From positions 1 through 64,000 of the forward strand of contig JASHNT010000091.1 in NCBI GenBank assembly GCA_030041495.1: a stretch of DNA of 64,000 bases, read 5' to 3'. Positions 1 through 64,000 of the stretch are shown piece by piece. How positions within the stretch are numbered: position 1 is the first letter of the stretch; each line of letters starts with the position of its first letter. The stretch is from Bryobacteraceae bacterium. Its GTDB lineage: Bacteria; Acidobacteriota; Terriglobia; Bryobacterales; Bryobacteraceae. Made by a program: the position numbers and the translations under genes. The notes under the pieces are model-generated. The model was not told where the DNA came from, searched no databases, and was given only the letters and a program-made list of their open reading frames with translations.

Positions 1-129
1 GTCGAACTTGGCGTCGTCCAGAACTTCATTGAGCCGTTTATAGAAAGGGTGACCCGGCGCCGTGGCCAACTCGCCGCCGTACCACAAGCCCTCTTGCCGC
101 TCCCGCATCTTCCGCGTCCCCATCGCCAT
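1..129 (-). CDS. Transposase N-terminus (partial, cut by window edge)
   Basis: Reading leftward from an ATG at 129 (or 123) gives 43 codons, open to the window edge. The protein begins with a basic stretch (MGTRKMRERQEG) followed by ELATAPGHPFYKRLNEVLDD. This resembles the N-terminus of DDE transposases carrying the DUF772-type domain (IS1182/IS5-like elements), where GHPFYxRLN is a recurring signature. The catalytic region lies outside the window. The terminal inverted repeat should lie just upstream, between about 130 and 240, but only one end is present so I cannot define it. Family assignment is from memory of the motif. Confidence 0.6.
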   Translation of the reverse strand, partial: MAMGTRKMRERQEGLWYGGELATAPGHPFYKRLNEVLDDAKFD

Positions 130-241
130 ACCCAAAGTTTAAAGTCAAAACATTTTCAGGTCCAGCCGTTTTTGGGGTTTAGACACGGGCTGCTAGGACA
201 GAATCGAAGGCGCGCGCGGCGCGGCGAACTCGATTGGAGGT

Positions 242-802
242 TTAGTGCTTCGCCTTGTAAATCTTCCGGCTTGCGGCGTTCTGCTGCTGATTGATCTGCT
301 TCTTTTCCTGCCCGGTTAGCTTGCCGCCGTTGGCTTGGCGGTCCGCCTTGACCTGCTGGTTGATGCCCTGCTCGCGATTCTCCAGCCTGGCGGTCTGCCC
401 GGCCTTGAGACTGCCGTTGCGCACGCCCTGCGCGATGCGATCCTGTTGGTTCTCGCGGCGCTGACCCACCTCGTTGTTGCCGTAGTGCGCGGTGTTGGCG
501 TTGTGCTTGTCCTGGTAGATCTTGTTGCTCAGGTTATTCTGCTGTTGATTCACCTGCTGCTTTTCCGCCCAGGTGAGTTTGCCGCCGTCGGCCTGCCGGT
601 CATCCTTAATTTCACGATTGAGGTTGGCTTCCTGGCCTTCGATGTTCTTGGTTTCACCCGCGGTCAATTGGCCGGACTGGATTCCATTGGCGACGCGGTC
701 TTGCTGATCTTCGCGGCGTTGATTCACCGTGGCCGGATCCTGCGCCAACAGAGCCACGCAGCCGAAGAGGCCTCCAATCAGAATGATTCGATTGAGTTTC
801 AT
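242..802 (-). CDS. Secreted protein made of two 73-residue repeats
   Basis: A 186-residue protein. The ATG at 802 follows a good ribosome binding site (GGAGGAGA); an in-frame start at 847 lacks one and would spoil the signal peptide. Residues 1-20 are a signal peptide (MKLNRIILIGGLFGCVALLA). The rest is two tandem copies of a 73-residue unit, residues 28-100 and 114-186, aligning without gaps and identical at roughly 40 positions. Each copy starts with QRREnQQDR, has a central DRQAxGGKLT and ends KIYxxKH. The composition is rich in Gln, Asn and Lys, predicting helices, with no cysteines in the mature part. I do not recognise a named family. A periplasmic or extracellular helical protein is the most that can be inferred. 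Confidence 0.8.
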   Translation of the reverse strand: MKLNRIILIGGLFGCVALLAQDPATVNQRREDQQDRVANGIQSGQLTAGETKNIEGQEANLNREIKDDRQADGGKLTWAEKQQVNQQQNNLSNKIYQDKHNANTAHYGNNEVGQRRENQQDRIAQGVRNGSLKAGQTARLENREQGINQQVKADRQANGGKLTGQEKKQINQQQNAASRKIYKAKH

Positions 803-911
803 GACTATCTCCTCCGTTTTCCTTGTCTCACCGGCTGCCCGGCTCACCTGTACAAAAACTGTCGTGCCCGAAAAGTTGCGCCAGATTGCGAATTGGTACC
901 ATGGGCTTGCT

Positions 912-1325
912 ATGGCTAACGCGGCGCCTCAACCCGCTCCCGTATCGGAAGCCGTCACGCGCGGCATCCGCGTGGAGGTCATGTCGCGCTATTCGCCGGA
1001 AAATTCCAAACCGCTCGAAGACGATTGGGTGTTTCAATACACCGTCCGCATCACCAACCAGAGCGAGGAAACCGTGCAACTGGTCACCCGCCATTGGATC
1101 ATCACCGACGGCGTGGGCGACGTCGAGCAGGTGAAAGGTCCCGGCGTGGTGGGTGAGCAGCCTGTGTTGGGGCCGGGCGCGTCCTTCAAATATTCCTCCT
1201 GGTGCCGCCTGAAGACGCCCACCGGCACGATGCACGGGACGTATCAAATGCTGCGGAGCGCGGGAGATGAGTTCAATATCGAGATCGCGCCTTTTGGCTT
1301 GCGAGCGCGCTACGCCGTGCAGTAG
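912..1325 (+). CDS. apaG: ApaG domain protein (Co2+/Mg2+ efflux-associated)
   Basis: A 137-residue protein matching the single-domain ApaG family (usually 125-135 residues), a fibronectin-III-like beta sandwich. Diagnostic motifs are the early GIRVEVMSRYSPE strand, TVRITNQSEETVQLVTRHWI, the glycine-rich GVVGEQPVLGPGASFKYSS and the GTMHGTYQM segment. I chose the ATG at 912, because the longer reading from 729 adds a tail with no family similarity that overlaps the promoter of the divergent secreted protein. In enterobacteria ApaG is linked to cobalt resistance, but its biochemical role is not settled. It may be co-transcribed with the DUF6644 gene 21 bases downstream. Confidence 0.93.
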   Translation: MANAAPQPAPVSEAVTRGIRVEVMSRYSPENSKPLEDDWVFQYTVRITNQSEETVQLVTRHWIITDGVGDVEQVKGPGVVGEQPVLGPGASFKYSSWCRLKTPTGTMHGTYQMLRSAGDEFNIEIAPFGLRARYAVQ

Positions 1326-1346
1326 CCGGGGCGGTGGAACGCCGGT

Positions 1347-1856
1347 ATGGCGATGATCAATCCCTTGAATGAATCGCCGCTGGCTTTTCCGGTTCTCGAA
1401 TGTCTTCACATTTTCGGGTTCGTTTGCGGCGTTGGGAGCATGGCGTTGGTGAGCTTCCGCCTCCTCGGCATTGGCCTTACGCGTAAGAGCGCCCGACAGC
1501 TCTGGCGCGAGACTTTGCCGTGGACTCTGGCGGGGTTGACGCTCGCCATTTCCGCCGGCCTGCTGCTGTTTTCCATCAATCCGGATGTCTATTCGTCGAA
1601 TTATACGTTCCTGGCAAAAATGGCCTTGCTTTTTCTGGCAATTGTGTTTTATTTTACAACCATCCGGCGAGCTGCCATGACTGGGAGCGCTGGCAGGTTC
1701 GCCGGGATCGCGGGCGGCGTGTCGCTCGCGCTATGGACTTTGGTTGTGTTCGGCGGAATCTTCATCGGATTGTCCGCGACGCGTCCACCCGCCGCTGCGG
1801 CGCCTCCGGCCGGTGTGAACTTTGACCAATTCTTGAACGGGACGGCGGGGAAATGA
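1347..1856 (+). CDS. DUF6644-like integral membrane protein
   Basis: A 169-residue protein with about four membrane helices and a short hydrophilic tail ending in NFDQFLNG. The first helix holds a conserved histidine followed by an RLLG motif (CLHIFGF...FRLLG). The same pattern occurs in the genes at 47876 and 48394 and in the N-terminal half of the next gene, so these four are paralogous. The layout resembles small cytochrome-b561/CopD-like membrane proteins, but haem binding is only a guess from the buried histidine. Its stop overlaps the start of the next gene (ATGA), so the two are translationally coupled. The quinoprotein at 2736 may belong to the same unit. Confidence 0.8.
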   Translation: MAMINPLNESPLAFPVLECLHIFGFVCGVGSMALVSFRLLGIGLTRKSARQLWRETLPWTLAGLTLAISAGLLLFSINPDVYSSNYTFLAKMALLFLAIVFYFTTIRRAAMTGSAGRFAGIAGGVSLALWTLVVFGGIFIGLSATRPPAAAAPPAGVNFDQFLNGTAGK

Positions 1857-2704
1857 GCTCGTACGTCTATCTGGCGCTCCTGGCGGTGCACGTGGCGTCG
1901 CTGGCATTATTCGGAGGGTTGGTCCTAGCGACTGATCTGAGATTGCTGGAGATCGGCCTGCGTGGATACTCGGTGGAAGAAATCGTCGAAGGGCTGCGCT
2001 CGCCCAGGCGGGTCGGTCTGACGTTGGCCGTTCTCTCGGGTCTGGCTTTATTCGTCGCCCATCCGGAGCAGTACCTGAACGATGGATGGTTCTGGGCCAA
2101 AATCGCACTGCTACTGCTGCTGGTGCTGAATTACGCGATGTTCCTGCGCGGGCTGAAACGGCCCAGGCTCGCCGGGGGACTTTCGCTCTTGCTCTGGACT
2201 GCTGTAGTCTGTGCGGGCCGAGGCCCGGCGACCATCAAAGATGTCATGCATTCGATGGTGGATCCCAGCGGCGATTCGGTTTTCGCCTCCGTTCAAGAGG
2301 TCGGCGACGAGCATGGCGCGCATCAGCAGGCTCCGCAAACCGGCGAGGAGTGGCAGGATTTGCGGCAGCGTTTGGAGATCTTGGAACGGACTCCGATTCT
2401 GGTCGATGGACGCAGAGCCGCGCGCATGCGGGACCGCTCCCGCAATCCGCAAAGTGAGAGCCAGCCGGAAGAGATTGAGCGAGCTCTCGACAGCGACCGG
2501 GGGGCTGTCGAGCGGCGCGCGCGAAAGCTTCAGAACGCCGCTGCGCTGGCGATCCGAGCAGTGGATGCCCGGGATACACCGGCGCTTCTGCGGTCCATCG
2601 ATTCCATCGACAAAGCCTGCGAGAATTGCCACCTGCATTACTGGTACCCCAACGATAAGCGAGCCCGGCAGGCGGCCAAGGAGGACGGCGTCACCGACTA
2701 CTGA
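1853..2704 (+). CDS. Membrane domain fused to a C-terminal c-type cytochrome domain
   Basis: A 283-residue protein in two parts. Residues 1-125 form about four membrane helices of the DUF6644 type (conserved LLAVHVASLALFGG then DLRLLE). Residues about 125-283 are soluble and helical and end with one haem c motif, CENCH at 256-260, about 23 residues from the C-terminus. A haem motif near the end of a four-helix domain starting MHSMVDPSGDSVF is the architecture of cytochrome c'/c556. No signal peptide is needed, since the membrane part would place the haem domain in the periplasm. The gene overlaps the preceding DUF6644 gene by four bases and lies 31 bases before a quinoprotein gene. An electron-transfer role is inferred. 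Confidence 0.8.
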   Translation: MSSYVYLALLAVHVASLALFGGLVLATDLRLLEIGLRGYSVEEIVEGLRSPRRVGLTLAVLSGLALFVAHPEQYLNDGWFWAKIALLLLLVLNYAMFLRGLKRPRLAGGLSLLLWTAVVCAGRGPATIKDVMHSMVDPSGDSVFASVQEVGDEHGAHQQAPQTGEEWQDLRQRLEILERTPILVDGRRAARMRDRSRNPQSESQPEEIERALDSDRGAVERRARKLQNAAALAIRAVDARDTPALLRSIDSIDKACENCHLHYWYPNDKRARQAAKEDGVTDY

Positions 2705-2735
2705 GAGGCCGTAGCGGGCCCCACTCCTCCGTTAT

Positions 2736-4355
2736 ATGCTGTTCAGCATGCATCTGCGCACCCTGTTGCTGTTTTGCGCTTCAACGGTATCGTTTGCCCA
2801 AAACGTTACCTTCGACCGGCTGCTGCATCCGGAAAAGGAGCCTCAGAACTGGCTCAGTTATTCCGGCTCGCTCAACGGGCAGCGGCACACACTGCTCAAC
2901 CAGATCACTCCGGCGAACGTGAAGAACCTGGAGCTGCAATGGGTCTGGCAGGCTCGGTCCACCGAAAAATTCGAAACCACTGCGCTGGTGGTGGATGGAG
3001 TGCTGTACACGATTCAGGCTCCGGACGACGTATACGCTTTGGACGCCGTGACGGGCCGCATTTTCTGGACACTTCCGTACCCCGATGCCGCCAACGGCAA
3101 CCCCTGTTGCGGGCGCGTAAATCGCGGGCTCGCCATCCTCGGCGACACGCTGTTCATGGGCACTCTGGACGCGCATTTGCTCGCCATCGACGCGAAGTCG
3201 GGCAAGATCATCTGGAACACGCAGGTGGCGCAGCCCTCGCAGGCCGAGCGTTACGTGATCACGCACGCTCCGCTGGTGGTAAAGGATAAGGTGATCGTCG
3301 GGACGGCGGGCGGCGACACCGGACTGCGCGATTTTATCGCGGCGTTCGACGCGAAGACCGGCAAAGAGGTTTGGCGCTTCTACACCGTTCCGGCCAAAGG
3401 CGAGCCGGGCAACGAAACCTGGGCTGGCGATTCGTGGCAAAAAGGCGGCGGAGCCATCTGGAACACCGGCGCCTACGATCCCGATCTCAATCTTACTTAT
3501 TGGGGCACCGGCAATCCGTACCCGGACACCAACGGGGATGTGCGGCTCGGCGACAATCTGTACACGGATTGTGTACTGGCGCTCGACCCCGACACGGGCA
3601 AACTGAAATGGTTTTACCAGTTCACGCCGCACGACCAGATGGATTACGATTCGACGCAAGTGCCGGTACTCGCCGACATCCAATGGCAGGGCCGCCAGCG
3701 GAAAGTGATGATGTGGGGCAATCGCAACGGAGTGTTTTATGTGCTCGACCGCGGCACGGGGCAGTTTCTGCTCGGCAAGCCCTTCACCACGGCGAACTGG
3801 TTGACCGGGTTCGATGAAAAGGGCCGGCCGATGCGTGCCCCGGGAAAGGAGCCGACGCCGGAAGGCAGCCTGGTGATGCCGACCGTGCTCGGCGGAACGA
3901 ATTGGTATCCGCCGTCGTTTAATCCGTCGACCGGTTTGTTCTACATCTCAGCTTGGGAGAACACCGGAACCATCCAGGTGAAGGGCGGGCGCGGTCCGGC
4001 GTACGGCGGTCCGAATCCGATGGCGCAGGTTAATCTCACAACGAACACCAAGCGCGAATCCGACGGGATCGGAGTGGTCCGCGCCATCGACCCGCACACC
4101 GGCGACAAGAAGTGGGAGTTCAAAATGGCCGACATTACCTGGGCAGGCGTGCTGACCACGGCATCCGACCTGTTGTTCACCGGCGGCCGCGAAGGCTACT
4201 TCTTCGCACTGAACGATAAGAACGGAGAGCTGCTGTGGAAGGCCTCACTGGGCGGGCAAGTGAACTCGGGGCCGATGAGTTATGCGGTGAATGGACGGCA
4301 GTACATCGCGGTCGCGGCCGGGAGTGCGCTATTCGTCTACGCGTTGCGGCAGTAG
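2736..4355 (+). CDS. PQQ-dehydrogenase-fold quinoprotein (acidobacterial type)
   Basis: A 539-residue exported protein with a signal peptide (LLLFCASTVSFAQ) and the repeated W-motif blades of the methanol/ethanol dehydrogenase propeller (for example ALDAVTGRIFW, AIDAKSGKIIW, ALDPDTGKLKW). It has the adjacent cysteine pair C124-C125 (NPCCGRVNRG) and the HDQMDYDSTQ segment near residue 300 that corresponds to the catalytic aspartate region. There is no fused cytochrome domain. The sequence strongly recalls the acidobacterial families called acido-empty-quinoproteins, whose members occur in genomes lacking PQQ synthesis, so activity with PQQ is not assured. The preceding membrane cytochrome is a plausible electron acceptor. 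The start could also be the ATG at 2748. Confidence 0.88.
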   Translation: MLFSMHLRTLLLFCASTVSFAQNVTFDRLLHPEKEPQNWLSYSGSLNGQRHTLLNQITPANVKNLELQWVWQARSTEKFETTALVVDGVLYTIQAPDDVYALDAVTGRIFWTLPYPDAANGNPCCGRVNRGLAILGDTLFMGTLDAHLLAIDAKSGKIIWNTQVAQPSQAERYVITHAPLVVKDKVIVGTAGGDTGLRDFIAAFDAKTGKEVWRFYTVPAKGEPGNETWAGDSWQKGGGAIWNTGAYDPDLNLTYWGTGNPYPDTNGDVRLGDNLYTDCVLALDPDTGKLKWFYQFTPHDQMDYDSTQVPVLADIQWQGRQRKVMMWGNRNGVFYVLDRGTGQFLLGKPFTTANWLTGFDEKGRPMRAPGKEPTPEGSLVMPTVLGGTNWYPPSFNPSTGLFYISAWENTGTIQVKGGRGPAYGGPNPMAQVNLTTNTKRESDGIGVVRAIDPHTGDKKWEFKMADITWAGVLTTASDLLFTGGREGYFFALNDKNGELLWKASLGGQVNSGPMSYAVNGRQYIAVAAGSALFVYALRQ

Positions 4356-4384
4356 GCGCAAGATTCCAGAGTGCTCCGCGGCCT

Positions 4385-4753
4385 TTACGCATTCACGGTC
4401 GCTGTGTTTACGATCTCGGCTCGTACCGATGTGACCCGTAAAAGAATCTCCGCAGACAGATTGTCGGTTGCGCCCAGTTGCTTCAGGATCACCCTAACGT
4501 GGCCGACAAAGGCGTCAAAATGGCGATTCTCTACGCGCAGCCGGGCATGGGCGGCCTTCAACGAGGGGCCGGTGTACCGGTCAGGTCCACCCATCGCCTG
4601 CGAAAGAAATGCGAACTGTTGTTGCTTGAGCCTCTCGATATCAAGATTCTCGAGAAACGGCTTAAGCAGCGGATCATCCAGTGCCCGGGCGTAAAGGCCG
4701 TCCAAAAGCGCCGCTACGGCTGCCGTACCTCCAAGCTGCTCATACATGGTCAT
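4385..4753 (-). CDS. Group I truncated haemoglobin
   Basis: A 122-residue globin starting MTMYEQLGGTAAVAALLDGLY, typical of 2/2 haemoglobins of group I (TrHbN). Family marks are the YEQLGG start, FAFLSQAMGGPDRYTG in the E region, and SLKAAHARL, whose histidine is the probable proximal haem ligand, followed by HFDAFVGHV. I chose the ATG at 4753; upstream in-frame codons extend into sequence with no globin similarity. It is convergent with the quinoprotein gene and divergent from the oxidoreductase at 4935. Roles in NO detoxification or oxygen handling are known for the family; the role here is inferred. Confidence 0.93.
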   Translation of the reverse strand: MTMYEQLGGTAAVAALLDGLYARALDDPLLKPFLENLDIERLKQQQFAFLSQAMGGPDRYTGPSLKAAHARLRVENRHFDAFVGHVRVILKQLGATDNLSAEILLRVTSVRAEIVNTATVNA

Positions 4754-4934
4754 TTCTGTTCCTGACTTTCCTACACATTCTGCTCCGCGATTAGACCCGG
4801 GCTCCCAGCCGGGCGTTTCAACCCGCGAGCGTTTTAAGCCCATTCGCCACCTCACTTGATACAATACTTGGTGGCCGTTCGTTGCTTCGGGCCAATGGGC
4901 CGCTGACGAACGGCAGAGAGAGAACAGCGTCTCA

Positions 4935-6749
4935 GTGAAGACCACCGATGTTCGTGATCCGGCGTACTTTCACAAAGTCGTCGATTGCCAGTGGGCTTGC
5001 CCGGCCCACACCAATGTCCCCGAATATATCCGGCTGATCGCGCAGGGCAAATATACCGACGCGTACATGGTCAACCGGGAATCGAACGTGTTCCCGGCGA
5101 TTCTGGGCCGTACCTGCGACCGTCCTTGCGAGCCGGCCTGCCGCCGCGGAAGAGTCGACGAAAAAGATCACAAACCCGTTGCCATCTGCCGCCTGAAGCG
5201 CGTCGCGGCCGACCTGCGCGGCGACATCTCGCATCTGCTGCCGAAAATTCCGAAGCAATCGAACGGCAAGCGCATCGCGCTGATCGGGGCGGGCCCGGCT
5301 TCGCTGACGGTCGCCAACGATCTGCGGCCGCTCGGCTACGAAGTCACTCTTTTCGAGAAACAGGATAAACCCGGCGGCCTGATGCGCACCAACATCCCGA
5401 GCTTCCGTCTCCCGGAGCAGGTGTTGAGCGATGAGGTCGGCGTGATTCTCGATATGGGCGTCGATATCCGCTACAACTCGCCGGTCAAGAGCCTGCGCGC
5501 GCTGCTGGATGAAGGCTACGATGGGATCTTCGTCGGCACCGGCGCACCGCGCGGCAAGGATCTCGATATTCCAGGCCGTCAGGAAGCCGCCGCGAACATC
5601 CACATCGGCATCGACTGGCTGGAGTCGGTCGCCTTCGATCACATCCACTCCATTGGTGAGGGCGTGCTGATCATCGGGGTCGGCAACACCGCCATGGATT
5701 GCTGCCGTACTTCGCGCAGGCTGGGCGGCAAGGATATTAAAGTGATGGCCCGCCGGCCGCGCGGTTACTTCAAGGCCTCGGAGTGGGAGCTGGACGATGC
5801 GGAGGAAGAGGGCATCCAGATCGTCATTAACCATGCTCCAAAAAGATTCGTGCTCGAAAATGGCAAACTCACCGGCATGGAGTTTGAGCGCCTGGAATGG
5901 GACGCCGAGGCCAAGAAATCCCGTGTGCTCGAAACCATCTTCCTACCTGCCGACGACGTGATCCTCGCGATCGGCCAGGAGAACGCTTTCCCGTGGATCG
6001 AACGCGACCTCGGCCTTGAATTCGACAAGTGGGGCATGCCGGTGGTGGACAAAACCACGTTCGAGTGCACCCGTCCGGGGATCTTCTTTGGAGGAGACGC
6101 TGCGTGGGGGCCCAAGAACATCATCTGGGCGGTGGCGCACGGCCACGGCGCGGCGATCTCGATTCACAATCATTGCCAGGGCATTCCGGTAAGCGATCGT
6201 CCCACGCAGGGCAGCAATCTGGTCAGCCAGAAGATGGGGCTGAGCGAGTGGAGCTATCACAACGATTACAACCCGGCGCCGCGCCAGAGGATGAAGCACG
6301 TCGATCTGGTGGAGCGGTTTTCCAAGCTGAACATTGAAGTGGAGCTTGGCTTTTCGGCGGAACAAACCGCGCGCGAAGTGCAGCGCTGCCTCAATTGCGA
6401 TATCCAGACGGCGTTCACCGCCAAGCGCTGCATCGAGTGCGACGCCTGCATCGATATCTGCCCGGTGCAGTGCCTGACCATCGCCAAGGATGGTCCGGAA
6501 GAGGAGGTGCGGCAGCACCTGTCCGCGCCGGCGGTTAATGGCGATCAGGCTCTGTATGCCTCCGCGCCGCTGCCGCAAACCGGACGCCTGATGCTGAAAG
6601 ATGAAGACGTGTGCGTCCACTGCGGTCTGTGCGCGGAGCGGTGTCCCACCGCGGCTTGGGACATGCAAAAGTTCGATCTTCTCATTCCCTATGCAGGAGC
6701 GTCATGCACGACGTCTTACGCGTCCCAGCTAGAAACCAGCCCGCGGTAA
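4935..6749 (+). CDS. GltD-like FAD/NAD(P) oxidoreductase with C-terminal ferredoxin domain
   Basis: A 604-residue flavoprotein starting with GTG at 4935 behind GAGAGAGA. It carries, in order: the N-terminal GltD-type iron-sulfur region (CQWACPAHTNVPEYI, then CDRPCEPACRRG); the FAD fold (ALIGAGPASLTVAN); the NAD(P) fold (LIIGVGNTAMDCCR); and a two-cluster ferredoxin domain (CIECDACIDICP and CVHCGLCAERCP). This is the architecture of glutamate-synthase-small-subunit-like proteins fused to ferredoxin. The next two genes encode a 2-oxoacid:ferredoxin oxidoreductase and korA begins inside this gene. It probably moves electrons between NAD(P)H and the KorAB enzyme. Confidence 0.92.
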   Translation: MKTTDVRDPAYFHKVVDCQWACPAHTNVPEYIRLIAQGKYTDAYMVNRESNVFPAILGRTCDRPCEPACRRGRVDEKDHKPVAICRLKRVAADLRGDISHLLPKIPKQSNGKRIALIGAGPASLTVANDLRPLGYEVTLFEKQDKPGGLMRTNIPSFRLPEQVLSDEVGVILDMGVDIRYNSPVKSLRALLDEGYDGIFVGTGAPRGKDLDIPGRQEAAANIHIGIDWLESVAFDHIHSIGEGVLIIGVGNTAMDCCRTSRRLGGKDIKVMARRPRGYFKASEWELDDAEEEGIQIVINHAPKRFVLENGKLTGMEFERLEWDAEAKKSRVLETIFLPADDVILAIGQENAFPWIERDLGLEFDKWGMPVVDKTTFECTRPGIFFGGDAAWGPKNIIWAVAHGHGAAISIHNHCQGIPVSDRPTQGSNLVSQKMGLSEWSYHNDYNPAPRQRMKHVDLVERFSKLNIEVELGFSAEQTAREVQRCLNCDIQTAFTAKRCIECDACIDICPVQCLTIAKDGPEEEVRQHLSAPAVNGDQALYASAPLPQTGRLMLKDEDVCVHCGLCAERCPTAAWDMQKFDLLIPYAGASCTTSYASQLETSPR

Positions 6750-8527
6750 ACGATTTCGCTCTCAAGCTGGCGAACGTCAACGGCACCGGATCGGCCAGCG
6801 CCAATGGTCTGCTGATGCAGGCCATCTTCCGCATGGGCATTCCGGTCACGGGCAAGAATCTGTTTCCGTCGAATATTCAAGGCTTGCCCACCTGGTACGA
6901 GATTCGCGTCAACAAAGACGGCTACGGAGCGCGTGCGCTGGATTATGACCTGATGGTGGCGATGAACTCGCAGACCTATGTGCGGGACGTGCGCGAGGTC
7001 CGGTCCGGCGGGTATTTGATGTACGATTCCTCCTGGCCTCTCGACCCGGAATTGCTGCGCAACGATGTGACGTTCCTGGGGGTGCCTTTGGCGAAGATGT
7101 GCAACGAGAGCTTCGCTGAGCCGCGCGAGCGAATCCTGATGAAGAACATCGCCTATGCCGGCGCGCTGTGCGCGGCGCTGGATATCGACATGGGCGTGGT
7201 CGATGAGCTCTTGGGAGAAAAGTACGGCCGCAAGAAGGCGCTCCTGGATTCGAACCACAAAGCGCTGAAGCTCGGCTACAACTACACCAGGGACAACTTC
7301 GCCTGCCCCCTGCCGTTTCACCTCGCGAAGATGGATGCCAATGGGGACAAAATCCTGATCGACGGCAATACCGCCACTGCTCTGGGATGCCTTTACGCGG
7401 GCGCGACGGTGGCGGCCTGGTATCCCATCACGCCATCCACTTCCGTGCTGGACGCGTTCAAGGCTCTGTGTGAAAAATACCGCCGCGATCCGGACACCGG
7501 CAAGAACAATTTCATGATCATTCAAGCCGAGGATGAACTGTCCGCGATCGGGATGGTGTTGGGCGCGAACTGGAATGGCGCGCGAGCCTTCACCTCCACG
7601 GCCGGCCCCGGCATCTCGCTGATGAACGAATTGATCGGCTTGGCGTACTATGCGGAGATTCCCGCAGTGATTATCGATGTGCAGCGCGTGGGCCCCTCCA
7701 CCGGTATGCCCACCCGCACGCAACAGGGCGATGTGCTGCTCTCGGCCTACGCCTCGCACGGCGATACGCGGCATATCCTGCTGTTCCCGTCGAGTCCGGC
7801 GGAGTGTTTCGAATTTGCCGTAAAATCGTTCGACTTGGCGGAACATTTCCAGACTCCGGTGCTGATGCTGTCGGATCTCGATATCGGGATGAATGACTGG
7901 GTGATCCCGCGCCTGAAATGGGACGATTCGTTCCGTCCGGACCGCGGCAAGGTGCTGACGGCTGAAGAACTGCAGGCTATGGCGAATTATTTCCGCTACT
8001 CACCCGAAGATCAGGATCATGTTGCTGCGCGGACTCTGCCGGGAGTCGATTCTAAGGGATCGTTCTTTATTCGCGGCTCCGGTCACAATAAATTGGGCGG
8101 ATATACTGAAATTCCGGACGAATATAAGGAAGTGATGGACCGGTTGAAGCTAAAACACCAGGCTTCCGCGAAATATGTTCCGGCTCCCATCATTCACAAC
8201 CGCCCGGGCGCGCGCTTCGGAGTGCTTTCGAGCGGCGGTTGCGACCCGGCCGTGCGCGAGGCTCTGGACATTCTGGAGGAACGCGGCGTTCCGGCCGATT
8301 ATTTGCGCGTGCGCGGATTCCCGTTCGACAAGCCAGTGGAAGAGTTCCTCGCCTCTCACGAATTCACGTTCGTGGTGGAGCAGAATCGCGATGCGCAGTT
8401 GAAAGCCCTGCTGACGCTGGAAACCCCGGTTCCCAAGGAGAAATTGCGCTCGGTGTTAGTTTACGGAGGCTTTCCGTTGAGCGCCCGCCACGTGGTGGAC
8501 GCGATCCTGGATCAAATTGAGAACTGA
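6704..8527 (+). CDS. korA: 2-oxoacid (2-oxoglutarate) : ferredoxin oxidoreductase, fused gamma-alpha subunit
   Basis: A 607-residue protein with the gamma domain first (GTGSASANGLLMQAIFRMG, about residues 20-200), then the alpha (pyrimidine-binding) domain with YPITPSTSVLDAF, ETEL-region-like AEDELSAIGMVLGANW and TSTAGPGISLMNELIG. This fusion order is the KorA/OorA type acting on 2-oxoglutarate or related 2-oxoacids. The ATG at 6704 follows AGGAG and lies 46 bases inside the upstream oxidoreductase gene; a longer reading from 6611 has no ribosome binding site. korB follows after two bases. The enzyme oxidises a 2-oxoacid with CoA, reducing ferredoxin; it may substitute for or bypass 2-oxoglutarate dehydrogenase. 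Substrate is inferred. Confidence 0.93.
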   Translation: MHDVLRVPARNQPAVNDFALKLANVNGTGSASANGLLMQAIFRMGIPVTGKNLFPSNIQGLPTWYEIRVNKDGYGARALDYDLMVAMNSQTYVRDVREVRSGGYLMYDSSWPLDPELLRNDVTFLGVPLAKMCNESFAEPRERILMKNIAYAGALCAALDIDMGVVDELLGEKYGRKKALLDSNHKALKLGYNYTRDNFACPLPFHLAKMDANGDKILIDGNTATALGCLYAGATVAAWYPITPSTSVLDAFKALCEKYRRDPDTGKNNFMIIQAEDELSAIGMVLGANWNGARAFTSTAGPGISLMNELIGLAYYAEIPAVIIDVQRVGPSTGMPTRTQQGDVLLSAYASHGDTRHILLFPSSPAECFEFAVKSFDLAEHFQTPVLMLSDLDIGMNDWVIPRLKWDDSFRPDRGKVLTAEELQAMANYFRYSPEDQDHVAARTLPGVDSKGSFFIRGSGHNKLGGYTEIPDEYKEVMDRLKLKHQASAKYVPAPIIHNRPGARFGVLSSGGCDPAVREALDILEERGVPADYLRVRGFPFDKPVEEFLASHEFTFVVEQNRDAQLKALLTLETPVPKEKLRSVLVYGGFPLSARHVVDAILDQIEN

Positions 8528-8529
8528 CC

Positions 8530-9585
8530 ATGCCGTCAATCACCAAACCCGTCGCCGCCCACCCCAGCCTGCAACGCAATGAGCTGGGCCTGACCATCCG
8601 CGATTACGAAGGGAGCATGTCCACGCTCTGCGCGGGCTGCGGCCACGATTCCATCACCGCCGCCATCATCCGCGCGTTCTGGGAAATGTCGACGCCGCCG
8701 CACATGATCGCCAAGTTGAGCGGCATCGGCTGCTCCTCCAAGACTCCGACGTATTTCGTCGGTGGCGCGCACGGATTCAATTCCGCGCACGGGCGCATGC
8801 CGTCCATCGCCACCGGCGCTGCGGCGGCCAACCGCGATCTCACCTATATCGGCATCTCGGGCGACGGTGATTCGCTTTCCATCGGCATCGGCCAGATGGT
8901 GCACGCCATTCGCCGCAACGTGCGCCTGCTGTACGTAATCGAGAACAACGGAGTCTACGGCCTGACCAAGGGACAATTCTCCGCCTCGGCCGACGTCGGC
9001 AGTAAGAGCAAGCGCGGCGAGCCGAACCGCATGGAACCCATTGATCCGGTGCGCATGGCTCTGTCGCTCGGTGCGACTTTTATTGCGCGCAGCTTCTCCG
9101 GCGACAAGGAACAACTGGTGCCGATTCTCAAAGCCGGCATCGCGCATCGCGGATTCGCGCTGGTGGATGTGATCTCGCCGTGCGTGACCTTCAACGATCA
9201 CGAGGGCTCGACCAAGAGCTACCTTCAGACGCGCAAGCACCTGATGCAGGCCACGGAAACCGATTTCGTTCCGCCGGCCAGGGAAATTCTGGCCAACATT
9301 AGCTCTGAAGGCTCGACTAGCGTGACCATGCACGACGGCAGCGTGGTGAATTTCAGACGCGTTCCCGAAGGCTACGACCCCACCGACCGCTCGAAAGTCA
9401 CCGCTTTCCTGGATCACCACATGAAGACCGGCGAAGTCGTCACTGGCCTGTTATATCTGGATGAATCCTCCCAGGACATGCACGAGCTGAGCAACTCGAC
9501 CGAAGTGCCCCTGGCGCACATTCCGTTCGAGACGCTGTGCCCGGGGTCGAAGGTGCTGGACGAATTCCAGGAAGAGTACCGGTAG
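8530..9585 (+). CDS. korB: 2-oxoacid:ferredoxin oxidoreductase, beta subunit
   Basis: A 351-residue thiamine-diphosphate subunit. Diagnostic motifs are TLCAGCGHDSITAAI (cysteine cluster ligands), LSGIGCSSKTPTYF, the ThDP motif GISGDGDSLSIGIGQMVHAI, and NNGVYGLTKGQFSAS. The cluster-binding cysteine in SPCVTFNDHEG is also present. It starts two bases after korA stops, so the subunits are translationally coupled. Together with the GltD-ferredoxin protein upstream these form a three-gene operon. KorAB enzymes with this subunit layout also occur in some aerobic actinobacteria and Bacteroidetes. Confidence 0.94.
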   Translation: MPSITKPVAAHPSLQRNELGLTIRDYEGSMSTLCAGCGHDSITAAIIRAFWEMSTPPHMIAKLSGIGCSSKTPTYFVGGAHGFNSAHGRMPSIATGAAAANRDLTYIGISGDGDSLSIGIGQMVHAIRRNVRLLYVIENNGVYGLTKGQFSASADVGSKSKRGEPNRMEPIDPVRMALSLGATFIARSFSGDKEQLVPILKAGIAHRGFALVDVISPCVTFNDHEGSTKSYLQTRKHLMQATETDFVPPAREILANISSEGSTSVTMHDGSVVNFRRVPEGYDPTDRSKVTAFLDHHMKTGEVVTGLLYLDESSQDMHELSNSTEVPLAHIPFETLCPGSKVLDEFQEEYR

Positions 9586-9845
9586 GGCAGAGGCGGCTGT
9601 CCGATCTCCAGCGGATGCGTCTATTTCTCTCCGCGGCAAACGAATCCCGCGATTCTTGAGCGAAGCGACGCTGTCCCGCACCTCCAGCGCGAAAAGCAAC
9701 ACTAAAACCTTCGTACCGCCCTAATTTTAACGAGGCGATTCACGCGTCGGAGGGCGTGGCTGTTAAGTCGGTCTCTTTCACTGGCGCCGCGCGGGAAATG
9801 TCCCCGCCCTAACTAAAACCCTCCCCTCCGCCGATCTTTCCAAGG

Positions 9846-10856
9846 ATGGCCAAGAAACCGCCGCCCAAGCGGAGTGTGCTGATCCTTGCCCGCACCATCA
9901 CGGCCATCGTCTCCCTTGCACTGGCGGAAGTTCTGTTGGGCCTGCTCGGCTACCCGCCGTGGCGCTATCAGCAGATTTCCTCGGGTGAGGCAGCGTCCGA
10001 ATATCAGCCCGACCCGGAAGCCGGCTGGGCGAATCGCGCCGGAGTCTATAACATGGCCGCTCCGGGCACCGCGCCCTTCCGCTACACCAATTGGACGCAA
10101 GGCCGCCGGGCTACTTCGGAGCAAGAACCCGCGCAAGATGATGCCCGCCCTCGCGTGATCGTCGTGGGCGATTCTTACGTCTATGGCTACGGCCTCGGCG
10201 ATGCCGGCACTTTCGCCTGGCGCATGCAGCAGGCGCATCCCGAAGTTCAAGTTTCCAACTACGGCACACCCGGTTACGGCACCCTCCAGTCCTACATCTG
10301 GATGGATCGGGCTCTCCAAGCGGCTCCGGCTGGGGCCGGCGTGTTCTACCTCTTTAACGGCTTCCATGAGGACCGCAACGCCGCCGCTCCAAGCTGGATT
10401 CGCGTAGGCCACCATCCCAACAACGGCGTCTTCTTCCCGTACGCGGTGCTTGATGACGGCGCTCTGGAGTCGAAGCGCTCCATCGGCGACGCCATCTGGC
10501 CGATCAGCCGCAAGCTGCGCACTGCGGCGATGCTCGAGGAATACTACGAGATGGCCGAAGCCTTTCCGCGTGTTTACAAGAAGCGCGCAGTCACCCAGGC
10601 CATCCTTGTGCGCATGCATCACCTCGCGCAGCTTTCCGGTGCAAAATTCACGGTGATCCTGTTCGACCTCGACGCCAAGGACCGCCCGGCGTATCGCCAC
10701 TTCCTTTCCTCTAAAGGAATCGCCTTCATCGATTGCGACCATCCCGAGCTCAACGACAAGAGCCTCCGCCAGCCCGACGGCCATCCCAATGCCAAGCTGA
10801 ATTCCCTGCTGGCCGATTGGATCGAGGCGGGGTCCGTCACCGCACAAAACCGGTAA
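9846..10856 (+). CDS. Membrane-anchored SGNH-hydrolase-like protein
   Basis: A 336-residue protein with one N-terminal membrane segment (residues about 10-35, ARTITAIVSLALAEVLLGLLG) and an exported SGNH-like domain. Block I is VIVVGDSYVYGYG, with the nucleophile serine; the final block is PDGHPNAKLN, supplying the Asp-x-x-His pair. A GxP-like element TPGYGTLQS is also present. Related proteins include acyl-transfer or deacetylation enzymes acting on surface polysaccharides, but the substrate is not visible. About 260 bases before it and 90 after it show no other gene, so it is probably a single transcription unit. Confidence 0.8.
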   Translation: MAKKPPPKRSVLILARTITAIVSLALAEVLLGLLGYPPWRYQQISSGEAASEYQPDPEAGWANRAGVYNMAAPGTAPFRYTNWTQGRRATSEQEPAQDDARPRVIVVGDSYVYGYGLGDAGTFAWRMQQAHPEVQVSNYGTPGYGTLQSYIWMDRALQAAPAGAGVFYLFNGFHEDRNAAAPSWIRVGHHPNNGVFFPYAVLDDGALESKRSIGDAIWPISRKLRTAAMLEEYYEMAEAFPRVYKKRAVTQAILVRMHHLAQLSGAKFTVILFDLDAKDRPAYRHFLSSKGIAFIDCDHPELNDKSLRQPDGHPNAKLNSLLADWIEAGSVTAQNR

Positions 10857-10925
10857 TTGAACGGCGCGCCTCTACTTCTTATCGGCCTCCCCGCCCATTG
10901 AGCGCCGCTAAATGATTTGTTCAAG

Positions 10926-10944
10926 GATTCGCAACGATTCGTAA
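10926..10944 (+). repeat. Direct repeat GATTCGNAA x2 upstream of the pectin operon promoter
   Basis: GATTCGCAA at 10926-10934 and GATTCGTAA at 10936-10944 are two near-identical 9-base units spaced exactly 10 bases start to start, on the same helix face, ending one base before the -35 element of the GH28 promoter. This is a plausible activator or repressor site for the galacturonate operon. No regulator gene lies next to it. Confidence 0.4.
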
Positions 10945-10945
10945 T

Positions 10946-10974
10946 TTGACACTCGCCGCGGCAATCTCTATAGT
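10946..10974 (+). promoter_or_regulatory. Sigma-70 type promoter of the pectin/galacturonate operon
   Basis: TTGACA at 10946-10951, a 17-base spacer and TATAGT at 10969-10974 give a near-consensus housekeeping promoter. Transcription would start near 10981, only a few bases before the ATG at 10985, so the mRNA would be almost leaderless with no room for a Shine-Dalgarno sequence. Confidence 0.65.
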
Positions 10975-10984
10975 GCGGAGTGGC

Positions 10985-12364
10985 ATGAGAGCGGTCTGCT
11001 GGCTGTGTGTCCTTCCCGTCTGCGCCGCCTGGGTTCCCGCTTGGGCTCAGGATCAGCGCAGCGTCAGCGAGCCGAAAATCCCTCCCGTCTGCACGACTCT
11101 TAAAGCCGATCTCGCCTCAGAACAGGGAAAATTGCGTGAAGACGAAGAGCGCCGGCTGGACACTGCGCGCATTCAACAAGCGCTCGACGCCTGCTCTAAA
11201 GATCATGCCGTTGAGTTAAAAGCCGATGGCTCGCGCAACGCCTTCCTTTCCGGTCCGCTGGATCTGCGAGCCGGCGTCACCCTCCTGGTCGATGAAGCCG
11301 TGACACTATTCGCCTCCCGCGATCCTCGCGTTTTCGATATCGCGCCGGGCGTTTGCGGCACCGTCACGCGGGGAGGGCCGCGCGGATGCCGCGCTCTGCT
11401 TAACGGCAATCAAGTAGACGGCGCGGGCGTGATGGGACCCGGCACCATCGACGGCCGCGGCGGCGAAAAGCTGCTCGGCCAGAACGTCACCTGGTGGGAT
11501 CTGGCGGAGCAGGCCCGCAAGGGCGGCATCCAGAACAATTTCCGCATTCTTGTTCTGTCCCGCTGCGACAATTTCACCTTGTATAAGATCCATCTCAAGG
11601 ATTCACCCAACTTCCACGTCGCCTACAGCGGCGGCAACGGATTCACCGCCTGGGGCGTCATCGTCGACGCTCCGCAGAAAGCCCGCAACACCGATGGCAT
11701 CGACCCCGGCAATTCCACCAACGTCACCATCACCCACAGCTTCATCCGCGCCGGCGACGATAACGTCGCCATCAAGGCCGGCCCGGGCGCGCCCACCACG
11801 CACATGACCATCGCCCACAATCATTTCTACTACGGGCATGGCATGTCCATCGGCAGTGAAACCAACGGAGGCGCCAGCGCCATCCGCGTCACGGACCTCT
11901 CCATCGACGGCGCCGATAACGGCATTCGCATCAAGTCGAACTCCGCCCGCGGCGGCCTGGTGCGCGACATCGTCTACGACGGCGTCTGCATCCGCGGGAC
12001 CAAAAACCCGCTGCTGTTCGACACGCATTATTCCGGCAACGGCTACGTCGAAACCGGCAGCAATATTCCCGACTTTCGTGACATCGTGCTGCGCAACGTG
12101 TGGATCGCGGGGCCAGGCAACGTCACCCTCGACGGCTATGATTCAGACCGGCGTCTGGGCATCACGTTCGATAACGTGGCGTTAAACAATGTAGCGAGCC
12201 CGACGCAGCCCGTTGCGGTGACCGCGCAACACGCCAGCATCGTTTTGGGCCCCGGTCCGGTAAACTTCCGCCCGGTGGGCGAAGATGTGATCGTGAGCGG
12301 AAAGCCCGGTCCGGGAAAGGCCAGCTCGTGTGAGGACAAATTTGTTCCCTTCCCGATACACTAG
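10985..12364 (+). CDS. Glycoside hydrolase family 28 protein (polygalacturonase-like)
   Basis: A 459-residue exported enzyme with signal peptide MRAVCWLCVLPVCAAWVPAWA. It has the right-handed beta-helix pattern of GH28: LNGNQVDGAGVMGPGTIDGRGG, then NTDGIDPGNSTNVTI (the NTDG aspartate), RAGDDNVAIKAG (the GDD pair), GHGMSIGSETNGG (the GHG histidine) and IRIKSN (the RIK). All catalytic residues of polygalacturonases are therefore present. I use the ATG at 10985; a TTG 39 bases upstream is actually the -35 box. The MFS gene overlaps its 3' end by 35 bases. It releases galacturonate or oligogalacturonides that the next genes import and catabolise. Confidence 0.94.
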   Translation: MRAVCWLCVLPVCAAWVPAWAQDQRSVSEPKIPPVCTTLKADLASEQGKLREDEERRLDTARIQQALDACSKDHAVELKADGSRNAFLSGPLDLRAGVTLLVDEAVTLFASRDPRVFDIAPGVCGTVTRGGPRGCRALLNGNQVDGAGVMGPGTIDGRGGEKLLGQNVTWWDLAEQARKGGIQNNFRILVLSRCDNFTLYKIHLKDSPNFHVAYSGGNGFTAWGVIVDAPQKARNTDGIDPGNSTNVTITHSFIRAGDDNVAIKAGPGAPTTHMTIAHNHFYYGHGMSIGSETNGGASAIRVTDLSIDGADNGIRIKSNSARGGLVRDIVYDGVCIRGTKNPLLFDTHYSGNGYVETGSNIPDFRDIVLRNVWIAGPGNVTLDGYDSDRRLGITFDNVALNNVASPTQPVAVTAQHASIVLGPGPVNFRPVGEDVIVSGKPGPGKASSCEDKFVPFPIH

Positions 12365-13670
12365 CTCGCCGCCGCCGTTTGCCACTCCCGGCATCGATCC
12401 CGGAAAACCGCGGCGCATCGTCGCCCATCTGCGCTGGTACGTTTGCGGGCTGCTGTTCTTCGCCACTACCATCAACTACATCGACCGCCAGGTGCTCAGC
12501 CTCCTCAAGCCGATTCTGGAAAAAGACCTGGGCTGGAGCGAAGCCACTTACGGCTGGATCGTGTTCGCCTTTCAGCTCGCCTACGCGATCATGATGCCCC
12601 TGGCCGGCCGCGCCATCGATTATTTGGGAACTCGCCTCGGCTATCTGGTCTCGATTGCCATCTGGAGCGTCGCTGCGGCGGCGCACGCTCTGGCCGGAGG
12701 CGCACTCAGTTTCGGCGCGGCCCGCTTTGCGCTGGGCCTCGGCGAATCGGCCAATTTTCCCGCGGCTCTCAAAACCGTGTCGGACTGGTTTCCGCGCAAG
12801 GAGCGGGCTCTCGCCACCGGAATCTTCAACAGCGGCGCGAATATCGGCGCTCTGGTGACGCCGCCGGTGGTCGCGTTCCTGTTCGCCCACTTCGGATGGC
12901 GAGCCTCTTTTCTTGCCACTGGATTCTGCGGATTCTTGTGGGGCGCAGCCTGGTTCTGGTTTTACCGCGAACCCACCCGGCATCCCAATCTGGGCGCTGC
13001 GGAATTGGTCTGGATTCGTTCGGACGAAGAAGGTCCCGTCGTTTCCAGGCAGGTTCCTTATCTCGAGCTGCTCGGGGACCGCGCGGCATGGGCTTTTCTG
13101 ATCGGCAAGTTCCTCACCGATCCCGTGTGGTGGTTCTATCTTTTCTGGCTGCCCGGATTCTTGAGCACGGTTTACAAGCTGGACCTTGCGGGCCTCAGCC
13201 TTCCGTTAATCATCATTTATACTGCCTCGATGGTCGGCTCCATCGGCGGCGGCTGGATCTCCTCCACGCTAATCAAGCGCGGTTGGACCGTGAACGCCGC
13301 GCGCAAGACAGCTATGCTGATCTGCGCGATCGCAGTCACCTCGGCCATCTTCATCTATACCGCGGGAGCACACCTGTGGCTGACCGTGACGCTGGTGAGC
13401 ATCGCCGCCGCCGCGCACCAGGGATGGTCGGCCAACATCTATAACGTCCCGGTGGACGTGCTTCCGCGCGAAACGGTCGCATCGGTGATCGGATTCGGAG
13501 GCATGGGAGGCGCAGTCGGCGGCCTTCTTGCTGCGCCCGCCATCGGCTATTGGCTCAAGTGGTCGGGCGATGCCTACGGCGTGCTCTTCGTCTTCGCCGG
13601 AACCCTGTATCTGATTGCGCTCGGCATCATTCAACTATTGCTCCCGGACTTGGATAAGGCCCGAAGGTGA
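12330..13670 (+). CDS. MFS transporter, hexuronate (ExuT-like) family
   Basis: A 446-residue, 12-helix transporter starting with GTG at 12330, inside the 3' end of the GH28 gene. The early motif NYIDRQVLSLLKP and the loop RFALGLGESANFPAALKTVSDWFPRKERALATG are hallmarks of the anion:cation symporter group that includes ExuT and glucarate carriers. The loop is split here only for length. Given its neighbours (GH28 upstream; uxaC and uxaE downstream) galacturonate or glucuronate is the likely substrate. The start codon is uncertain, since a TTG at 12342 is an alternative and the first 30 residues are poorly conserved. Confidence 0.9.
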   Translation: MRTNLFPSRYTSSPPPFATPGIDPGKPRRIVAHLRWYVCGLLFFATTINYIDRQVLSLLKPILEKDLGWSEATYGWIVFAFQLAYAIMMPLAGRAIDYLGTRLGYLVSIAIWSVAAAAHALAGGALSFGAARFALGLGESANFPAALKTVSDWFPRKERALATGIFNSGANIGALVTPPVVAFLFAHFGWRASFLATGFCGFLWGAAWFWFYREPTRHPNLGAAELVWIRSDEEGPVVSRQVPYLELLGDRAAWAFLIGKFLTDPVWWFYLFWLPGFLSTVYKLDLAGLSLPLIIIYTASMVGSIGGGWISSTLIKRGWTVNAARKTAMLICAIAVTSAIFIYTAGAHLWLTVTLVSIAAAAHQGWSANIYNVPVDVLPRETVASVIGFGGMGGAVGGLLAAPAIGYWLKWSGDAYGVLFVFAGTLYLIALGIIQLLLPDLDKARR

Positions 13671-13677
13671 CTCCCCA

Positions 13678-15066
13678 ATGGCATTTATTCACGAAGATTT
13701 CTTACTCCACAACTCAGCCGCCCGTCATCTATATCACACCTTCGCCGAGTCCGAACCGATTCTCGATTATCACTGCCATCTTCCCGTGGCCGAGCTCGCG
13801 CACAACCGCCAGTTCCGCAATCTGACCGAAGTCTGGCTGGAAGGCGACCACTATAAATGGCGCGCCATGCGCGCTAATGGTGTCGACGAACGCTTCTGCA
13901 ACGGCAATGCCGAGCCGTTCGAGAAATTCCGCGCCTGGGCCCGCACCGTCCCGTTCACTCTGCGCAATCCTCTGTACCACTGGACTCATCTCGAGCTGAA
14001 GCGCTACTTCGGCATTGAAGAGCTGCTCAACGAATCCACAGCGCGTTCCATTTGGGATCGAGCCAATGAGCAACTCGCCACGCCCGCACTCTCCGCGCAG
14101 GGCATCCTGGGCAAGTTTCACGTCAAGCTCCTCTGCACCACCGACGATCCCGTCGACGATCTTTCCTGCCATGAGGCTCTGCGAAGCTCCTCCTGCCCCG
14201 CGCGTGTGCTGCCGGCGTTTCGTCCGGATCGAGCCTTGCAAGTTCATCTGCCGGAACAGTTCAACGAATGGGTCGCGCGTCTGGAAGGCACGAGCAATAT
14301 CGAAATTCGCACCTTGGCCAACCTGACGGACGCCCTCGAAAAGCGCCACGACGAATTTCACGCTCTCGGCGCGCGCCTCTCCGATCATGGCCTGGACCGT
14401 TGCCCCGCGAACTTCTGCACGGAGCAGACCGCTGAGCAAATTTTCGAAAAAGCCCGCCGCGGCAAAACGGCCTCACCCGAAGAACATGAACAGTTCGCCT
14501 CGTACATGATGCTGTTCTTCGGCCATCTCGACGCGCGGAAGGGCTGGACCAAGCAGCTTCACCTGGGCGCTTATCGGAATTCGAGCGCTCGCCGCTTGCG
14601 CCAAATGGGCGAAAACACTGGCTATGATTCGATGAACGATGCTCCGCAGATCTCTTCGCTGGGTGCGTACCTCGACGCGCTCGATTCGGAAAATGCCCTG
14701 CCCCGCGTGATTCTCTACAACGTCAACCCTACGGACAACTACGCGTTCGCTACCATGGCCGGTAATTTTCCCAAGATGCAGTTCGGCGGAGCGTGGTGGT
14801 TCCTGGATCAAAAAGAGGGCATGGAGTGGCAGCTCGACGCGCTCTCGAATGCGGGCCTGCTTTCGCGCTTCGTGGGCATGCTCACCGATTCGCGCTCCTT
14901 CATGAGCTACCCGCGCCACGAATATTTCCGCCGCGTGCTGTGCAACTTGGTTGGCCGCGATATCGAAAACGGGGAAATCCCCAAGGACGATTCGCTCGCC
15001 GGCCCCATGATCCGCAACCTATGCTACGCCAACGCACGCGACTACTTTGGATTCGACATCTCATGA
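13678..15066 (+). CDS. uxaC: Uronate isomerase
   Basis: A 462-residue member of the amidohydrolase-like uronate isomerase family (usual length 465-475). Signature parts are IHEDFLLHNSAARHLYHTFA, the metal-binding ILDYHCHLP, WKARxMRANG-like KWRAMRANGVDE, LLCTTDDPVDDL, FRPDRAL, GMLTDSRSFMSYPRHEYFRR and the NAxDYFGF end. It converts galacturonate to tagaturonate and glucuronate to fructuronate. The ATG at 13678 lies seven bases after the transporter stop. Its stop overlaps the uxaE start (ATGA), giving tight coupling. Confidence 0.96.
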   Translation: MAFIHEDFLLHNSAARHLYHTFAESEPILDYHCHLPVAELAHNRQFRNLTEVWLEGDHYKWRAMRANGVDERFCNGNAEPFEKFRAWARTVPFTLRNPLYHWTHLELKRYFGIEELLNESTARSIWDRANEQLATPALSAQGILGKFHVKLLCTTDDPVDDLSCHEALRSSSCPARVLPAFRPDRALQVHLPEQFNEWVARLEGTSNIEIRTLANLTDALEKRHDEFHALGARLSDHGLDRCPANFCTEQTAEQIFEKARRGKTASPEEHEQFASYMMLFFGHLDARKGWTKQLHLGAYRNSSARRLRQMGENTGYDSMNDAPQISSLGAYLDALDSENALPRVILYNVNPTDNYAFATMAGNFPKMQFGGAWWFLDQKEGMEWQLDALSNAGLLSRFVGMLTDSRSFMSYPRHEYFRRVLCNLVGRDIENGEIPKDDSLAGPMIRNLCYANARDYFGFDIS

Positions 15067-16265
15067 AAACGCTTGAAAAATATTCCATCGGCGTAGGTGA
15101 CCGCTTCGCTCACCAGGCCAAGCCGCAGTTGCGCGCTTGCCTGCTTGCCGCCGAAGCCGGAGCGGACATCGTTCCAGTGTGGAACAAATCCAATCGCGAG
15201 CACACCATCATCGGCTCCGAACCCGCCTCCGTGCGCTCCGCCGCCGACGCAGCCGTGCGTCAGCTCAATTGGACGCGCCCTTATCACGTCGACGCGGATC
15301 ACATCAATCTCGAAACCGTCGACCGCTATATCGCCCCGAGCGACTTTTTCACCATCGATGTCGCGGCGTTTATCGGCAAATCGTCGGACGCGAGCGAAAT
15401 CTCGGGGTTTCTCAAAAACCACGCTGAGCTCTCGAGCCCCTCCGCTCACGCCATCGCGGCCAAGTATCACGCCGCCGTGAAAGAAGCCGGCCGCATCTAC
15501 CGGCGCATCGAATCCTCCAAGGGCGCTGGCAATTTCATCGCCGAAGTATCCATGGATGAGACCGATGCCCCGCAAACTCCGCCCGAGCTCACCATCATCC
15601 TCGCCATGATTGCGGACGAAAAGATTCCGATTCAGACCGTCGCCCCTAAATTCACCGGCCGCTTCAACAAAGGCGTTGACTACGTCGGCCATCTCCCGCA
15701 GTTCGCCGCAGAATTCGAAGAGGACATCGGGGCGATCGCCTGCGCCGTCGATCGCTACGGCCTGCCGAAGAATCTGAAGCTGAGCGTCCACTCCGGCAGC
15801 GACAAATTCTCCATCTATCCGGCCATCAATCGCGTGCTCAAAAAGACCGGAGCCGGCGTGCATCTGAAAACCGCCGGCACCACCTGGCTGGAGGAATTGA
15901 TCGGCCTCGCCGAAGCGGGGGGCGATGGCCTCGCGCTCGCCAAGCAAGTCTACGGCGAAGCCTACGCTCATCGCGAGGAGCTCTGCGCGCCCTACACGGC
16001 AGTGATTGACATCGAGGCAGCTAAGCTGTCCTCGCCTTCTACGGTGGCAGCATGGAGTTCGAACGATTTCACCTCCGCGCTCCGCCACGATCCCAATTGT
16101 CCCGCCTTCAACCCGAGCTTCCGCCAGCTCCTTCACGTGGGCTTCAAGATCGCCGCCAAAATGGGCGATCGTTATCTCCGCATGCTCGAACAGTGCGAGC
16201 CGACCATCTCCAAAAACGTCACCGGGAACATCTTCGCGCGCCACATCCGCCCCGTGTTCCTCTGA
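15063..16265 (+). CDS. uxaE: Tagaturonate epimerase
   Basis: A 400-residue protein of the UxaE family, which replaces the NAD-dependent UxaB/UxuB branch in many bacteria by epimerising D-tagaturonate to D-fructuronate. It starts MKTLEKYSIGVGDRFAHQAK and contains VDADHINLETVDRYIAPSD, FIAEVSMDETDAPQTPPEL, KFTGRFNKGVDYVGH and KLSVHSGSDKFSIYP, all recurring blocks of the family. It is the last gene of the operon GH28-MFS-uxaC-uxaE. Fructuronate would then need UxuB, UxuA and the KDG enzymes, none of which lie in this window. Confidence 0.9.
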   Translation: MKTLEKYSIGVGDRFAHQAKPQLRACLLAAEAGADIVPVWNKSNREHTIIGSEPASVRSAADAAVRQLNWTRPYHVDADHINLETVDRYIAPSDFFTIDVAAFIGKSSDASEISGFLKNHAELSSPSAHAIAAKYHAAVKEAGRIYRRIESSKGAGNFIAEVSMDETDAPQTPPELTIILAMIADEKIPIQTVAPKFTGRFNKGVDYVGHLPQFAAEFEEDIGAIACAVDRYGLPKNLKLSVHSGSDKFSIYPAINRVLKKTGAGVHLKTAGTTWLEELIGLAEAGGDGLALAKQVYGEAYAHREELCAPYTAVIDIEAAKLSSPSTVAAWSSNDFTSALRHDPNCPAFNPSFRQLLHVGFKIAAKMGDRYLRMLEQCEPTISKNVTGNIFARHIRPVFL

Positions 16266-16601
16266 AGTGCGAGATTCATCCCCTGCGTTTCCGCCACTTC
16301 GCGTTTCTTTTCCTACTCAGACGGCGCACCTGCGGTTATCGTGAAGGCAGTTCGGAACGCTCATCGGTTCCGGGCCACGCCAAACGCGGAGAGTACTCGA
16401 GTCCCCCCGCGGCGCTCTAACCAAGCGCGGTGTTCTGCTGAGCGCACAGCGAAGGGGCTTGCCCGCTCCGGGTTGTGCGCGGCGGTAAAACAGGTGAGCC
16501 TGGCCGTCGAGGTTGCGGCGGCGCCTCTTCCACCACGGGGTCAAGGGGGGTGGACGAAAGCGCTTTCGAGAAATTCTTTTTAGAGAGTCAACACCGCCTA
16601 G
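16266..16601. other. Intergenic, between convergent uxaE and truB, no gene found
   Basis: About 335 bases between the 3' ends of uxaE and truB. Short readings exist in several frames but none has a ribosome binding site or recognisable protein. I see no tRNA fold. The only ordered element is a 14-base perfect palindrome at 16555-16568, listed separately. Confidence 0.6.
16555..16568. promoter_or_regulatory. Perfect palindrome CGAAAGCGCTTTCG (LacI-family-like site)
   Basis: A 14-base perfect palindrome whose core GAAAGCGCTTTC fits the central-CG operator pattern of LacI-family regulators, which often control sugar acid operons. Its position is odd, because it sits downstream of both flanking genes rather than in a promoter. 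It may be chance or a remnant. Confidence 0.25.
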
Positions 16602-17483
16602 CTAGAGAACCAACACCGGATGATACAGATGCGGCAGCCGAGCCTCGCCGATGGCGATCAAATCGCCGTGCGAGTTCACCGCCTTCACGAAGCGTGCGCC
16701 GTGCTGCGTCTGAAACGGCGAGACTCGGAAATCGCGCCCGTGACGAATTTGCCCCGCTGTGATCTGGTCGACCGTTTCCGAAGGAAACTCCGGCAGCAGT
16801 TGTGCAGCCGGAATCAACGCTTCCTTCAAGCGGCCCTCGCCGGCGAGCTCCGCCAGTTGTTCCAGCGTTCTCGCCGATTCGATTCTAAAATCGCCCGAAA
16901 CAGTGCGGCGCAGCACCTTCAAAAACGCGCCGTAGCCCAGCACTTTCCCAACATCATGCGCGATGCTGCGCAAGTACGTTCCGGCCGAGCAGTGCACTCG
17001 TACAGAAGCTTCGCAGCGCTCCACCCGCGGAACCTCCATTGAATACACTTCCACCGGAACCGGCTTCAGCTCGACCACTTGTTGCTTGCGCGCCAACTCA
17101 TACGCCGGCCGTCCCGCAATCTTTTTGGCGGAAACCGGCGGAGGCACTTGCTCGAACGCGCCCTTGAAGCGTGCGAACGCGGCCTCCACTTGCCCGCGGT
17201 CGAGCGTCACGGGAAATTCTTCCGAAGTCGGCTCGCCATCCGCATCGTAGGTGTCCGTCGAATAGCCGAAGTGGACCATGCCTTCGTAGACTTTGTCGTT
17301 GCGCGTGTAGAACTGCGCCAACCTTGTCGCCCGGCCGATCACCAGCGGCAGAACACCCGTGGCCATTGGGTCCAGCGTTCCCAGGTGCCCCACCTTGCGC
17401 GTGCCCGCAATGCGCCGCACCTTGTTCACCACGTCGTGCGAGGTCCACCCGGCCGGCTTGTCGACTACAATCACTCCATCCAC
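16602..17483 (-). CDS. truB: tRNA pseudouridine(55) synthase
   Basis: About 293 residues. The N-terminus (DGVIVVDKPAGWTSHDVV), the catalytic-aspartate motif GHLGTLDPMATGVLPL and the later RRTVSGDFRIESA are standard for TruB, which modifies U55 in the T-loop of tRNAs. The GTG at 17483 aligns with the usual family start (MxGVLLxxKP). A TTG at 17528 would add 15 residues and overlap the first base of the divergent CoA-transferase gene. The start is therefore moderately certain and the function very certain. Confidence 0.95.
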   Translation of the reverse strand: MDGVIVVDKPAGWTSHDVVNKVRRIAGTRKVGHLGTLDPMATGVLPLVIGRATRLAQFYTRNDKVYEGMVHFGYSTDTYDADGEPTSEEFPVTLDRGQVEAAFARFKGAFEQVPPPVSAKKIAGRPAYELARKQQVVELKPVPVEVYSMEVPRVERCEASVRVHCSAGTYLRSIAHDVGKVLGYGAFLKVLRRTVSGDFRIESARTLEQLAELAGEGRLKEALIPAAQLLPEFPSETVDQITAGQIRHGRDFRVSPFQTQHGARFVKAVNSHGDLIAIGEARLPHLYHPVLVL

Positions 17484-17527
17484 TTCCCGATGGTAACAAG
17501 GCCCATCTGCGGGGAGAGCATGGCACA

Positions 17528-18388
17528 ATGGAATCCTTGGCCACTCTACTCTCCCTTAAAGAAGCGATTCAGGAATACGTGCATGACGGCGCCACTCTCG
17601 CGCTCGAAGGTTTCACGCACCTGATTCCCTATGCCGCCGGACACGAGATCGTCCGGCAGAAACGGCGCGATCTCACGGTGATTCGCATGACTCCGGATCT
17701 GATCTACGACCAGATGATTGGCACCGGTTGCGTGTCGAGGCTCCAGTTCTCCTGGGGCGGAAATCCCGGCGTCGGATCGCTGCACCGGCTGCGCGACGCG
17801 GTGGAAAACAGTTGGCCGAGGCCGCTCGAAATCGTCGAGCACGCGCACGCCGGCATGGCCGCCGCCTACGCCGCGGGAGCCGCGGGATTGCCCTTTGGAA
17901 TGCTCCGCGGCTACCTGGGTTCGGACCTGCCCAAGTACAATCCGCAAATCAAGTTCATCGAGTGTCCCTTCACCGGTGAGCGCCTCGCCGCGATCCCTGC
18001 CATTCGCCCCGACGTCACCATCATTCACGCGCAGAAGGCCGACCATCGCGGCAATGTGCTGATGTGGGGCGTGGTCGGTGTGCAAAAGGAAGCCGCGCTC
18101 GCCGCCAAGCACGCCATCGTCACGGTGGAGGAGATCGTCCACAAGCTCGACGCTTCGCCCAATGCCGTGGTGTTGCCTTCCTGGGTGGTGAGCGCCGTGT
18201 GCGAGGTGAAGGGCGGCGCGTTTCCTTCCTACGCGCAAGGTTATTACGCGCGCAACAACGCGTTTTACAAAGCCTGGGATGCCATCGCCCGGGAGCGGGA
18301 CAGCTTTGAGGACTGGATGAATCGCTACGTTTTCGGCGTGAAAGATTTCCACGAATTCCGCTCGGCTGTGGAGGCGGCGCGTGCCTGA
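17528..18388 (+). CDS. CoA-transferase subunit A (3-oxoadipate / GctA-like)
   Basis: A 286-residue alpha subunit of a family I CoA-transferase, starting ATG at 17528 with SLKEAIQEYVHDGATLALEGF. Blocks such as DLTVIRMTPDLIYDQMIG, SWGGNPGVGSLHRLRDAVE and HAQKADHRGNVLMWG recall the glutaconate CoA-transferase-like proteins and the CatI/CatJ 3-oxoadipate enzymes of chloroaromatic pathways. The pairing with a maleylacetate reductase two genes downstream favours 3-oxoadipate:succinyl-CoA transfer. Subunit B overlaps its end by eight bases. The start lies 44 bases from that of truB on the other strand, so the two promoters must be nested in each other's coding sequence. Confidence 0.9.
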   Translation: MESLATLLSLKEAIQEYVHDGATLALEGFTHLIPYAAGHEIVRQKRRDLTVIRMTPDLIYDQMIGTGCVSRLQFSWGGNPGVGSLHRLRDAVENSWPRPLEIVEHAHAGMAAAYAAGAAGLPFGMLRGYLGSDLPKYNPQIKFIECPFTGERLAAIPAIRPDVTIIHAQKADHRGNVLMWGVVGVQKEAALAAKHAIVTVEEIVHKLDASPNAVVLPSWVVSAVCEVKGGAFPSYAQGYYARNNAFYKAWDAIARERDSFEDWMNRYVFGVKDFHEFRSAVEAARA

Positions 18389-19160
18389 AACCCATTACAC
18401 CGCGGATGAGATGATGACCATCGCCGCCGCGCGTATGCTGCGCAATGGAACCGTGTGCTTTGTGGGAATCGGATTGCCCAGCGCCGCTGCGAACGTGGCC
18501 CGCCTGACCCACGCGCCCGATGTTGTGCTGATTTACGAATCGGGTCCCATCGGAACCAAGCCCAGCGTGTTGCCGCTTTCAATCGGCGATGGCGAGCTGG
18601 CCGAAACCGCGGAGACCGTCGTCTCCATCCCCGAGATGTTCGCCTACTGGCTCCAAGGCGGACGCATCGACTTCGGATTCCTCGGAGCCGCGCAAATCGA
18701 CCGCTTCGCCAACATTAACACCACCGTGATCGGTGATTATCGCGGGCCCAAGACGCGCCTGCCCGGTGCCGGCGGCGCTCCGGAGATCGCCGCGTCATCG
18801 AAAGAGGTGCTCATCACGCTGCGCCAAAACAAGCGCGCCTTCGTTCCGAAGTTGGATTTCGTAACTTCCGGCGGCCATTTCGATGGCGGTGACGCGCGCC
18901 AGCGCATGGGGCTCCCAGGCAAAGGTCCCGTCGCCGTCATCACCGACCTGTGCATCATGACTCCGGATCACGCAACCAAGGAACTGACGCTCACCAGCCT
19001 GCATCCCGGCGTCACTCTCGAAAAAGTGATGGAGTCGACCGGATGGCCGCTCAAGGTTTCCACGCACCTCGCCGTCACGCCCGAACCGGCCGAGGTCGAG
19101 CTCAGCGTCCTTCGCGACCTGAATGAGCGCACGGCCCGCGCTCATGCCGGCCAGGCCTGA
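18381..19160 (+). CDS. CoA-transferase subunit B (3-oxoadipate / GctB-like)
   Basis: A 259-residue beta subunit starting with GTG at 18381, overlapping subunit A. Family blocks are RMLRNGTVCFVGIGLPS, YESGPIGTKPSVLPLSIGD, the ElQGGRiDfGFLGAAQID-like WLQGGRIDFGFLGAAQID, and LPGAGGAPEIAASSKEV. In GctB-like proteins the active-site glutamate lies in an EsG or EnG motif; YESG at about residue 51 fits. It works as a heterodimer or heterotetramer with subunit A and probably activates 3-oxoadipate as its CoA ester. Confidence 0.9.
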   Translation: MPETHYTADEMMTIAAARMLRNGTVCFVGIGLPSAAANVARLTHAPDVVLIYESGPIGTKPSVLPLSIGDGELAETAETVVSIPEMFAYWLQGGRIDFGFLGAAQIDRFANINTTVIGDYRGPKTRLPGAGGAPEIAASSKEVLITLRQNKRAFVPKLDFVTSGGHFDGGDARQRMGLPGKGPVAVITDLCIMTPDHATKELTLTSLHPGVTLEKVMESTGWPLKVSTHLAVTPEPAEVELSVLRDLNERTARAHAGQA

Positions 19161-19179
19161 GCACCCAAAAAAGGATGCC

Positions 19180-20238
19180 ATGCTGTCCTTCGTCTACGAC
19201 GCGCTTCCGTCTCGCGTGATTTTCGGCGCGGGTTGCCTCGACAAACTGCCGGAGGAAATCGACCGGCTGGGGGCTTCGAAGGCTCTGGTCCTTTCGACTC
19301 CGCAGCAACGCGAAACCGCGGCAGGGATCGCCACGCGCCTGGGCTCGCGCGCTGCCGGATTGTTCGACCGCGCCGCGATGCACGTGCCCATCGAGATCGC
19401 GCACGCTGCTCGTGAAGAAGCCGGCCGGGTCGGCGCGGATTGCTGCGTGGCTGTCGGCGGAGGGTCCACCACCGGCCTCGCTAAAGCCATTGCGCTGACC
19501 TCGCCGCTGCCGATTCTTGCCATCCCCACCAGCTACGCCGGCTCCGAAATGACGCCCATTTGGGGTCTGACCCAGGAAGGCCGCAAAACCACCGGCCGCG
19601 ACACGCGCGTGCTTCCCAAAGTCGTTTTGTACGATCCCACGTTGACCCTCAGCTTACCGCCCGCTTTTTCCGCTACCAGTGGCATCAACGCCATCGCGCA
19701 TTGTGTGGAGGCTTTGTACGCGAAAGACGCGAACCCGGTGATCTCGATGCTCGCCGAGGAGGGCATTCGCGCGCTGGCCGCGAGCCTCGCTGTGATCGTG
19801 CAAGATCCCGGGAACCTCGAGGCTCGCTCGGAAGCGCTCTATGGATCGTGGCTGGGAGGAATCGCTCTCGGCTCCGTCGGCATGGCTCTGCATCACAAGC
19901 TGTGCCACACCCTCGGCGGATCGTTCAATCTGCCGCATGCGGAAACACACACGGTGATCTTGCCGCACGCCGCCGCGTACAACGCTTCGGCGGCCCCGGA
20001 AACGATGCTTCGCGCCGCACGCGCGCTTGCTGCGGAATCCGCGGGCGCAGGTTTGTACGATCTCGCGGCGCGTCTTAGCGCTCCGTTATCGCTTCGCGCC
20101 ATCGGCCTGCACGAAACCGATCTTGACCGCGCTGCCGATCTCGCCGTCCAAAATCCTTACTACAATCCCCGCCCTGTCACGCGTGAAGGAGTTCGTGTAT
20201 TATTGCAGAACGCGTTCGACGGGCGGAGGCCATCGTGA
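19180..20238 (+). CDS. Maleylacetate reductase (iron-containing ADH family)
   Basis: A 352-residue enzyme of the group III dehydrogenases. Motifs are VAVGGGSTTGLAKAIAL (nucleotide binding), LAIPTSYAGSEMTPIWGLTQ, and TSGINAIAHCVEALYA followed by LHHKLCHTLGG with the histidine metal ligands. SYAGSEMTPIWGxT distinguishes maleylacetate reductases from ordinary alcohol dehydrogenases. The ATG at 19180 follows AAAAAGGA. It reduces maleylacetate to 3-oxoadipate, which the preceding CoA-transferase can activate, so the three genes form a lower aromatic pathway. No ring-cleavage dioxygenase lies in the window. Its stop overlaps the GTG of the next, broken gene. Confidence 0.93.
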   Translation: MLSFVYDALPSRVIFGAGCLDKLPEEIDRLGASKALVLSTPQQRETAAGIATRLGSRAAGLFDRAAMHVPIEIAHAAREEAGRVGADCCVAVGGGSTTGLAKAIALTSPLPILAIPTSYAGSEMTPIWGLTQEGRKTTGRDTRVLPKVVLYDPTLTLSLPPAFSATSGINAIAHCVEALYAKDANPVISMLAEEGIRALAASLAVIVQDPGNLEARSEALYGSWLGGIALGSVGMALHHKLCHTLGGSFNLPHAETHTVILPHAAAYNASAAPETMLRAARALAAESAGAGLYDLAARLSAPLSLRAIGLHETDLDRAADLAVQNPYYNPRPVTREGVRVLLQNAFDGRRPS

Positions 20239-20775
20239 CGAAACTGTCCGGCGATCTCAAAAACTGCAAGGCTCCTGGACCGTCGATGGCGGCACCTGGC
20301 GCATCTGCATGGGCTTCGCCGGCGTGAGGAACCGCCCTGAGAAGTTCGCGACCGCGCCGAAAACCGGTTTCGCTCTGGAAACATTGAAGCGTGATCGTGA
20401 TTCGGAAGCAGCGGACGAAGACGATGGAGCTGCAACCGAGATTGACGGCGAATGGTCCATGGTCTCCGGCGCGATGAACGGCAATGCGATGCCGGCCATC
20501 ACGCTCAAGACAGGACGCCGCGTATCCAAAGGAAATGGGCTCACTGTGCTCTTCGGTCGGCAGGCGTTCCTGACGGCGCGCGTCAAACTGGATCCCTCGC
20601 AATCGCCCAAGCATATCGATTACATCCTGGCTTCGGGCGGACCGGCGCAGTTGGGCATCTATCGACTCGACGGAAAGACGCTGACGGTGTCTATGGCTGC
20701 GGCGGGAGATCCCCGGCCCGCGGTTTTACCGCAGCCAAGGGCCGCTCTGTCACCATGTGGAAGCCATCCAAGTGA
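20235..20775 (+). pseudogene. Frameshifted tandem TIGR03067-domain gene
   Basis: Reconstructing across frames gives a start GTG at 20235 (VTKLSGDLK), then a change of frame inside an A5 run at 20259-20263, continuing KLQGSWTVDGGTWRICMGF, then a second domain beginning IDGEWSMVSGAMNGNAMP and running to DPRPA. A second change of frame near 20718-20725 is needed to reach the natural end GFTAAKGRSVTMWKPSK at 20775. Both changes are explained by one missing base. The first domain also lacks its middle: its start (LQGSW) runs straight into its end (TWRICMGF...NRPEKFA). The second domain is complete. TIGR03067 domains are common in planctomycetes and acidobacteria, function unknown. Sequencing error is possible for the frameshifts but not for the internal loss. 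Confidence 0.75.
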
Positions 20776-20814
20776 TCGGCGCTAACTGTTATCATCTGTG
20801 CGGAGGCGTTCATC

Positions 20815-21021
20815 ATGTCCTTATCCGCGAGGAATCAACTTCCGGGCATCGTCCAAGACATCCAGACTGGCAGCATCATGGCTCACGTGGTGGTAAAGGT
20901 CGGCGAGAACATCATCGAGAGCGTCATCACCAAGCACAGCGTGGAAGAAATGAAGCTCAAGAAGGGCGACCACGTCAAAGTGGTGATCAAGTCCACCGAA
21001 GTGATGGTCCAGAAGGATTAA
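20815..21021 (+). CDS. Molbindin (single TOBE/Mop domain)
   Basis: A 68-residue protein consisting of one TOBE domain: MSLSARNQLPGIVQDIQTGS, then VVVKVGENIIESVITKHSVEEM and LKKGDHVKVVIKSTEVMVQ. This is the standard size and pattern of molybdate-binding molbindins of the Mop family, which form hexamers that store molybdate or tungstate in the cytoplasm. It stands alone between a broken gene and a regulator. No molybdenum transporter or cofactor gene is adjacent. Confidence 0.92.
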   Translation: MSLSARNQLPGIVQDIQTGSIMAHVVVKVGENIIESVITKHSVEEMKLKKGDHVKVVIKSTEVMVQKD

Positions 21022-21074
21022 GCACCCGCTTGCAACCACGGGTCTGATGGTCCATACTTTCCCATAAGACACTT

Positions 21075-21410
21075 ATGGGAGAGTCTAAAGAAGGCGACCT
21101 GCTTCAGGGCACTCTGGACATGCTGATCCTGAAGGCCCTCGCGCGCGGGCGTCGGCATGGATACTCGATCGCGGAATGGATCGCGGCGTCCTCCGATGAC
21201 GCTTTGCGCGTCGAGGAAGGCGCTTTATATCCCGCGCTGCACCGGCTGGAGCTGAAGGGCTGGCTCGGTTCCGACTGGGGTGTTTCCGAAAATAACCGCC
21301 GCGCGAAGTTCTACCGTCTTCTTCCGTCCGGCCGCAAAGCTCTGACCGCCGAAGCTGGGCGCTGGAAGCGGATGAGCTCCGCCATCGCGCGCATCATGAG
21401 GACCGCATGA
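21075..21410 (+). CDS. PadR-family transcriptional regulator
   Basis: A 111-residue winged-helix protein: LLQGTLDMLILKALARGRRHGYSIAEWI, then RVEEGALYPALHRLELKGWL and AKFYRLLPSGRKAL. These are the canonical PadR helices and wing. It overlaps the following permease by four bases (ATGA). In Acidobacteria this PadR-permease pair is very common, and the regulator presumably represses the pair. Confidence 0.95.
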   Translation: MGESKEGDLLQGTLDMLILKALARGRRHGYSIAEWIAASSDDALRVEEGALYPALHRLELKGWLGSDWGVSENNRRAKFYRLLPSGRKALTAEAGRWKRMSSAIARIMRTA

Positions 21411-23989
21411 GCTGGACGGCGCTGAAGCTTCGCTGGCGTGCTCTGCTGCATCGCCGCGAGTTTGAGCGTGACATTGCGGATGAGATCGAATTTCATCGAT
21501 CGATGAGCCCGCGCCTTGGCAACGCCACGAGAATTGCCGAAGATCTTCGCGAACTCCGCGGCTTCGGGCTCGCCGAACGGCTATGGCAGGACTTGCGCTA
21601 TGCCGCGCGCCAGATTCGCCGCAATCCCGGCTTTGCCTGCGCCGCCATAGTGCCACTCGCTCTAGCCGTCGGCTGCATCGGCTCGGTACTGACACTTGCG
21701 GACGCCGTTCTGTTCCGGCCCCTGGGTGTGAAAGATCCCAACCGCATCGCGGCCATCTACACCTTCTCCCGCGCGCAGAACCACTATCTTTCCGAGTCCT
21801 ATCCCGACTTCCGCGATATCAGTGCGCTGCCCAATCTGATGGAGGCCTCCGCGGCCTACCTGCGTTCCGCGTTTAATGTCCGTCTCGGCGACGGTGCCGA
21901 ACTGATGAACACCGAGATGGTCACCGGCGATTATTTCCACGCGGCGGGCGTCAGTCCGATTCTCGGCCGTCCGTTCACACCAGAAGACGATCGCCCGGGA
22001 GCCGCCTCCGTCGCGCTCGCCAGTTACTCGCTGTGGCAGAACCGTTTTCAAGGCAGCTCCTCGATTCTCGGTTCCGTGGTGTGGATCAACCATGTACCCT
22101 TCACCATCGTCGGCGTGATGCCGCGCGGCTATCAGGGCATGCTGCTCGATTGGTACCCGGACTGTTCGCTGTGGGTTCCGCTGGTGAATTTCAACCGCTT
22201 CTTTCCCACCAACACGGTCCCCGGCTACACCAACCGTCGTGACATCCCGATGTTCATGATGCTCGCTCGCTTGCGGCCTGGAGTCACCGTCGGCGAGTTG
22301 CAAGCCGCGCTCGACGGGCTCGCTCCGCGAGTGGTGTCGCGTCCTGACTACCGTTTCATCGCTCTGCCTTCCGGGCAGGCGCGCTTCTTTCCTGCGTATC
22401 GCGATGGCACGCTACGCTTTCTATGGATGCTGCTGGCCGTCTCGGCTGCGGCGGTGGCCATCGCCTGCTTCAATCTGGCGGGCTTGCTTTTGGCGCGCGC
22501 CGCATCGCGCCGGCACGAGGTCGCCGCAAGGCTCGCTATCGGAGCCAGCCGCTTTCGTATCGTTCAGCAATTCCTGGTCGAGAATGCGTTGATCGCGCTA
22601 TACGCATGCGCCTTGTCGCTCCCAATAGCGTTGGCGGCCGCGTATTGGCTGCGCGACGCGCCCATCACGCGCGGTTTCAGTATGTCGCTCAACCTGAGCG
22701 CGGACTGGCGAGCGCTGGCGCTGGGCATGCTGGCCGGATTCATGACCGCCATGCTCGCCGGAACTTCGCCCGCCTTCGAAGCCTCGCGCAGCGATATTAC
22801 TGTGGCGCTCAAACCACGCCATTCGCGCGGACTCACTTCCCGCGACCTTTTTATCGGCGCGCAAGTCGCCTGCGCCATGACCATCCTGCTCCCCGCGGCT
22901 TTGATGGCGCAAAATCTCCGCGACCTCGGCCGCGCGCGGCTCGGCTTCGACACCCGCGACGTCCTGCTCGCGGCGTTCGATCCCTTCCCCGGCGTTCGCA
23001 GGACTACGGCCGAGTTCGATCGTCTCACCAATGGGCTGCTCACCGACCTCCGCACGCAGGCTCCCGGCGCCGCTTTGGCGGGGGAGGCTCTGCCGACGAC
23101 GATGTTCAGCAGACTCGATACGAGCTCCGGAACAGCCGCCTGGACGCCGCTCTCCTACGATTGGATCTCTGACGGTTATTTCGAACTACTGCACGAGCCG
23201 ATCTTGAGCGGCCGGGCAATCCTCCCTTCCGATGACCGCCGCGCTCAACCCGTCGTCGTGGTAAATCAATCCGCCGCGGAAATGTTGTGGCCGGGCAGGA
23301 ACCCGGTCGGACAGCGCCTGCGCATCCGCAACGAACCAACCGAGCGCGAAGTGGTCGGCGTGGTTGCGGATTCGCGTTTCCGCCCTCTCGGTGTTTCTGC
23401 GGCAGCCGAGCCATGTCTGTTCCTCCCCTTGGCACAGCGCGCGAATCCGATCGGCTTCGAGATCCACGTGCGGACTGCCGGCCCGCCTCTCCAATTTGCG
23501 AACGCTCTGCGCAAAATTGCCGCGCGCGTCGATCCGGACGGCTCGCTTTCCGGCATTCGCACTTTGCAGGAACAGTCCGAGACCGGACTCAAGCCGATGC
23601 AGATGGCGGCGCAGGCAACGGGCGCCGTCAGCCTGTTAGGAATACTGCTGGCTGTAGCCGGAATGTTTGCGGCCAGTGCATTTCGCATCACGCAAAAGAA
23701 GAAAGAGATCGCCATCCGCATCGCGATCGGCGCGGAGCCGGGGCGTGTGATTCGCGCATTTGCCGCACGCGGCTTATGGATCGGACTCGCGGGAGCATGT
23801 CTCGGCATTATGCCTGCCGCCTGGGGCGCGCGCCTGGTGCGAGCCTCCATCACAGGCGCGGGCGTGCCCGGCGTCGGACTCTTTGTTCTAGTGGGTCTGA
23901 TTCTGGTTCTGGCCTCAGTCATCGCCGCATTCGCTGCCGCTCGCCGCATCACCCGCGTCCAGCCCAGCGACGTCTTGAGGGTTCAATAA
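21407..23989 (+). CDS. ADOP-type ABC transporter permease (MacB/FtsX-like duplicated)
   Basis: An 860-residue protein. The first 70 residues are a soluble acidobacterial leader (REFERDIADEIEFHRSM, then LWQDLRYAARQIRRNPGF). A first MacB-type unit follows: one helix, a periplasmic domain (about residues 110-320) and three helices near 340-470. A second unit repeats this (periplasmic domain about 510-730, final three helices 745-855). Two copies of MacB_PCD plus FtsX in one chain define the acidobacterial duplicated orphan permeases. There is no ATPase gene nearby, as usual for the group. Substrate unknown; export of small molecules or lipoprotein handling is conjecture. Confidence 0.93.
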   Translation: MSWTALKLRWRALLHRREFERDIADEIEFHRSMSPRLGNATRIAEDLRELRGFGLAERLWQDLRYAARQIRRNPGFACAAIVPLALAVGCIGSVLTLADAVLFRPLGVKDPNRIAAIYTFSRAQNHYLSESYPDFRDISALPNLMEASAAYLRSAFNVRLGDGAELMNTEMVTGDYFHAAGVSPILGRPFTPEDDRPGAASVALASYSLWQNRFQGSSSILGSVVWINHVPFTIVGVMPRGYQGMLLDWYPDCSLWVPLVNFNRFFPTNTVPGYTNRRDIPMFMMLARLRPGVTVGELQAALDGLAPRVVSRPDYRFIALPSGQARFFPAYRDGTLRFLWMLLAVSAAAVAIACFNLAGLLLARAASRRHEVAARLAIGASRFRIVQQFLVENALIALYACALSLPIALAAAYWLRDAPITRGFSMSLNLSADWRALALGMLAGFMTAMLAGTSPAFEASRSDITVALKPRHSRGLTSRDLFIGAQVACAMTILLPAALMAQNLRDLGRARLGFDTRDVLLAAFDPFPGVRRTTAEFDRLTNGLLTDLRTQAPGAALAGEALPTTMFSRLDTSSGTAAWTPLSYDWISDGYFELLHEPILSGRAILPSDDRRAQPVVVVNQSAAEMLWPGRNPVGQRLRIRNEPTEREVVGVVADSRFRPLGVSAAAEPCLFLPLAQRANPIGFEIHVRTAGPPLQFANALRKIAARVDPDGSLSGIRTLQEQSETGLKPMQMAAQATGAVSLLGILLAVAGMFAASAFRITQKKKEIAIRIAIGAEPGRVIRAFAARGLWIGLAGACLGIMPAAWGARLVRASITGAGVPGVGLFVLVGLILVLASVIAAFAAARRITRVQPSDVLRVQ

Positions 23990-24020
23990 GAACATTTTAT
24001 TCATTCGCGTGAATTCGCGT

Positions 24021-24800
24021 CTAAAAAATCTCCAACTCCACCGGCGCACCCGCGCCGCACCCGAGTTTTCTCGCCGCCGATATCTGATTCCCCGAAATCT
24101 CCAGAAAGCCCGAACTCCCCTCGATCGCCGCAATCTCTCCCACTCCCGTCTCCGCATACGTCAAGGCCAGGCGCCGGACGATCTTCGAGCCGATCAAAAT
24201 CTCGAACGCGCGCGTGCGCAACCCGCCGAATTCACGCGTATCGAAATTCGTGACCAGATTTCCGAAGTGATCCACCTTGAGCACCGTACCCAACCATCGC
24301 CCTTTTTTAATCGGCGCAGGCTTCACGGTCAAGCTGCGAATAAAATCGCCGATCGCCTTGCCGAACCGCGCCGGAGCCTCTCCCGCGGCTAAATGAGCCG
24401 CCGAAGGAGCGAACACATCGCGACCGTGAAACGTCCGGCTGACCTTCCTCAGCATCATCTTGGTATTCGTGATCTCGCGCACCTTGTGTGGTCCGGCGTC
24501 GTAGATCATCGTGAACACGCCGTTGTCTGGCCCGATGAACCGGTGCCCGCCCGCCTCTACCAGAATCGGCCGCCGCGTGGTGCCGACGCCGGGATCGATC
24601 ACCACCACGTGGATGGTCCCCCTGGGGAACCAGCGCGCTGCTTCATGAATCGTGAACGCGGCCTCATTGATATCGAACGGAGTGATCTGATGGGTGACGT
24701 CGACGACGCGCACCTTCGGCGCGATGCCCAGAATCACGCCCTTCATTGCGCCCACGAAGTAATCCGAAGTCCCGAAATCAGTCGTTAGTGTTATCAACAT
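24021..24800 (-). CDS. SAM hydroxide adenosyltransferase (DUF62)
   Basis: A 259-residue enzyme. The N-terminal domain begins LITLTTDFGTSDYFVGAMKG, with VVDVTHQITPFDI, VIDPGVGTTRRPI and FIGPDNGVFT; the C-terminal beta-barrel domain has KVDHFGNLVTNF. These are the hallmarks of the family that splits S-adenosylmethionine to adenosine and methionine using water, related to fluorinase and chlorinase. The conserved TDFG aspartate is present, and no halogenase-specific context is seen. It diverges from the cysteine desulfurase gene across 38 bases. Confidence 0.94.
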   Translation of the reverse strand: MLITLTTDFGTSDYFVGAMKGVILGIAPKVRVVDVTHQITPFDINEAAFTIHEAARWFPRGTIHVVVIDPGVGTTRRPILVEAGGHRFIGPDNGVFTMIYDAGPHKVREITNTKMMLRKVSRTFHGRDVFAPSAAHLAAGEAPARFGKAIGDFIRSLTVKPAPIKKGRWLGTVLKVDHFGNLVTNFDTREFGGLRTRAFEILIGSKIVRRLALTYAETGVGEIAAIEGSSGFLEISGNQISAARKLGCGAGAPVELEIF

Positions 24801-24838
24801 GCCTTGCTAAGATTGTATTGAACAACCGCAGTACTGAA

Positions 24839-25915
24839 ATGCAGCGCTATTACTTCGATCACAACGCCACCACTCCCATCGCACCGGAAGTGCTCCAGGC
24901 GATGATGCCGGCGCTGACCGAAGTGTACGGCAACGCTTCCAGCTTGCATCATTTCGGGCAAATCGCACGGCAGAGGCTGGATGAGGCGCGTAGGGACGTC
25001 GCGGCGTGCCTCGGCGCCGATGCCAAGGAGATCCTCTTTACCAGCGGGGGCACCGAAGCGGATGAGCTAGCGGTTCAAGGTCACTGGGTGCTGGCCGCCA
25101 CCATCGAACATCCCGCGGTGCTCAACGCGGTGCGACGGAATGACCATGCCGGTTTCGTCGAGGTCGATAGCCGTGGCTTGGTCGATCCGGACGATATCCG
25201 CAGAGCTCTTCGGCCCGGCATGTCGCTCATCAGCGTGATGCATGCCAACAACGAACTGGGCACAATCCAGCCCATCGACGAGATCTGTCGCATTGCTCGC
25301 GAAGCCGGCATCTCTTTTCATTCTGACGGCGTTCAAGCGGTCGGAAAGATTCCGGTAAACGTCCGAGATCTCGGCGTGGACTTTTACTCCCTGGCGGCCC
25401 ACAAAATTTATGGCCCGAAGGGAGTGGGCGCGCTGTTCAATAAGACCGCCACGCGCCGCACGCGTACGGAGAATGTTGCAGGAGCTCTTGGTTTAGCGGC
25501 AGCGTTGCGGCGGGAAAAGCAACATGGCGCTGAGGAAGCCGTTCGAATTGCCGCCCTGCGCGACCGGCTGGAGCAATCGGTGCTCGATCGAATTCCAGGC
25601 ACCCACGTAAACGGTGCGGGAGCTCCGCGCGTTCCCAACACTTCAAATCTTCGCTTCGACGGCATCGACTCCGAGCCTTTGCTGATCGCCCTCGACCTGC
25701 GAGGCTTCGCTGTGTCGAGCGGGTCGGCTTGCTCGAGCGGTTCAACCGAGCCTTCGCACGTGTTGCAGGCGATTGGACTGACGAAGGAGCAAGCCCGCTC
25801 CAGTATTCGCGTGTCGCTGGGGCGTTCGAATGACGCTGAACAGGTGGATGCGCTGGTCGATGCTCTGGTCGCCTGCGTTGCACATCTGAGAAAGTTGGCG
25901 CCGGCGTATGCCTGA
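24839..25915 (+). CDS. Cysteine desulfurase (NifS/IscS family), shortened
   Basis: A 358-residue PLP enzyme starting [18 protein letters not shown]. It has the cofactor histidine (TIEHPAVL), the PLP lysine ([15 protein letters not shown]) and the catalytic cysteine ([10 protein letters not shown]), so it should be active. It is about 25-40 residues shorter than typical family members. Notably the usual loop with the HGGGQERG motif between the lysine segment and TENVAG is missing, going directly from GVGALFNK to [10 protein letters not shown]. It overlaps the mnmA gene by eight bases, which indicates it supplies sulfur for tRNA thiolation. Confidence 0.93.
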
Positions 25916-27011
25916 GATAACCACGGCGGTCGCGATGTCGGGAGGCGTGGACAGCTCCGTTGTCGCCGGAATGCTGCGCTCGCGTGGCGAAGCCGTGATC
26001 GGCCTTACAATGCAGCTCTGGAATCAGCGCCGGCTGCCGGAGCTTGCGGGCGAACGATCGACAGGCCGATGCTGCTCCATCGAAGACGTCTACGATGCGC
26101 GGCACGTCGCGCAGCATCTGGGCATTCCTTACTACGTTGTGAATTTCGAGCAGCGCTTCGAGGAGCAGGTGGTAAAGCCGTTCGTCGACGAATATCTGGC
26201 AGGCCGCACGCCCATCCCTTGCACGCTGTGCAACAACTTCATCAAGTTCGATCGATTTCTGGAAATGGCCGAGGGCGTGGGCGCTTCCCGCATCGCCACC
26301 GGTCACTACGCGCGCATTAGCTTTGACGACGCTTCCGGACGCTGGCAGTTGCGGCGCAGCGTGGATTCGACCAAGGATCAGACGTATTTTTTGTTCGGCC
26401 TGACCCAGGATCAGCTCGCACGAACTTTATTTCCGCTGGGCGGAATGCACAAGAGCGAGGTGCGGGATCTGGCGCGGCAGCTCGGCATTCCGACCGCGGA
26501 GAAGCCGGACAGCCAGGAAATCTGCTTTGTCCCCAACGGAGACTACGCGGCGTTCATCGATGCGTATTTCCGGGAGCAGGGAATCGCGCGCCAGGAGCTT
26601 GCCGGCGAACTGGTCACCACCGATGGCCGAACCGTCGGCGAGCACGCCGGCGTACATCACTTCACCGTCGGGCAGCGGCGCGGATTGAAGGTGGCCGCCG
26701 GCGAGCCGTTGTACGTGATTTCCACCGAACCAGCCACAAAGCGCGTGATCATCGGCCGCAATGATGAACTGCTCCGCTCCTTGGCTATTGCCGGCCAGGT
26801 CAACTGGATCTCGATCGCTCCGCCGGCTGAACCGCTGCGCGCCGAAGTCAAGATCCGCAACAAGCACTCGGCCGCGGCGGCGACCATTGCTCCGGCCGGC
26901 GCGTCGCGAGCCGAAATCCGTTTCGACGACCCGCAGCGAGCGGTGACCCCGGGGCAGGGCGCGGTGTTCTACTCGGGCGAGCTGGTGCTGGGCGGCGGCT
27001 GGATTGAGTGA
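25908..27011 (+). CDS. mnmA: tRNA-specific 2-thiouridylase
   Basis: A 367-residue enzyme with the PP-loop [15 protein letters not shown], the early insertion [17 protein letters not shown], the catalytic [11 protein letters not shown], and the second cysteine motif [20 protein letters not shown] in the C-terminal part is typical. It makes the 2-thio group of s2U34 in Lys, Glu and Gln tRNAs, using sulfur relayed from a cysteine desulfurase, here encoded immediately upstream and overlapping. It also overlaps the following acyltransferase gene by four bases. Confidence 0.96.
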
Positions 27012-27814
27012 GCATTCTAGGCTCGGTATCGGCGAATGCCCTGGACTTGGCCGTGCCGCGCTTGCGCCGCATCGCACTGCGCAATCTGGAGCTGGCGGGT
27101 TTCCCGAACCCTTCTGAAATCGCCGACGGAGTTTTTCGATCGCTGGGCCGGGTGATCGCCAGCGTAGCGCGATTCCCCAAGCTGAGGGCGTCAAATATCG
27201 GCCAAATCATCCGCTATGAGGGCTTCGAGAATTATGCTCGCGCGAAGGCCCGAGGCCGCGGCGTTCTCATTCCCACGGCGCATCTCGGGAATTGGGAGCT
27301 AAGCGCCTTCGCGCACGCCCTGATGACGGAACCGATGCACATCGTGGTCCGCCCTCTCGATAGTCCCCGTTTGAACGCCTGGGTGGAACGGCGCCGCGGA
27401 CTCTCCGGCAATCGCATCATCAGCAAGAGGGAAGCCGCGCGGGCGATCCTCAAAGCGCTGCACGCGGGCGATGCGGTGGGGATTCTCATCGATCAGAACG
27501 TGATCCCATCCGAGGGCGTCTTCGTCGATTTCTTCGGCCGGAAAGCCTGCGCCGGAACGGCCTTAGTCAAATTCGCGCATCGTACCGGAGCCGCGGTGGT
27601 CCCAGGCTTCGCGCTGTGGGTGGCAAATGAATCCCGCTACGTACTGCACTTTTACCCGGAAATTGAGATGACCGGCGGCGTCGCCGAAGACACCCAGCGA
27701 GTGCATTCGTTTCTCGAATCGGTAATCCGCCAATACCCGGATCAATGGCTATGGGTGCATCGCCGGTGGAAGACAAGGCCTCCGGGCGAGCCAGACTTGT
27801 ATGCCGGTTTGTAA
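27008..27814 (+). CDS. Lysophospholipid / lipid A acyltransferase (LpxL/HtrB-like)
   Basis: A 268-residue protein starting with GTG at 27008 (GTGA overlap with mnmA). It has the acyltransferase motifs [17 protein letters not shown] (H-x4-E type HLGNWE), a second block [20 protein letters not shown], and [20 protein letters not shown], then [19 protein letters not shown]. This is the LpxL/HtrB pattern of enzymes that add secondary acyl chains to lipid A or related glycolipids at the inner membrane. Family lengths are usually near 300, so this is slightly short at the N-terminus. Confidence 0.9.
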
Positions 27815-27839
27815 CCCTCCCGGCCGCGGCGCCGTCCTC

Positions 27840-28385
27840 ATGACAATGAAGCTCACGGTGGCTGTCCTAGGTTTGGCCGCGCTTGCTCCAATGGGGATCT
27901 GCCAGGCCCCCGCGGCTGGGCCGCAGCCAGGGCCAACGGCTGCTCCGCAGCCAGGACGATTAGTGTGCCTGTATTTCGAGCTCAACTCGCTGCGAGGAGC
28001 GGATCTGCTAACCTCCCGCAATAACGCGCTGGAGTTCGTGCGGGAGAAGGCTCCTGCGGATCGGGTCGCTGTCGTCACATACACCGGGCGCCTGAATACG
28101 CTTCAGGATTTCACCGCGGATCAAGATAAGCTGCGCGCCGCTCTGCTGAGTATCCGTCCGTTCGACAGCGACACCACGGACATGGACGCGATCCGTCTGG
28201 AGGCGCTTCAAGCAGCGGCGAAATCGCTCAGAATCCTTCCCGGCAAAAAGGCTCTGCTGTTCTTTTCCGGAGGTAGGGCGTTTGACCGGCAAACCGATCT
28301 TCGCTCCACTACCGTGGCGCTGACGCAGGCGAACATTTCCCTCTACCCCGTCGACCCGGGCGGCCGCTTACCCAATCTGCGGTAG
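27840..28385 (+). CDS. Small VWFA-related acidobacterial secreted protein
   Basis: A 181-residue exported protein (signal peptide about residues 1-25, ending GICQAPA). The rest resembles the core of VWFA-related acidobacterial domains (TIGR03436): RLVCLYFELNSLRGADLL, APADRVAVVTYTGRLNTLQDFT and KALLFFSGG. It is shorter than typical members (over 300 residues). The metal site motif DxSxS is replaced by ELNSL, so metal binding is doubtful. It is paralogous to the next gene (same FxLNSM/FELNSL, ATYT/VTYT and QDFT/QEFT elements). Start could also be at 27846. Confidence 0.75.
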   Translation: MTMKLTVAVLGLAALAPMGICQAPAAGPQPGPTAAPQPGRLVCLYFELNSLRGADLLTSRNNALEFVREKAPADRVAVVTYTGRLNTLQDFTADQDKLRAALLSIRPFDSDTTDMDAIRLEALQAAAKSLRILPGKKALLFFSGGRAFDRQTDLRSTTVALTQANISLYPVDPGGRLPNLR

Positions 28386-28435
28386 ATCGGCCTCGCGGTG
28401 TAACCTCGGCCGAGGCCGGCTCCGTCTTCTCACCG

Positions 28436-28918
28436 ATGAAGTTCGCAAGTCTGGTCCTTGCCATGGGAGCCCTGACCGGCGTGGCGTCCGCCGCGGATTC
28501 TCCCCGTCACGTGTGTTTGTTCCTGGACCTGAACTCCATGAGCCCTGCCGAGCAGGCCAAGGCTCAACAAGCCGCGGCCCAGTTTATCCAGGAAACGGCA
28601 GCGCCTTCGGACCTGATCGAGATCGCGACGTATACTTCCAAATTCAACGTAATTCAGGAGTTTACTGGCGACCGGGAGAGCCTGCTGGCGGCCCTCAAGG
28701 CTCTCAAACCCGCTCCTTTCGACGCCGATTCGAGCGGCCGGATCGAAGCCATCCAAGCCGCGGCGGGATCGCTGGAGCAGGCGCGCGGCGAGGCGGGTTT
28801 AGTGTATGTCACCACGCCCGCCGGTACGCGCAGCTACATGGCTGCGGCCGGCGTGCTTCGCTTCACCGCCAATCCGCAGCAGCCTATCGGGATCGCCCTC
28901 CTGCCGATCCAACCCTAA
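28436..28918 (+). CDS. Small VWFA-related secreted protein, paralogue of the upstream gene
   Basis: A 160-residue exported protein with signal peptide MKFASLVLAMGALTGVASA. Its body aligns with the preceding gene: HVCLFLDLNSMSPAEQ, SDLIEIATYTSKFNVIQEFTGD and a C-terminal GLVYVTTPAG strand. It also lacks a canonical MIDAS motif and is truncated relative to full VWFA-related domains. The two genes lie 50 bases apart in the same direction and probably arose by tandem duplication. Function unknown. Confidence 0.75.
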   Translation: MKFASLVLAMGALTGVASAADSPRHVCLFLDLNSMSPAEQAKAQQAAAQFIQETAAPSDLIEIATYTSKFNVIQEFTGDRESLLAALKALKPAPFDADSSGRIEAIQAAAGSLEQARGEAGLVYVTTPAGTRSYMAAAGVLRFTANPQQPIGIALLPIQP

Positions 28919-29022
28919 TTCGCCGAGCCGCCAAAATCGGACGGCTGCGTGCGGCTCGCGATGTGTTATCCTTGTAACTGAATTAAAACGGTTAAGAATA
29001 GACGAGGAGTATCGATTTCCGC

Positions 29023-29292
29023 ATGGCACTGGCGAGCGCTGTAAAGACGAAAACCATCCAGCAGTTCCGGATCCACAAAACGGATACCGGTTCGCCAGAG
29101 GTGCAGGTCGCAATCCTGAGCCAGCGTATCAATGAGCTGATGGCGCACTTTAAGACTCACGCCAAGGACCATCATTCCCGCAGGGGATTGCTTCAGATGG
29201 TCGCGCGGCGGCGCCGTCTGCTGGATTACTTGCGCAGCCGCAGCCCGGAGCGCTACAAGTCTCTGATCCAGAGCTTGGGCATCCGCCGCTAG
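29023..29292 (+). CDS. rpsO: 30S ribosomal protein S15
   Basis: An 89-residue protein of exactly the usual length with [38 protein letters not shown] and [21 protein letters not shown]. It binds 16S rRNA early in assembly. The nearest good Shine-Dalgarno, GAGGAG at 29004-29009, lies 13 bases before the ATG, unusually far. S15 is autoregulated through its leader in several bacteria, so a folded initiation region is possible here. The gene order rpsO-pnp is conserved across many bacteria. Confidence 0.98.
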
Positions 29293-29326
29293 GCGCGCAT
29301 CTCCGGGCGATTCCTTGAGTCTCCTC

Positions 29327-29375
29327 TTAATCAAAGCAGGCCTTCCGGGCCGCGAACCCGGTGTGCCTAGATTAA
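29327..29375 (+). promoter_or_regulatory. rpsO-pnp intergenic hairpin abutting the pnp ribosome binding site
   Basis: An extended imperfect stem: TTAATC (29327-29332) pairs with GATTAA (29370-29375), AGGC with GCCT, and CCGGG with CCCGG at the tip. It ends exactly where the pnp Shine-Dalgarno (AAAAGGA) begins. In E. coli an RNase III-cleaved hairpin in this place underlies PNPase autoregulation; the same role is inferred here from position and shape. There is no T tail, so it is not a simple terminator. Confidence 0.55.
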
Positions 29376-29389
29376 AAGGAATTTGAAAC

Positions 29390-31507
29390 ATGCTCAGTTC
29401 GGTTGAAGTAGATCTCGGCGGTGGCCGGACCATCACGATCGAGACCGGTAAGATGGCCAAGCAGGCCAATGGAGCCGTGATTGTCCGTTCCGGCGAGTCC
29501 GTGGTCCTGGTGACCGCGTGTACCGCGCCCGAGCCCAAGGTTGGCGCGAACTTCTTCCCCCTCACGGTGGATTACCGTGAGTACACCTATTCCGCCGGGC
29601 GTTTTCCCGGCGGCTTTATCAAGCGCGAAGGCCGGCCCACGGAAAAGGAAATCCTGACCAGCCGGTTAATCGATCGTCCCATCCGCCCGCTGTTCCCGGA
29701 AGGTTATTCCCATGAGACACAAGTCATCGGCATGGTGCTTTCAGCCGATCCGGAGCGCGATCCGTCGACGCTGGCCATCATTGGCGCGGGCGCGTCGCTG
29801 GCCATTTCCGATATCCCGTTTGACCACGTGCTCGCGGGAGTCCGGGTGGGTATGGTGGACGGAAAACTGGTCGCCAATCCCGGCTACGAAGAGACCAAGA
29901 CCGCGAAAATCAATATCGTGGTCGCGGGCACCGAAGACGGCATCGTGATGGTGGAATCGGGCTCGCAACAGGCGACCGAAGCCGAAGTGCTCTCGGCCAT
30001 CGCCTTCGGGCACGATTGCTGCAAGAAGCTCGCCAAGGGCATTCGCGAGCTGATGGCCAAATGCGGCAAGAACAAGGTCGAGTACACGCCGGAACCGATC
30101 AACAAAGACCTGTACGATCAGATCGCCAAAGCTGCGCAAACGGAGTTGAAGGACGCCCTCAACACCCAGAAGTACGAAAAGCTGGAAAGCTACGCGCGCG
30201 TGGATGCGTGCAAGCACAAGGTTGTCGACGCGATGCCGGAAGAGCAGCAGCCGGAGGCCAAGAAGTTGTTCGACATGCTGAAGGAGCGCATCTTCCGGGA
30301 TGAGATGCTGAAGGAACGGCGCCGTCCCGATGGCCGCGCCTTCGATCAGATCCGCAAGATTGAGTGCGAAGTCGCGGTGCTGCCGCGCACGCACGGCTCG
30401 TCGCTGTTCACGCGCGGCGAGACGCAGGCGCTGGTCACCGCCACGCTCGGTACCAAGGACGATGAGCAGCGCATCGAGCTGCTGGATCCCTCGGAAACCT
30501 CCAAGCGCTTCATGCTGCACTACAACTTCCCGCCGTTCAGCGTCGGCGAAGTCGGCTTCATGCGCGGAGCGGGACGCCGCGAGATCGGCCACGGAGCTCT
30601 GGCCGAGCGCGCTTTATCGGCCGTGGTTCCGGACGAAAAGGCTTTCCCCTACACCATGCGCGTGGTCAGCGACATTCTGGAATCCAACGGATCCAGCTCC
30701 ATGGCTTCGGTCTGCGGCGCGACGCTTTCGTTGATGGACGCCGGCGTCCCGATCGCCGCTCCGGTTGCCGGTATCGCGATGGGCCTGGTGAAGGAAGGCG
30801 ACGCTTACGCCGTGCTCACCGATATCGCGGGCGCGGAGGATCATTACGGCGACATGGATTTCAAAGTTGCCGGAACCAAGGCGGGCATCACCGCTTTGCA
30901 GATGGATATCAAGGTTCCCAACGTCACCCACGCCATTCTGACGGAGGCTCTGGAGCAAGCCCGCAGGGCGCGCTTGTTCATCCTCGACAAGATGACTGCG
31001 GTGATCGAAAAGCCGCGCGAGACCTTGTCCGCGTATGCGCCGCGTATCTTCACCATGCAGATTCCGACCGAGAAGATCCGCGAGCTGATCGGCCCGGGCG
31101 GCAAAGTTATCCGCGGCATCGTCGATGCCACCGGCTGCAAGATCGACGTCGAGGACGACGGCAGCGTGAAGATTTTCTCCTCCGACGGAGCCGCGGCCGA
31201 CCGTTGCATCCAGATGATCACCGATATCTGCGCTGTCGCGGAAGTCGGCAAGACCTATCTGGGTAAGGTGGTGCGGATCGTCGATTTCGGGGCATTCGTC
31301 GAGATTTTCCCCGGCACCGACGGCCTGCTGCATATCTCCGAGATCTCGGAAAGCCGCATCAAGCAGGTGCGCGATGAGTTGAACGAAGGCGATCAGATCC
31401 TAGTCAAGGTGCTGGCGCTCGAAGGCAACAAGATCAAGCTCAGCCGCAAGGCGATCCTCAAAGAGCAGCGCGAGAAGCTCAAGAAGGAAGAAGCCGCCAA
31501 GGGCTAA
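29390..31507 (+). CDS. pnp: Polyribonucleotide nucleotidyltransferase (PNPase)
   Basis: A 705-residue enzyme with two RNase PH-like domains (the first with GRFPGGFIKREGRPTEKEIL; the second with RTHGSSLFTRGETQAL and NGSSSMASVCG), then a KH domain (IRELIGPGGKVIRGI) and an S1 domain (GKVVRIVDFGAFVEIFPGTDGLLHISE). Length and order are standard. It degrades RNA phosphorolytically from the 3' end and is part of degradosome-like complexes. Expression is probably tied to rpsO and the intergenic hairpin. Confidence 0.98.
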   Translation: MLSSVEVDLGGGRTITIETGKMAKQANGAVIVRSGESVVLVTACTAPEPKVGANFFPLTVDYREYTYSAGRFPGGFIKREGRPTEKEILTSRLIDRPIRPLFPEGYSHETQVIGMVLSADPERDPSTLAIIGAGASLAISDIPFDHVLAGVRVGMVDGKLVANPGYEETKTAKINIVVAGTEDGIVMVESGSQQATEAEVLSAIAFGHDCCKKLAKGIRELMAKCGKNKVEYTPEPINKDLYDQIAKAAQTELKDALNTQKYEKLESYARVDACKHKVVDAMPEEQQPEAKKLFDMLKERIFRDEMLKERRRPDGRAFDQIRKIECEVAVLPRTHGSSLFTRGETQALVTATLGTKDDEQRIELLDPSETSKRFMLHYNFPPFSVGEVGFMRGAGRREIGHGALAERALSAVVPDEKAFPYTMRVVSDILESNGSSSMASVCGATLSLMDAGVPIAAPVAGIAMGLVKEGDAYAVLTDIAGAEDHYGDMDFKVAGTKAGITALQMDIKVPNVTHAILTEALEQARRARLFILDKMTAVIEKPRETLSAYAPRIFTMQIPTEKIRELIGPGGKVIRGIVDATGCKIDVEDDGSVKIFSSDGAAADRCIQMITDICAVAEVGKTYLGKVVRIVDFGAFVEIFPGTDGLLHISEISESRIKQVRDELNEGDQILVKVLALEGNKIKLSRKAILKEQREKLKKEEAAKG

Positions 31508-31511
31508 GCGC

Positions 31512-31540
31512 GCGGGGCGCCTCGTAAACGCGTTGCGCCC
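31512..31540 (+). terminator. Possible hairpin after pnp
   Basis: GGGGCGC and GCGCCCC can pair around a 14-base loop just after the pnp stop. There is no T-rich tail, so intrinsic termination is doubtful; it may only protect the 3' end of the transcript. Confidence 0.3.
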
Positions 31541-31561
31541 CACCGGCGCAATAATAAGGTC

Positions 31562-31882
31562 GTGTACATCCCCACTCGCTACATCGACTCGGCCGAGGTC
31601 GAGAAGGCCGTTGACGCCTTCATCAAGACGCTCGGGCCGGAGGTCGTGCGCGTGCGCTACAACATCGGCGAGGATTGGATGGGTGACCCGGCGCTGTACT
31701 TCCGCGTGCTCTTGGCCGTAGATGCTTCGAGCCACCAGAGGGAGTTCCTAACCACTGCAAAGCGAATCGAGCGGGCTTTCTTCGATGAGCTGAAGCCCCT
31801 GGAGAAGTGGGGACTCTTTCCTCACGTAAGTTTCAGGAGCGAGCCAGTGCAAACCCACCCTGACGATCCCAGTTGGGTCTAG
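31562..31882 (+). CDS. Small protein paired with a HEPN-like gene
   Basis: A 106-residue protein starting with GTG at 31562 behind AAGG. The centre is VRYNIGEDWMGDPALYFRVLLAVD, which can be quoted only in part as a motif: IGEDWMGDPALYFRV. It then has a helix (TTAKRIERAFFDELKPLEKW) and a C-terminal strand. I recall similar small proteins placed immediately before HEPN-like genes in diverse bacteria, but I do not know a named family. It lacks the GS-x10-DxD motif of nucleotidyltransferase antitoxins. The next gene starts seven bases later, so the two look like a toxin-antitoxin-type pair; this is inference. Confidence 0.65.
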   Translation: MYIPTRYIDSAEVEKAVDAFIKTLGPEVVRVRYNIGEDWMGDPALYFRVLLAVDASSHQREFLTTAKRIERAFFDELKPLEKWGLFPHVSFRSEPVQTHPDDPSWV

Positions 31883-31888
31883 GCTCGG

Positions 31889-32367
31889 ATGTCCTACCCC
31901 GATCAGCTGCTGCGCTTGGCTGCTGAATTAGTGGGCACGACCGCGGGTGCTACACAGGCTGAGCTCCGGCGAGGGGTCTCGACTGCCTATTACGCACTTT
32001 TTCACCTGCTCGTCGCAGAGGCAACGCTCAATGGTCGCGTGATAGTTCGCGCGGGGCGTTAGGGCGTATGTTCGAACATCGAGTGATGAGGGCGGTCTCG
32101 GAGCGAGCTGCTGCCCCGAAGGCTACCCCGTTCCCCGGCGAAGATCCGACCGTCGTCGCAAAGCTGAGGGCCGTTGCCGAAGAGTTCGTCCGGTTACAGG
32201 ACAGTCGCCACATCGCGGATTACGACAATGGGAGGGTCTGGGACTGGTCTGAGGCGCTCCTCGAGGTCTACGGAGCCGAGGATGCGTTCAAGTATTGGAA
32301 GGAAATCCGCCACACCGACATCGCGCAGGAATACCTCGTCTCCCTCCTCATCCGCCCCCGCGGCTGA
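31889..32367 (+). pseudogene. HEPN-like protein gene interrupted by a frameshift
   Basis: The ATG at 31889 opens a reading (MSYPDQLLRLAAELVG ... RRGVSTAYYALFHLLVAEA) that stops at 32062. The rest of the protein continues in the next frame from about 32032: WSRDSSRGALGRMFEHR ... VAKLRAVAEEFVRLQDSRH, ADYDNGRVWDWSEALL and AFKYWKEIRHTDIAQEYL, ending at 32367. One missing base near CTCAATGG (32027-32034) accounts for the break. STAYYALFHLL and the later RHxADYD are typical of small HEPN-fold proteins. If the break is real only the N-terminal 57 residues are made. Sequencing error cannot be excluded. Confidence 0.75.
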
Positions 32368-32782
32368 CGCGCTCCCAAGCCCGCACAAAATGGCTTCCGC
32401 GGCCGGCTTAGTTGATTACGTGCGGGTTGCGCCGGATTACAATCCGCGCACGGCATTTTTTGCCAAGAGCAAAAAGGGCAAGACATTGAAACAGTGCGGC
32501 GAACGGCGGACCTTAGAAAACTTTCCTCAGTCCATGTGCACCTCTTTTCCACTTCGGCGAGTCGCGCGGCCCGTCCGCCGGGGAGACGCGGGGTTAGCAC
32601 CTAGGAGAATCTAGGTGTTACCCCGACGTACCTGGTTCTATTACTAGTTTGGAAGCAAGCGTGCGAACCTCCTGGAGTACATCTTCGAAACACTGGGACG
32701 AGGGAGTCTGCCGTATCACCGTGCGGACGTTTTCGCCGCCTTACCGGGCGCGGGCTTGCGTGATTATTCATAGGGGATTCAT
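32368..32782. other. Gene-poor stretch with an inverted repeat
   Basis: About 415 bases with no confident gene. A 73-residue reading beginning MASAAGLVDYVRVAPDYN at 32390 has no recognisable family. A 40-codon stretch from 32648 (GSKRANLLEYIFETLGRGS ... ending at TAG 32771) looks protein-like in composition but has no start codon, and may be the tail of a lost gene. A strong inverted repeat at 32589-32623 is listed separately. Confidence 0.5.
32589..32623. repeat. Near-perfect inverted repeat (stem of about 14 bp, 6-base loop)
   Basis: GGGGTTAGCACCTAG at 32589-32603 and CTAGGTGTTACCCC at 32610-32623 pair almost completely around GAGAAT. No T tract follows, so it is not a typical terminator. 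It lies in the gene-poor accessory pocket, and could be an element end, a transcript-stabilising hairpin or a chance relic. Confidence 0.5.
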
Positions 32783-33055
32783 ATGGTTTTTAGTCTGCGC
32801 TATTTTGCCCTGATCGTTGTCTCCTTCGGCTTGCTCATTGTCGGCGGTCTGGCGATGGTCCAGGCGGCGCTGCGCTGGCATGCCTTGCCGGTGTGTTGGC
32901 GGTGCGGCGCGCGAGCAGTCCGCCACTCAGCCACCCGCTCCTCCGCGGACTTCGTTGCGCGGTTGCTCTTGCTGGTTCCTTACCGTTGCCGCGGATGCCA
33001 GCACCGCTTCTACGCGTTTCGCACGAACCGTCCACTGCCGCAACCGCACGGTTAG
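32783..33055 (+). CDS. Small membrane protein with a zinc-ribbon-like cysteine set
   Basis: A 90-residue protein with one N-terminal membrane helix (residues 3-28) followed by a cytoplasmic or periplasmic CxxC-x(n)-CxxC module: VCWRCGARAVRHS ... VPYRCRGCQHRFYAFR. The two CxxC pairs could hold one zinc ion. The start ATG at 32783 follows TAGGGGA. I recall similar short proteins in acidobacterial genomes but no named family. It is isolated, with a gene-poor region on its left and a convergent secreted-protein gene on its right. Confidence 0.65.
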   Translation: MVFSLRYFALIVVSFGLLIVGGLAMVQAALRWHALPVCWRCGARAVRHSATRSSADFVARLLLLVPYRCRGCQHRFYAFRTNRPLPQPHG

Positions 33056-33199
33056 TCGGTCCAGCGCCGCCAGCGTTGTTCTCAGGTCTTTGGACTGGTT
33101 CGTAGGCGCGGCGCGCGCGAATAAGCGGCCGAAGCACGGGCGCAGGCTACTGCAGTTCAGCTCCCCAGCCTGCGCCATTTACGAGCTTGGCCTCGAAAG

Positions 33200-33880
33200 T
33201 TAGTTCGTGCTCACTTCCGGAAGCGCGAAATCGATATTGCGCTCCTTGTTGAGCTGCGTCGAGAATTCGCGATCCACCTGCGTGAGCGGAACCTCACGGC
33301 GCACGCCCTGCTGGGTGATGTAATTCAGCGTGCCGTTCTGGACCCAATAGGCGATCGCCGGATAGATGGTATGGTCTTTCATCGCGATCAAGAAGTACAC
33401 CGAGGGCGCGGCAGGGGGCTGCGCCGCGGCCGCATCGTCGCCGTCTGATGGAGACAAGTATGAATAATCGTGCATCACGGGATGAGCGGTTTCCGGAGTG
33501 TAATTGGGATTGATGAGCACGGACGGATAACCTTGCCCTCCGGGATCCGCGCCGTAATAGGCGGGCGGCGGGACGTTGCCGGCTTGTGGCGTGGCCGCGT
33601 AAGGCGCGGGAACACCGGTGTCAGGCGGGACATCCACATATCCGTTCGCATATCCGGGGCCGTAACCCGGATAGTAGCCGAGGAACAGGCCGGAAACGGG
33701 GATCACGCCGGCACTGGGCGCTAGTCCGGCAACACCGCCAGACTGCACCGGTCCGGAGGCTGAACCACGGGCCAGCGGACCCGCCGCTCTGCGCACCGAC
33801 GCGCCAGTCCTCGCGAAACCTCTTGTCTGCGCAAAAACCGCTGGCGAAACCGCCAGCACAGCGAGCACCAGGAACCGCAT
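33200..33880 (-). CDS. Secreted protein with Gly/Pro/Tyr-rich centre
   Basis: A 226-residue exported protein with signal peptide MRFLVLAVLAVSPAVFA. Residues about 60-150 are low-complexity and rich in Gly, Tyr and Pro (YYPGYGPGYANGYVDVPP). The C-terminal 75 residues look folded: VYFLIAMKDHTIYPAIAYWV, then LNYITQQGVRREVPLTQVD. The second half has the feel of small acidobacterial proteins that end in a two-stranded sheet domain, but I cannot name it. It is the last gene behind the haem A/oxidase assembly operon, 28 bases after the DUF420 gene, and may be co-transcribed with it. Confidence 0.75.
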   Translation of the reverse strand: MRFLVLAVLAVSPAVFAQTRGFARTGASVRRAAGPLARGSASGPVQSGGVAGLAPSAGVIPVSGLFLGYYPGYGPGYANGYVDVPPDTGVPAPYAATPQAGNVPPPAYYGADPGGQGYPSVLINPNYTPETAHPVMHDYSYLSPSDGDDAAAAQPPAAPSVYFLIAMKDHTIYPAIAYWVQNGTLNYITQQGVRREVPLTQVDREFSTQLNKERNIDFALPEVSTN

Positions 33881-33908
33881 AAAAGATCCTCCTCCGTATT
33901 TGTTGGCT

Positions 33909-34322
33909 CTACATCTGGTATAGCATCAAATACACCACCACGCCGGTGACGCTGACGTACAGCCAGATGGGCAGAGTCCAGCGCGCCAGCTTGCGGTGCC
34001 GTTGAAACCATCCCTTCAACCCGCGACGCAAAGTGATAATGGCCAGCACGGGAACGGCGGCGGCCAGTATGGTGTGAGTGGTGAGTATGGTGAGGTACAG
34101 ATTGCGGATCCAGCCGGTCTTCCTGAAATAGACGACCCCGGCGAGAGCGTGATAGGCGAGATACGAGATCAGGAACAGAGTAGAGACGGTGAACGCCGCG
34201 ATCATCACGCGCTTGTGCGCGTCGCGGCGGCCTTGTCGGATCAGGATGTAAGCGGTTACCAGCAGAACCGCGGCGGTTCCGTTGAGTATCGCGTTGAGAG
34301 CGGGAAGCTGGGCAACACTCAC
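33909..34322 (-). CDS. DUF420 membrane protein (cytochrome oxidase assembly, CtaM-like)
   Basis: A 137-residue protein with four membrane helices starting from GTG at 34322. Motifs are LPALNAILNGTAAVLLVTAYILI, RRDAHKRVMIAAF, and FRKTGWIRNLYLTILTTHTILA, the standard DUF420 pattern with conserved histidines. In Bacillus and Staphylococcus the family member CtaM is required for haem A oxidase maturation. Its place behind ctaA, ctaB and SCO genes supports that job here. Confidence 0.9.
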   Translation of the reverse strand: MSVAQLPALNAILNGTAAVLLVTAYILIRQGRRDAHKRVMIAAFTVSTLFLISYLAYHALAGVVYFRKTGWIRNLYLTILTTHTILAAAVPVLAIITLRRGLKGWFQRHRKLARWTLPIWLYVSVTGVVVYLMLYQM

Positions 34323-34342
34323 GTTTTACCCTTGCTTACATT

Positions 34343-34942
34343 TTAACTTTTAGCAGGCTTTTCCTTCAGCAGAGCCTTGGCGTCGGCGATCACGCGGGTG
34401 ATCGCGTCCTGTTCCGAGGTGAGGTAGTATCCCCGCACTTGCGAATTCCGGTCCACCAGGATGAAGCGAGTGGAATGATCCAGGCTGCCGTCGACATTGC
34501 CCAGCTTGAACACGTCGTGATCGAGCCTATCCAGGGTCTTCACGTCTCCGGTGAGAAAAAACCACACGCCCGGATGCGCGTGATAGTACTGGGCGTATTC
34601 TTCGAGGACCGCCGGAGTGTCGTGCTGAGGATCGACGGTCAGCGAGATCATGCGTGCGCCGGTACCCTTGAGCGCGTCCTGTACCTCGCTCATCTGTTTA
34701 CTCATTCGCGGGCACGGGCCGGGGCAAGTGGTGAACATGAAATCCGCCACCCAGACGTGGCCGCCGAGTGCGGCCGCGCTATCGAACTTCGCGCCGGTCT
34801 GATCGGTCAATGAGAAATCGGGAACAGAAGAGTAGGAAGGGAGCTTGGCGTGCGCGGCACAGCCGGATGATCCAAATGCCCCGAGGGCAAGCGCCGCTAC
34901 CGCAACGCTAGACGCCTTTACCGTCGATAACCAGGAGTCCAT
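34343..34942 (-). CDS. SCO1/SenC family copper chaperone
   Basis: A 199-residue thioredoxin-fold protein. The copper-binding CxxxC motif is present (TTCPGPCPRM), with the distal histidine in DGSLDHSTRFILVD. FSLTDQTGAKFDS and VWVADFMFTTC are typical. The N-terminus has a membrane-targeting segment ending near GSSGCAAHAK; the cysteine could be a lipoprotein attachment site, although the lipobox is weak. It overlaps the ctaB gene by 35 bases. SCO proteins deliver copper to the CuA site of cytochrome oxidase. Confidence 0.94.
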   Translation of the reverse strand: MDSWLSTVKASSVAVAALALGAFGSSGCAAHAKLPSYSSVPDFSLTDQTGAKFDSAAALGGHVWVADFMFTTCPGPCPRMSKQMSEVQDALKGTGARMISLTVDPQHDTPAVLEEYAQYYHAHPGVWFFLTGDVKTLDRLDHDVFKLGNVDGSLDHSTRFILVDRNSQVRGYYLTSEQDAITRVIADAKALLKEKPAKS

Positions 34943-35792
34943 ACAGCAAGGGAAGGTACACCACGCTCGCCAGCAGGACCTGGCGGGCGCGCAGGATGGA
35001 ATGCTGTGTGGCCGCGCGGAAGCCAGCGACCACTACCAGAGCGCCCAACACGAGCGCCCCATACAGATACACGTTGCCGGCCATGGAGAAAAACGCCGGA
35101 GCCAGGCTCATCGGCACCAGAGCCAACGAGAACAGGAGAATGCGGCGGCCGGTGGAATCGCCATCGGGTTCGACTACCGGAAGCATGCGGATTCCGGCGC
35201 GCGCGTAATCTTCGCGATACATCCAGGCGATGGCGTAGAAGTGGGGGAACTGCCACAGAAACAGGATGGCGTACAGAATACCGGCTTCGAAATTCAAGCG
35301 TCCGCTGGCGGCGGCGTAGCCGATCAGCGGCGGCATCGCGCCGGGAATCGCGCCGATGGTGGTCGAAACCGGCGAGCGCCGCTTGAGCGGCGTGTAAATG
35401 AAAAGATACGTGACCAGCGTGAACAGGCCGAGAAATCCGGTGAGCACGTTCACGCCGAGACACAGATCCGCGAAACCCAGCACGGAAAGCGCGACGCCGA
35501 ACCACAGGCCTTCGCGCGTCGAAACGCGGCCGGTGGGAATCGGACGCCCGCGCGTGCGGCGCATCAGCGCGTCGCCTTCGTTCTCATACCACTGGTTGAG
35601 CGCGGCGGTTCCGCTGGCTAGCAATCCGGTGCCGGCCAGCATGTTCAGCAGCGCGAACCAATTCCAGGCAGGCGCCAGGCGCGAGCCGAACATGAATCCG
35701 ATGGCGGCGCTCATCAGAATGAAACTGGTGATGCGCGGCTTGGTCAACTCGGCGAAACTGGAGAAGCGTTTGGTCATGCGGCGATCGGTCAT
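34908..35792 (-). CDS. ctaB: Protoheme IX farnesyltransferase (haem O synthase)
   Basis: A 294-residue UbiA-type prenyltransferase with about nine helices. The first substrate loop reads NQWYENEGDALMRRTRGRP, the family signature with the two aspartate-type residues; the second is YREDYARAGIRMLPVV. It converts haem B to haem O, the substrate of CtaA, whose gene is immediately upstream and overlaps by four bases. The genome therefore makes haem A or O for a terminal oxidase, though no oxidase subunit gene is in view. Confidence 0.96.
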   Translation of the reverse strand: MTDRRMTKRFSSFAELTKPRITSFILMSAAIGFMFGSRLAPAWNWFALLNMLAGTGLLASGTAALNQWYENEGDALMRRTRGRPIPTGRVSTREGLWFGVALSVLGFADLCLGVNVLTGFLGLFTLVTYLFIYTPLKRRSPVSTTIGAIPGAMPPLIGYAAASGRLNFEAGILYAILFLWQFPHFYAIAWMYREDYARAGIRMLPVVEPDGDSTGRRILLFSLALVPMSLAPAFFSMAGNVYLYGALVLGALVVVAGFRAATQHSILRARQVLLASVVYLPLLYGLLVIDGKGV

Positions 35793-36697
35793 GCGGCAAC
35801 CGCCTCACGGATGGGCGCAGTCACGTTGCGGCGGACTTGAATCGCCAGCACCACGCTGGAGGCCAGGGTCAGGGCCCCGGTGGCGACGTGCGCCACGGTG
35901 ACGATCACCATCGCCAGGGGATTTTTGTCGGCATTCGCTCGCGTGAGATACGCACCGATCCCGAGCAGCACCTGCGCGCCGGTAATCGCGAGCAATGCGA
36001 TCGCGGCCGGACGCAGCGCGCGATGCTCCGGGAATTGATGCAGCACGAAGGCGCAGACGATCAGCACCACGGGCGTCACCACCATCGCTCCGACGATGTG
36101 CGCCATAACGGTCATCGCGCCGTGACGGAACGCCGCGCCCAACCCGACTTGCAACAGTAGTAGCGCGGGCACAAGCACGGCTAGCGAACGCAGCGAAGGC
36201 GTACCGAAATCCCGCGCCAGTTCCGGGCCCTTCTGCCAGCTTTGCGATGTAAAGACGGCGATGGCCACAGTGGTGGAAAAGAAAAGTTGCGCAAGACAGG
36301 CGTGCGAAACGCTCACCGCCGGAGGCAGTAGCAGCAGCACGGTCAAGCCGCCTAGCAAGCCTTGCAGGACCACGGCCCCCAGAGCGATCCACCCCAGCGT
36401 CTTCATCCACCTGCGCCGCTCGGCAATCGCCAGCCAGATCGCGAGACCGATGGTCAGCATCCCGACGAACGTTGCTACCATTCGATGGCCGTGCTCGAAG
36501 AGCACTCCACCGGTCATTCGCGGCATCACTTGTCCGTAGGAAAGCGGCCAGTCCGGCACCGAGAGTCCGGCCTGGTTGCTGGTGACCGAGGCTCCGGCGA
36601 CCACTAGTAATAAGGTGCACACGGCCAGAGCCACGGCATAGCGATGTAGCCCGGGTGAGTAAGAGGGGGTGCTGCTAGGCGTCACGTACGCTTTCAT
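35789..36697 (-). CDS. ctaA: Haem A synthase (COX15/CtaA)
   Basis: A 302-residue membrane protein with eight helices. It begins with VCTLLLVVAGASVTSNQAGLSVPDWPLSYG, of which SNQAGLSVPDWPLSYG is the family signature, followed by FEHGHRMVATFVG with a haem-ligating histidine. HACLAQLFFSTTVAI, MAHIVGAMVVTPVVL and VAHVATGALTLA supply the remaining histidines. It oxidises the haem O methyl group to give haem A. It is the first gene of the minus-strand assembly operon. A divergent deaminase gene starts 40 bases away, so the promoter lies between 36698 and 36737. Confidence 0.95.
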   Translation of the reverse strand: MKAYVTPSSTPSYSPGLHRYAVALAVCTLLLVVAGASVTSNQAGLSVPDWPLSYGQVMPRMTGGVLFEHGHRMVATFVGMLTIGLAIWLAIAERRRWMKTLGWIALGAVVLQGLLGGLTVLLLLPPAVSVSHACLAQLFFSTTVAIAVFTSQSWQKGPELARDFGTPSLRSLAVLVPALLLLQVGLGAAFRHGAMTVMAHIVGAMVVTPVVLIVCAFVLHQFPEHRALRPAAIALLAITGAQVLLGIGAYLTRANADKNPLAMVIVTVAHVATGALTLASSVVLAIQVRRNVTAPIREAVAA

Positions 36698-36737
36698 TGT
36701 AACGCTTCTTGTGAGGATAGAATAGTACCAACTTCAC

Positions 36738-37205
36738 GTGACTCCCGACTTCATGCGCCAGGCCATTGAAATAGCTGTAGAAAACGTCCGTTCCGGGCAC
36801 GGCGGACCGTTTGCCGCACTGGTCGTGAAGGACGGGCGAGTAATAGCCTCGGGGACCAACCGGGTCACGACTTCCAACGATCCAACGGCCCACGCAGAAA
36901 TCGTCGCCATAAGGCAGGCTTGCGCCGAGCTGGGATCGTTCCAATTGGAGGGTTGCGACCTGTACGCCACGTGTGAGCCTTGTCCGATGTGCCTGGGCGC
37001 GATCTATTGGGCTCGGCCGGCTCGCGTGTTTTACGGCGCCACGGCAGCCGATGCCGCGCAGGCGGGATTTGACGACGCGTTCATCTATCGGCAACTTGTG
37101 CTCCCCGCGGAGCAGCGCTCGATTCCAATTGTCTCCCTGCTCCGCGAGGAAGCCCTGGCGTGCTTCCGTGAGTGGCTCGCGAAGCCGGACCGTATGCCAT
37201 ATTGA
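36738..37205 (+). CDS. Nucleoside/guanine deaminase family protein
   Basis: A 155-residue zinc deaminase starting with GTG at 36738. The catalytic motifs are THAEI-type PTAHAEIVAIRQAC and TCEPCPMCLGAIYWAR. The N-terminal block SGHGGPFAALVVKDG and the C-terminal FDDAFIYRQL fit the guanine deaminase (GuaD) group of cytidine-deaminase-fold enzymes, as in Bacillus, better than TadA. The final residues are short of the full GuaD tail, so the exact base specificity is uncertain. It stands alone between divergent ctaA and the DUF481 gene. Confidence 0.9.
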   Translation: MTPDFMRQAIEIAVENVRSGHGGPFAALVVKDGRVIASGTNRVTTSNDPTAHAEIVAIRQACAELGSFQLEGCDLYATCEPCPMCLGAIYWARPARVFYGATAADAAQAGFDDAFIYRQLVLPAEQRSIPIVSLLREEALACFREWLAKPDRMPY

Positions 37206-37246
37206 CTGTCCTGTTGGGGGTAGATCGGATGTTAACATGGCGGTGA

Positions 37247-38365
37247 ATGTCTCTGTCACGAAACTCATTGTTCTCTGTGTTGATGCTGGTGGCCGCGTTT
37301 GCTCTGACGGCGCTCGCGGCGGACCCTCCGGACTCATTGACGCTCACCGACGGTGAAAAACTGACCGGTAAATTCGTGCGAGCCGCCGGCGGATCGGTGG
37401 TTTTTCACAGCGACGTGGTGGGCGACGTGACCGTGCCGTGGGCCAAAGTGAAGGAGCTGACTGCCTCCGGCCGCTTCGCCGTGATCCCCAAGGGGTTCCG
37501 GTTCCATCGCCATGAGACGGACGGGCGCATTCCGATTGGAACGTTGAGCGTCGCGGATCAGAAGATTCAAGTGACGCCAATGCCGGGGCAGCCGGCGCAG
37601 ACGTTCGCAACCGATATGACCGGCTTCGTCGTTTCGGAGAGCGAGTATCAGGCCGCGCAGAAGAATATGAGTTTCTTCGAGGCCTGGAAGGGCTCGCTCA
37701 CGGGCGGCGTGGCGCTGGTGGATGCGACCCAGACCAGCGAGACGTTCACCAGCGCGGTGCACCTGAATCGGGCCGTCCCCACGCAGGCCTGGCTGAGCGC
37801 GCGCAGACGGACGCTGATCAATTTCACCAGCTCCTACGGGAAAATTACCCAGCCGAACACGCCCGAGGTCAAGACCAATTTACTGCACTTCGACGGCGAA
37901 GAAGATGAGTATTTTTCGGCTCGCGGATATTTCCTGGGGCAGGCAGGGTTCGATCACAACTATTCCCAGGGCTTGAATCTGCAACAGACCTACAGCGGCG
38001 GAGCCGGCTGGTCCGTAATCAAGAACGATACCCAGACTTTCGATCTGAAGGCGACGGTCAGCTACATCCGGCAGAGTTTCACGGTCGGCTCCAACGACAA
38101 GAATCTGGTGGGCTCGATTTTCAACGAGACGTATCACCGCAAGCTGCCGCTGGGGATTGTCTTCGATGAACAGATTACGTTCATTCCCGCCTGGAACAAT
38201 ACCAACGCGTATTCGGCCAATGGCGGCGCGGGAATCACCATGGCCTTGTACAAACGCTTGAGCCTGAACGTGAGCATGCTGGATACGTTCCTGAACGATC
38301 CGCCAACGGGCTTCAAGAAGAATTCGTTCCAATTCACCACCGGCGTGACGTATACGCTGCCGTAG
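37247..38365 (+). CDS. DUF481 outer-membrane beta-barrel protein
   Basis: A 372-residue exported protein with signal peptide (FSVLMLVAAFALTALAA). Residues 25-80 form a small strand-rich domain (DSLTLTDGEKLTGKFVRAAGG ... DVTVPWAKVKEL, first part quoted to 20). From about residue 150 the alternating strand pattern of DUF481 appears: SLTGGVALVDATQTSETF, YFSARGYFLGQAGFDHN, and the final VTYTLP with a terminal aromatic-like strand. DUF481 barrels occur in salt- or stress-induced outer membrane proteins. Function here unknown. Confidence 0.85.
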   Translation: MSLSRNSLFSVLMLVAAFALTALAADPPDSLTLTDGEKLTGKFVRAAGGSVVFHSDVVGDVTVPWAKVKELTASGRFAVIPKGFRFHRHETDGRIPIGTLSVADQKIQVTPMPGQPAQTFATDMTGFVVSESEYQAAQKNMSFFEAWKGSLTGGVALVDATQTSETFTSAVHLNRAVPTQAWLSARRRTLINFTSSYGKITQPNTPEVKTNLLHFDGEEDEYFSARGYFLGQAGFDHNYSQGLNLQQTYSGGAGWSVIKNDTQTFDLKATVSYIRQSFTVGSNDKNLVGSIFNETYHRKLPLGIVFDEQITFIPAWNNTNAYSANGGAGITMALYKRLSLNVSMLDTFLNDPPTGFKKNSFQFTTGVTYTLP

Positions 38366-38385
38366 GCCGGGCTACACACGCCGGC

Positions 38386-40317
38386 TCAGTTATCCGAAGG
38401 CCGCTCGACGTGATCGATGACGATGTACCCCCGAGGCCCGGTGGTCGGTTCCAGCTTCAGGCCAAGGCCCTCGAGCGCCGTGAAGATCGACGGGCCCGAG
38501 GGGACATCTGTAGGCGGAAAGAGCGCATCGCGCATCTCCAGCGGAAAGTTCCCCGGCGTAGTTTCGTCGTGTGCGAACTCCAGATGGAAGATGAACAGGT
38601 CGTCGATACCGGTCTTATCAAAGACGTGGCGGTCCAAAATACCCGAAAGTCCGTTCGCGAGATTACTGAGCTTCTGCCCGGCTGAGTCTATCGCCCAATC
38701 CGGCCCGTTCATGTGCAACCAGCTCACGCACAGCGGCGTCTTGCCGGGAGGAAACATGTCCTCCGCCCGCACCCCTTGCGAGGGGTCGCGTTCGATACAA
38801 CCTCCTTTCTCCATCGGTTTCAGCTTGAGGCCGCCCTTCGCTACGACCAAGCTATACATCGGAACATCTTCTGTAGCGCGGTGGATCTTTAACTGAAAAC
38901 GATCCTCCAGCACCGGCTGAAGCATTTGCTCCATTCGTTTTTCTGCATCCCGATGTCCGGGTCCCGTGGGCCCGGTCGCTACCAGGTCATTCGTCACTCC
39001 CTCGACGGTGTACCAGTCCTTATTTACCCAATCCGGCGCGTTCCTGAGCCATCGGGTGTCCATCGGTGTCGGGTTGGAGTTGAGGAGGCCCTCTCCAAAG
39101 ACGCCGAGGTATGCGAGCCGGATCAGGCTGCTAACCGCCAGACATTGGGCTCTGAGCCTGCCCGGGGAGTAGCGGGGTCCCCGGCCTCCGCCTCCGCCGT
39201 CGGGACCGCCTCTGCCACCGGGTCCGGTGAGCTCGTCTCCGGGCAAGCACCGTCTGACGGAGACCACGTCGAATTTTGGCCGGGCAGGCGCGGCCGGCTG
39301 CGATGCGGCCGGGGGAGCTGGAGCCGTCCGCGTCTGAGCGAGCTCCATTCGGGGCGCAGGAACTACCGGTAGCTGAATCGGCGGAAGTTGGAGCTTGACG
39401 CCGCGTTCCAGAGTTCCCGCTCCAAACAACACTGCCGTCGCCGAGCATGCGACACCGATGCAGGCGATCTTGATCCGCGACGTTTTCTTTTGCCGCGGAC
39501 CGTCGAAGATCACGCGAATGCGTTGCGGCAAGCCCGTGCCCGGCATGGCCATCCCTAGCGCCACCGTCCGCGCTCCCGCCTCTTTCACGGACCGCTCCAT
39601 ATCCAACAAGCACTCGGCATACTCCGCCGGATCGTAGCCCTGGTCGAGCACTGCGCTGTCGCACGCTTCTTCGGCCAGCTCGGCGAGCTTTCGCTCCAGC
39701 GTCCACGCGAGAGGATGGAACCAGAACACCGCGCGATTCAGCAGTGCCAACCACTGCACCAAGGGATCGTGCCGCCGCGCGTGCGCGTGTTCATGCTCCA
39801 GAATCGCGCCGAGTTGCTCCGGGCTCCATTCTGTCCAACCCTCCGGCAGAATCACTCTGGGCTGGAAAAGTCCCACGGTTACCGGCGCGACGCAGTCCGC
39901 GCTGGACAAGCTCCACATCCGCATGGTGCCGATGGCCAGCCGCAACAGCAGCCACAGCGCTCCGGCCGCATATCCGAACAATGCGATTGATCCCCATGGC
40001 CATTCGCGTTCCGGCGTTGAGTCGCGCAGCGTGTTGATCGAAGGACCCCCGGCCGGACTGGTTGTCTCCTCGATCTCGATGCGCCTGCCTGTAGCCGGAT
40101 TCGCCTGCGAGATGGCGGTCTTCGCAGGCAGGAGCGGCATCGCCGCCTTGGGACCCCAAGCCGTCCACAACGGCAACAGCAGCATGAACCCGGCCACGCC
40201 GGTCCAGACCACGTGCTGTGCCGCCGCGCTCTTGACGCGCATCGTGGCCAGGATCGCCGCGGCGCAGAGAGCAATCAGCGCCGCCCGAATCGAGCATTCC
40301 AACAGCAGGCGTTCCAT
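38386..40317 (-). CDS. M56 (BlaR1-like) peptidase fused to a TIGR03435 domain
   Basis: A 643-residue protein. Residues 1-330 are the BlaR1-type M56 membrane metallopeptidase: four helices and the zinc motif HEHAH in ILEHEHAHARRHDPLV, then AEEACDSAVLD. A proline/alanine-rich linker (about 345-370) leads to a C-terminal domain beginning PKFDVVSVRRCLPGD and containing LIRLAYLGVFGE, FQLKIHRATEDVPMYSLVVAKGG and VFDKTGIDDLFIFHLEF. This is TIGR03435, a Solibacter paralogous family. The usual penicillin-sensing domain of BlaR1 is absent and replaced by this domain. The BlaI-like regulator gene lies 11 bases upstream and is the expected cleavage target. Confidence 0.92.
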   Translation of the reverse strand: MERLLLECSIRAALIALCAAAILATMRVKSAAAQHVVWTGVAGFMLLLPLWTAWGPKAAMPLLPAKTAISQANPATGRRIEIEETTSPAGGPSINTLRDSTPEREWPWGSIALFGYAAGALWLLLRLAIGTMRMWSLSSADCVAPVTVGLFQPRVILPEGWTEWSPEQLGAILEHEHAHARRHDPLVQWLALLNRAVFWFHPLAWTLERKLAELAEEACDSAVLDQGYDPAEYAECLLDMERSVKEAGARTVALGMAMPGTGLPQRIRVIFDGPRQKKTSRIKIACIGVACSATAVLFGAGTLERGVKLQLPPIQLPVVPAPRMELAQTRTAPAPPAASQPAAPARPKFDVVSVRRCLPGDELTGPGGRGGPDGGGGGRGPRYSPGRLRAQCLAVSSLIRLAYLGVFGEGLLNSNPTPMDTRWLRNAPDWVNKDWYTVEGVTNDLVATGPTGPGHRDAEKRMEQMLQPVLEDRFQLKIHRATEDVPMYSLVVAKGGLKLKPMEKGGCIERDPSQGVRAEDMFPPGKTPLCVSWLHMNGPDWAIDSAGQKLSNLANGLSGILDRHVFDKTGIDDLFIFHLEFAHDETTPGNFPLEMRDALFPPTDVPSGPSIFTALEGLGLKLEPTTGPRGYIVIDHVERPSDN

Positions 40318-40328
40318 TTTATTTGCTC

Positions 40329-40724
40329 CTACTTCGTTCTCTTGCCCTTGCGCTCGCGGACGAAGCGTTCCAATTGATTCATTTCGGCGTTGCTCAGCAC
40401 CTTCGATTTGACCAGCCCGCTCATGAGTTCTTCCACCGAGCCTTGGCACAGCCGGTCGAGAATCTGCCGCACCGCCTTCGCGGCCAGGCTGCGCGCGGGC
40501 TCGGCCGCCGAGTAGATGTAGGCGCGGTCTTTGACTTGGTGTTTCAGATAACCCCTCTGTTCCAGCCTCCCCAGCAGGGTTCGTGTCGAGCCTTCCTTTA
40601 AACTGCGCGTCCGCGAAATGATCTGGTGCACCTGCTCCACCGAGCATGGTCCGTGATCCCACACCGCCCGCATCAGCTCGCTCTCCAATTCGGTGAGCGG
40701 CGGACGGACCTGAGCGCTACGCAT
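40329..40724 (-). CDS. BlaI/MecI/CopY-family repressor
   Basis: A 131-residue winged-helix protein: LTELESELMRAVWDHGPCSV, VHQIISRTRSLKEGSTRTLLGRLEQRGYL (beginning and end recognisable), then AYIYSAAEPARSLA and a C-terminal dimerisation helix. The ATG at 40724 gives the family-standard start; a GTG/ATG further upstream would add 21 unrelated residues. It forms a two-gene unit with the M56-TIGR03435 protein, which should inactivate it by proteolysis on receiving a signal. Confidence 0.94.
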   Translation of the reverse strand: MRSAQVRPPLTELESELMRAVWDHGPCSVEQVHQIISRTRSLKEGSTRTLLGRLEQRGYLKHQVKDRAYIYSAAEPARSLAAKAVRQILDRLCQGSVEELMSGLVKSKVLSNAEMNQLERFVRERKGKRTK

Positions 40725-40732
40725 TGTAATGC

Positions 40733-40750
40733 TACTACCTGTATCACTAC
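40733..40750. promoter_or_regulatory. Possible BlaI-type half-sites upstream of the repressor gene
   Basis: TACTAC (40733-40738) and CACTAC (40745-40750) recur 12 bases apart, directly before the repressor start. BlaI/MecI operators are built from TACTA/TAGTA half-sites, usually as inverted repeats. Here the copies are direct, so this is weak evidence. Confidence 0.3.
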
Positions 40751-40817
40751 TCACGTGTGCGGTCAAGCTCTTTTTGCCGTGCGCCACGTCTTGGCGGCGG
40801 GTCGAGATTACTTCGCG

Positions 40818-43313
40818 CTAGAACAGCACTTCGAAATCGAAGCGGTAACGGCGGTGGTAATTGCCGAAGAAGATTCCGTACTGCGGGTCGGCGATGTTGT
40901 CATGAACGGCGAGCGCGTTGAAGTGGTTGGTCAGGTTGAAGCCCGTGAGGGATAGACGGAGGGTGTATTTGGCGTTGACCTTGAGATCCTTCATTACGCG
41001 GGCGTCGGCGGAAAAGGAATCGGGCAGGCGGGTTGAGTCGCCGTAAGGAATGCCGACGTAATTCTGCAGGGCATCGAGGGTGGCGTAAGGAAAGCCCGTG
41101 CGGAACTCGATCAGAGGCATTACGTACAAATCCCACAGGTGGGCCTTTAGCCGGCCCCAAATCAGCAGGCGGTTGGGAACGTCGGCGGGGAGATTGCCGT
41201 AGACGTCGGGCCGGATGATGGGCGCGGGAAAGTTGCCCAGGAAGGAATCGAAGGTATTGAGGCTGCCTTCAGAGCGGCTGTGCGTGTAGGTGATATTGAG
41301 CTGCTGGCCGGATTTCCAAGAGAATTTGCCGGAAACCTCCAACTGGCGGTAGCGCGACTGGCCGTCGCCGTTGAGCACGATCTCGTCCACCTGCGGTTCG
41401 GGATCGAGCACCACCAGGCCGACGGCGCGATTATCGGTATACACGGCGCGGGCCCGGAAGAAGGAAGTGAAGCTGCGCTCCAGTTGCAGATTGAGCGTGT
41501 TACCGCGCGGCGAAAAGGCGCCCGCGACCTGCTCTCCATGCACCAGGAAGGAGCGGGGACCGTTGATGCTGCCGATGACGTTGACGTACGATACCGGGTC
41601 GCCGATGATGCTGCCGTCGGGCGCGTAGTAGGTGATGGTGCGCAGCGGATAGCGGCCGAAGGTGTAAATGTCCAGCGGCAGGTGGTCGTAGAAGGTGCCG
41701 TAGCCGGCCCGAAAGACGGTTTTCTGATCGGCGAAGGGGCTCCAGGCCAAGCCCACGCGCGGCGCGATGCGCAAGCTTTCGGCCAGCCTTTGGTGCTCGA
41801 TGCGGGCTCCGTAGTCGACAGAGAGGCGCGAGTTGAGCGACCAGTGATCCTGCACGTAGGCGGTGACCTCCAAGTCGCTGCGATTGAAGGGCGCGAGATC
41901 GGAGAAGGTGATGCGCTCCTCGAGCACACCCGCGGCGTCTTCGATATCGACGGGACGGTAGTCGAAGCGGCCCTGGTCGGCGGCATCGGTTAAAGACGAT
42001 CCCATCTTGACCAGGTGCGTTCCGGCGAGATGGAACGGCGCGAGCGACCAAGTCTCCAGCCACTCCGTGCGGCTGGCGCTGCGCGTTTGCGTGCCGAAAT
42101 AGTTGCCGAGCTCACCCTGCGGCATGATCACCAGATCGGACGTGCCCTGCGCCCACACGTTCGCGTCGAAGCGCTGGATGGATACGCTGCTATCGATCAG
42201 GCCGTTCAGGAAGGCGAAGCGGTCGAGGAGAGTGCCTGCGTAATTCTGCTGGGCGTAGCTGGGCGTGGTGGGCTGCGGAGTGAAGTAGTTGGGATTGACG
42301 TAGTTGATCTGCTGGGGACTCCAATGAAAGTCCGCGGTCAAAATTTGCTTGTCGGAAAGGATGTAGTCGAGCTGAGTGAAGGAATTCTTGGTCTGCTGCT
42401 TGGAGACGTTAGCCGGGAAGTATAACGTGCGATTGGGAACCTTATCGAGAATATATTGCAGCGAGCTGATGAAATACAGGCGGCTTTTAATCAGCGGACC
42501 GCCCAGCACGAAGCGAGGCGTCTCATTGCGGATGCCGGCCATGTGGAGACTGCGGATGCGGAAATCGGGAAACGGGTCATTGAGCGCGACGTGCCACTTC
42601 TCTCCGCCGCGGCGGGTCTCCACGGCCACCACGCTCTGCGTGAATCGGCCATACTGAGCCAGGAAGGGCGCGTTCAACACGTTAACGGTTTCGATGGCGT
42701 CCACTGGGACGCTTTGCACGAATTTTCCGGTAGCGGGGTCCGTGATGTCGCTTTGATTCACCACCATCGCACTGCGCTCCTGGCCGGCGCCGTCGATCTT
42801 CAACTCGCCATCGGGAGCGCGCACCACTCCGGGTTCCAGCGGCAGGGCCTCATCGATGGTGGCGGGATTGGTGGGCAGGTTCTGCACGTCGGCGGGCCGC
42901 AGCTCATTGTTCTGCGCGGCGCTTTGTTCGACGGGAGGCTGCGCGGCGCTGACTTCGACGGAGGTCGCCTGATGCTGGGGCGTGAGCACGACGGTGATTT
43001 CCTGCCGGGCAGCGGATTCCAAGCGGACTGGAACCATGGTGGTCTCAAAGCCTTCTTTGGCAACAGCGACTTCCCACGCGCCGCAGGGCAAGCCGGCGAA
43101 CTCAGTGAATCCTTCCGTGTCGGTGGCGCGGCCGGGAGGCGAAACCGCTCCGGAACTCAGATGGACACTGGCATCCACCACGGGAGCTTCCTGGGAATCG
43201 ACGACGAAAACGCGCAACTCGGCGGGCGCGCAGGTCTGCGCGCGAAGATACGGCTCCGAGGCTAGCAATAGCATCGCCGCGGACGAAAGCCGCGACCAGG
43301 GAATCCCGCACAT
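40818..43313 (-). CDS. TonB-dependent receptor with carboxypeptidase-regulatory-like N-terminal domain
   Basis: An 831-residue outer-membrane protein. After a signal peptide (to about residue 26) comes a carboxypeptidase-regulatory-like domain (LRVFVVDSQEAPVVDASVHL ... FAGLPCGAWEVAVAKEGFE), then a plug-like region (about 115-240, with SVPVDAIETVNVLNAPFLAQYG) and a large beta-barrel ending in YRRYRFDFEVLF, a typical terminal strand. This is the OmpA-like TonB receptor class that is expanded in Acidobacteria for import of plant-derived oligomers. It is followed on the same strand by nothing coupled, but the exported cluster at 43383-45412 is transcribed towards it and may be in the same unit (gap 69 bases). 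Confidence 0.92.
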   Translation of the reverse strand: MCGIPWSRLSSAAMLLLASEPYLRAQTCAPAELRVFVVDSQEAPVVDASVHLSSGAVSPPGRATDTEGFTEFAGLPCGAWEVAVAKEGFETTMVPVRLESAARQEITVVLTPQHQATSVEVSAAQPPVEQSAAQNNELRPADVQNLPTNPATIDEALPLEPGVVRAPDGELKIDGAGQERSAMVVNQSDITDPATGKFVQSVPVDAIETVNVLNAPFLAQYGRFTQSVVAVETRRGGEKWHVALNDPFPDFRIRSLHMAGIRNETPRFVLGGPLIKSRLYFISSLQYILDKVPNRTLYFPANVSKQQTKNSFTQLDYILSDKQILTADFHWSPQQINYVNPNYFTPQPTTPSYAQQNYAGTLLDRFAFLNGLIDSSVSIQRFDANVWAQGTSDLVIMPQGELGNYFGTQTRSASRTEWLETWSLAPFHLAGTHLVKMGSSLTDAADQGRFDYRPVDIEDAAGVLEERITFSDLAPFNRSDLEVTAYVQDHWSLNSRLSVDYGARIEHQRLAESLRIAPRVGLAWSPFADQKTVFRAGYGTFYDHLPLDIYTFGRYPLRTITYYAPDGSIIGDPVSYVNVIGSINGPRSFLVHGEQVAGAFSPRGNTLNLQLERSFTSFFRARAVYTDNRAVGLVVLDPEPQVDEIVLNGDGQSRYRQLEVSGKFSWKSGQQLNITYTHSRSEGSLNTFDSFLGNFPAPIIRPDVYGNLPADVPNRLLIWGRLKAHLWDLYVMPLIEFRTGFPYATLDALQNYVGIPYGDSTRLPDSFSADARVMKDLKVNAKYTLRLSLTGFNLTNHFNALAVHDNIADPQYGIFFGNYHRRYRFDFEVLF

Positions 43314-43382
43314 CAGGGTATTCGTGAATGGTATCAGCAGTGGACGAAGTTTGCGAGGCGGAGGGCCGGACGCGCCCGGACT

Positions 43383-44228
43383 TCAGTGCTTAGATTGATC
43401 CACTTCGCCCTCGATGCAGGCGAACTCCAGATGCTCAAACTTGGGATCGAGGATGCGGCTGTAGAAATACCGGATGGTCCAGGGACGAGTGTAGGCTTTA
43501 GGATCGTCGATGGTGGCCTCGTATTGCAGGTTGTTCGAATCGAGCGGAGTGATGCGCTCGACCACGTGGATCGCATCGCTGTGGACATTGGCGGACTGGT
43601 CGAGCCAGGTGCGGGCTACCTGGTTGGTCACGTCGATGACCAGAGTATCGCCGTCCCACTTGCCGCGCGAGTCGCCTTCCCACAGATGGATTTCGGGAGC
43701 GATGTGCGGGCGGCCGTCCATGGGCACGATGCGGTAGGCGTGCATGAACTCCCAGGTGAAGACCACGTAGCCGGGAGGCTGCAAAATGCGCATGCCGAAG
43801 GGAGTGTACATCTGATGCGGGACTCCGCCCAGGAAGCAATGCGCGTCGGACTCCTCGATCATGTGGTTCTCGCTGAGATCGATTTGCTTCCGGCGGAATT
43901 CGGGCTTATAAGGGATCACTCCGTCGGGCGGATCGATGATGATTCCCGCGGTGGGAGGAATATTGGTCTGGGGATGGCCGCTGGTTTTTTCGACCGAGAA
44001 CATCGACATAGAATTGCCGATGGTGCGTTGGAGCCACGCTCCTTGCAGATCGGGTTTGCCGCCGGGGAGGCGAACGATGGGGCCGCCCTTGACCTCCGGC
44101 GGCGACACGTAAGGGTTGGGGAACAACAAAGGGTCGACGGGACCGCGCCCGCGGCCGCCGCCGGGGCCTTGCGCAAGCGCAAGCGCGCAACAGGTGGAGA
44201 AAATTGCCAGGGTTTTGCGCAGCCTCAT
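43383..44228 (-). CDS. Secreted protein with W-x-G-D-S-R-G-x-W-D-G-D-T-L-V motif (paralogue 1)
   Basis: A 281-residue exported protein (signal peptide MRLRKTLAIFSTCCALALA). Landmarks are GGKPDLQGAWLQR, a DPPDGVIPYKPEFRRKQ segment, CFLGGVPHQMY, then WEGDSRGKWDGDTLVIDVTN, RTWLDQSANVHSDAIHVVERI and a final CIEGE. The same ordered landmarks occur in the next gene upstream, so the two are paralogues. I know this as a large unnamed family in Acidobacteria and Proteobacteria; no function is established to my knowledge. Its ATG overlaps the stop of that gene (ATGA), proving coupling. Confidence 0.8.
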   Translation of the reverse strand: MRLRKTLAIFSTCCALALAQGPGGGRGRGPVDPLLFPNPYVSPPEVKGGPIVRLPGGKPDLQGAWLQRTIGNSMSMFSVEKTSGHPQTNIPPTAGIIIDPPDGVIPYKPEFRRKQIDLSENHMIEESDAHCFLGGVPHQMYTPFGMRILQPPGYVVFTWEFMHAYRIVPMDGRPHIAPEIHLWEGDSRGKWDGDTLVIDVTNQVARTWLDQSANVHSDAIHVVERITPLDSNNLQYEATIDDPKAYTRPWTIRYFYSRILDPKFEHLEFACIEGEVDQSKH

Positions 44229-44980
44229 TGCTTCTTGTCGCCCACGGTAAAGGTGGGGCCTTCCTTGTTCGCGTAGCATTCGTACTCCATGATCTGCGCG
44301 TTCTTCCTGACATCGCGAGCCAGCGTCAGGTGGATGGTGAAGGGCTTGGTCAGCACTTTCGGATCGGTCATGGTGGCCTGATAGGCGATGGTGTTGGGAC
44401 CGGTGCGCGTGAAGCGCTCGACCACGTGGAGGTCGCCGCTGTGATAATTACCGGCGGCATCGTACCAGGTCTGGTCATTGAAATTGGTCGCTTCGACCAC
44501 CAGGGTGTCGCCGTCCCAATGCCCGCGCGAATCGCCCAGCCAGTTTTCAAGGCCGTCGAGATGCTCACCCTGCATCTGGATATTGCGAATGACGTGGACG
44601 TATTGGGAAAGAATCGGAATTACCGGCTGATTTGCGGATTCGACAATTTGATACGGATATGGGATGTACATCAGGCGAGGAACGCCGGGCATCCAGCATT
44701 TGGTCAAGGGATCTTCGGTGGCGCGCTTTTCGGCATTGGCCTTGCGCTGCGCCAGAGCCTCCGGCTTGTAGGGGATCTTGCCGTCCTCAGGATCGACGAT
44801 GATGTTTTTGCCCCCGAGCTTGGCTTCGATATTGGCGTCCACCTTGCCCTGCACTTCCCAGATGCCGTTCAGATCGGGATGGCCGTCGGCCAGCCGGGGG
44901 GCGGAGTACCCCTTGCTTTGCGCGACTGCGGGTACACTGGCGGCCGCGGCCGCCAACAACAACGTAGTCCAGATTTTCAT
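44225..44980 (-). CDS. Secreted protein with W-x-G-D-S-R-G-x-W-D-G-D-T-L-V motif (paralogue 2)
   Basis: A 251-residue exported protein (signal peptide to VPAVAQ). It shows the same landmarks as its neighbour: ADGHPDLNGIWEVQ, DPEDGKIPYKPEAL, KCWMPGVPRLMYIPYPYQIV, NWLGDSRGHWDGDTLVVEAT, QTWYDAAGNYHSGDLHVVER and YECYAN near the end. It starts on the base next to the stop of the DUF6152 gene and overlaps the following paralogue, so 45412-43383 is one operon. The conserved Asp, Arg and Trp residues and paired Cys suggest a small-molecule or sugar-binding sheet, but this is conjecture. Confidence 0.8.
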   Translation of the reverse strand: MKIWTTLLLAAAAASVPAVAQSKGYSAPRLADGHPDLNGIWEVQGKVDANIEAKLGGKNIIVDPEDGKIPYKPEALAQRKANAEKRATEDPLTKCWMPGVPRLMYIPYPYQIVESANQPVIPILSQYVHVIRNIQMQGEHLDGLENWLGDSRGHWDGDTLVVEATNFNDQTWYDAAGNYHSGDLHVVERFTRTGPNTIAYQATMTDPKVLTKPFTIHLTLARDVRKNAQIMEYECYANKEGPTFTVGDKKQ

Positions 44981-45412
44981 TTACTGTTTGGTCTGCGGGC
45001 CGGGCTCGCTCGCTCGATTGCCTTCCGAGGAGCCGGCGAGCAGGGTCCTGCCATCGGGGGTCTTGACGCTGCGCGCGTTGATGGTGTTAGAACCGTTCTT
45101 GGCAAGGCTGCCGGTGACGACGATCTCCTCGCCCTCCTTCATCATGTCCTTGCGCCAGCCGTTGCGGTAGAGCGTGTTGGGAGGGCCGGTCTCGATATCC
45201 CAGGTTTCCATTTTGCCGGTGGCCGGATTGACTGCTTCCATATGAATCCAGGAGTGGGGATTCACCCAGTCCATCTTGGTGAATTTGCCGGTGAGCGTGA
45301 TGGGTTTCTGGGAGTCGTATTCCGCGGCGAAAGAATGGTGGGCTGCCAGCGGCGCAGCGGCCAGGACCGCTGCCGCGATCGCGCCCATCGCTAGCTTGTT
45401 GCTGAATTTCAT
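44981..45412 (-). CDS. DUF6152 family exported protein (copy 1)
   Basis: A 143-residue exported protein. The signal peptide ends at AAHHSFA, and the mature N-terminus HHSFAAEYDSQKPITLTGKF followed by KMDWVNPHSWIHM is the DUF6152 signature. The domain reads like a small OB-type barrel. The ATG at 45412 starts a clear signal peptide; a longer reading does not. It is the first gene of the minus-strand operon with the two W-G-D-T-L-V paralogues. A divergent DUF6152-like gene starts at 45537, so the 124 bases between must contain back-to-back promoters. Confidence 0.85.
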   Translation of the reverse strand: MKFSNKLAMGAIAAAVLAAAPLAAHHSFAAEYDSQKPITLTGKFTKMDWVNPHSWIHMEAVNPATGKMETWDIETGPPNTLYRNGWRKDMMKEGEEIVVTGSLAKNGSNTINARSVKTPDGRTLLAGSSEGNRASEPGPQTKQ

Positions 45413-45536
45413 TGTTACCTCGCCTGTGATTGACGCTAACATCCGGGTTGCGAGATAGTCAAGGCGAAGGCGGGCGCGGCAGAAACAAGCGAGGTGCGTT
45501 TCCATGTGCTAGGCTTTGGGCATCGGGAGGGCCTAA

Positions 45537-45977
45537 ATGCGAACTCGCCGGCTGTTCCTAAGCACGATATTGACCTTGGTCCCCGCATTCGGGCACCATG
45601 TCGTGGCAGATGAATTCGACGTCTCGAGGAAAATCAGAATTAGCGGCACAATTTCCAATGTAGAGTTCGCCAATCCTCACGTCACATTCTCCTTAGATGT
45701 GAAGAACCCCGACGGCACAGTGACCCGCTGGAAAGTCGGGACCGTTTCTCCCAATGTTCTGATCCGTAACGGCATAACAAAGGCGCTATTTGCGCAAGGA
45801 ACGACGCTTGTCGTAGACGCTTACCCCGCTAAAGACGGGTCTCCGAGAGCGGAAGGCCGTGCCCTGACATTCTCCGACGGGAGGCAGTTCGCGTTGCGCG
45901 ATCCGGGGCAGAGCGCCTGCTCGGGGCCGGGTTGCATCACCTGTGCGGACTGCGATGGGTACTGGGTGAGGAAGTAA
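45537..45977 (+). CDS. DUF6152-like exported protein (copy 2, divergent)
   Basis: A 146-residue exported protein related to DUF6152: after the signal peptide comes GHHVVADEFDVSRKIRISGT, then NVEFANPHVTFSLDVKNPDG and PNVLIRNGITKALFAQG. The His-His pair and the FANPH element are conserved, but HSFA is replaced by HVVA. It ends with a cysteine-rich tail, CSGPGCITCADCDGYW, not seen in the other copies and suggestive of metal binding or disulfides. It is transcribed away from copy 1 and towards the 46065 gene. Confidence 0.8.
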   Translation: MRTRRLFLSTILTLVPAFGHHVVADEFDVSRKIRISGTISNVEFANPHVTFSLDVKNPDGTVTRWKVGTVSPNVLIRNGITKALFAQGTTLVVDAYPAKDGSPRAEGRALTFSDGRQFALRDPGQSACSGPGCITCADCDGYWVRK

Positions 45978-46064
45978 CATCAGGATCACGCCGGGCGACG
46001 CTTGCTGCCACCAGACCAGCGTTGTATGATTTCTTGGACTCCTCGCGAAGCGTGAGAGATCCAA

Positions 46065-47393
46065 ATGAGAGCCAGACTGTTCGTTCCGTTCGTGTTCCTG
46101 CTCTTGATCGCGCTCATCTGGCTGTCGCCGGCGGCTCCTAATGCCAGTGCGCAGCAACCCGCTGCGCAATCAAACAGCGCCCAACAGCCGCCCGCCGGAC
46201 GAGGCGCAGGGGGATTTGGCGGGGCTCCCAGAGGCGCAGGATTTGGACGCGCGGGCACGCCGACGTTTGCGGGCCCTCCAGCCGGGATGAAGCCGCTGCC
46301 CATCGATCTTTTTTCGTCGAAGAATTTCTATAAAGATCGGCAGTATTGGTCTGACCAGCGCTATTTCCGCTGCAACACGCCGCGCCAGATCACCGACATC
46401 TGGACATCAGGCCGCATCGGAAAAAATCCTCCGCTTTCGGCGTCCTGGGGGGACTGCAGCATGGACTACCCGCGCGAGAAGATCGTCAGCCCGTATCCTT
46501 ATAAGACTGCCAAGGAGCACTACGAGGCCTTGATGGCGGCGGCGAAAGCCAAGGGCGGGCCGACCATCTACACCAAGGCGACCATTCCGGACTGGGATGG
46601 TTACTATACTCGCGATCAACGCGCGGATCACGGAGCGGAATGGATCTGGGGCACCGTCAATCAGGTCCCCACGATTCTTTCGCTGCTCACGCCCGAGTAT
46701 CAGAAGCGCATGGTGCAGATGAATTATCACGAGGGCGTGGACAACGCTCCGCAATGGGAAGCTTCCTTCTGCTATCCGGAGGGTTTCATGCGCTGGTGGG
46801 CGCAGGCATCGCAAGGCGGAAATTTCCAGCTCACGATGACGCCGTGGAACATTCAATTTCTCTCCGGCATCGCGGCCAATTTTTTGCGGCAGGTGTTGAT
46901 CGGCAAGGAGCACGTGCAGAAAGTCCCGCAGTGGTATGGCGAGACGGTGGGCTTCTGGGACGGCACCACGCTGGTGACCTGGACCGCGAACGTGCAGGCC
47001 TGGACGCTGTCGCATTCCATGTTCGAATACAGCGGCAAGCTGGAGACGGTGGAGACGTTCAAACCGGTCAACGATGCAAACGGTAAGTTCATCGGCCTGG
47101 ATCATGAGACCGTGTTCTACGATCCGGAAGCTTTCGTGCAGCCGCTGCGGGCGACGTATCGCTACGCGCGGCGAGCTACGCCGGATGATCCGGCGCGGCG
47201 CTACACCTACATCGAGTGCCTCAGCAATTTGCGCAACGTCAACGGCCGGCCGGCACAGTTGACCAAGGCGGATCCGCGTTACATCGATTATTACGGGCGG
47301 CCCTGGGCGCAGGATTGGGAGAAATATTTCGAAGTGGGTTGGGACAAGCCGGACGACACGCTGCCGCAGGATATTCTGGATTTATTCAAGTGA
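46065..47393 (+). CDS. Large exported protein, distant relative of the W-G-D-T-L-V family
   Basis: A 442-residue exported protein with a long signal/membrane segment ([17 protein letters not shown]) and a Gly/Ala/Pro-rich linker to residue 75. The folded part has [20 protein letters not shown], then [39 protein letters not shown] and [12 protein letters not shown]. The segment [16 protein letters not shown] followed by LSHS and an E-T-F strand mirrors the WDGDTLVxxxTN ... HSDxLHVVERF order of the paralogues at 43383 and 44225, which suggests common ancestry. Family unnamed to me. It is followed after eight bases by another DUF6152 gene. Confidence 0.75.
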
Positions 47394-47401
47394 GGAACAT
47401 C

Positions 47402-47860
47402 ATGAGAACGAAATTATTTGTGCCGCTCGCGCTGGCGGCGGCTCTGTTGGGGATGGCGGGGACGGCGCTGGCGCATCACTCCTTCGCCATGTACGATCAG
47501 ACCAAGACTGTGACGCTGACCGGCGTGGCGTATCAATTCATCGCGCAAGCCAATCATGCCGAGATTCACTTTTACCGGGTTGGACCGGATGGCAAACTGG
47601 TCAAGGCGAAGGACGGGAAGTATGAGGATTGGGGCGTGGAGATGGCCGGCGCGGCGGCAGTCGCCCAGCAGGGCATCACGGCGGATTCGTTCAAGGTGGG
47701 CACGATCTTCAGCGTGAAGATGAATCCGCTGCGCGACGGCAGCAATTTCGGATCGCGCGTGGGAGCCATCGCCAAATGCCCGTGGAAGACTCCGCCAGAG
47801 CCGGGCAAGACCTGCGACACGGTGAAGGGCAGCGAGATTCTGGGCGGAAGTACGTTCTAA
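47402..47860 (+). CDS. DUF6152 family exported protein (copy 3)
   Basis: A 152-residue exported protein: signal peptide to GTALA, then HHSFAMYDQTKTVTLTGVAY, the DUF6152 signature. The middle carries a longer insertion than copy 1 (VGPDGKLVKAKDGKYEDWGVEM), followed by GITADSFKVGTIFSVKMNPLRDGS. Two cysteines near the end (AKCPW and KTCDT) could pair. The ATG at 47402 follows GTGAGGAAC. It lies between the 442-residue protein and two DUF6644 genes in one plus-strand operon. Confidence 0.85.
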   Translation: MRTKLFVPLALAAALLGMAGTALAHHSFAMYDQTKTVTLTGVAYQFIAQANHAEIHFYRVGPDGKLVKAKDGKYEDWGVEMAGAAAVAQQGITADSFKVGTIFSVKMNPLRDGSNFGSRVGAIAKCPWKTPPEPGKTCDTVKGSEILGGSTF

Positions 47861-47875
47861 CTCGGGCACAGTTGC

Positions 47876-48376
47876 TTGAAACAGTTTGCCGAGTGGTTAT
47901 CGACGACGCCTCCCAGCGTTTTCATTCAGGATCACAACGCCTGGGTGATTCCTACCATTCAGTCGATCCACATCGCCGGCATCGGAGTGGTGCTGGGCTC
48001 GGCGTTCTTCATTTACTTGCGAATCCTGGGTTGGGCGGGGACGGATCAGACGCTGCGCGAGACCGTGAATCGGTACGGTCCGTGGCTCACCGGAGCGCTG
48101 TGGGTGATGCTGGCGACGGGAATCCTGATGGTGATCGGCGAGCCGGTGCGCGAGCTGGTGACGTTTTCGTTTTGGGCGAAGATGATTCTGGTGGCTGCAA
48201 TGGCGGCGGCCGCGGTCCGGTTTCAGCGCGCGGACCTGGAGGGCTTACCGTCGCGAAGACTTGTAAGGAGCCTGGCGATCCTGACCTTCCTGATCTGGGT
48301 GTGCATTATTATTCTGGGGCGGTTGATCGCGTATGACCACGTATGGGGCTCCTGGTCGCCGGCGACAAAAGCCTGA
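47876..48376 (+). CDS. DUF6644 integral membrane protein (copy 1 of this cluster)
   Basis: A 166-residue four-helix membrane protein starting with TTG at 47876. The first helix has TIQSIHIAGIGVVLGSAFFI followed by LRILG, the same His and R-x-L-G pattern as the genes at 1347, 1853 and 48394. It ends with a short polar tail. Fifteen bases separate it from the DUF6152 gene and 17 from the next DUF6644 gene, so the set is one operon. A role as membrane partner of the exported DUF6152 proteins is inferred from this repeated adjacency. Confidence 0.8.
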   Translation: MKQFAEWLSTTPPSVFIQDHNAWVIPTIQSIHIAGIGVVLGSAFFIYLRILGWAGTDQTLRETVNRYGPWLTGALWVMLATGILMVIGEPVRELVTFSFWAKMILVAAMAAAAVRFQRADLEGLPSRRLVRSLAILTFLIWVCIIILGRLIAYDHVWGSWSPATKA

Positions 48377-48393
48377 GCGTGGTTTAGCGGAGC

Positions 48394-48909
48394 ATGATCG
48401 ATCAGTTTTTAAAATGGCTGGCTTCGACGGCGCTGGCGACCAACATTCGCGAATCGCTGCTGCTGTTTCCATTGCTCGAATCGGCGCATGTGTTTTCGCT
48501 CGCGCTGGTGGTGGGAACGATCCTCGTGGTCGACTTGCGCTTGCTGGGGCTCGCCTCGGCGCAGCGTCCGTTCGAGCGCGTGGCCTCCGATACTTTTAAA
48601 TGGACCTGGGGCGCGTTCGCGCTGACTGCGGCGACGGGGTTGTTGATGTTTACGACGAACGCTCCGGTGTACTATCACAATTTCTATTTCCGGGCCAAGA
48701 TGATGTTGCTGTTGGCCGCGGGCGTGAACATGCTGATCTTTGAGTTGAGCCGCAGGAGTGTGGAGCGAATAGGCAAGGCGGTGGCCATCGCTTCCCTGAC
48801 GCTGTGGCTGGCCGTCATCTTCATGGGCCGCATGATCGGCTTCACCACTACGCGAGCCGCGGAAGTGAAGCCTCCTCCCACGCAGAATTTCGACGATTTT
48901 CTGAAATAA
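48394..48909 (+). CDS. DUF6644 integral membrane protein (copy 2 of this cluster)
   Basis: A 171-residue four-helix membrane protein: FPLLESAHVFSLALVVGTIL then DLRLLGLA, a central helix WGAFALTAATGLLMF, YFRAKMMLLLAAGVNML and a tail QNFDDFLK. The tail almost matches that of the 1347 gene (NFDQFLNG), supporting close paralogy between the two loci. It is the last gene of the plus-strand operon, facing the convergent efflux pump gene. Confidence 0.82.
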   Translation: MIDQFLKWLASTALATNIRESLLLFPLLESAHVFSLALVVGTILVVDLRLLGLASAQRPFERVASDTFKWTWGAFALTAATGLLMFTTNAPVYYHNFYFRAKMMLLLAAGVNMLIFELSRRSVERIGKAVAIASLTLWLAVIFMGRMIGFTTTRAAEVKPPPTQNFDDFLK

Positions 48910-48917
48910 TTCCCGTT

Positions 48918-50357
48918 TTATTCGACTTCGTCGCGATGGCGGCTGACGTTGGCTCCATCGCCGTGCTTCAGTACGCGGAAGATCAGAGTGGACAGCATGG
49001 TATACCCTCCCAGCACGAAAAACGCCTCGTGGATGCCGTGAATCATTTCGGTGGACGTGGACTGGTTGCGGTCGGGGACAAACAAAGCCGTGGCGAGCGA
49101 GGCGGAAGCCACGCCGAAGCTCATCGACATCTGCTGCATGGTGCTGGCCATGGAACTGGCGTTGCTGGTGTCGGACTCACGGATATCGGCATAGACCAGA
49201 GTGTTCATGCTGGTGAACTGCAATGAGCTGAAGAAGCCGTAGCTGAACACCTGCACCACGATCAGCCACACCGGAGTGGCGAGTCCGATGGTAGAGAAGA
49301 GCATGATCTGAAGGCCGATCAAAAACGTGTTGGAGATCAGCACGGCGCGGTAACCGAAGCGCGTGAGGATTTTCGGCATGGTCATCTTGAGGCTCATCGC
49401 GGCGATGGCTTGCGGCATCATCAGCAATCCGGATTGAATGGGCGAGAACCCCAGCCCGACCTGATACAGCAGCGGAAACAAAAATGGAATGCCTCCGACG
49501 CCGATGCGCGTGAAGAAACTGCCGCTTACCGCCGTGCGAAAAGTCCGCAGGCGGAACAAAATCAGCGAGAGCAGGGGATACGGCGTGCGGGCTCCGTGCA
49601 TCCCGTAGCCGGCCAGCAGGATGAAGGAAATCGCCAACAGGAACGCGATTTCACCGGGGCTTTGGGTGTGCTCGCCGAAAACTTCCAGCACGTAAGAGAG
49701 CAGCGAGACACCCGCGCCGAATAGGATCAAGCCGAGCAAGTCCAGCGGATTGGTGCGCTCTTCGCGGTAATCGGGCAGGTGGATATGAACCAGCAGCAAG
49801 CCGATAAGGCCGATGGGCAGATTCACGAAGAAGATGACGCGCCAATGGAAGTAAGCGACGATGAGGCCTCCGGCGATGGGCCCCAGCATGGGTCCGATCA
49901 GGCCGGGGATGGACACGAAGGCCATGGCTCGCACCAGTTCGTTTTTGGCGAAGGCGCGGACCAGCGTCAGGCGGCCGACGGGCACCATCATGGCTCCGCC
50001 GCAGCCCTGCAGAATGCGAAAGGCGACCAGCATTTCGATGTTGGTGGAAAGGCCGCACAAGATGGAGCCGAGGGTGAACAGACCGATGGCGCTCGAAAAG
50101 ACGAGGCGAGTGCCGAAGCGGTCCGCCATCCAGCCGCTGATGGGGATGAACACGGCCAGGCTCAAGGTGTAGCTGGCGAGCACGGATTTCATGCTGAGCG
50201 GCGCGACATGAAGTGCGTCCGCAATGGTCGGGACAGCGGTGTTGAGGATGGTGGTGTCGAGCTGCTCCATGAAGAACGCGACGGCGATCAGCCATGGCAG
50301 CAGCGCCTTAGTGGAGTCGCGAATGCCGGAATCGGTGAGGGGCGGCGATGAACTCAT
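48918..50357 (-). CDS. DHA2-family MFS drug efflux transporter (EmrB/QacA-like)
   Basis: A 479-residue, 14-helix transporter. It has LPWLIAVAFFMEQLDTTILNTAVPTIA, of which MEQLDTTILNTAVP is the DHA2 motif D1, then SGWMADRFGTRLVF (motif A), RILQGCGGAMMVPVGRL (motif B-like) and GPMLGPIAGGLIVAYFHWR (motif C). Such pumps export hydrophobic drugs, bile salts or dyes by proton antiport, often with an EmrA-type adaptor. No adaptor or regulator is adjacent, so it may act alone at the inner membrane. Confidence 0.94.
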   Translation of the reverse strand: MSSSPPLTDSGIRDSTKALLPWLIAVAFFMEQLDTTILNTAVPTIADALHVAPLSMKSVLASYTLSLAVFIPISGWMADRFGTRLVFSSAIGLFTLGSILCGLSTNIEMLVAFRILQGCGGAMMVPVGRLTLVRAFAKNELVRAMAFVSIPGLIGPMLGPIAGGLIVAYFHWRVIFFVNLPIGLIGLLLVHIHLPDYREERTNPLDLLGLILFGAGVSLLSYVLEVFGEHTQSPGEIAFLLAISFILLAGYGMHGARTPYPLLSLILFRLRTFRTAVSGSFFTRIGVGGIPFLFPLLYQVGLGFSPIQSGLLMMPQAIAAMSLKMTMPKILTRFGYRAVLISNTFLIGLQIMLFSTIGLATPVWLIVVQVFSYGFFSSLQFTSMNTLVYADIRESDTSNASSMASTMQQMSMSFGVASASLATALFVPDRNQSTSTEMIHGIHEAFFVLGGYTMLSTLIFRVLKHGDGANVSRHRDEVE

Positions 50358-50519
50358 AGCGCCAAGGCGACGACTTCAAGTGTAGCGGGCCCACTGACCG
50401 CCCTGTGGTTGTAGAGTGGCCCAAACGCGCGAGGGGCCCTGCGGGGAGCGTCGCCGTCGAGGCCGCGGGTGGTGCTTTCGCTCACGGCACGGCCGTGGCG
50501 CGTCGAGCCTACGAGGTCC

Positions 50520-51236
50520 TTAACTGTTGTGCTCGACGCAGATTCCGAGCCGCGGCGGATTATAAAGGGCGTAAACGCAGTATTGCCGTTGACGCCGACT
50601 TCCCACGCGGTGATAGTAGCCCATCAAATAAACCGCGGCGTGATGCCCAGATAGCCTCTCGATGACGCCTTCCGAGGCTGGCTTCTCGCTCTTCTGTTCC
50701 ACGGTGACCGGTTGCCCCGGGGGAAGCGAGATGGCGACCTCGGGTCCGGACGGCGGCTTACTCATGAAGTCTTCCCAGATGCCGCTCTCTAGCCCCCTGC
50801 GCTCATAGATTGATTCGGGGACATCTTCCACATATCGGATGGTGGAGATCCCGACCACGCTCGCCGGGTCGGAGCTAAAGAGGATAGGGTTGATAGCGAC
50901 CTGCTCTCCGACCGTTGGTGGAACAATGTTGTAGCCGACGATCTTAATGTCGTTTCCGGTCGGCGCAACAAAGTATGCCCAGGACGCGGCCCCGAGAGCG
51001 GCGGCTGTGGAAAGCCAGAGCGCGGCCCTGAGCCAGTCGCTTGGGACGCTCTTTCTGACCCCCACGACGGACACGATGGCGACCGCCCCGGCAAAGTAAA
51101 CAGCGAGTGCTCCGGCGGCCAGGTATTCGCTGTCCTTGAAGGTCGGCCACTGATTAATTGCCAAGATCGTGGCACTGAATACAGCGCACGCGGTCTGCAC
51201 GACCTGCCCTTTGCTCGAGAACCACGGAAGAGCCAT
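50520..51236 (-). CDS. Membrane protein of unknown function
   Basis: A 238-residue protein with three helices in the first 110 residues (about 10-30, 38-60, 70-95) and a soluble C-terminal domain that ends CVYALYNPPRLGICVEHNS. The C-terminal region includes VAINPILFSSDPASVVGIST and AISLPPGQPVTVEQ. I do not recognise a family. It lies between the convergent-side efflux pump promoter and the tandem esterase-like gene, with gaps of about 160 and 108 bases, and is likely a single gene. Confidence 0.7.
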   Translation of the reverse strand: MALPWFSSKGQVVQTACAVFSATILAINQWPTFKDSEYLAAGALAVYFAGAVAIVSVVGVRKSVPSDWLRAALWLSTAAALGAASWAYFVAPTGNDIKIVGYNIVPPTVGEQVAINPILFSSDPASVVGISTIRYVEDVPESIYERRGLESGIWEDFMSKPPSGPEVAISLPPGQPVTVEQKSEKPASEGVIERLSGHHAAVYLMGYYHRVGSRRQRQYCVYALYNPPRLGICVEHNS

Positions 51237-51344
51237 TTCGCCACTCTACCACGCAAATAGCACCGCATTTGCGGTGCCAAATCGTCCGTCGGTTGAGGCC
51301 GCGCCGACGAGGAGGATGCGTCTTCGGGAGATCAATTCGGCAAT

Positions 51345-53249
51345 TTAGACCGCTCGTGTAAGCCAGCTTTGAATAACGCCGAAAACTTCGTGATTGTTTT
51401 TTTCGAGAGGCATGAGGTTGCCGTTACCGTAGATGCCGGAATCCCGCAGCCGCAGCATCTCCGCGTTGCAGCCCACTTGCTTTAAGAATGCCACATTCGC
51501 GATGGGCGATCCTCCGCCGCCGAATTCGCTGGTCACCCAGGCGATGGGAATGTGCTGGAGGTTTTTCCATTTGTGGACAGGCTCGGCCTGCAATTTGTAG
51601 GGCGAGAGAACGGGGCGGGGTGAATCGGGCGGAGGGGTTTTATCCACCAGAACAAATTGGGAGGGATCTGTTACCGGCGGATCGTAGGCGATGGACGCGG
51701 CGGTCAAGCCCCAGCGGAGCTGCGCGGCGAAGGGGTTGCCGTTGATCTCGATGGCGACGATGGCTTTGACGAGGTTAGGACGGCGGTCGGCGACGCCCCA
51801 GCCGAAGAATCCTCCGAAGGCGTGATCCAGCAGGATGCACGGGCCGATGCGGTCGGCCAGTTCGACGCCGCCGAACCAGGCTAAGTCGGAATGGAAGGCT
51901 TCGTCGGTGACGTTGCCGGATTCGCAGGCCATGAATTGATCGATGAGAGGATCGTTCATGCCGCCGGGTCCGGGCCATTGGGCGGTGTTGAAGACGGCGG
52001 TGGAGGTGATGAGGCCTTCGAAAGGAGGGACGTTGGGCAGATGGCTGGGGCCGAGCGCGTCGGGGTGATAGGGTGAGCGGCCGTAGCTGGGACGGTCCAG
52101 CCAGTAGACCGCGTATCCGGCTTGGACAAAATAATGCACGAAGCCGGGTCGCCGGCCGATGCCCATCATGTGCAGACCCTGGCCGCCTCCGCCGTGAGTC
52201 ATGACTACGGGATAAGGATGCTTGCGCTCTGCGGGAATCATGTATTGCACGTACATTTGACCCAGAGGGATGGTCCCGTACTGCATCTTCTTGCGCTGCA
52301 CGCCGACCCAGAAGCAGCCTTGATCGGCGAGCTTCAAGGCGGTCGATTCGGCGTTGGGATGCGGGTTGGGCGCCGGGGAAACGGACGGTGAAGCCTCGAT
52401 GGTCTGCATCCAGTCGAGTACGGGCTGGAGGGTCTCGCGATTGTCTTTCGCGAGCATGGGCATGGGTCCGCCGGGGACATCCAGGAACGGAACGTTTAAA
52501 ACGTTGCCGGGTTCGGTCGTTTCGAGGGCGGCGACGCCTTTCACCAGCTTGGGCCGCTGCTCGGCGGCGACCTGCGCGAAAACGATTCCGTCGGTGTGGG
52601 TGATCAGAATGGACGGGCCGATATCGTCCAGCAACATCGCCGCGCGGGATCGCCACACGCCGCGCGTGACCGCGTTGTTGGCCATCGGCTGGCCGAGCGA
52701 GGCGACAAGCTGCGCGACGGCCGGGTCCGTCACGTCGCCGGTGCCGGGCCAGTTGGGCGAGGCGACGCGGCGCGCGGTGTCTTCGAAGGTGCGCGCCTCG
52801 CGGTCAAAATTGCCGTGGATGAAGGGATGGTACGGGCAGCGGCCCTGGCCGGGGCGGTCGAGGACGTAGACTTTGTAGCCTTGCTCGAGGAGCAGAATCG
52901 CCCAGCCTCTTCGGCCATCTGGTGTGCTGAACCATTGCGAGCCCTGGTTGTAGCCACCGTGAATCAAGACGACGGGATAGGGATGCTTGACCTCGGCCGG
53001 AATCCAGTGCTCGACGTAGATCTGCATTCCGTTGCAGACGGTGCCGCGGGCGAGGGTCGCATGTTCGACGCCATACCAGTAGTAGGTCCACTCGGCGATG
53101 TCGAGGACGGGCCCGGGGCTCGCCGGAGTCGACTGGCCGCGCAGTTGCGGAACGAGAGCTTCGCTGGCGATGGCTCCGCCGACGAGCGATCCTGTTAACA
53201 AAGTCCCGAGCTCGCGGCGGGTGATCCCGGGACTCGATTCGTTGGCCAT
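51345..53249 (-). CDS. Tat-exported tandem alpha/beta-hydrolase-fold protein with degenerate active sites
   Basis: A 634-residue protein with a twin-arginine signal (ITRRELGTLLTGSLVGG). It contains two copies of an Alcaligenes esterase 713-like domain, residues about 60-310 and 320-634; compare VEHWIPAEVKHPYPVVLIHGG and VQYMIPAERKHPYPVVMTHGG. In the esterase the nucleophile elbow is HSQSG; here copy 1 has ITHTDGI and copy 2 LLDHAFGG, so neither has the serine. The catalytic histidine motif (GNSHM) is GNGNLM in copy 2, and copy 1 lacks this region through a shortened cap. The supporting acid glutamate remains (ALETTEPG, VAIEINGN). A binding or non-hydrolytic role is likely. Confidence 0.85.
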   Translation of the reverse strand: MANESSPGITRRELGTLLTGSLVGGAIASEALVPQLRGQSTPASPGPVLDIAEWTYYWYGVEHATLARGTVCNGMQIYVEHWIPAEVKHPYPVVLIHGGYNQGSQWFSTPDGRRGWAILLLEQGYKVYVLDRPGQGRCPYHPFIHGNFDREARTFEDTARRVASPNWPGTGDVTDPAVAQLVASLGQPMANNAVTRGVWRSRAAMLLDDIGPSILITHTDGIVFAQVAAEQRPKLVKGVAALETTEPGNVLNVPFLDVPGGPMPMLAKDNRETLQPVLDWMQTIEASPSVSPAPNPHPNAESTALKLADQGCFWVGVQRKKMQYGTIPLGQMYVQYMIPAERKHPYPVVMTHGGGGQGLHMMGIGRRPGFVHYFVQAGYAVYWLDRPSYGRSPYHPDALGPSHLPNVPPFEGLITSTAVFNTAQWPGPGGMNDPLIDQFMACESGNVTDEAFHSDLAWFGGVELADRIGPCILLDHAFGGFFGWGVADRRPNLVKAIVAIEINGNPFAAQLRWGLTAASIAYDPPVTDPSQFVLVDKTPPPDSPRPVLSPYKLQAEPVHKWKNLQHIPIAWVTSEFGGGGSPIANVAFLKQVGCNAEMLRLRDSGIYGNGNLMPLEKNNHEVFGVIQSWLTRAV

Positions 53250-53339
53250 GCCGCCAATTTTACATCCAGCATGTTTCCGATCGGCGCGCCATGCGACGCG
53301 TCGCTTGCGCGGCGTGCCCGGCAGCGGTATACCAGACGT

Positions 53340-54218
53340 ATGCGATACCTACGGTTCATTCTGATTTTCACGGCGTTGGGCGCGATGGCGCTGGCCCAGG
53401 GCCAGCAGCAGGACCTGATGGTCCACAAGCTGAAAGATAACGTCTATTGGCTGGAAGGCGGCGGCGGGAACACCGGAGTCATCATCGGGAACAATGGCGT
53501 TATCATTATCGACGCAAAGACCACCGCGGCGGCGGGAAAGCAGATTGTCGATGAAGTGGCCAAGCTGACTCCCAAGCCGATCACGCACGTGCTGCTGACG
53601 CATAGCGACGGCGACCACGTCAACGGGCTCGCGTCGTTTCCGAAAGGGTTGACAATTGTGGCCGAGGAGGGCTGCGCCAAGGAGATGAAGGATTCGGCGA
53701 GCAAGGGCGGGCGCGGCGCGGCGCCAGCGGATTATCTGCCGACCATGGTGATCAGCAAGAGCCCGGATAATGTCACCTTCGACGGCGTGAAGCTCCGGCT
53801 ACTGCACTGGGTTCCCGCGCACACCAGCGGCGACATGGTGATTTATCTGCCGACGGAGAAGATCGTCTTCACGGGAGATATCATCGCGGCCAATCGGCCC
53901 GACCCGATCATCCATCCCGAGAAGGGCGGCAGTTCGGCAGGCTGGGTGACGACGGCGAAGGGCATCGAGGCTCTGGATTCGAACGAATTCGTTCCCGGGC
54001 ACGGCGATCTGCAGAGCAAGGCCGATATTCAGAAGCGCGTGAACGATACCGCAGCCAAGCGCGACAAGATCGAGGCGCTGCTCAAGGAAGGCAAGACCCT
54101 GGATGAAGCGCGCGCGGCCACGGGCGACGCTCCTCCCCCGGCGGCCAAAGGCGGGCGCGGCGGGCCGGCGTTCCCCAGCCTGACGGACATCGTGTATCAG
54201 GAAAACGGGAAAAAATAG
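53340..54218 (+). CDS. Exported MBL-fold metallo-hydrolase
   Basis: A 292-residue protein with signal peptide (FILIFTALGAMALAQ). The metallo-beta-lactamase fold is shown by NTGVIIGNNGVIIIDAKTT, the metal motif THSDGDHVNGLASF, PAHTSGDMVIYLP, KIVFTGDIIAANRPDP and FVPGHGDLQ. The usual HxHxDH motif has Asp in place of the second His (HSDGDH), which may alter the metal site. A Gly-rich insertion (KGGRGAA) and a similar C-terminal linker are present. Similar exported MBL proteins often accompany quinoproteins or redox enzymes; here it neighbours the tandem esterase-like gene on the other strand. Substrate unknown. Confidence 0.88.
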   Translation: MRYLRFILIFTALGAMALAQGQQQDLMVHKLKDNVYWLEGGGGNTGVIIGNNGVIIIDAKTTAAAGKQIVDEVAKLTPKPITHVLLTHSDGDHVNGLASFPKGLTIVAEEGCAKEMKDSASKGGRGAAPADYLPTMVISKSPDNVTFDGVKLRLLHWVPAHTSGDMVIYLPTEKIVFTGDIIAANRPDPIIHPEKGGSSAGWVTTAKGIEALDSNEFVPGHGDLQSKADIQKRVNDTAAKRDKIEALLKEGKTLDEARAATGDAPPPAAKGGRGGPAFPSLTDIVYQENGKK

Positions 54219-54286
54219 GCCACGAATCAACGTAAATAAACGCACATAACGAATACTTGTGTTTATGCGCGTTCATTTGCGGCCCA

Positions 54287-54907
54287 ATGGCGATGATGGA
54301 CAAGGCCGCTGAGTTGCCGCTGCGTTCGCGAACGCCTCCGGAGTGGGGGCGGGCGGTGCTGGCTGAGCCAGTCGCGCTGCTGGCCGATCACGCCTTTCTG
54401 GAGCAGAAGGCCGCCAACAACGCGATGGAGCTGATGACTCGCTGGCCGGGCGAGTGGTTTCCGGGATGGCTGGAGGCGATGACCAGCGTGGCTCGCGATG
54501 AGGCGGCGCATCTGGCGCAGGTGACTCGGCTTCTGATTAAGCGCGGGGGCAGGCTGGGACGTGGCCACCGCAATCCCTATGCGCAGGGGCTGCGCGCGCT
54601 GGTGCGAAAAGGTGCGGAGGCGGAGATCATCGACCGGCTGATCGTGTCGGCTCTGATCGAAATGCGGAGCTGTGAGCGGTTCGCAGTGCTGGCCGAGGTG
54701 TGCGAGGATCAGGAGCTCGCGGCATTCTATGGTGCGCTATTTTCCTCCGAAATGGGCCACTACAAATTGTTCCTGAAGCTGGCGCAGAAGGTTGGGCCGA
54801 AAGCTGCGGTGATGGCTCGTTGGGAGCAGATGCTGGTGGCCGAGGCTCGGGTGCTCGCCGGACAGGAGCCGGGGCCGAGGATGCATTCGGGAACTGCCGG
54901 TGTCTAA
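54287..54907 (+). CDS. miaE: tRNA-(ms2io6A) hydroxylase
   Basis: A 206-residue di-iron hydroxylase. Ligand motifs are LEQKAANNAM, VARDEAAHLAQV (E-x-x-H), LIEMRSCERFA and SSEMGHYKLF (E-x-x-H), in the order typical of MiaE. It hydroxylates 2-methylthio-N6-isopentenyl-adenosine at tRNA position 37, so MiaA and MiaB should be encoded elsewhere. The ATG at 54287 or 54293 is possible. The following broken gene starts with GTG at 54900, overlapping its stop. Confidence 0.93.
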   Translation: MAMMDKAAELPLRSRTPPEWGRAVLAEPVALLADHAFLEQKAANNAMELMTRWPGEWFPGWLEAMTSVARDEAAHLAQVTRLLIKRGGRLGRGHRNPYAQGLRALVRKGAEAEIIDRLIVSALIEMRSCERFAVLAEVCEDQELAAFYGALFSSEMGHYKLFLKLAQKVGPKAAVMARWEQMLVAEARVLAGQEPGPRMHSGTAGV

Positions 54908-55836
54908 GATCGTCCGTGTCGCATGCTTCGCGGCGTTTGTTATTGCGGTGTCCGACCTTCTGTTCCACCTTGCGGGGACCGATCACCCTGGCGCCGGTTG
55001 CTCTCATTCCCGTGGCAGCCGGTGTGGGCATTCTTCGAAAGCGTGTTTGGAGCGCCTACGGCTTTGCCTTATGGACGTTTGCAGAGTTTCTTCTGGCACC
55101 TCTTATTGCGTATACGTTCGTCTGACCCGAAGGCTTGGGGCGCTGCCGTTGCGGATATGCTGCTTTGCGCTGTATTAATTCTCCTTTTCTTCTTTGCGGG
55201 CAGGAGCCTCGCCGCGGCAAATGCCAATCGTGGCTGGGCGTGGCCGTGGATTGGTGTTGCGGCGTTCCTTTCGCTGCCACTCATTTTCTTTCAGGCGTTT
55301 GTGATACCTAAGGTGCCATGGAGAACACGCTCCTGACCGGCGACCGCATTTTGGTGCAGCGCCTTCCAAAGCTCAAGCCTCAGCGCGGAGACATAGTTGC
55401 TTTTGTTTACCCTGTTGACCGGACTGAGTCGTTGGTGAAGCGCATTATAGGCACTCCGGGCGACCGTATCAGAATCGCCTCGAAGGTGGTGTACCGGAAC
55501 GGTGTCGCACTGCAAGAACCATATGCGGTTCACAAGACCGGCTACTTCGAACCCTACCGTGACAACTTTCCAGGCGGGACCCCTTCCGCGCGTCTGGAGC
55601 AAAGCGCGCTTGAGATGCTCCGGGACAATGTGGTGAACGGCGAGGTAATTGTGCCGCAAGGGAGATATTTCCTATTGGGCGACAATCGGGACAACTCCTG
55701 GGATAGCCGTTACTGGGGGTTCGTGAGCGCGGGCGACCTGCTTGGCAAACCTGTCTTGATTTACGACTCGGAAGAAGCGTCTCAGGGGGGCGAACGTCCA
55801 CGGGTCCGATGGAATCGACTGTTTAGACTGTTGTGA
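54900..55836 (+). pseudogene. Signal-peptidase-I-like membrane protein gene with several frameshifts
   Basis: The coding trace changes frame three times. It starts at GTG 54900 (VSKIVRVACFAAFVIAVSDL), continues one frame on with RGPITLAPVALIPVAAGVGI to LIAYTF (to about 55120), then another frame with SSDPKAWGAAVADMLLCAVL to FFQAFVIP (to about 55305), and finally MENTLLTGDRILVQRLPKLK from 55318 to 55836. The last part has the SPase I boxes: VKRIIGTPGDRIRI with the catalytic-type lysine, and LLGDNRDNSWDSRYWG. The usual SGSM box with the catalytic serine falls at the third break and is not encoded in any frame. Read as an independent 172-residue gene it would lack both anchor and nucleophile. 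Confidence 0.7.
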
Positions 55837-55884
55837 TGCTTGGTTCACCCGTAACAAGGTCGGAACACGCTATCACCATACGCG

Positions 55885-56275
55885 ATGGCAACTGTTCGCA
55901 TTGCGGAAGCGGATCTGGCGCGGGACGTTTCTGGCGTACTTGCGAAGGTGCGCGAGGGAGCCGAGGTGATCGTGGAACAGGATCATCAGGCTGTCGCAGT
56001 GATGCGCATGCCGCGGCGAAGCGGGAAGCGGGTATCCGAGATTCTCGCTGCGATGTCGAACTCTCGCTCTGTATCGCGCGAGATCCTCCCAAGCGGCCAC
56101 GCGCCGCTGCCAATTCATCAAAGAATTTGTCCGTCTGATACCGTTGAAAGGCAACGTGTTGCGATTCAACCATTGACTCATCGCCGCTGCCGCAGTCGAG
56201 CAAAGTTATGGCGTTCTAAACGAAAATCGCCGTCACTTCGAGAGAATTCCGGGACCTCGAGTGGTTCGGTTGTTA
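55885..56275 (+). pseudogene. Collapsed phd/vapC-type toxin-antitoxin remnant
   Basis: The ATG at 55885 opens a Phd/YefM-type antitoxin N-terminus: MATVRIAEADLARDVSGVLA, KVREGAEVIVEQDHQAVAVM. From about 56045 the reading that makes sense is another frame, resembling the middle of a PIN-domain toxin (RTLALYRARSSQAATRRCQF, IKEFVRLIPL). After an internal loss and a TGA at 56174 the toxin C-terminus follows from 56177: LIAAAAVEQSYGVLNENRRH then FERIPGPRVV, the typical end of VapC. So the antitoxin C-terminus, the toxin N-terminus and part of its middle are deleted. The first reading stays open much longer but its later sequence is not antitoxin-like. Confidence 0.65.
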
Positions 56276-56327
56276 GCCTCTGCGGCCAATGCAATAAATG
56301 TTTGCCGCCCGGGTCGAGGTGTTGGAA

Positions 56328-57635
56328 ATGCAAGAATGGAGCATGCGCCGGGTTCTGTGGACGCTTCTGGGAACCCTGGCGGTCGGCACTTGTGCCTTCG
56401 CGTTTGAGGAGCTCGGTGGGGCGTTCGATGGCTCGCCGGCCGATGCTTCGATTGCCTACAACGGGCCGGCGGACGATGCGGTCGCGAGGTTAAATCGGAA
56501 GCTGCAGGACGGGTCGATCCAGCTCAAATACGATCCGGTTCAGGGCAGCGATTTGCGCTCGGTACTCGAAGCGCTGCATGTGCCGGTGGAATCGCAGGTC
56601 GTAGCGATGGCGCGAACCAGCGTGCAGCAGCGCATCATCCATCCCGGAAATCCGCGCACACTTTACTTCAACGATTCGGTGATTATCGGTTACGTGCGCG
56701 GAGGGTTCATCGAGGCCGCGGCGCAGGATCCCAGGCAAGGGATGATGTTTTACACGCTGGCGCGAAATGGGCAGATGACGTTCCAGCGCAAAAACGATTG
56801 CCTTGCCTGCCACCTTGCCTACGACACGATGGGCGTGCCGGGCACTCTGCTGCGCAGCGTGTTTCCTCAGCCGGATGGAAACGTGCTGCCGGGAACCGGA
56901 CGTTACGCGACGGATCATCGCAGTCCGGTAGAGCAGCGCTATGGAGGATGGTACGTGACGGGAAAGACCGGGCCGGCGCGGCATCTGGGCAATCTCTTTT
57001 TCGCCGATCCGGACAAGGCGGAGGCTCCCCCGAAGGCGCAGTTGCTTTCCACGCTGGCAGGCAAGCTGGATCCGGCGCTTTATCTTTCTCCGTACAGTGA
57101 CATCGTCCCGCTACAGGTGTTCGATCACCAGATGCACATGATGAATCTGCTGACGCGAGTAGGATGGGAGGCTCGCTGGGCGAAGGCGGAGCAGCCGGCG
57201 ACGCTGGCTCCGCGGATGAAGAACGCCGCGCAGGAGTTGGTCGATTACTTGTTGTTCGTGGACGAGGCTCCGTTCGAGGGAAAAATCGAGGGCGGCTCCG
57301 GCTTCGCGGAAGAATTCGCCGCGGCGGGCCCGTTTGACAGCCGCAGACGGTCTCTGCGGCAGTTCGATCTGGAGCACCGGTTGATGCGCTATCCGTGCAG
57401 CTACATGATTTATTCGGAGGCGTTCGACGATCTTCCCGAGGAAGCCAAGGACGCGATCTATCAGCGGCTGTGGGCGGTGCTTTCCGGGCGCGTGAATGGA
57501 GGCAAGTACGCACGTCTCTCCGCGGCTGACCGGCAAGCAGTGCTCGAGATTCTGCGGGAGACCAAGAAGGGATTGCCGGCATATTTCTCGCCGCAGGCAT
57601 CGCGCGCCGCGGCGAGCGTCGATGGCTTGCGGTGA
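56328..57635 (+). CDS. Exported protein with one CxxCH haem motif
   Basis: A 435-residue protein. The ATG at 56328 has GAGGTG six bases upstream; ATG 56343 is an alternative. The signal peptide is MRRVLWTLLGTLAVGTCAFA. A single haem c motif, CLACH, begins at residue 158 in RKNDCLACHLAYDTMGVPGT. Other features are RIIHPGNPRTLYFNDSVIIG and GPFDSRRRSLRQFDLEHRLMRYPCSYMIYSEAFDDLP (centre region with DLEHRLM and YPCSYMIYS). The latter resembles C-terminal regions of di-haem or large multi-domain cytochromes in acidobacteria and planctomycetes, but I cannot name a family. A periplasmic redox protein is inferred. Confidence 0.75.
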   Translation: MQEWSMRRVLWTLLGTLAVGTCAFAFEELGGAFDGSPADASIAYNGPADDAVARLNRKLQDGSIQLKYDPVQGSDLRSVLEALHVPVESQVVAMARTSVQQRIIHPGNPRTLYFNDSVIIGYVRGGFIEAAAQDPRQGMMFYTLARNGQMTFQRKNDCLACHLAYDTMGVPGTLLRSVFPQPDGNVLPGTGRYATDHRSPVEQRYGGWYVTGKTGPARHLGNLFFADPDKAEAPPKAQLLSTLAGKLDPALYLSPYSDIVPLQVFDHQMHMMNLLTRVGWEARWAKAEQPATLAPRMKNAAQELVDYLLFVDEAPFEGKIEGGSGFAEEFAAAGPFDSRRRSLRQFDLEHRLMRYPCSYMIYSEAFDDLPEEAKDAIYQRLWAVLSGRVNGGKYARLSAADRQAVLEILRETKKGLPAYFSPQASRAAASVDGLR

Positions 57636-57768
57636 TCGCGCAGGATGGAATCGTCAAGGCGGCGAGCGTGATCCCTCAAAGTCCGCCACAGTTGGTGGTG
57701 AGCCACGGACAGGACGAGAGTTTGCGGCTTCGGCGAGAGTAGCGCCGACGGCGTTTGGCGCGCATGCC

Positions 57769-57948
57769 TTGAATAATTTGGGCTGGGGACCCGAGGCGAA
57801 GTTTGAGGCTATCGATAGGCGCTTCGAGGCCATGGAAAAGCACTTCGAAAAGCGCTTCGACGACATGCGCGATTTGTGGCGCGCGGAACTGCATCGTGTC
57901 GAGGAAGTCCTGGACGCGCGGTTAAAGCACCTGGAGCAATCGCGTTAG
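57769..57948 (+). CDS. Possible short coiled-coil protein or gene tail
   Basis: From a TTG at 57769 there are 59 codons: LNNLGWGPEAKFEAIDRRFE then AMEKHFEKRFDDMRDLWRAE and LHRVEEVLDARLKHLEQSR. The heptad pattern is strong and real-looking, like small acidobacterial coiled-coil proteins. The start is uncertain, because the reading is open back to 57496 inside the previous gene in another frame. A second partial reading between 57630 and 57741 (VIAQDGIVKAASVIPQSPPQ) also looks protein-like, so this spot may hold the remains of a larger gene. Confidence 0.4.
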   Translation: MNNLGWGPEAKFEAIDRRFEAMEKHFEKRFDDMRDLWRAELHRVEEVLDARLKHLEQSR

Positions 57949-58325
57949 GGTTTCTCCACCGGCAGTCCAGCCTGATTCCAGGCGCGCCAGCCGCCGTCGA
58001 GGGAAATCGCATTCGTGTAGCCCATCTTTTTGAGCTCCAAAGCGGCCAGCGCGGACCGGTAGCCTCCGCCGCAATACAGCACCACGGTGGTGGATTTATC
58101 GGGGATCTCGGCCTCGATATCGCGTTCGATCACGCCCTTGCCCAAGTGAATTGCGCCAGCGGCATGGCCGGCATCCCATTCGCGATCCTCGCGGATGTCG
58201 ATCAGCACGTGGCCTTCGTGCGGCATTCTTTGATATTCGGCGATATCGACCTCTTTGATCTGCGTCTTGGCTTCGTTCACCAGAGCCAGAAAACCGGGAC
58301 TGTGCGCTTTGTGGGGAGTGCTCAT
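57945..58325 (-). CDS. Rhodanese-like domain protein
   Basis: A 126-residue single-domain rhodanese: GHVLIDIREDREWDAGHAAG, AIHLGKGVIERDI, then the active-site loop VVLYCGGGYRSALAALEL with the catalytic cysteine, and AISLDGGWRAWNQAGLPVE. The loop CGGGYRS is the six-residue length typical of sulfurtransferases. It overlaps the murA stop by four bases, so it is the last gene of a murQ-murA-rhodanese operon. Confidence 0.94.
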   Translation of the reverse strand: MSTPHKAHSPGFLALVNEAKTQIKEVDIAEYQRMPHEGHVLIDIREDREWDAGHAAGAIHLGKGVIERDIEAEIPDKSTTVVLYCGGGYRSALAALELKKMGYTNAISLDGGWRAWNQAGLPVEKP

Positions 58326-59578
58326 GAGATTCTCCTGATGCGGGCACCGAGGCCCGCCAGCTTCGCCTCGATTTTCTCATAGCCACGATCGATGTGATAC
58401 ACGCGGTCGACGATGGTCTCGCCCTGCGCCGCGAGCCCGGCCAGGACCAGCGACGCGCTGGCGCGGAGGTCGCTGGCGATGACTTGGGCTCCGGATAGCG
58501 GGCTGGGACCGGCGACGATCGCCTGGCGGCCTTCGACGCGGATATTGGCGCCCATGCGCGCCAGCTCCTGTGCATGCATGAAGCGGTTCTCGAAGATGGT
58601 TTCGGTGATGAAGGAGATCCCTTCGGCGCGCGTCATCAACGCCATGAACTGGGCCTGCAGGTCGGTGGCGAAGCCGGGGTGCTCCTCCGTAGTCACGTCC
58701 ACGCTTTTGAGTTTTCCGGGCGCGCGGACGCGCAGCGAATCGGGGGTTGGCTCCGTGACCTCGACGCCGGCCTGATGCAGCTTGGCGATTAGAGCGCGCA
58801 GGTGCGCCGGTTCGCAGCGCGTGATGAGCAGATCGCCTCCGGTGAGCGCGCCGGCGATCAGGAAAGTGCCAACCTCAATACGGTCTGGAATGATGCTGTG
58901 CGACGCACCGTGCAGGCGGCTGACGCCTTTGACACGGATGGTGGAGGAGCCCGCGCCCTCAATCGACGCTCCCATGGAGACCAGCAGGCGTGCGAGATCC
59001 ACCACCTCGGGCTCGCGGGCGGCGTTGTTGATCACGGTTTCGCCGGAGGCGAGCACGGCGGCCATCAACACGTCTTCGGTGCCGGTGACGGTGATGCGAT
59101 CGAAGCTGACTTCGCCGCCGCGCAAACCGCGCGGAGCGCAGGCTTCGATGTAGCCGTGCTCCTGGCGCACCTCCGCGCCCAGGCGTTCCAGCGCAGTAAC
59201 GTGCAGGTTGATGGGGCGCGCGCCGATGGCGCATCCGCCGGGTAGCGAGACTCGCGCCGAACCGCAGCGCGCAGCCAAAGGCCCCAGCACCAGGCTGGAG
59301 GCGCGCATGGTCTTGACCAAGTCGTAAGGGGCTTCGGGATGGGGGAGCTCGCGGGCGCGGATGGTGATCCGGCCGTTATCGGTGCTGACTTCCGCGCCGA
59401 TGTGACGGATCAAGTCGAGCATGGTGCGCAGGTCGCGCACCTGGGGGACGCGCTCGAGCGTCACCGGCTGATCTGTCAGCAGGCAGGCGGCCAGCGCGGG
59501 CAGCGCGGAGTTTTTCGAGCCGCTGGCGGCGATGGCTCCTTCGAGCGGCGTGCCGCCCTGAATTAAAAAACGATCCAT
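58322..59578 (-). CDS. murA: UDP-N-acetylglucosamine 1-carboxyvinyltransferase
   Basis: A 418-residue enzyme of standard length. The start [20 protein letters not shown], the [15 protein letters not shown] block, the catalytic cysteine in [15 protein letters not shown] (the residue modified by fosfomycin) and [16 protein letters not shown] are all present. The cysteine rather than aspartate at this position predicts fosfomycin sensitivity of this copy. It catalyses the first committed step of peptidoglycan synthesis. It lies 34 bases downstream of murQ, linking recycling and synthesis of cell wall. Confidence 0.97.
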
Positions 59579-59612
59579 TTATTTGATTGCGCAGAAGGCG
59601 GTCGCTGTGCGC

Positions 59613-60512
59613 TCATTCGGTCCCTTCTAGTGCGACTCCCAGTCTACCGCGGGCGTTGGCGAGAAGACGCTCGGCCGCGCCGCGATCGACGTGTTTTTTC
59701 TCCATGACGACAGCGACGGGAACGCTGAGGCCGGCTTGGTTGAGCAACTCGGCGGCACGCTCGAGCGAGACCCCGGTGAGCTGCTGGACAATGCGGCGGG
59801 AGCGGTCCTCGAGCTTGGTGTTGGTGGGCTGCACGTTGACCATCAAGCCGCGGTAGGTGTAGCCGAGCCGGATCATGGTCGCGGTGCTGAGCATGTTCAG
59901 GATAATTTTGGAGGCCGTGCCGGCGCGGAGGCGGGTTGATCCGGCCACGATTTCAGGCCCGGTCAAGGCTTCGATGGGAAACTCGACCGTGCGGGAAAGC
60001 TCGGAATCGGGAGTGCAGGAGATGCCGGCGGTGGTCGCACCGATGCTGCGGGCGTGGGCCAGGGCGGCCAAAACGTAAGGCGCGCGGCCGCTAGCGGAGA
60101 TGCCGACCACAGCGTCCGCGGGCTTAAGTCCGGACACGGTGAGGTCGCGGACCCCGGCGTCGCGATCATCCTCAGCGCCTTCAACGGATTGGCGCAAAGC
60201 CGCGTCACCGCCGGCGATAATCGCCCGCACCAAGTGAGCGGGCGTGTGGAAGGTGGGAGGGCATTCGGCTGCGTCCAGCATCCCCAGCCGGCCACTGGTT
60301 CCGGCTCCCACGTAAATCAGGCACCCACCGCGTTCCAGCGCACTGACAACCGCATCGATGGCGGCCTCGATGCGATCAAAAGCAGCGGCGACGGCGGGGA
60401 CGATTCCTGCATCTCCCTCCAGCATGGCGGCCAGGATCTGGCGGGCTGGCGCATGGCTCGGCAAGGTTCCGCCCAGGCCTGCCCGTTCGGTGAGAAGACG
60501 CTCGAAAGTCAC
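59613..60512 (-). CDS. murQ: N-acetylmuramic acid 6-phosphate etherase
   Basis: A 299-residue SIS-domain enzyme starting with GTG at 60512. Motifs are LIYVGAGTSGRLGMLDAAEC, PPTFHTP, ISASGRAPYVLAAL, and TASKIILNMLSTATMIRLG, which define MurQ. It opens the lactyl ether of MurNAc-6-phosphate during peptidoglycan recycling to give GlcNAc-6-phosphate. No MurNAc transporter (MurP) or kinase (AnmK) is adjacent. It is the first gene of the operon with murA and a rhodanese. Confidence 0.96.
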   Translation of the reverse strand: MTFERLLTERAGLGGTLPSHAPARQILAAMLEGDAGIVPAVAAAFDRIEAAIDAVVSALERGGCLIYVGAGTSGRLGMLDAAECPPTFHTPAHLVRAIIAGGDAALRQSVEGAEDDRDAGVRDLTVSGLKPADAVVGISASGRAPYVLAALAHARSIGATTAGISCTPDSELSRTVEFPIEALTGPEIVAGSTRLRAGTASKIILNMLSTATMIRLGYTYRGLMVNVQPTNTKLEDRSRRIVQQLTGVSLERAAELLNQAGLSVPVAVVMEKKHVDRGAAERLLANARGRLGVALEGTE

Positions 60513-60704
60513 TTTGGACCCATTGTACAGCGGTACTGCTCGTAAGATTTCGCACCAGATGGTTCTAGGTGATTCGGCCTATCAGGTACCAGTACCTCCT
60601 CGATGACCGGGCTACTCAGCGATTGAAATGTAACGCTTAGAATCAATGGGATGAAGGAGTTTTTCGGAAGCGAAGAAAGAGCGGTAAAACGAGCGGTTTT
60701 TCCC

Positions 60705-60734
60705 TTGACACGTCTTAATACCGCCCCATATACT
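60705..60734 (+). promoter_or_regulatory. Sigma-70 type promoter of the PEP-CTERM gene
   Basis: TTGACA at 60705-60710, an 18-base spacer and TATACT at 60729-60734. Transcription would begin near 60741, inside the first of two tandem repeats, leaving a leader of about 97 bases. The nearest Shine-Dalgarno, GGAGG at 60819-60823, is 14 bases before the ATG, which is long. Confidence 0.65.
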
Positions 60735-60737
60735 TTA

Positions 60738-60779
60738 AGAGTACCCTGTATCGAGAAGAAGAGTACCTGGATCGAAAAG
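60738..60779 (+). repeat. Tandem 20-21 base direct repeats at the transcription start
   Basis: AGAGTACCCTGTATCGAGAAG (60738-60758, quoted here as AGAGTACC..TATCGAGAAG) and AGAGTACCTGGATCGAAAAG (60760-60779) are 22 bases apart start to start, two helical turns. Their position on and just after the start site fits an operator for a repressor controlling surface-protein expression. Confidence 0.5.
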
Positions 60780-60837
60780 CGCGTCTCACGCCGATTCAGG
60801 GCATAACAAGGTTTGGTCGGAGGCAGTAAGTCAAAAA

Positions 60838-61452
60838 ATGAAGAAGCTCATACTAGCGATGCTACTGAGTAGCGTCGGCGCGTTTGCGAGCACCACGTGC
60901 CCGTTGACGTTTGTGAGTGGCGTAACACTCACCGCAGACACCAACTACGCGGATAATACCGATATATGCTCGCTGAATGGTTACACCTTCTCGAACTTTG
61001 ACATTTACGCGTCGCCCGGCGATACCACGCTCGACAACTTCAGCGCGACGGTCTCCTTTAACGGCGGTCCCGGAACTTTCGAGCTTAGCTTCAATCAGGG
61101 TCTGGGATCCGACGACATCCTGTTCTTCTACGATGTCACGCCCGGCGTGAACGGCATAGTGGCTGAGGACGGCACGTCCACCTCGGTCACCGAAGTCGTT
61201 TGCGGGTCGGCGTTCGACGATGCCAGTGGAAACAGCAGTTGCGGTTCGGCTTTGAACACGCAGACTCTGTTCGTGAACGCACAAAACGGAATCGCAGAAT
61301 CGCCGGTAAATGCCGCTGGGGAAGATTACGTTGCGGAGGACATCGGCGGCGGTAGCGAGAGCTTCCAGCAGATCGTGCCGGAGCCGATGACGTTCTCTCT
61401 GATGGGCGTTGGCCTCTTGGGCCTGGGCCTGCTTCGCCGCTACCGGAAGTAA
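60838..61452 (+). CDS. PEP-CTERM sorted surface/exported protein
   Basis: A 204-residue protein with a signal peptide (MKKLILAMLLSSVGAFAS) and a C-terminal sorting signal: VPEPMTF, a hydrophobic stretch (SLMGVGLLGLGLL) and a basic end RRYRK. This tripartite end is the PEP-CTERM motif cut by exosortase in bacteria with extracellular polysaccharide. The middle is strand-rich, acidic and has two cysteine pairs (TTCPLTF/TDICS and VVCGSAFDD/SSCGSA). Function unknown. A strong promoter with tandem repeats precedes it and a good terminator follows it, so it is monocistronic. Confidence 0.92.
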   Translation: MKKLILAMLLSSVGAFASTTCPLTFVSGVTLTADTNYADNTDICSLNGYTFSNFDIYASPGDTTLDNFSATVSFNGGPGTFELSFNQGLGSDDILFFYDVTPGVNGIVAEDGTSTSVTEVVCGSAFDDASGNSSCGSALNTQTLFVNAQNGIAESPVNAAGEDYVAEDIGGGSESFQQIVPEPMTFSLMGVGLLGLGLLRRYRK

Positions 61453-61498
61453 GCGGCGCACTGTAGTCAAATAGGGCTTTTTATCCTTCAACTTGTGG

Positions 61499-61535
61499 CC
61501 GGGCTGGAGTGAACCTCCAGCCCGGTTTGCATTTT
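61499..61535 (+). terminator. Rho-independent terminator after the PEP-CTERM gene
   Basis: A perfect 11-bp stem, CCGGGCTGGAG (61499-61509) with CTCCAGCCCGG (61515-61525), five-base loop TGAAC, followed by TTTGCATTTT. It lies 47 bases after the stop of the PEP-CTERM gene. Confidence 0.85.
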
Positions 61536-61630
61536 CCGAGCAAAGAAATTGGGACACACCTCTCGCCAAACGAAGAAGGCCGGGGTTGAATCCGCGCCTT
61601 TACTTTTGTAACCCGGAACAATCCCGCCGG

Positions 61631-61954
61631 TTAGACGCTGAACGAACTCCCGCAGCCACAGGTGGACTTCACGTTGGGGTTGTTGAACTTAAATCCAGAC
61701 CCCTCCAGCGTCTCGACATAATCGACCTCGGCGCCGTCCAGGTACAACATACTCGCCTGATCCACGAACACTTTCAGCTCGCCGAAGGAATACGTCTTAT
61801 CCAGGAAACCGGGGTTGTTCTCGAAGGCCATGGAGTAGCTGAATCCCGAGCAACCGCCGCCCACAACGGAGATTCGCAAGCCGACAGGCTTCGGCTCCTG
61901 GGTCGCCAGGATCTCTTTAACCTTGCCTACAGCCGTGTCCGTCAACTGAACCAT
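61631..61954 (-). CDS. erpA: Iron-sulfur cluster insertion protein (ErpA/IscA family)
   Basis: A 107-residue A-type carrier with the three conserved cysteines: GGGCSGFSY and STCGCGSSF at the C-terminus. VQLTDTAVGKVKEIL, VGLRISVVGGGCSG and YLDGAEVDYVETLEGSGFKF are typical. ErpA-like rather than IscA is suggested by the DYVETLEGSGF segment and lack of an isc operon, but the split is fine-grained. It would pass clusters, built using a desulfurase such as that at 24839, to target proteins. It stands alone with a promoter between 61955 and 62123. Confidence 0.93.
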   Translation of the reverse strand: MVQLTDTAVGKVKEILATQEPKPVGLRISVVGGGCSGFSYSMAFENNPGFLDKTYSFGELKVFVDQASMLYLDGAEVDYVETLEGSGFKFNNPNVKSTCGCGSSFSV

Positions 61955-62123
61955 AAATCTTCCTTTCCCCCTCGGTTATTCGACGCAAAACGCCCACCAG
62001 GGGATGCAACGACCCTATTCAGCGGCCCGCGCAACCCCTTGCTAGTTCGATTGTACACGAATCTGCTATGTTTAGGGCAACGCGCTGAAACCCTGTTGAC
62101 GGAAGCCGCGTCGCAAAGGTAGC

Positions 62124-62822
62124 ATGAGCGGCCTGAGCGAAGTCCTTCGATTCCCGGCGACGGGGCGAACCAGCCCGGTTCAAAGCAGGACGGTTCCTTC
62201 CAAGGCTCGCGTGGACCACAAGCATAACGATGAGGCAGCGCTGGTCCGGCGGGTGCAGGCCCGCGATGAGATGGCCTTCCGGGAGATCGTGGACCGGTAT
62301 CAGTCCAAGGTTTTCTCGATCATCTACGGCATCCTGCGCAACCATAACGACGCCGAAGATATTGCGCAGCAGGTGTTCGCCAAGATTTATTTTTCCATCC
62401 GCAATTTCGATTTCCGCAGTTCGCTGCTGACCTGGATCTACAAGATCACGGTGAATGAGTGCTACGACTACTTACGCAAGAAACGGGTGCGTAAGCTGGT
62501 GTACGAGAGCGATTTTTCCGCGGAAGACGCCCAGAGGCTGGAAACCGCCGACCCGGCCGTGGATCCGGGGCCCGCGGTGGATACGCAGCTCGCGCAGCAC
62601 GATCTGGTGGTAAAGTTATTGAGCAAGGTTTCCGAGGAGGATCGCACGCTGATCCTGCTCAAGGAAGTGGAGGGACACTCGGTTGAGGAGCTGGCCGAGA
62701 TGACCGGGTTGAACGAGAATACGATAAAGGTAAAGCTGTTCCGGACCCGCCAAAAACTCTTGAAGGCCGCGCAGCGGCTGGGGCGAATCCGGGGGATTGT
62801 GAAGTTAGAGAGCGGGCAATAA
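62124..62822 (+). CDS. ECF RNA polymerase sigma factor (RpoE-like)
   Basis: A 232-residue sigma factor with a 40-residue N-terminal extension. Region 2 is ALVRRVQARDEMAFREIVDR, VFSIIYGILRNHNDAEDIAQ, QVFAKIYFSI; region 4 is LISEEDRTLILLKEVEGHS-like SEEDRTLILLKEVEGHSVEE, LAEMTGLNENTIKVKLFRTR. An anti-sigma gene follows after 55 bases, so this is a sigma/anti-sigma operon of envelope-stress type. Confidence 0.95.
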   Translation: MSGLSEVLRFPATGRTSPVQSRTVPSKARVDHKHNDEAALVRRVQARDEMAFREIVDRYQSKVFSIIYGILRNHNDAEDIAQQVFAKIYFSIRNFDFRSSLLTWIYKITVNECYDYLRKKRVRKLVYESDFSAEDAQRLETADPAVDPGPAVDTQLAQHDLVVKLLSKVSEEDRTLILLKEVEGHSVEELAEMTGLNENTIKVKLFRTRQKLLKAAQRLGRIRGIVKLESGQ

Positions 62823-62877
62823 AAGATTAAGAAAGAGACCCGCGTGAAAAGTGTGCTGGATTTGAGGGAAGAAAGTC

Positions 62878-63342
62878 ATGCATCGAGGGGTTCGGGATAA
62901 GCTCGAGGATATCCTCGCCGGTAGCGGCCACGCGTTGTGTGAACGGCATCTGAGCGAGTGCGAAGCATGTAGCGCGGAGTTGGCAGCGATGCGCGAGCAG
63001 CGCCGCCTGTTGCGCTCCCTGCGAGGCGGGGAAGCCGTTCCTGAACAGAATCCGGGCTTCTACGCGCGCGTGATGGAGCGGATCGAAGCGCAAGCCGTCG
63101 TATCCATCTGGAACCTGTTCTTCGATTCACGGGTGGGCCGCGGCTTGGCCATGGCTTCCATGTTGATCGCGTTGAGCCTGGGCTTGTACATGGCTTCCGC
63201 GGAAAGCGCCGCACGGCCGGCGGAAACGTCGCAGGCCGTGATCCAGAGCTCCGGCGGCGATGAACTGACCGGCCCGATGCTGACTGGATCGCCCGACGCC
63301 AACGCGGTCTTGATGAATCTGGTTACGTACAAGGAGCAGTAA
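62878..63342 (+). CDS. Membrane anti-sigma factor with zinc-finger (zf-HC2) domain
   Basis: A 154-residue protein. The N-terminal anti-sigma domain has the ZAS motif H-x3-C-x2-C in CERHLSECEACSAEL. A single membrane helix follows at about residues 97-112 (LAMASMLIALSLGLYMA), leaving a short periplasmic tail. It should hold the upstream sigma factor inactive at the membrane. The tail is too short for a large sensor, so the signal may come through the next gene product. Confidence 0.9.
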   Translation: MHRGVRDKLEDILAGSGHALCERHLSECEACSAELAAMREQRRLLRSLRGGEAVPEQNPGFYARVMERIEAQAVVSIWNLFFDSRVGRGLAMASMLIALSLGLYMASAESAARPAETSQAVIQSSGGDELTGPMLTGSPDANAVLMNLVTYKEQ

Positions 63343-63346
63343 GGCG

Positions 63347-63757
63347 GTGACTTCGGCCGGCGCCCAAGCTCCCTGGCAAAACTTCCGGATCATCTCGACT
63401 TTGACGCTTGTCTTCCTTGCTGGCGCGGCCTCCGGAGCGCTGTGGATGCAACTGGGCCTGCATGAGCGCCTGCACCGCGTGGTATCGAATGCGAATCCGG
63501 TTTCCACGCAAGATTCGCTGCTGGAGCGCTTCAACACCGAATTGGGGCTATCCCAGGATCAATCCCACAAAATCGCCGCCGTGCTGGCCGACTACACGCA
63601 GTACTACCAGAGCCTGCAGGATCAGTTGGACGACGTGCGGGCGACCGGCCGGACGCAGATCCTGCAGATCCTCAACCCGGATCAGAGGGAGCGGTTCGAG
63701 AAGATAATGAACGATATCGGGCCAGAGCTCGAGAACTCCGCACCTTCGTCCAAATAG
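63347..63757 (+). CDS. CpxP/Spy-like periplasmic sensor-type protein
   Basis: A 136-residue protein starting with GTG at 63347, four bases after the anti-sigma gene. An N-terminal membrane anchor (STLTLVFLAGAASGALWMQL) is followed by a helical periplasmic domain. The motif LGLSQDQSHKIAAVLADYTQ and then QILNPDQRERFEKIM mirrors the LTxxQ and LTPEQR elements of heavy-metal-resistance and Spy/CpxP proteins. In this three-gene set it may modulate the sigma/anti-sigma pair. Ligand unknown. Confidence 0.8.
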   Translation: MTSAGAQAPWQNFRIISTLTLVFLAGAASGALWMQLGLHERLHRVVSNANPVSTQDSLLERFNTELGLSQDQSHKIAAVLADYTQYYQSLQDQLDDVRATGRTQILQILNPDQRERFEKIMNDIGPELENSAPSSK

Positions 63758-63773
63758 GATCTATAGTGGGAGC

Positions 63774-64000
63774 TTGAAGCTCCTTCCGAGGAACTCGCGC
63801 ACAACGGATTCGCCGGCGGCGCCCACCTCCGCCGAATTCCTCTCTCCATTCACGCCGCGGCCAGCGGCCTCTGCGCTTCTCACCGGGCCGGCGGCCTCAG
63901 GCAAATCCAGGCGCGCGCTGGAATATTTCACCGCTACTCCCGGCGCATTCCTGGTCACGCCGACCGCGACCATGGCGGAGCACGTGCGGCGTGAACTGGC
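63774..64000 (+). CDS. RecB/AddB-like nuclease-helicase family protein (partial)
   Basis: A reading starting with TTG at 63774 runs off the window. It includes a Walker A motif in LLTGPAASGKSRRALEYF at about residues 40-57, then GAFLVTPTATMAEHVRREL. An early P-loop followed by a V-P-T-x-x-M-A-E-H strand/helix is the start of AddB-type PD-(D/E)XK nuclease/helicase proteins involved in recombination repair. GGGAG lies just one base before the TTG, so the true start may differ. Only 75 codons are visible. Confidence 0.6.
   Translation, partial: MKLLPRNSRTTDSPAAPTSAEFLSPFTPRPAASALLTGPAASGKSRRALEYFTATPGAFLVTPTATMAEHVRREL

Follow-up and report, generated by a model that had tools for sequence, protein, structure and literature searches.

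We describe a conserved envelope module formed by three protein families, DUF6152 (hereafter D), an exported family bearing the motif WDG[DT]TLV (W) and the tandemly encoded DUF6644 proteins (M1-M2). Its existence is well supported, and our literature search met with no earlier description of it. Our analysis establishes the co-occurrence, synteny and occasional fusion of these families, a histidine triad in D, predicted folds for D and W, and a CxxCH motif in an associated cytochrome c'-like protein (C). As to function, we tentatively favour a TonB-fed periplasmic module that may bind lipophilic compounds and would carry out metal- or heme-linked redox chemistry. The same search returned no paper naming DUF6152 or DUF6644 and no printed account linking the two DUFs to one another, to W or to the cytochrome; none of five terms sought occurs in the text of PMC3174227, on gene duplication in Solibacter.

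Results

A compact gene cluster encoding three families

The window is a 64,000-nucleotide stretch of contig JASHNT010000091.1 from a Bryobacteraceae bacterium (assembly GCA_030041495.1, the home genome). An earlier note on this DNA had described two divergent, tightly coupled operons at positions 43,383-48,909 that encode three D, three W and one M pair; all eight open reading frames (ORFs) are present, and that description is confirmed (Table 1). DUF6152 (PF19649) was matched by three proteins at E values of 3.6e-30, 2.1e-23 and 1.8e-18 (104.4, 82.7 and 66.8 bits; cut-off 27 bits) and DUF6644 (PF20349) by two at 1.7e-7 and 6e-14 (32.0 and 52.9 bits; cut-off 27 bits), making D and M clear members of Pfam families whose labels carry no function. 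Gaps in the rightward operon are 87 bp (D2-W3), 8 bp (W3-D3), 15 bp (D3-M1) and 17 bp (M1-M2). For W2 the start in the ATGA overlap was taken in place of the mechanical ORF start at 44279, which is too early, and signal peptides of the cluster proteins were called by eye together with an A-x-A/HH pattern rather than by a predictor.

Table 1. Features of the focal cluster and of the second M locus in the window
Feature	Coordinates	Strand	Description
Second M pair, first member	1347..1856	+	Matches M profile; DUF2214 below cut-off
Second M pair, second member	1853..2704	+	DUF6644 fused to c'-like cytochrome domain with CxxCH
PQQ-dependent dehydrogenase-type protein	2736..4355	+	Beta-propeller, 31 bp after the M-cytochrome fusion; possible electron donor
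TonB-dependent receptor-type protein	40818..43313	-	Outer-membrane barrel carrying a CarboxypepD_reg domain; same strand as W2 and 69 bp downstream of it
W2	43383..44228	-	WDGDTLV family; start overlaps W1 stop (ATGA)
W1	44225..44980	-	WDGDTLV family, exported; predicted FABP-like barrel; abuts D1
D1	44981..45412	-	DUF6152, exported; predicted OB fold; putative mature N terminus HHSFAAEYD; NPH motif
D2	45537..45977	+	DUF6152; putative mature N terminus HHVVADEFD; NPH motif
W3	46065..47393	+	Long W family member, 442 residues
D3	47402..47860	+	DUF6152; putative mature N terminus HHSFAMYD; ANH in place of NPH
M1	47876..48376	+	DUF6644, first of tandem pair; has the invariant His
M2	48394..48909	+	DUF6644, second of tandem pair; has the invariant His

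None of the three W proteins has a Pfam or NCBIfam match above cut-off. An alignment of two of them spans 246 columns with 36% identity, and the third has a 120-column region in common with one of these (25%, E 2e-9). The earlier note ascribed HS-x2-HxVE-like elements to all three; the element is exact in both leftward proteins and degenerate (YSGKLETVE) in W3. W3 had no plasmid match, and a 431-residue Novosphingobium humi protein considered as a long W was rejected for lack of similarity.

Co-occurrence and synteny across genomes

Presence of the three families coincides almost perfectly in the phylum. Among 297 genomes, searched at E 1e-10 for W and 1e-3 for D and M, D occurs in 39, W in 38 and M in 42 (39 over the M cut-off); all 39 genomes with D also carry M, and 37 of them carry W, the two without W at 1e-10 being G171 and G277. 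Of the 26 genomes listed for one family (f2), 6 carry D together with M and the other 20 lack both.

The families are strongly expanded, one of them reaching a hundred or more copies in a genome. Profile searches of the home genome gave about 170 hits, of which 50 are D, 24 M and 98 W; it has about 48 D and 95 W. Ten related genomes, hand-picked and mostly rich ones, show similar numbers, and W strongly outnumbers D in some genomes, by at least 131 to 11 in G077. The stretches fetched from the home genome contain 64 of its 98 W hits, 44 of 50 D and 23 of 24 M. In this genome 28 of the 41 D clusters have a W no more than 2 kb away, where chance would give 2.65 (P ~4e-24, with clusters treated as independent and, as for all P values here, relatedness ignored). 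M clusters fall within 2 kb of D in 3 of 12 cases and within 2 kb of D or W in 4 of 12 (0.9 expected), so most D-W copies are without an M of their own.

Exactly two M hits occur in 14 genomes; in 12 of these the M pair stands no more than 1.6 kb from D, and the locus also includes W. One of the remaining two lacks this arrangement, and in the other D and M stand at the starts of two contigs. The order D-W-W-M-M recurs in Methylobacillus, Derxia, a Methylococcales metagenome-assembled genome (MAG) and Methylomonas, and loci of the home phylum share with two MAGs titled Gemmatimonadetes the arrangement W-W-D convergent with M-M; with D, W and M-M side by side in Proteobacteria and Gemmatimonadetes-titled MAGs, at least three phyla are represented overall. 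Nine D-W fusion ORFs were found and no W-M fusion. The 20 regions examined were picked from M hits, several already known to lie near D, and one set of relatives comprised the best 80 of 575. Because the gene caller misses short genes beneath long antisense ORFs, core counts were taken from six-frame profile hits.

Co-occurrence and distant synteny exceed what a lack of association would give and thus support the proposal of the earlier note that these genes form a system. Its more specific expectation that DUF6644 lies close to DUF6152 holds in genomes with one M pair and in distant bacteria, but describes only the minority of home-genome M clusters noted above.

A histidine triad and predicted folds

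Three histidines, the HH that follows the signal peptide and one in the NPH motif, are complete in 144 of 145 D domains, the sole exception reading QQ...R; this count covers all hits of a profile that was itself built from an alignment chosen by HH[SA]. That alignment began with the 40 of 44 DUF6152 copies containing HH[SA], which were thinned to 36 before one more was added, so the constancy of HH in it is in part a product of this choice. The residue before HH is Ala in 139, Gly in 5 and Val in 1 of the 145 domains, and we place the putative cleavage site at this point. A histidine would then be the first residue of mature D, as in histidine-brace metal proteins, in which the N terminus and a second histidine hold the metal.

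Structure prediction suggests an OB fold for D (AF2 pLDDT 90.5), with PriB and SSB as the best fold matches (best Z 9.2, rmsd 3.0 over 82). Copper proteins were absent among the 50 matches listed in each of two D fold comparisons. CcmE appears among the fold matches listed as a single entry (8ce8_E, E 0.023) and also as a sub-threshold Pfam match; CusF, CcmE, DUF5666 and the other Pfam matches of D are all weak, and 37 D members gave no match to the CopC domain at E ≤ 0.1. Searched by sequence against the PDB, D matched an adhesin (E 1.7e-6) and S-layer proteins.

W is predicted to be a FABP-like barrel (AF2 pLDDT 91.4): every one of the best 50 VIA matches is a barrel of the FABP family or of NanoLuc type, the highest Z being 9.3 (rmsd 3.3 over 115), and the best Foldseek match has a TM of 0.36/0.54. 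The fold matches of both D and W are predictions with middling scores. By sequence, 44 W members matched neither lipocalin/FABP families nor the YceI domain in Pfam at E ≤ 0.1, and W matched no PDB sequence at E ≤ 1; one W alignment holds 44 of 53 W references and another 11 of 16 W. The predicted folds agree with the placement, in the earlier note, of DUF6644 in the membrane, of D outside and of W as a binding protein.

The membrane pair and its cytochrome

M proteins come in pairs: 74 of 75 sequences are in tandem, and His31, Arg48, Gly81 and Lys101 are invariant in the 63 aligned of 71. CopD scored 23 bits against M1 (cut-off 32.1) and did not match M2; across the 63 members it matched three at E ≤ 0.01 (best E 8.5e-5), and the Cytochrom_B561 domain matched none at that threshold.

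Of 49 loci bearing M, 22 have a c'-like cytochrome no further than 1.5 kb from it, ten of these having seeded the C model, and CxxCH is present in all ten seeds, which were chosen by it. Of five C proteins scanned, two exceed the PF01322 (cytochrome c') cut-off of 26.5 bits (L220, 33.7; L163, 26.8) and three fall below it (L188, L116 and L130). The one M-C fusion found is encoded at the second M locus of the window. The focal M pair has no C-profile match and no CxxCH ORF within 1.5 kb; at the nine home-genome M loci checked, C occurs only at that second pair, and two further CxxCH ORFs do not match the C profile.

Receptors, dehydrogenases and other neighbours

The earlier note had also suggested that the adjacent TonB receptor delivers substrate. 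This link is plausible and weaker than those within the module: 8 of the 35 other TonB-type receptors in the home genome lie within 2 kb of D, W or M, against 3.8 expected (P 0.03), there is no excess at 500 bp, and receptor adjacency recurs in proteobacterial loci.

We rejected PQQ dehydrogenases as a regular partner, the excess near D or W being at most marginal and the association with M not significant. Merging 83 hits by hand leaves about 47 such genes in the home genome. Chance would place 5.2 of them no more than 3 kb from D or W and 7.2 no more than 5 kb away, where 7 and 12 (P 0.05) are seen; for M the figures at 3 kb are 0.7 expected and 2 seen (P 0.17). We give no weight to the 31-bp spacing between the dehydrogenase and the M-cytochrome fusion in the window. 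Other neighbours within the sampled loci include a cluster of cytochrome c and PQQ-type proteins, present in 12 loci at 3 kb or less from the core, SDR genes near the core in 10 and amidase genes in 9, GlcG/HbpS-like proteins at L141 (Pfam match) and L133 (by eye), and rhodanese-like proteins at L163 and L132 and, by eye, at L133.

Discussion

The focal cluster is one copy of a Gram-negative envelope module consisting of D, W and M1-M2, which in other genomes are often joined by C and a receptor of TonB type. In the mechanism that we tentatively favour, compounds that are lipophilic or dissolve poorly would enter through the receptor and be held in the W barrel. D, sometimes one polypeptide with W, would dock on W, and its His1-His2 at the N terminus would hold a metal together with the histidine of NPH, copper being the likeliest. 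The W-bound ligand would undergo redox chemistry coupled to the quinone pool by way of C and of M1-M2, whose invariant histidines would bind heme or metal, and the many paralogues would correspond to many ligands. Metal binding by D, lipophile binding by W, electron transport by M1-M2 and the direction of flow are all assignments that we infer. A bolder proposal, that D-W is a new periplasmic metalloenzyme with a two-His plus NPH copper site on an OB fold, a lipophile in a FABP-like barrel and its own electron path through M1-M2 and a c'-type cytochrome, present in about 100 substrate-specific copies in some soil Acidobacteriota, is doubtful.

It is highly improbable that there is no system at all and that separately expanded families meet by chance or local duplication. 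Many paralogues do make chance adjacency common, and M stands mostly apart from D or W in the home genome, but D, W and the M pair stay together in one-M-pair genomes and distant bacteria, their presence and absence coincide in the 297 genomes, and D-W and M-C fusions exist. A rather unlikely alternative is uptake or sensing of lipophilic ligands without redox chemistry, in which W, with D as a cap, would bind imports and M1-M2 would transport or signal across the inner membrane; the predicted fold of W, the TonB receptors in the window and in proteobacterial loci, and paralogue sets large enough to fit ligand diversity are consistent with it, but it leaves unexplained both the strict histidine triad of D and the c'-like cytochrome beside M and once fused to it. 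SusCD-type modules likewise place a TonB-type receptor beside exported binding proteins and have expanded in a lineage-specific manner to dozens of copies; our module differs in that its candidate binders are predicted FABP-like barrels, in its inner-membrane pair and, elsewhere, its cytochrome, and in a receptor linkage that is weakly enriched.

Copper acquisition is another, unlikely, possibility: D would be a periplasmic carrier, M1-M2 an importer, and W the holder of a TonB-imported hydrophobic chelate. YcnI binds copper and is encoded with the putative importer YcnJ. Its copper site uses the N-terminal histidine. The CopC-CopD and YcnI-YcnJ systems resemble ours in that an exported protein with a histidine at its N terminus, a putative one in D, has a membrane protein similar to CopD as its neighbour, and the D histidines directly behind the signal peptide, the CopD similarity of M and the nearby TonB receptors fit such a role. 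D, however, is predicted to be OB-like and lacks a CopC match, the CopD similarity of M is below cut-off, W has no counterpart in those systems and our paralogues are far more numerous; one cell would hardly need about 48 metal carriers and 95 hydrophobic carriers, and the associated c'-like cytochrome points to redox. Quite improbable is envelope protection, in which W would gather peroxidised lipids or quinones for reduction by M1-M2 and C. Its model is the pairing of the secreted BcnA/YceI lipocalin with the cytochrome b561 LcoA, whose genes are linked and in places fused in many Gram-negatives (PMC9113575); both systems pair an exported barrel of lipocalin type, in W a predicted one, with a membrane protein. 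Our module differs in adding D (a predicted OB fold with three histidines), a second M subunit to form a pair, and a cytochrome of c'-like type; at the thresholds used W does not match YceI, nor M b561, the fusions are D-W and M-C, with none joining W to M, and the copy number suggests varied substrates rather than a single housekeeping task.

Beyond what the earlier note had noticed, the analysis adds the three-histidine signature of D, the expansion into many paralogues, the gene fusions, the partnership with a cytochrome and, for W, the predicted FABP-like fold. It turns about 170 home-genome hits in families that are unlabelled or known only as DUFs into one module and one testable question, and the compact D-W-W-M-M operons of the named isolates Methylobacillus glycogenes, Derxia lacustris and Methylomonas methanica offer places for testing it.

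Conserved association of the D, W and M families

Re-examination of the reading frames confirmed all eight genes of the focal cluster at the positions assigned in the earlier note, which had proposed them as a candidate envelope system. The D (DUF6152) and M (DUF6644) proteins exceed the cut-offs of their own Pfam families; W1–W3, the exported proteins sharing WDG[DT]TLV, have no above-cut-off match in Pfam or NCBIfam, and 44 W paralogues yielded a single weak Pfam match (E ≤ 0.1) in one member. The relatedness of W3 to the W family spans 120 columns, and the HS-x2-HxVE-like element ascribed to all three proteins is exact in W1 and W2 and degenerate in W3.

Features of the focal cluster, the second M pair and related loci
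Feature	Location	Position	Strand	Remarks
D1 (DUF6152)	window	45412-44981	leftward	abuts W1
W1	window	44980-44225	leftward	stop overlaps W2 start
W2	window	44228-43383	leftward	36% identity with W1 over 246 columns
TonB-dependent receptor-type protein	window	40818-43313	as W2	69 bp beyond W2; OMP_b-brl_4 and CarboxypepD_reg over cut-off
D2, long W3, D3, M1-M2 (DUF6644 pair)	window		rightward, in that order	gaps 87, 8, 15, 17 bp
Second DUF6644 pair and PQQ-dehydrogenase-type gene	window	1347-4355		second member fused to a c'-like cytochrome (CxxCH)
M-C fusion of second pair	window	1853-2704		31 bp before PQQ-dehydrogenase-type gene
Four consecutive W genes	home genome, C128	11144-14331		no D or M
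CarboxypepD_reg + W	home genome, C98	11435-12358 (11435-11674; 11756-12358)		open frames of equal length (337 aa)
Split DUF6152 gene	L072 (home genome, C29)	8322-9455		two pieces, different frames, beside W gene
GlcG/HbpS-like exported protein	L141 (Sinorhizobium)	6719-7216		Pfam match
GlcG/HbpS-like exported protein	L133 (home phylum)	4386-4880		by eye
Rhodanese-like exported protein	L163	6918-7406
Rhodanese-like exported protein	L132	14561-15037
Rhodanese-like exported protein	L133	3887-4381

Among 297 genomes of the home phylum, D occurs in 39, W (E ≤ 1e-10) in 38 and M in 42 (39 over cut-off), with M in all 39 D genomes and W in 37 of them (hypergeometric P ~1e-45 and ~1e-43, respectively, kinship ignored). 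The pattern is broken by G171 and G277, which carry D and M without W, by G080 (75% complete), which carries W only, and by three genomes with nothing beyond weak M matches. For 26 listed genomes of family f2, the split between six with both D and M and 20 with neither suggests joint gain or loss. Exactly two M matches were found in 14 genomes, 12 of which place the pair ≤1.6 kb from D in a locus that also contains W; G199 does not share this arrangement, and G277 carries D and M close to the beginnings of two contigs.

The home genome (6.12 Mb, 144 contigs) contains 50 DUF6152, 24 DUF6644 and 98 W profile matches, the two DUF6152 matches on each of contigs C10 and C29 apparently representing one gene apiece. 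Thirty-six of the 50 D matches, and 28 of 41 D clusters against 2.65 expected, lie ≤2 kb from a W. M is mostly tandem (21/24 ≤500 bp from another M), and few M clusters (4 of 12; expected 0.93, P 0.011) come within 2 kb of D or W, 3 of the 12 within that distance of D. Across ten other chosen genomes, W counts of 2 to 131 and D counts of 1 to 46 are not proportional (W:D at least 131:11 in G077, 49:43 in G293), the W counts of G077 and G206 being lower bounds from partly scored candidates. The four-gene W run on C128 is the longest of its kind listed. On C98, the shared frame length makes probable a single W protein whose N-terminus carries a TonB-receptor-type domain, and the split DUF6152 gene on C29 is either a disrupted copy or a misassembly.

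A W-alignment scan of genome contigs, drawing on the best 80 of 575 relatives, gave 79 loci, with D in 58 and M in 10; 29 lie outside Acidobacteriota by record title, excluding three records with misfitting pathogen names, and 23 of these 29 contain D. One-strand D-W-W-M-M arrangements occur in Methylobacillus glycogenes, Derxia lacustris, a Methylococcales MAG and Methylomonas methanica, and W-W-D convergent with M-M in two Gemmatimonadetes-titled MAGs and home-phylum loci L116 and L126-L128. Alphaproteobacterial plasmids encode D-W-M-M (Sinorhizobium mexicanum), W-D-W-D, M-M and a TonB receptor (Sphingobium sp. TomTYG65), D-D-W and a TonB receptor (Croceibacterium), and, close to W and DUF6152, two genes annotated as DUF6644 (Novosphingobium humi). 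Nine open reading frames fuse an N-terminal D to W (L085, L098, four in L213, L201, L205 and L145). The titles of MAG records L142 and L146 (Bordetella parapertussis) and L214 (Klebsiella pneumoniae) are probably wrong, because the L142 W is 67% identical to a window protein whose other top named relatives come mainly from Acidobacteria and Bryobacterales MAGs. GlcG/HbpS-like exported proteins adjoin the module in two loci, and a rhodanese-like one occurs close to the module and to TonB-type receptors in both Methylobacillus and a home-phylum genome.

Predicted folds and candidate redox sites

AlphaFold2 confidently predicts an OB fold for D (pLDDT 90.5), which aligns with PriB and SSB rows (Z 9.2, rmsd 3.0 over 82). 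His1, His2 and an NPH-type histidine are present in 144 of 146 D domains across all loci examined, and His1 follows Ala in 139, Gly in 5 and Val in 1; by the A-x-A rule, mature D would begin His-His. Of the two domains lacking the triad, one is merely the C-terminal part encoded by a split gene and the other is the L098 D-W fusion (Gln-Gln and Arg); the joint loss in L098, seen once, suggests that the three histidines form one site, which may bind metal.

The W model (pLDDT 91.4) has CRABP entries as its top Foldseek matches (E 9e-4, TM 0.36/0.54), and its best 50 VIA rows are all FABP-family proteins (FABP, CRBP, bile-acid-binding, myelin P2) or NanoLuc-type barrels (best row Z 9.3, rmsd 3.3 over 115, middling by the tool's own note). 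The modelled barrel may hold a lipophilic ligand, fold likeness alone being no function. C74 is invariant and C214 nearly so in 44 W paralogues.

In M, His31, Arg48, Gly81 and Lys101 are invariant (63 aligned of 71 members), 28 of the 63 match DUF2214 and 3 match CopD. Since each subunit has one invariant His and 74 of 75 sequences occur in pairs, a heme or metal site shared between M1 and M2 would suit these proteins.

The C family, a c'-like cytochrome partner with a C-terminal CxxCH (cytochrome c' over cut-off in 2 of 5 scanned; several lipoprotein-like starts by eye), is found ≤1.5 kb from M at 22 of the 49 loci that carry M; ten of these supplied seeds for the model and twelve did not, and six clear and two weak further matches are either distant from M or in loci that lack it. 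No CxxCH frame was found ≤1.5 kb from the focal M pair, and at nine home-genome M loci the profile matched only the M-C fusion, leaving two other CxxCH frames unmatched. The cytochrome link thus holds for relatives and the second M pair, not for the focal copy.

TonB receptors and the proposed role of the module

Among home-genome receptors (PF25183 matches plus the window's own), 9 of 36 lie ≤2 kb from D, W or M against 3.9 expected (P 0.013), or 8 of 35 without the window's receptor (P 0.03); at 500 bp there is no excess (3/36, 2.5 expected). Receptor-type neighbours recur ≤3 kb away in proteobacterial loci L137-L140, L163, L175, L177 and L179. PQQ dehydrogenases lie ≤3 kb from D or W in 7 of 47 cases (5.2 expected) and ≤5 kb in 12 of 47 (7.2 expected, P 0.05). 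The roughly 47 PQQ-dehydrogenase-type genes of this 6.1-Mb genome represent a large expansion in themselves.

We regard the D-W-M module as real with high confidence. Its likeliest role, proposed tentatively, is that the TonB receptor would feed lipophilic compounds to W, and that D, M1-M2 and C would carry redox chemistry linked to a metal or heme. A role in binding or sensing that involves no redox step is an unlikely reading, metal uptake a marginally less likely one, and envelope protection as in BcnA-LcoA (PMC9113575) more improbable still. The module falls outside both CopC-CopD and YceI-b561, whose defining domains were looked for and not found above cut-off.

DUF6152, DUF6644, PF19649 and PF20349 are named in no paper of the open-licence literature searched. 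The module would be of the general kind of TonB-linked envelope binding/redox modules, with a composition undescribed in that literature.
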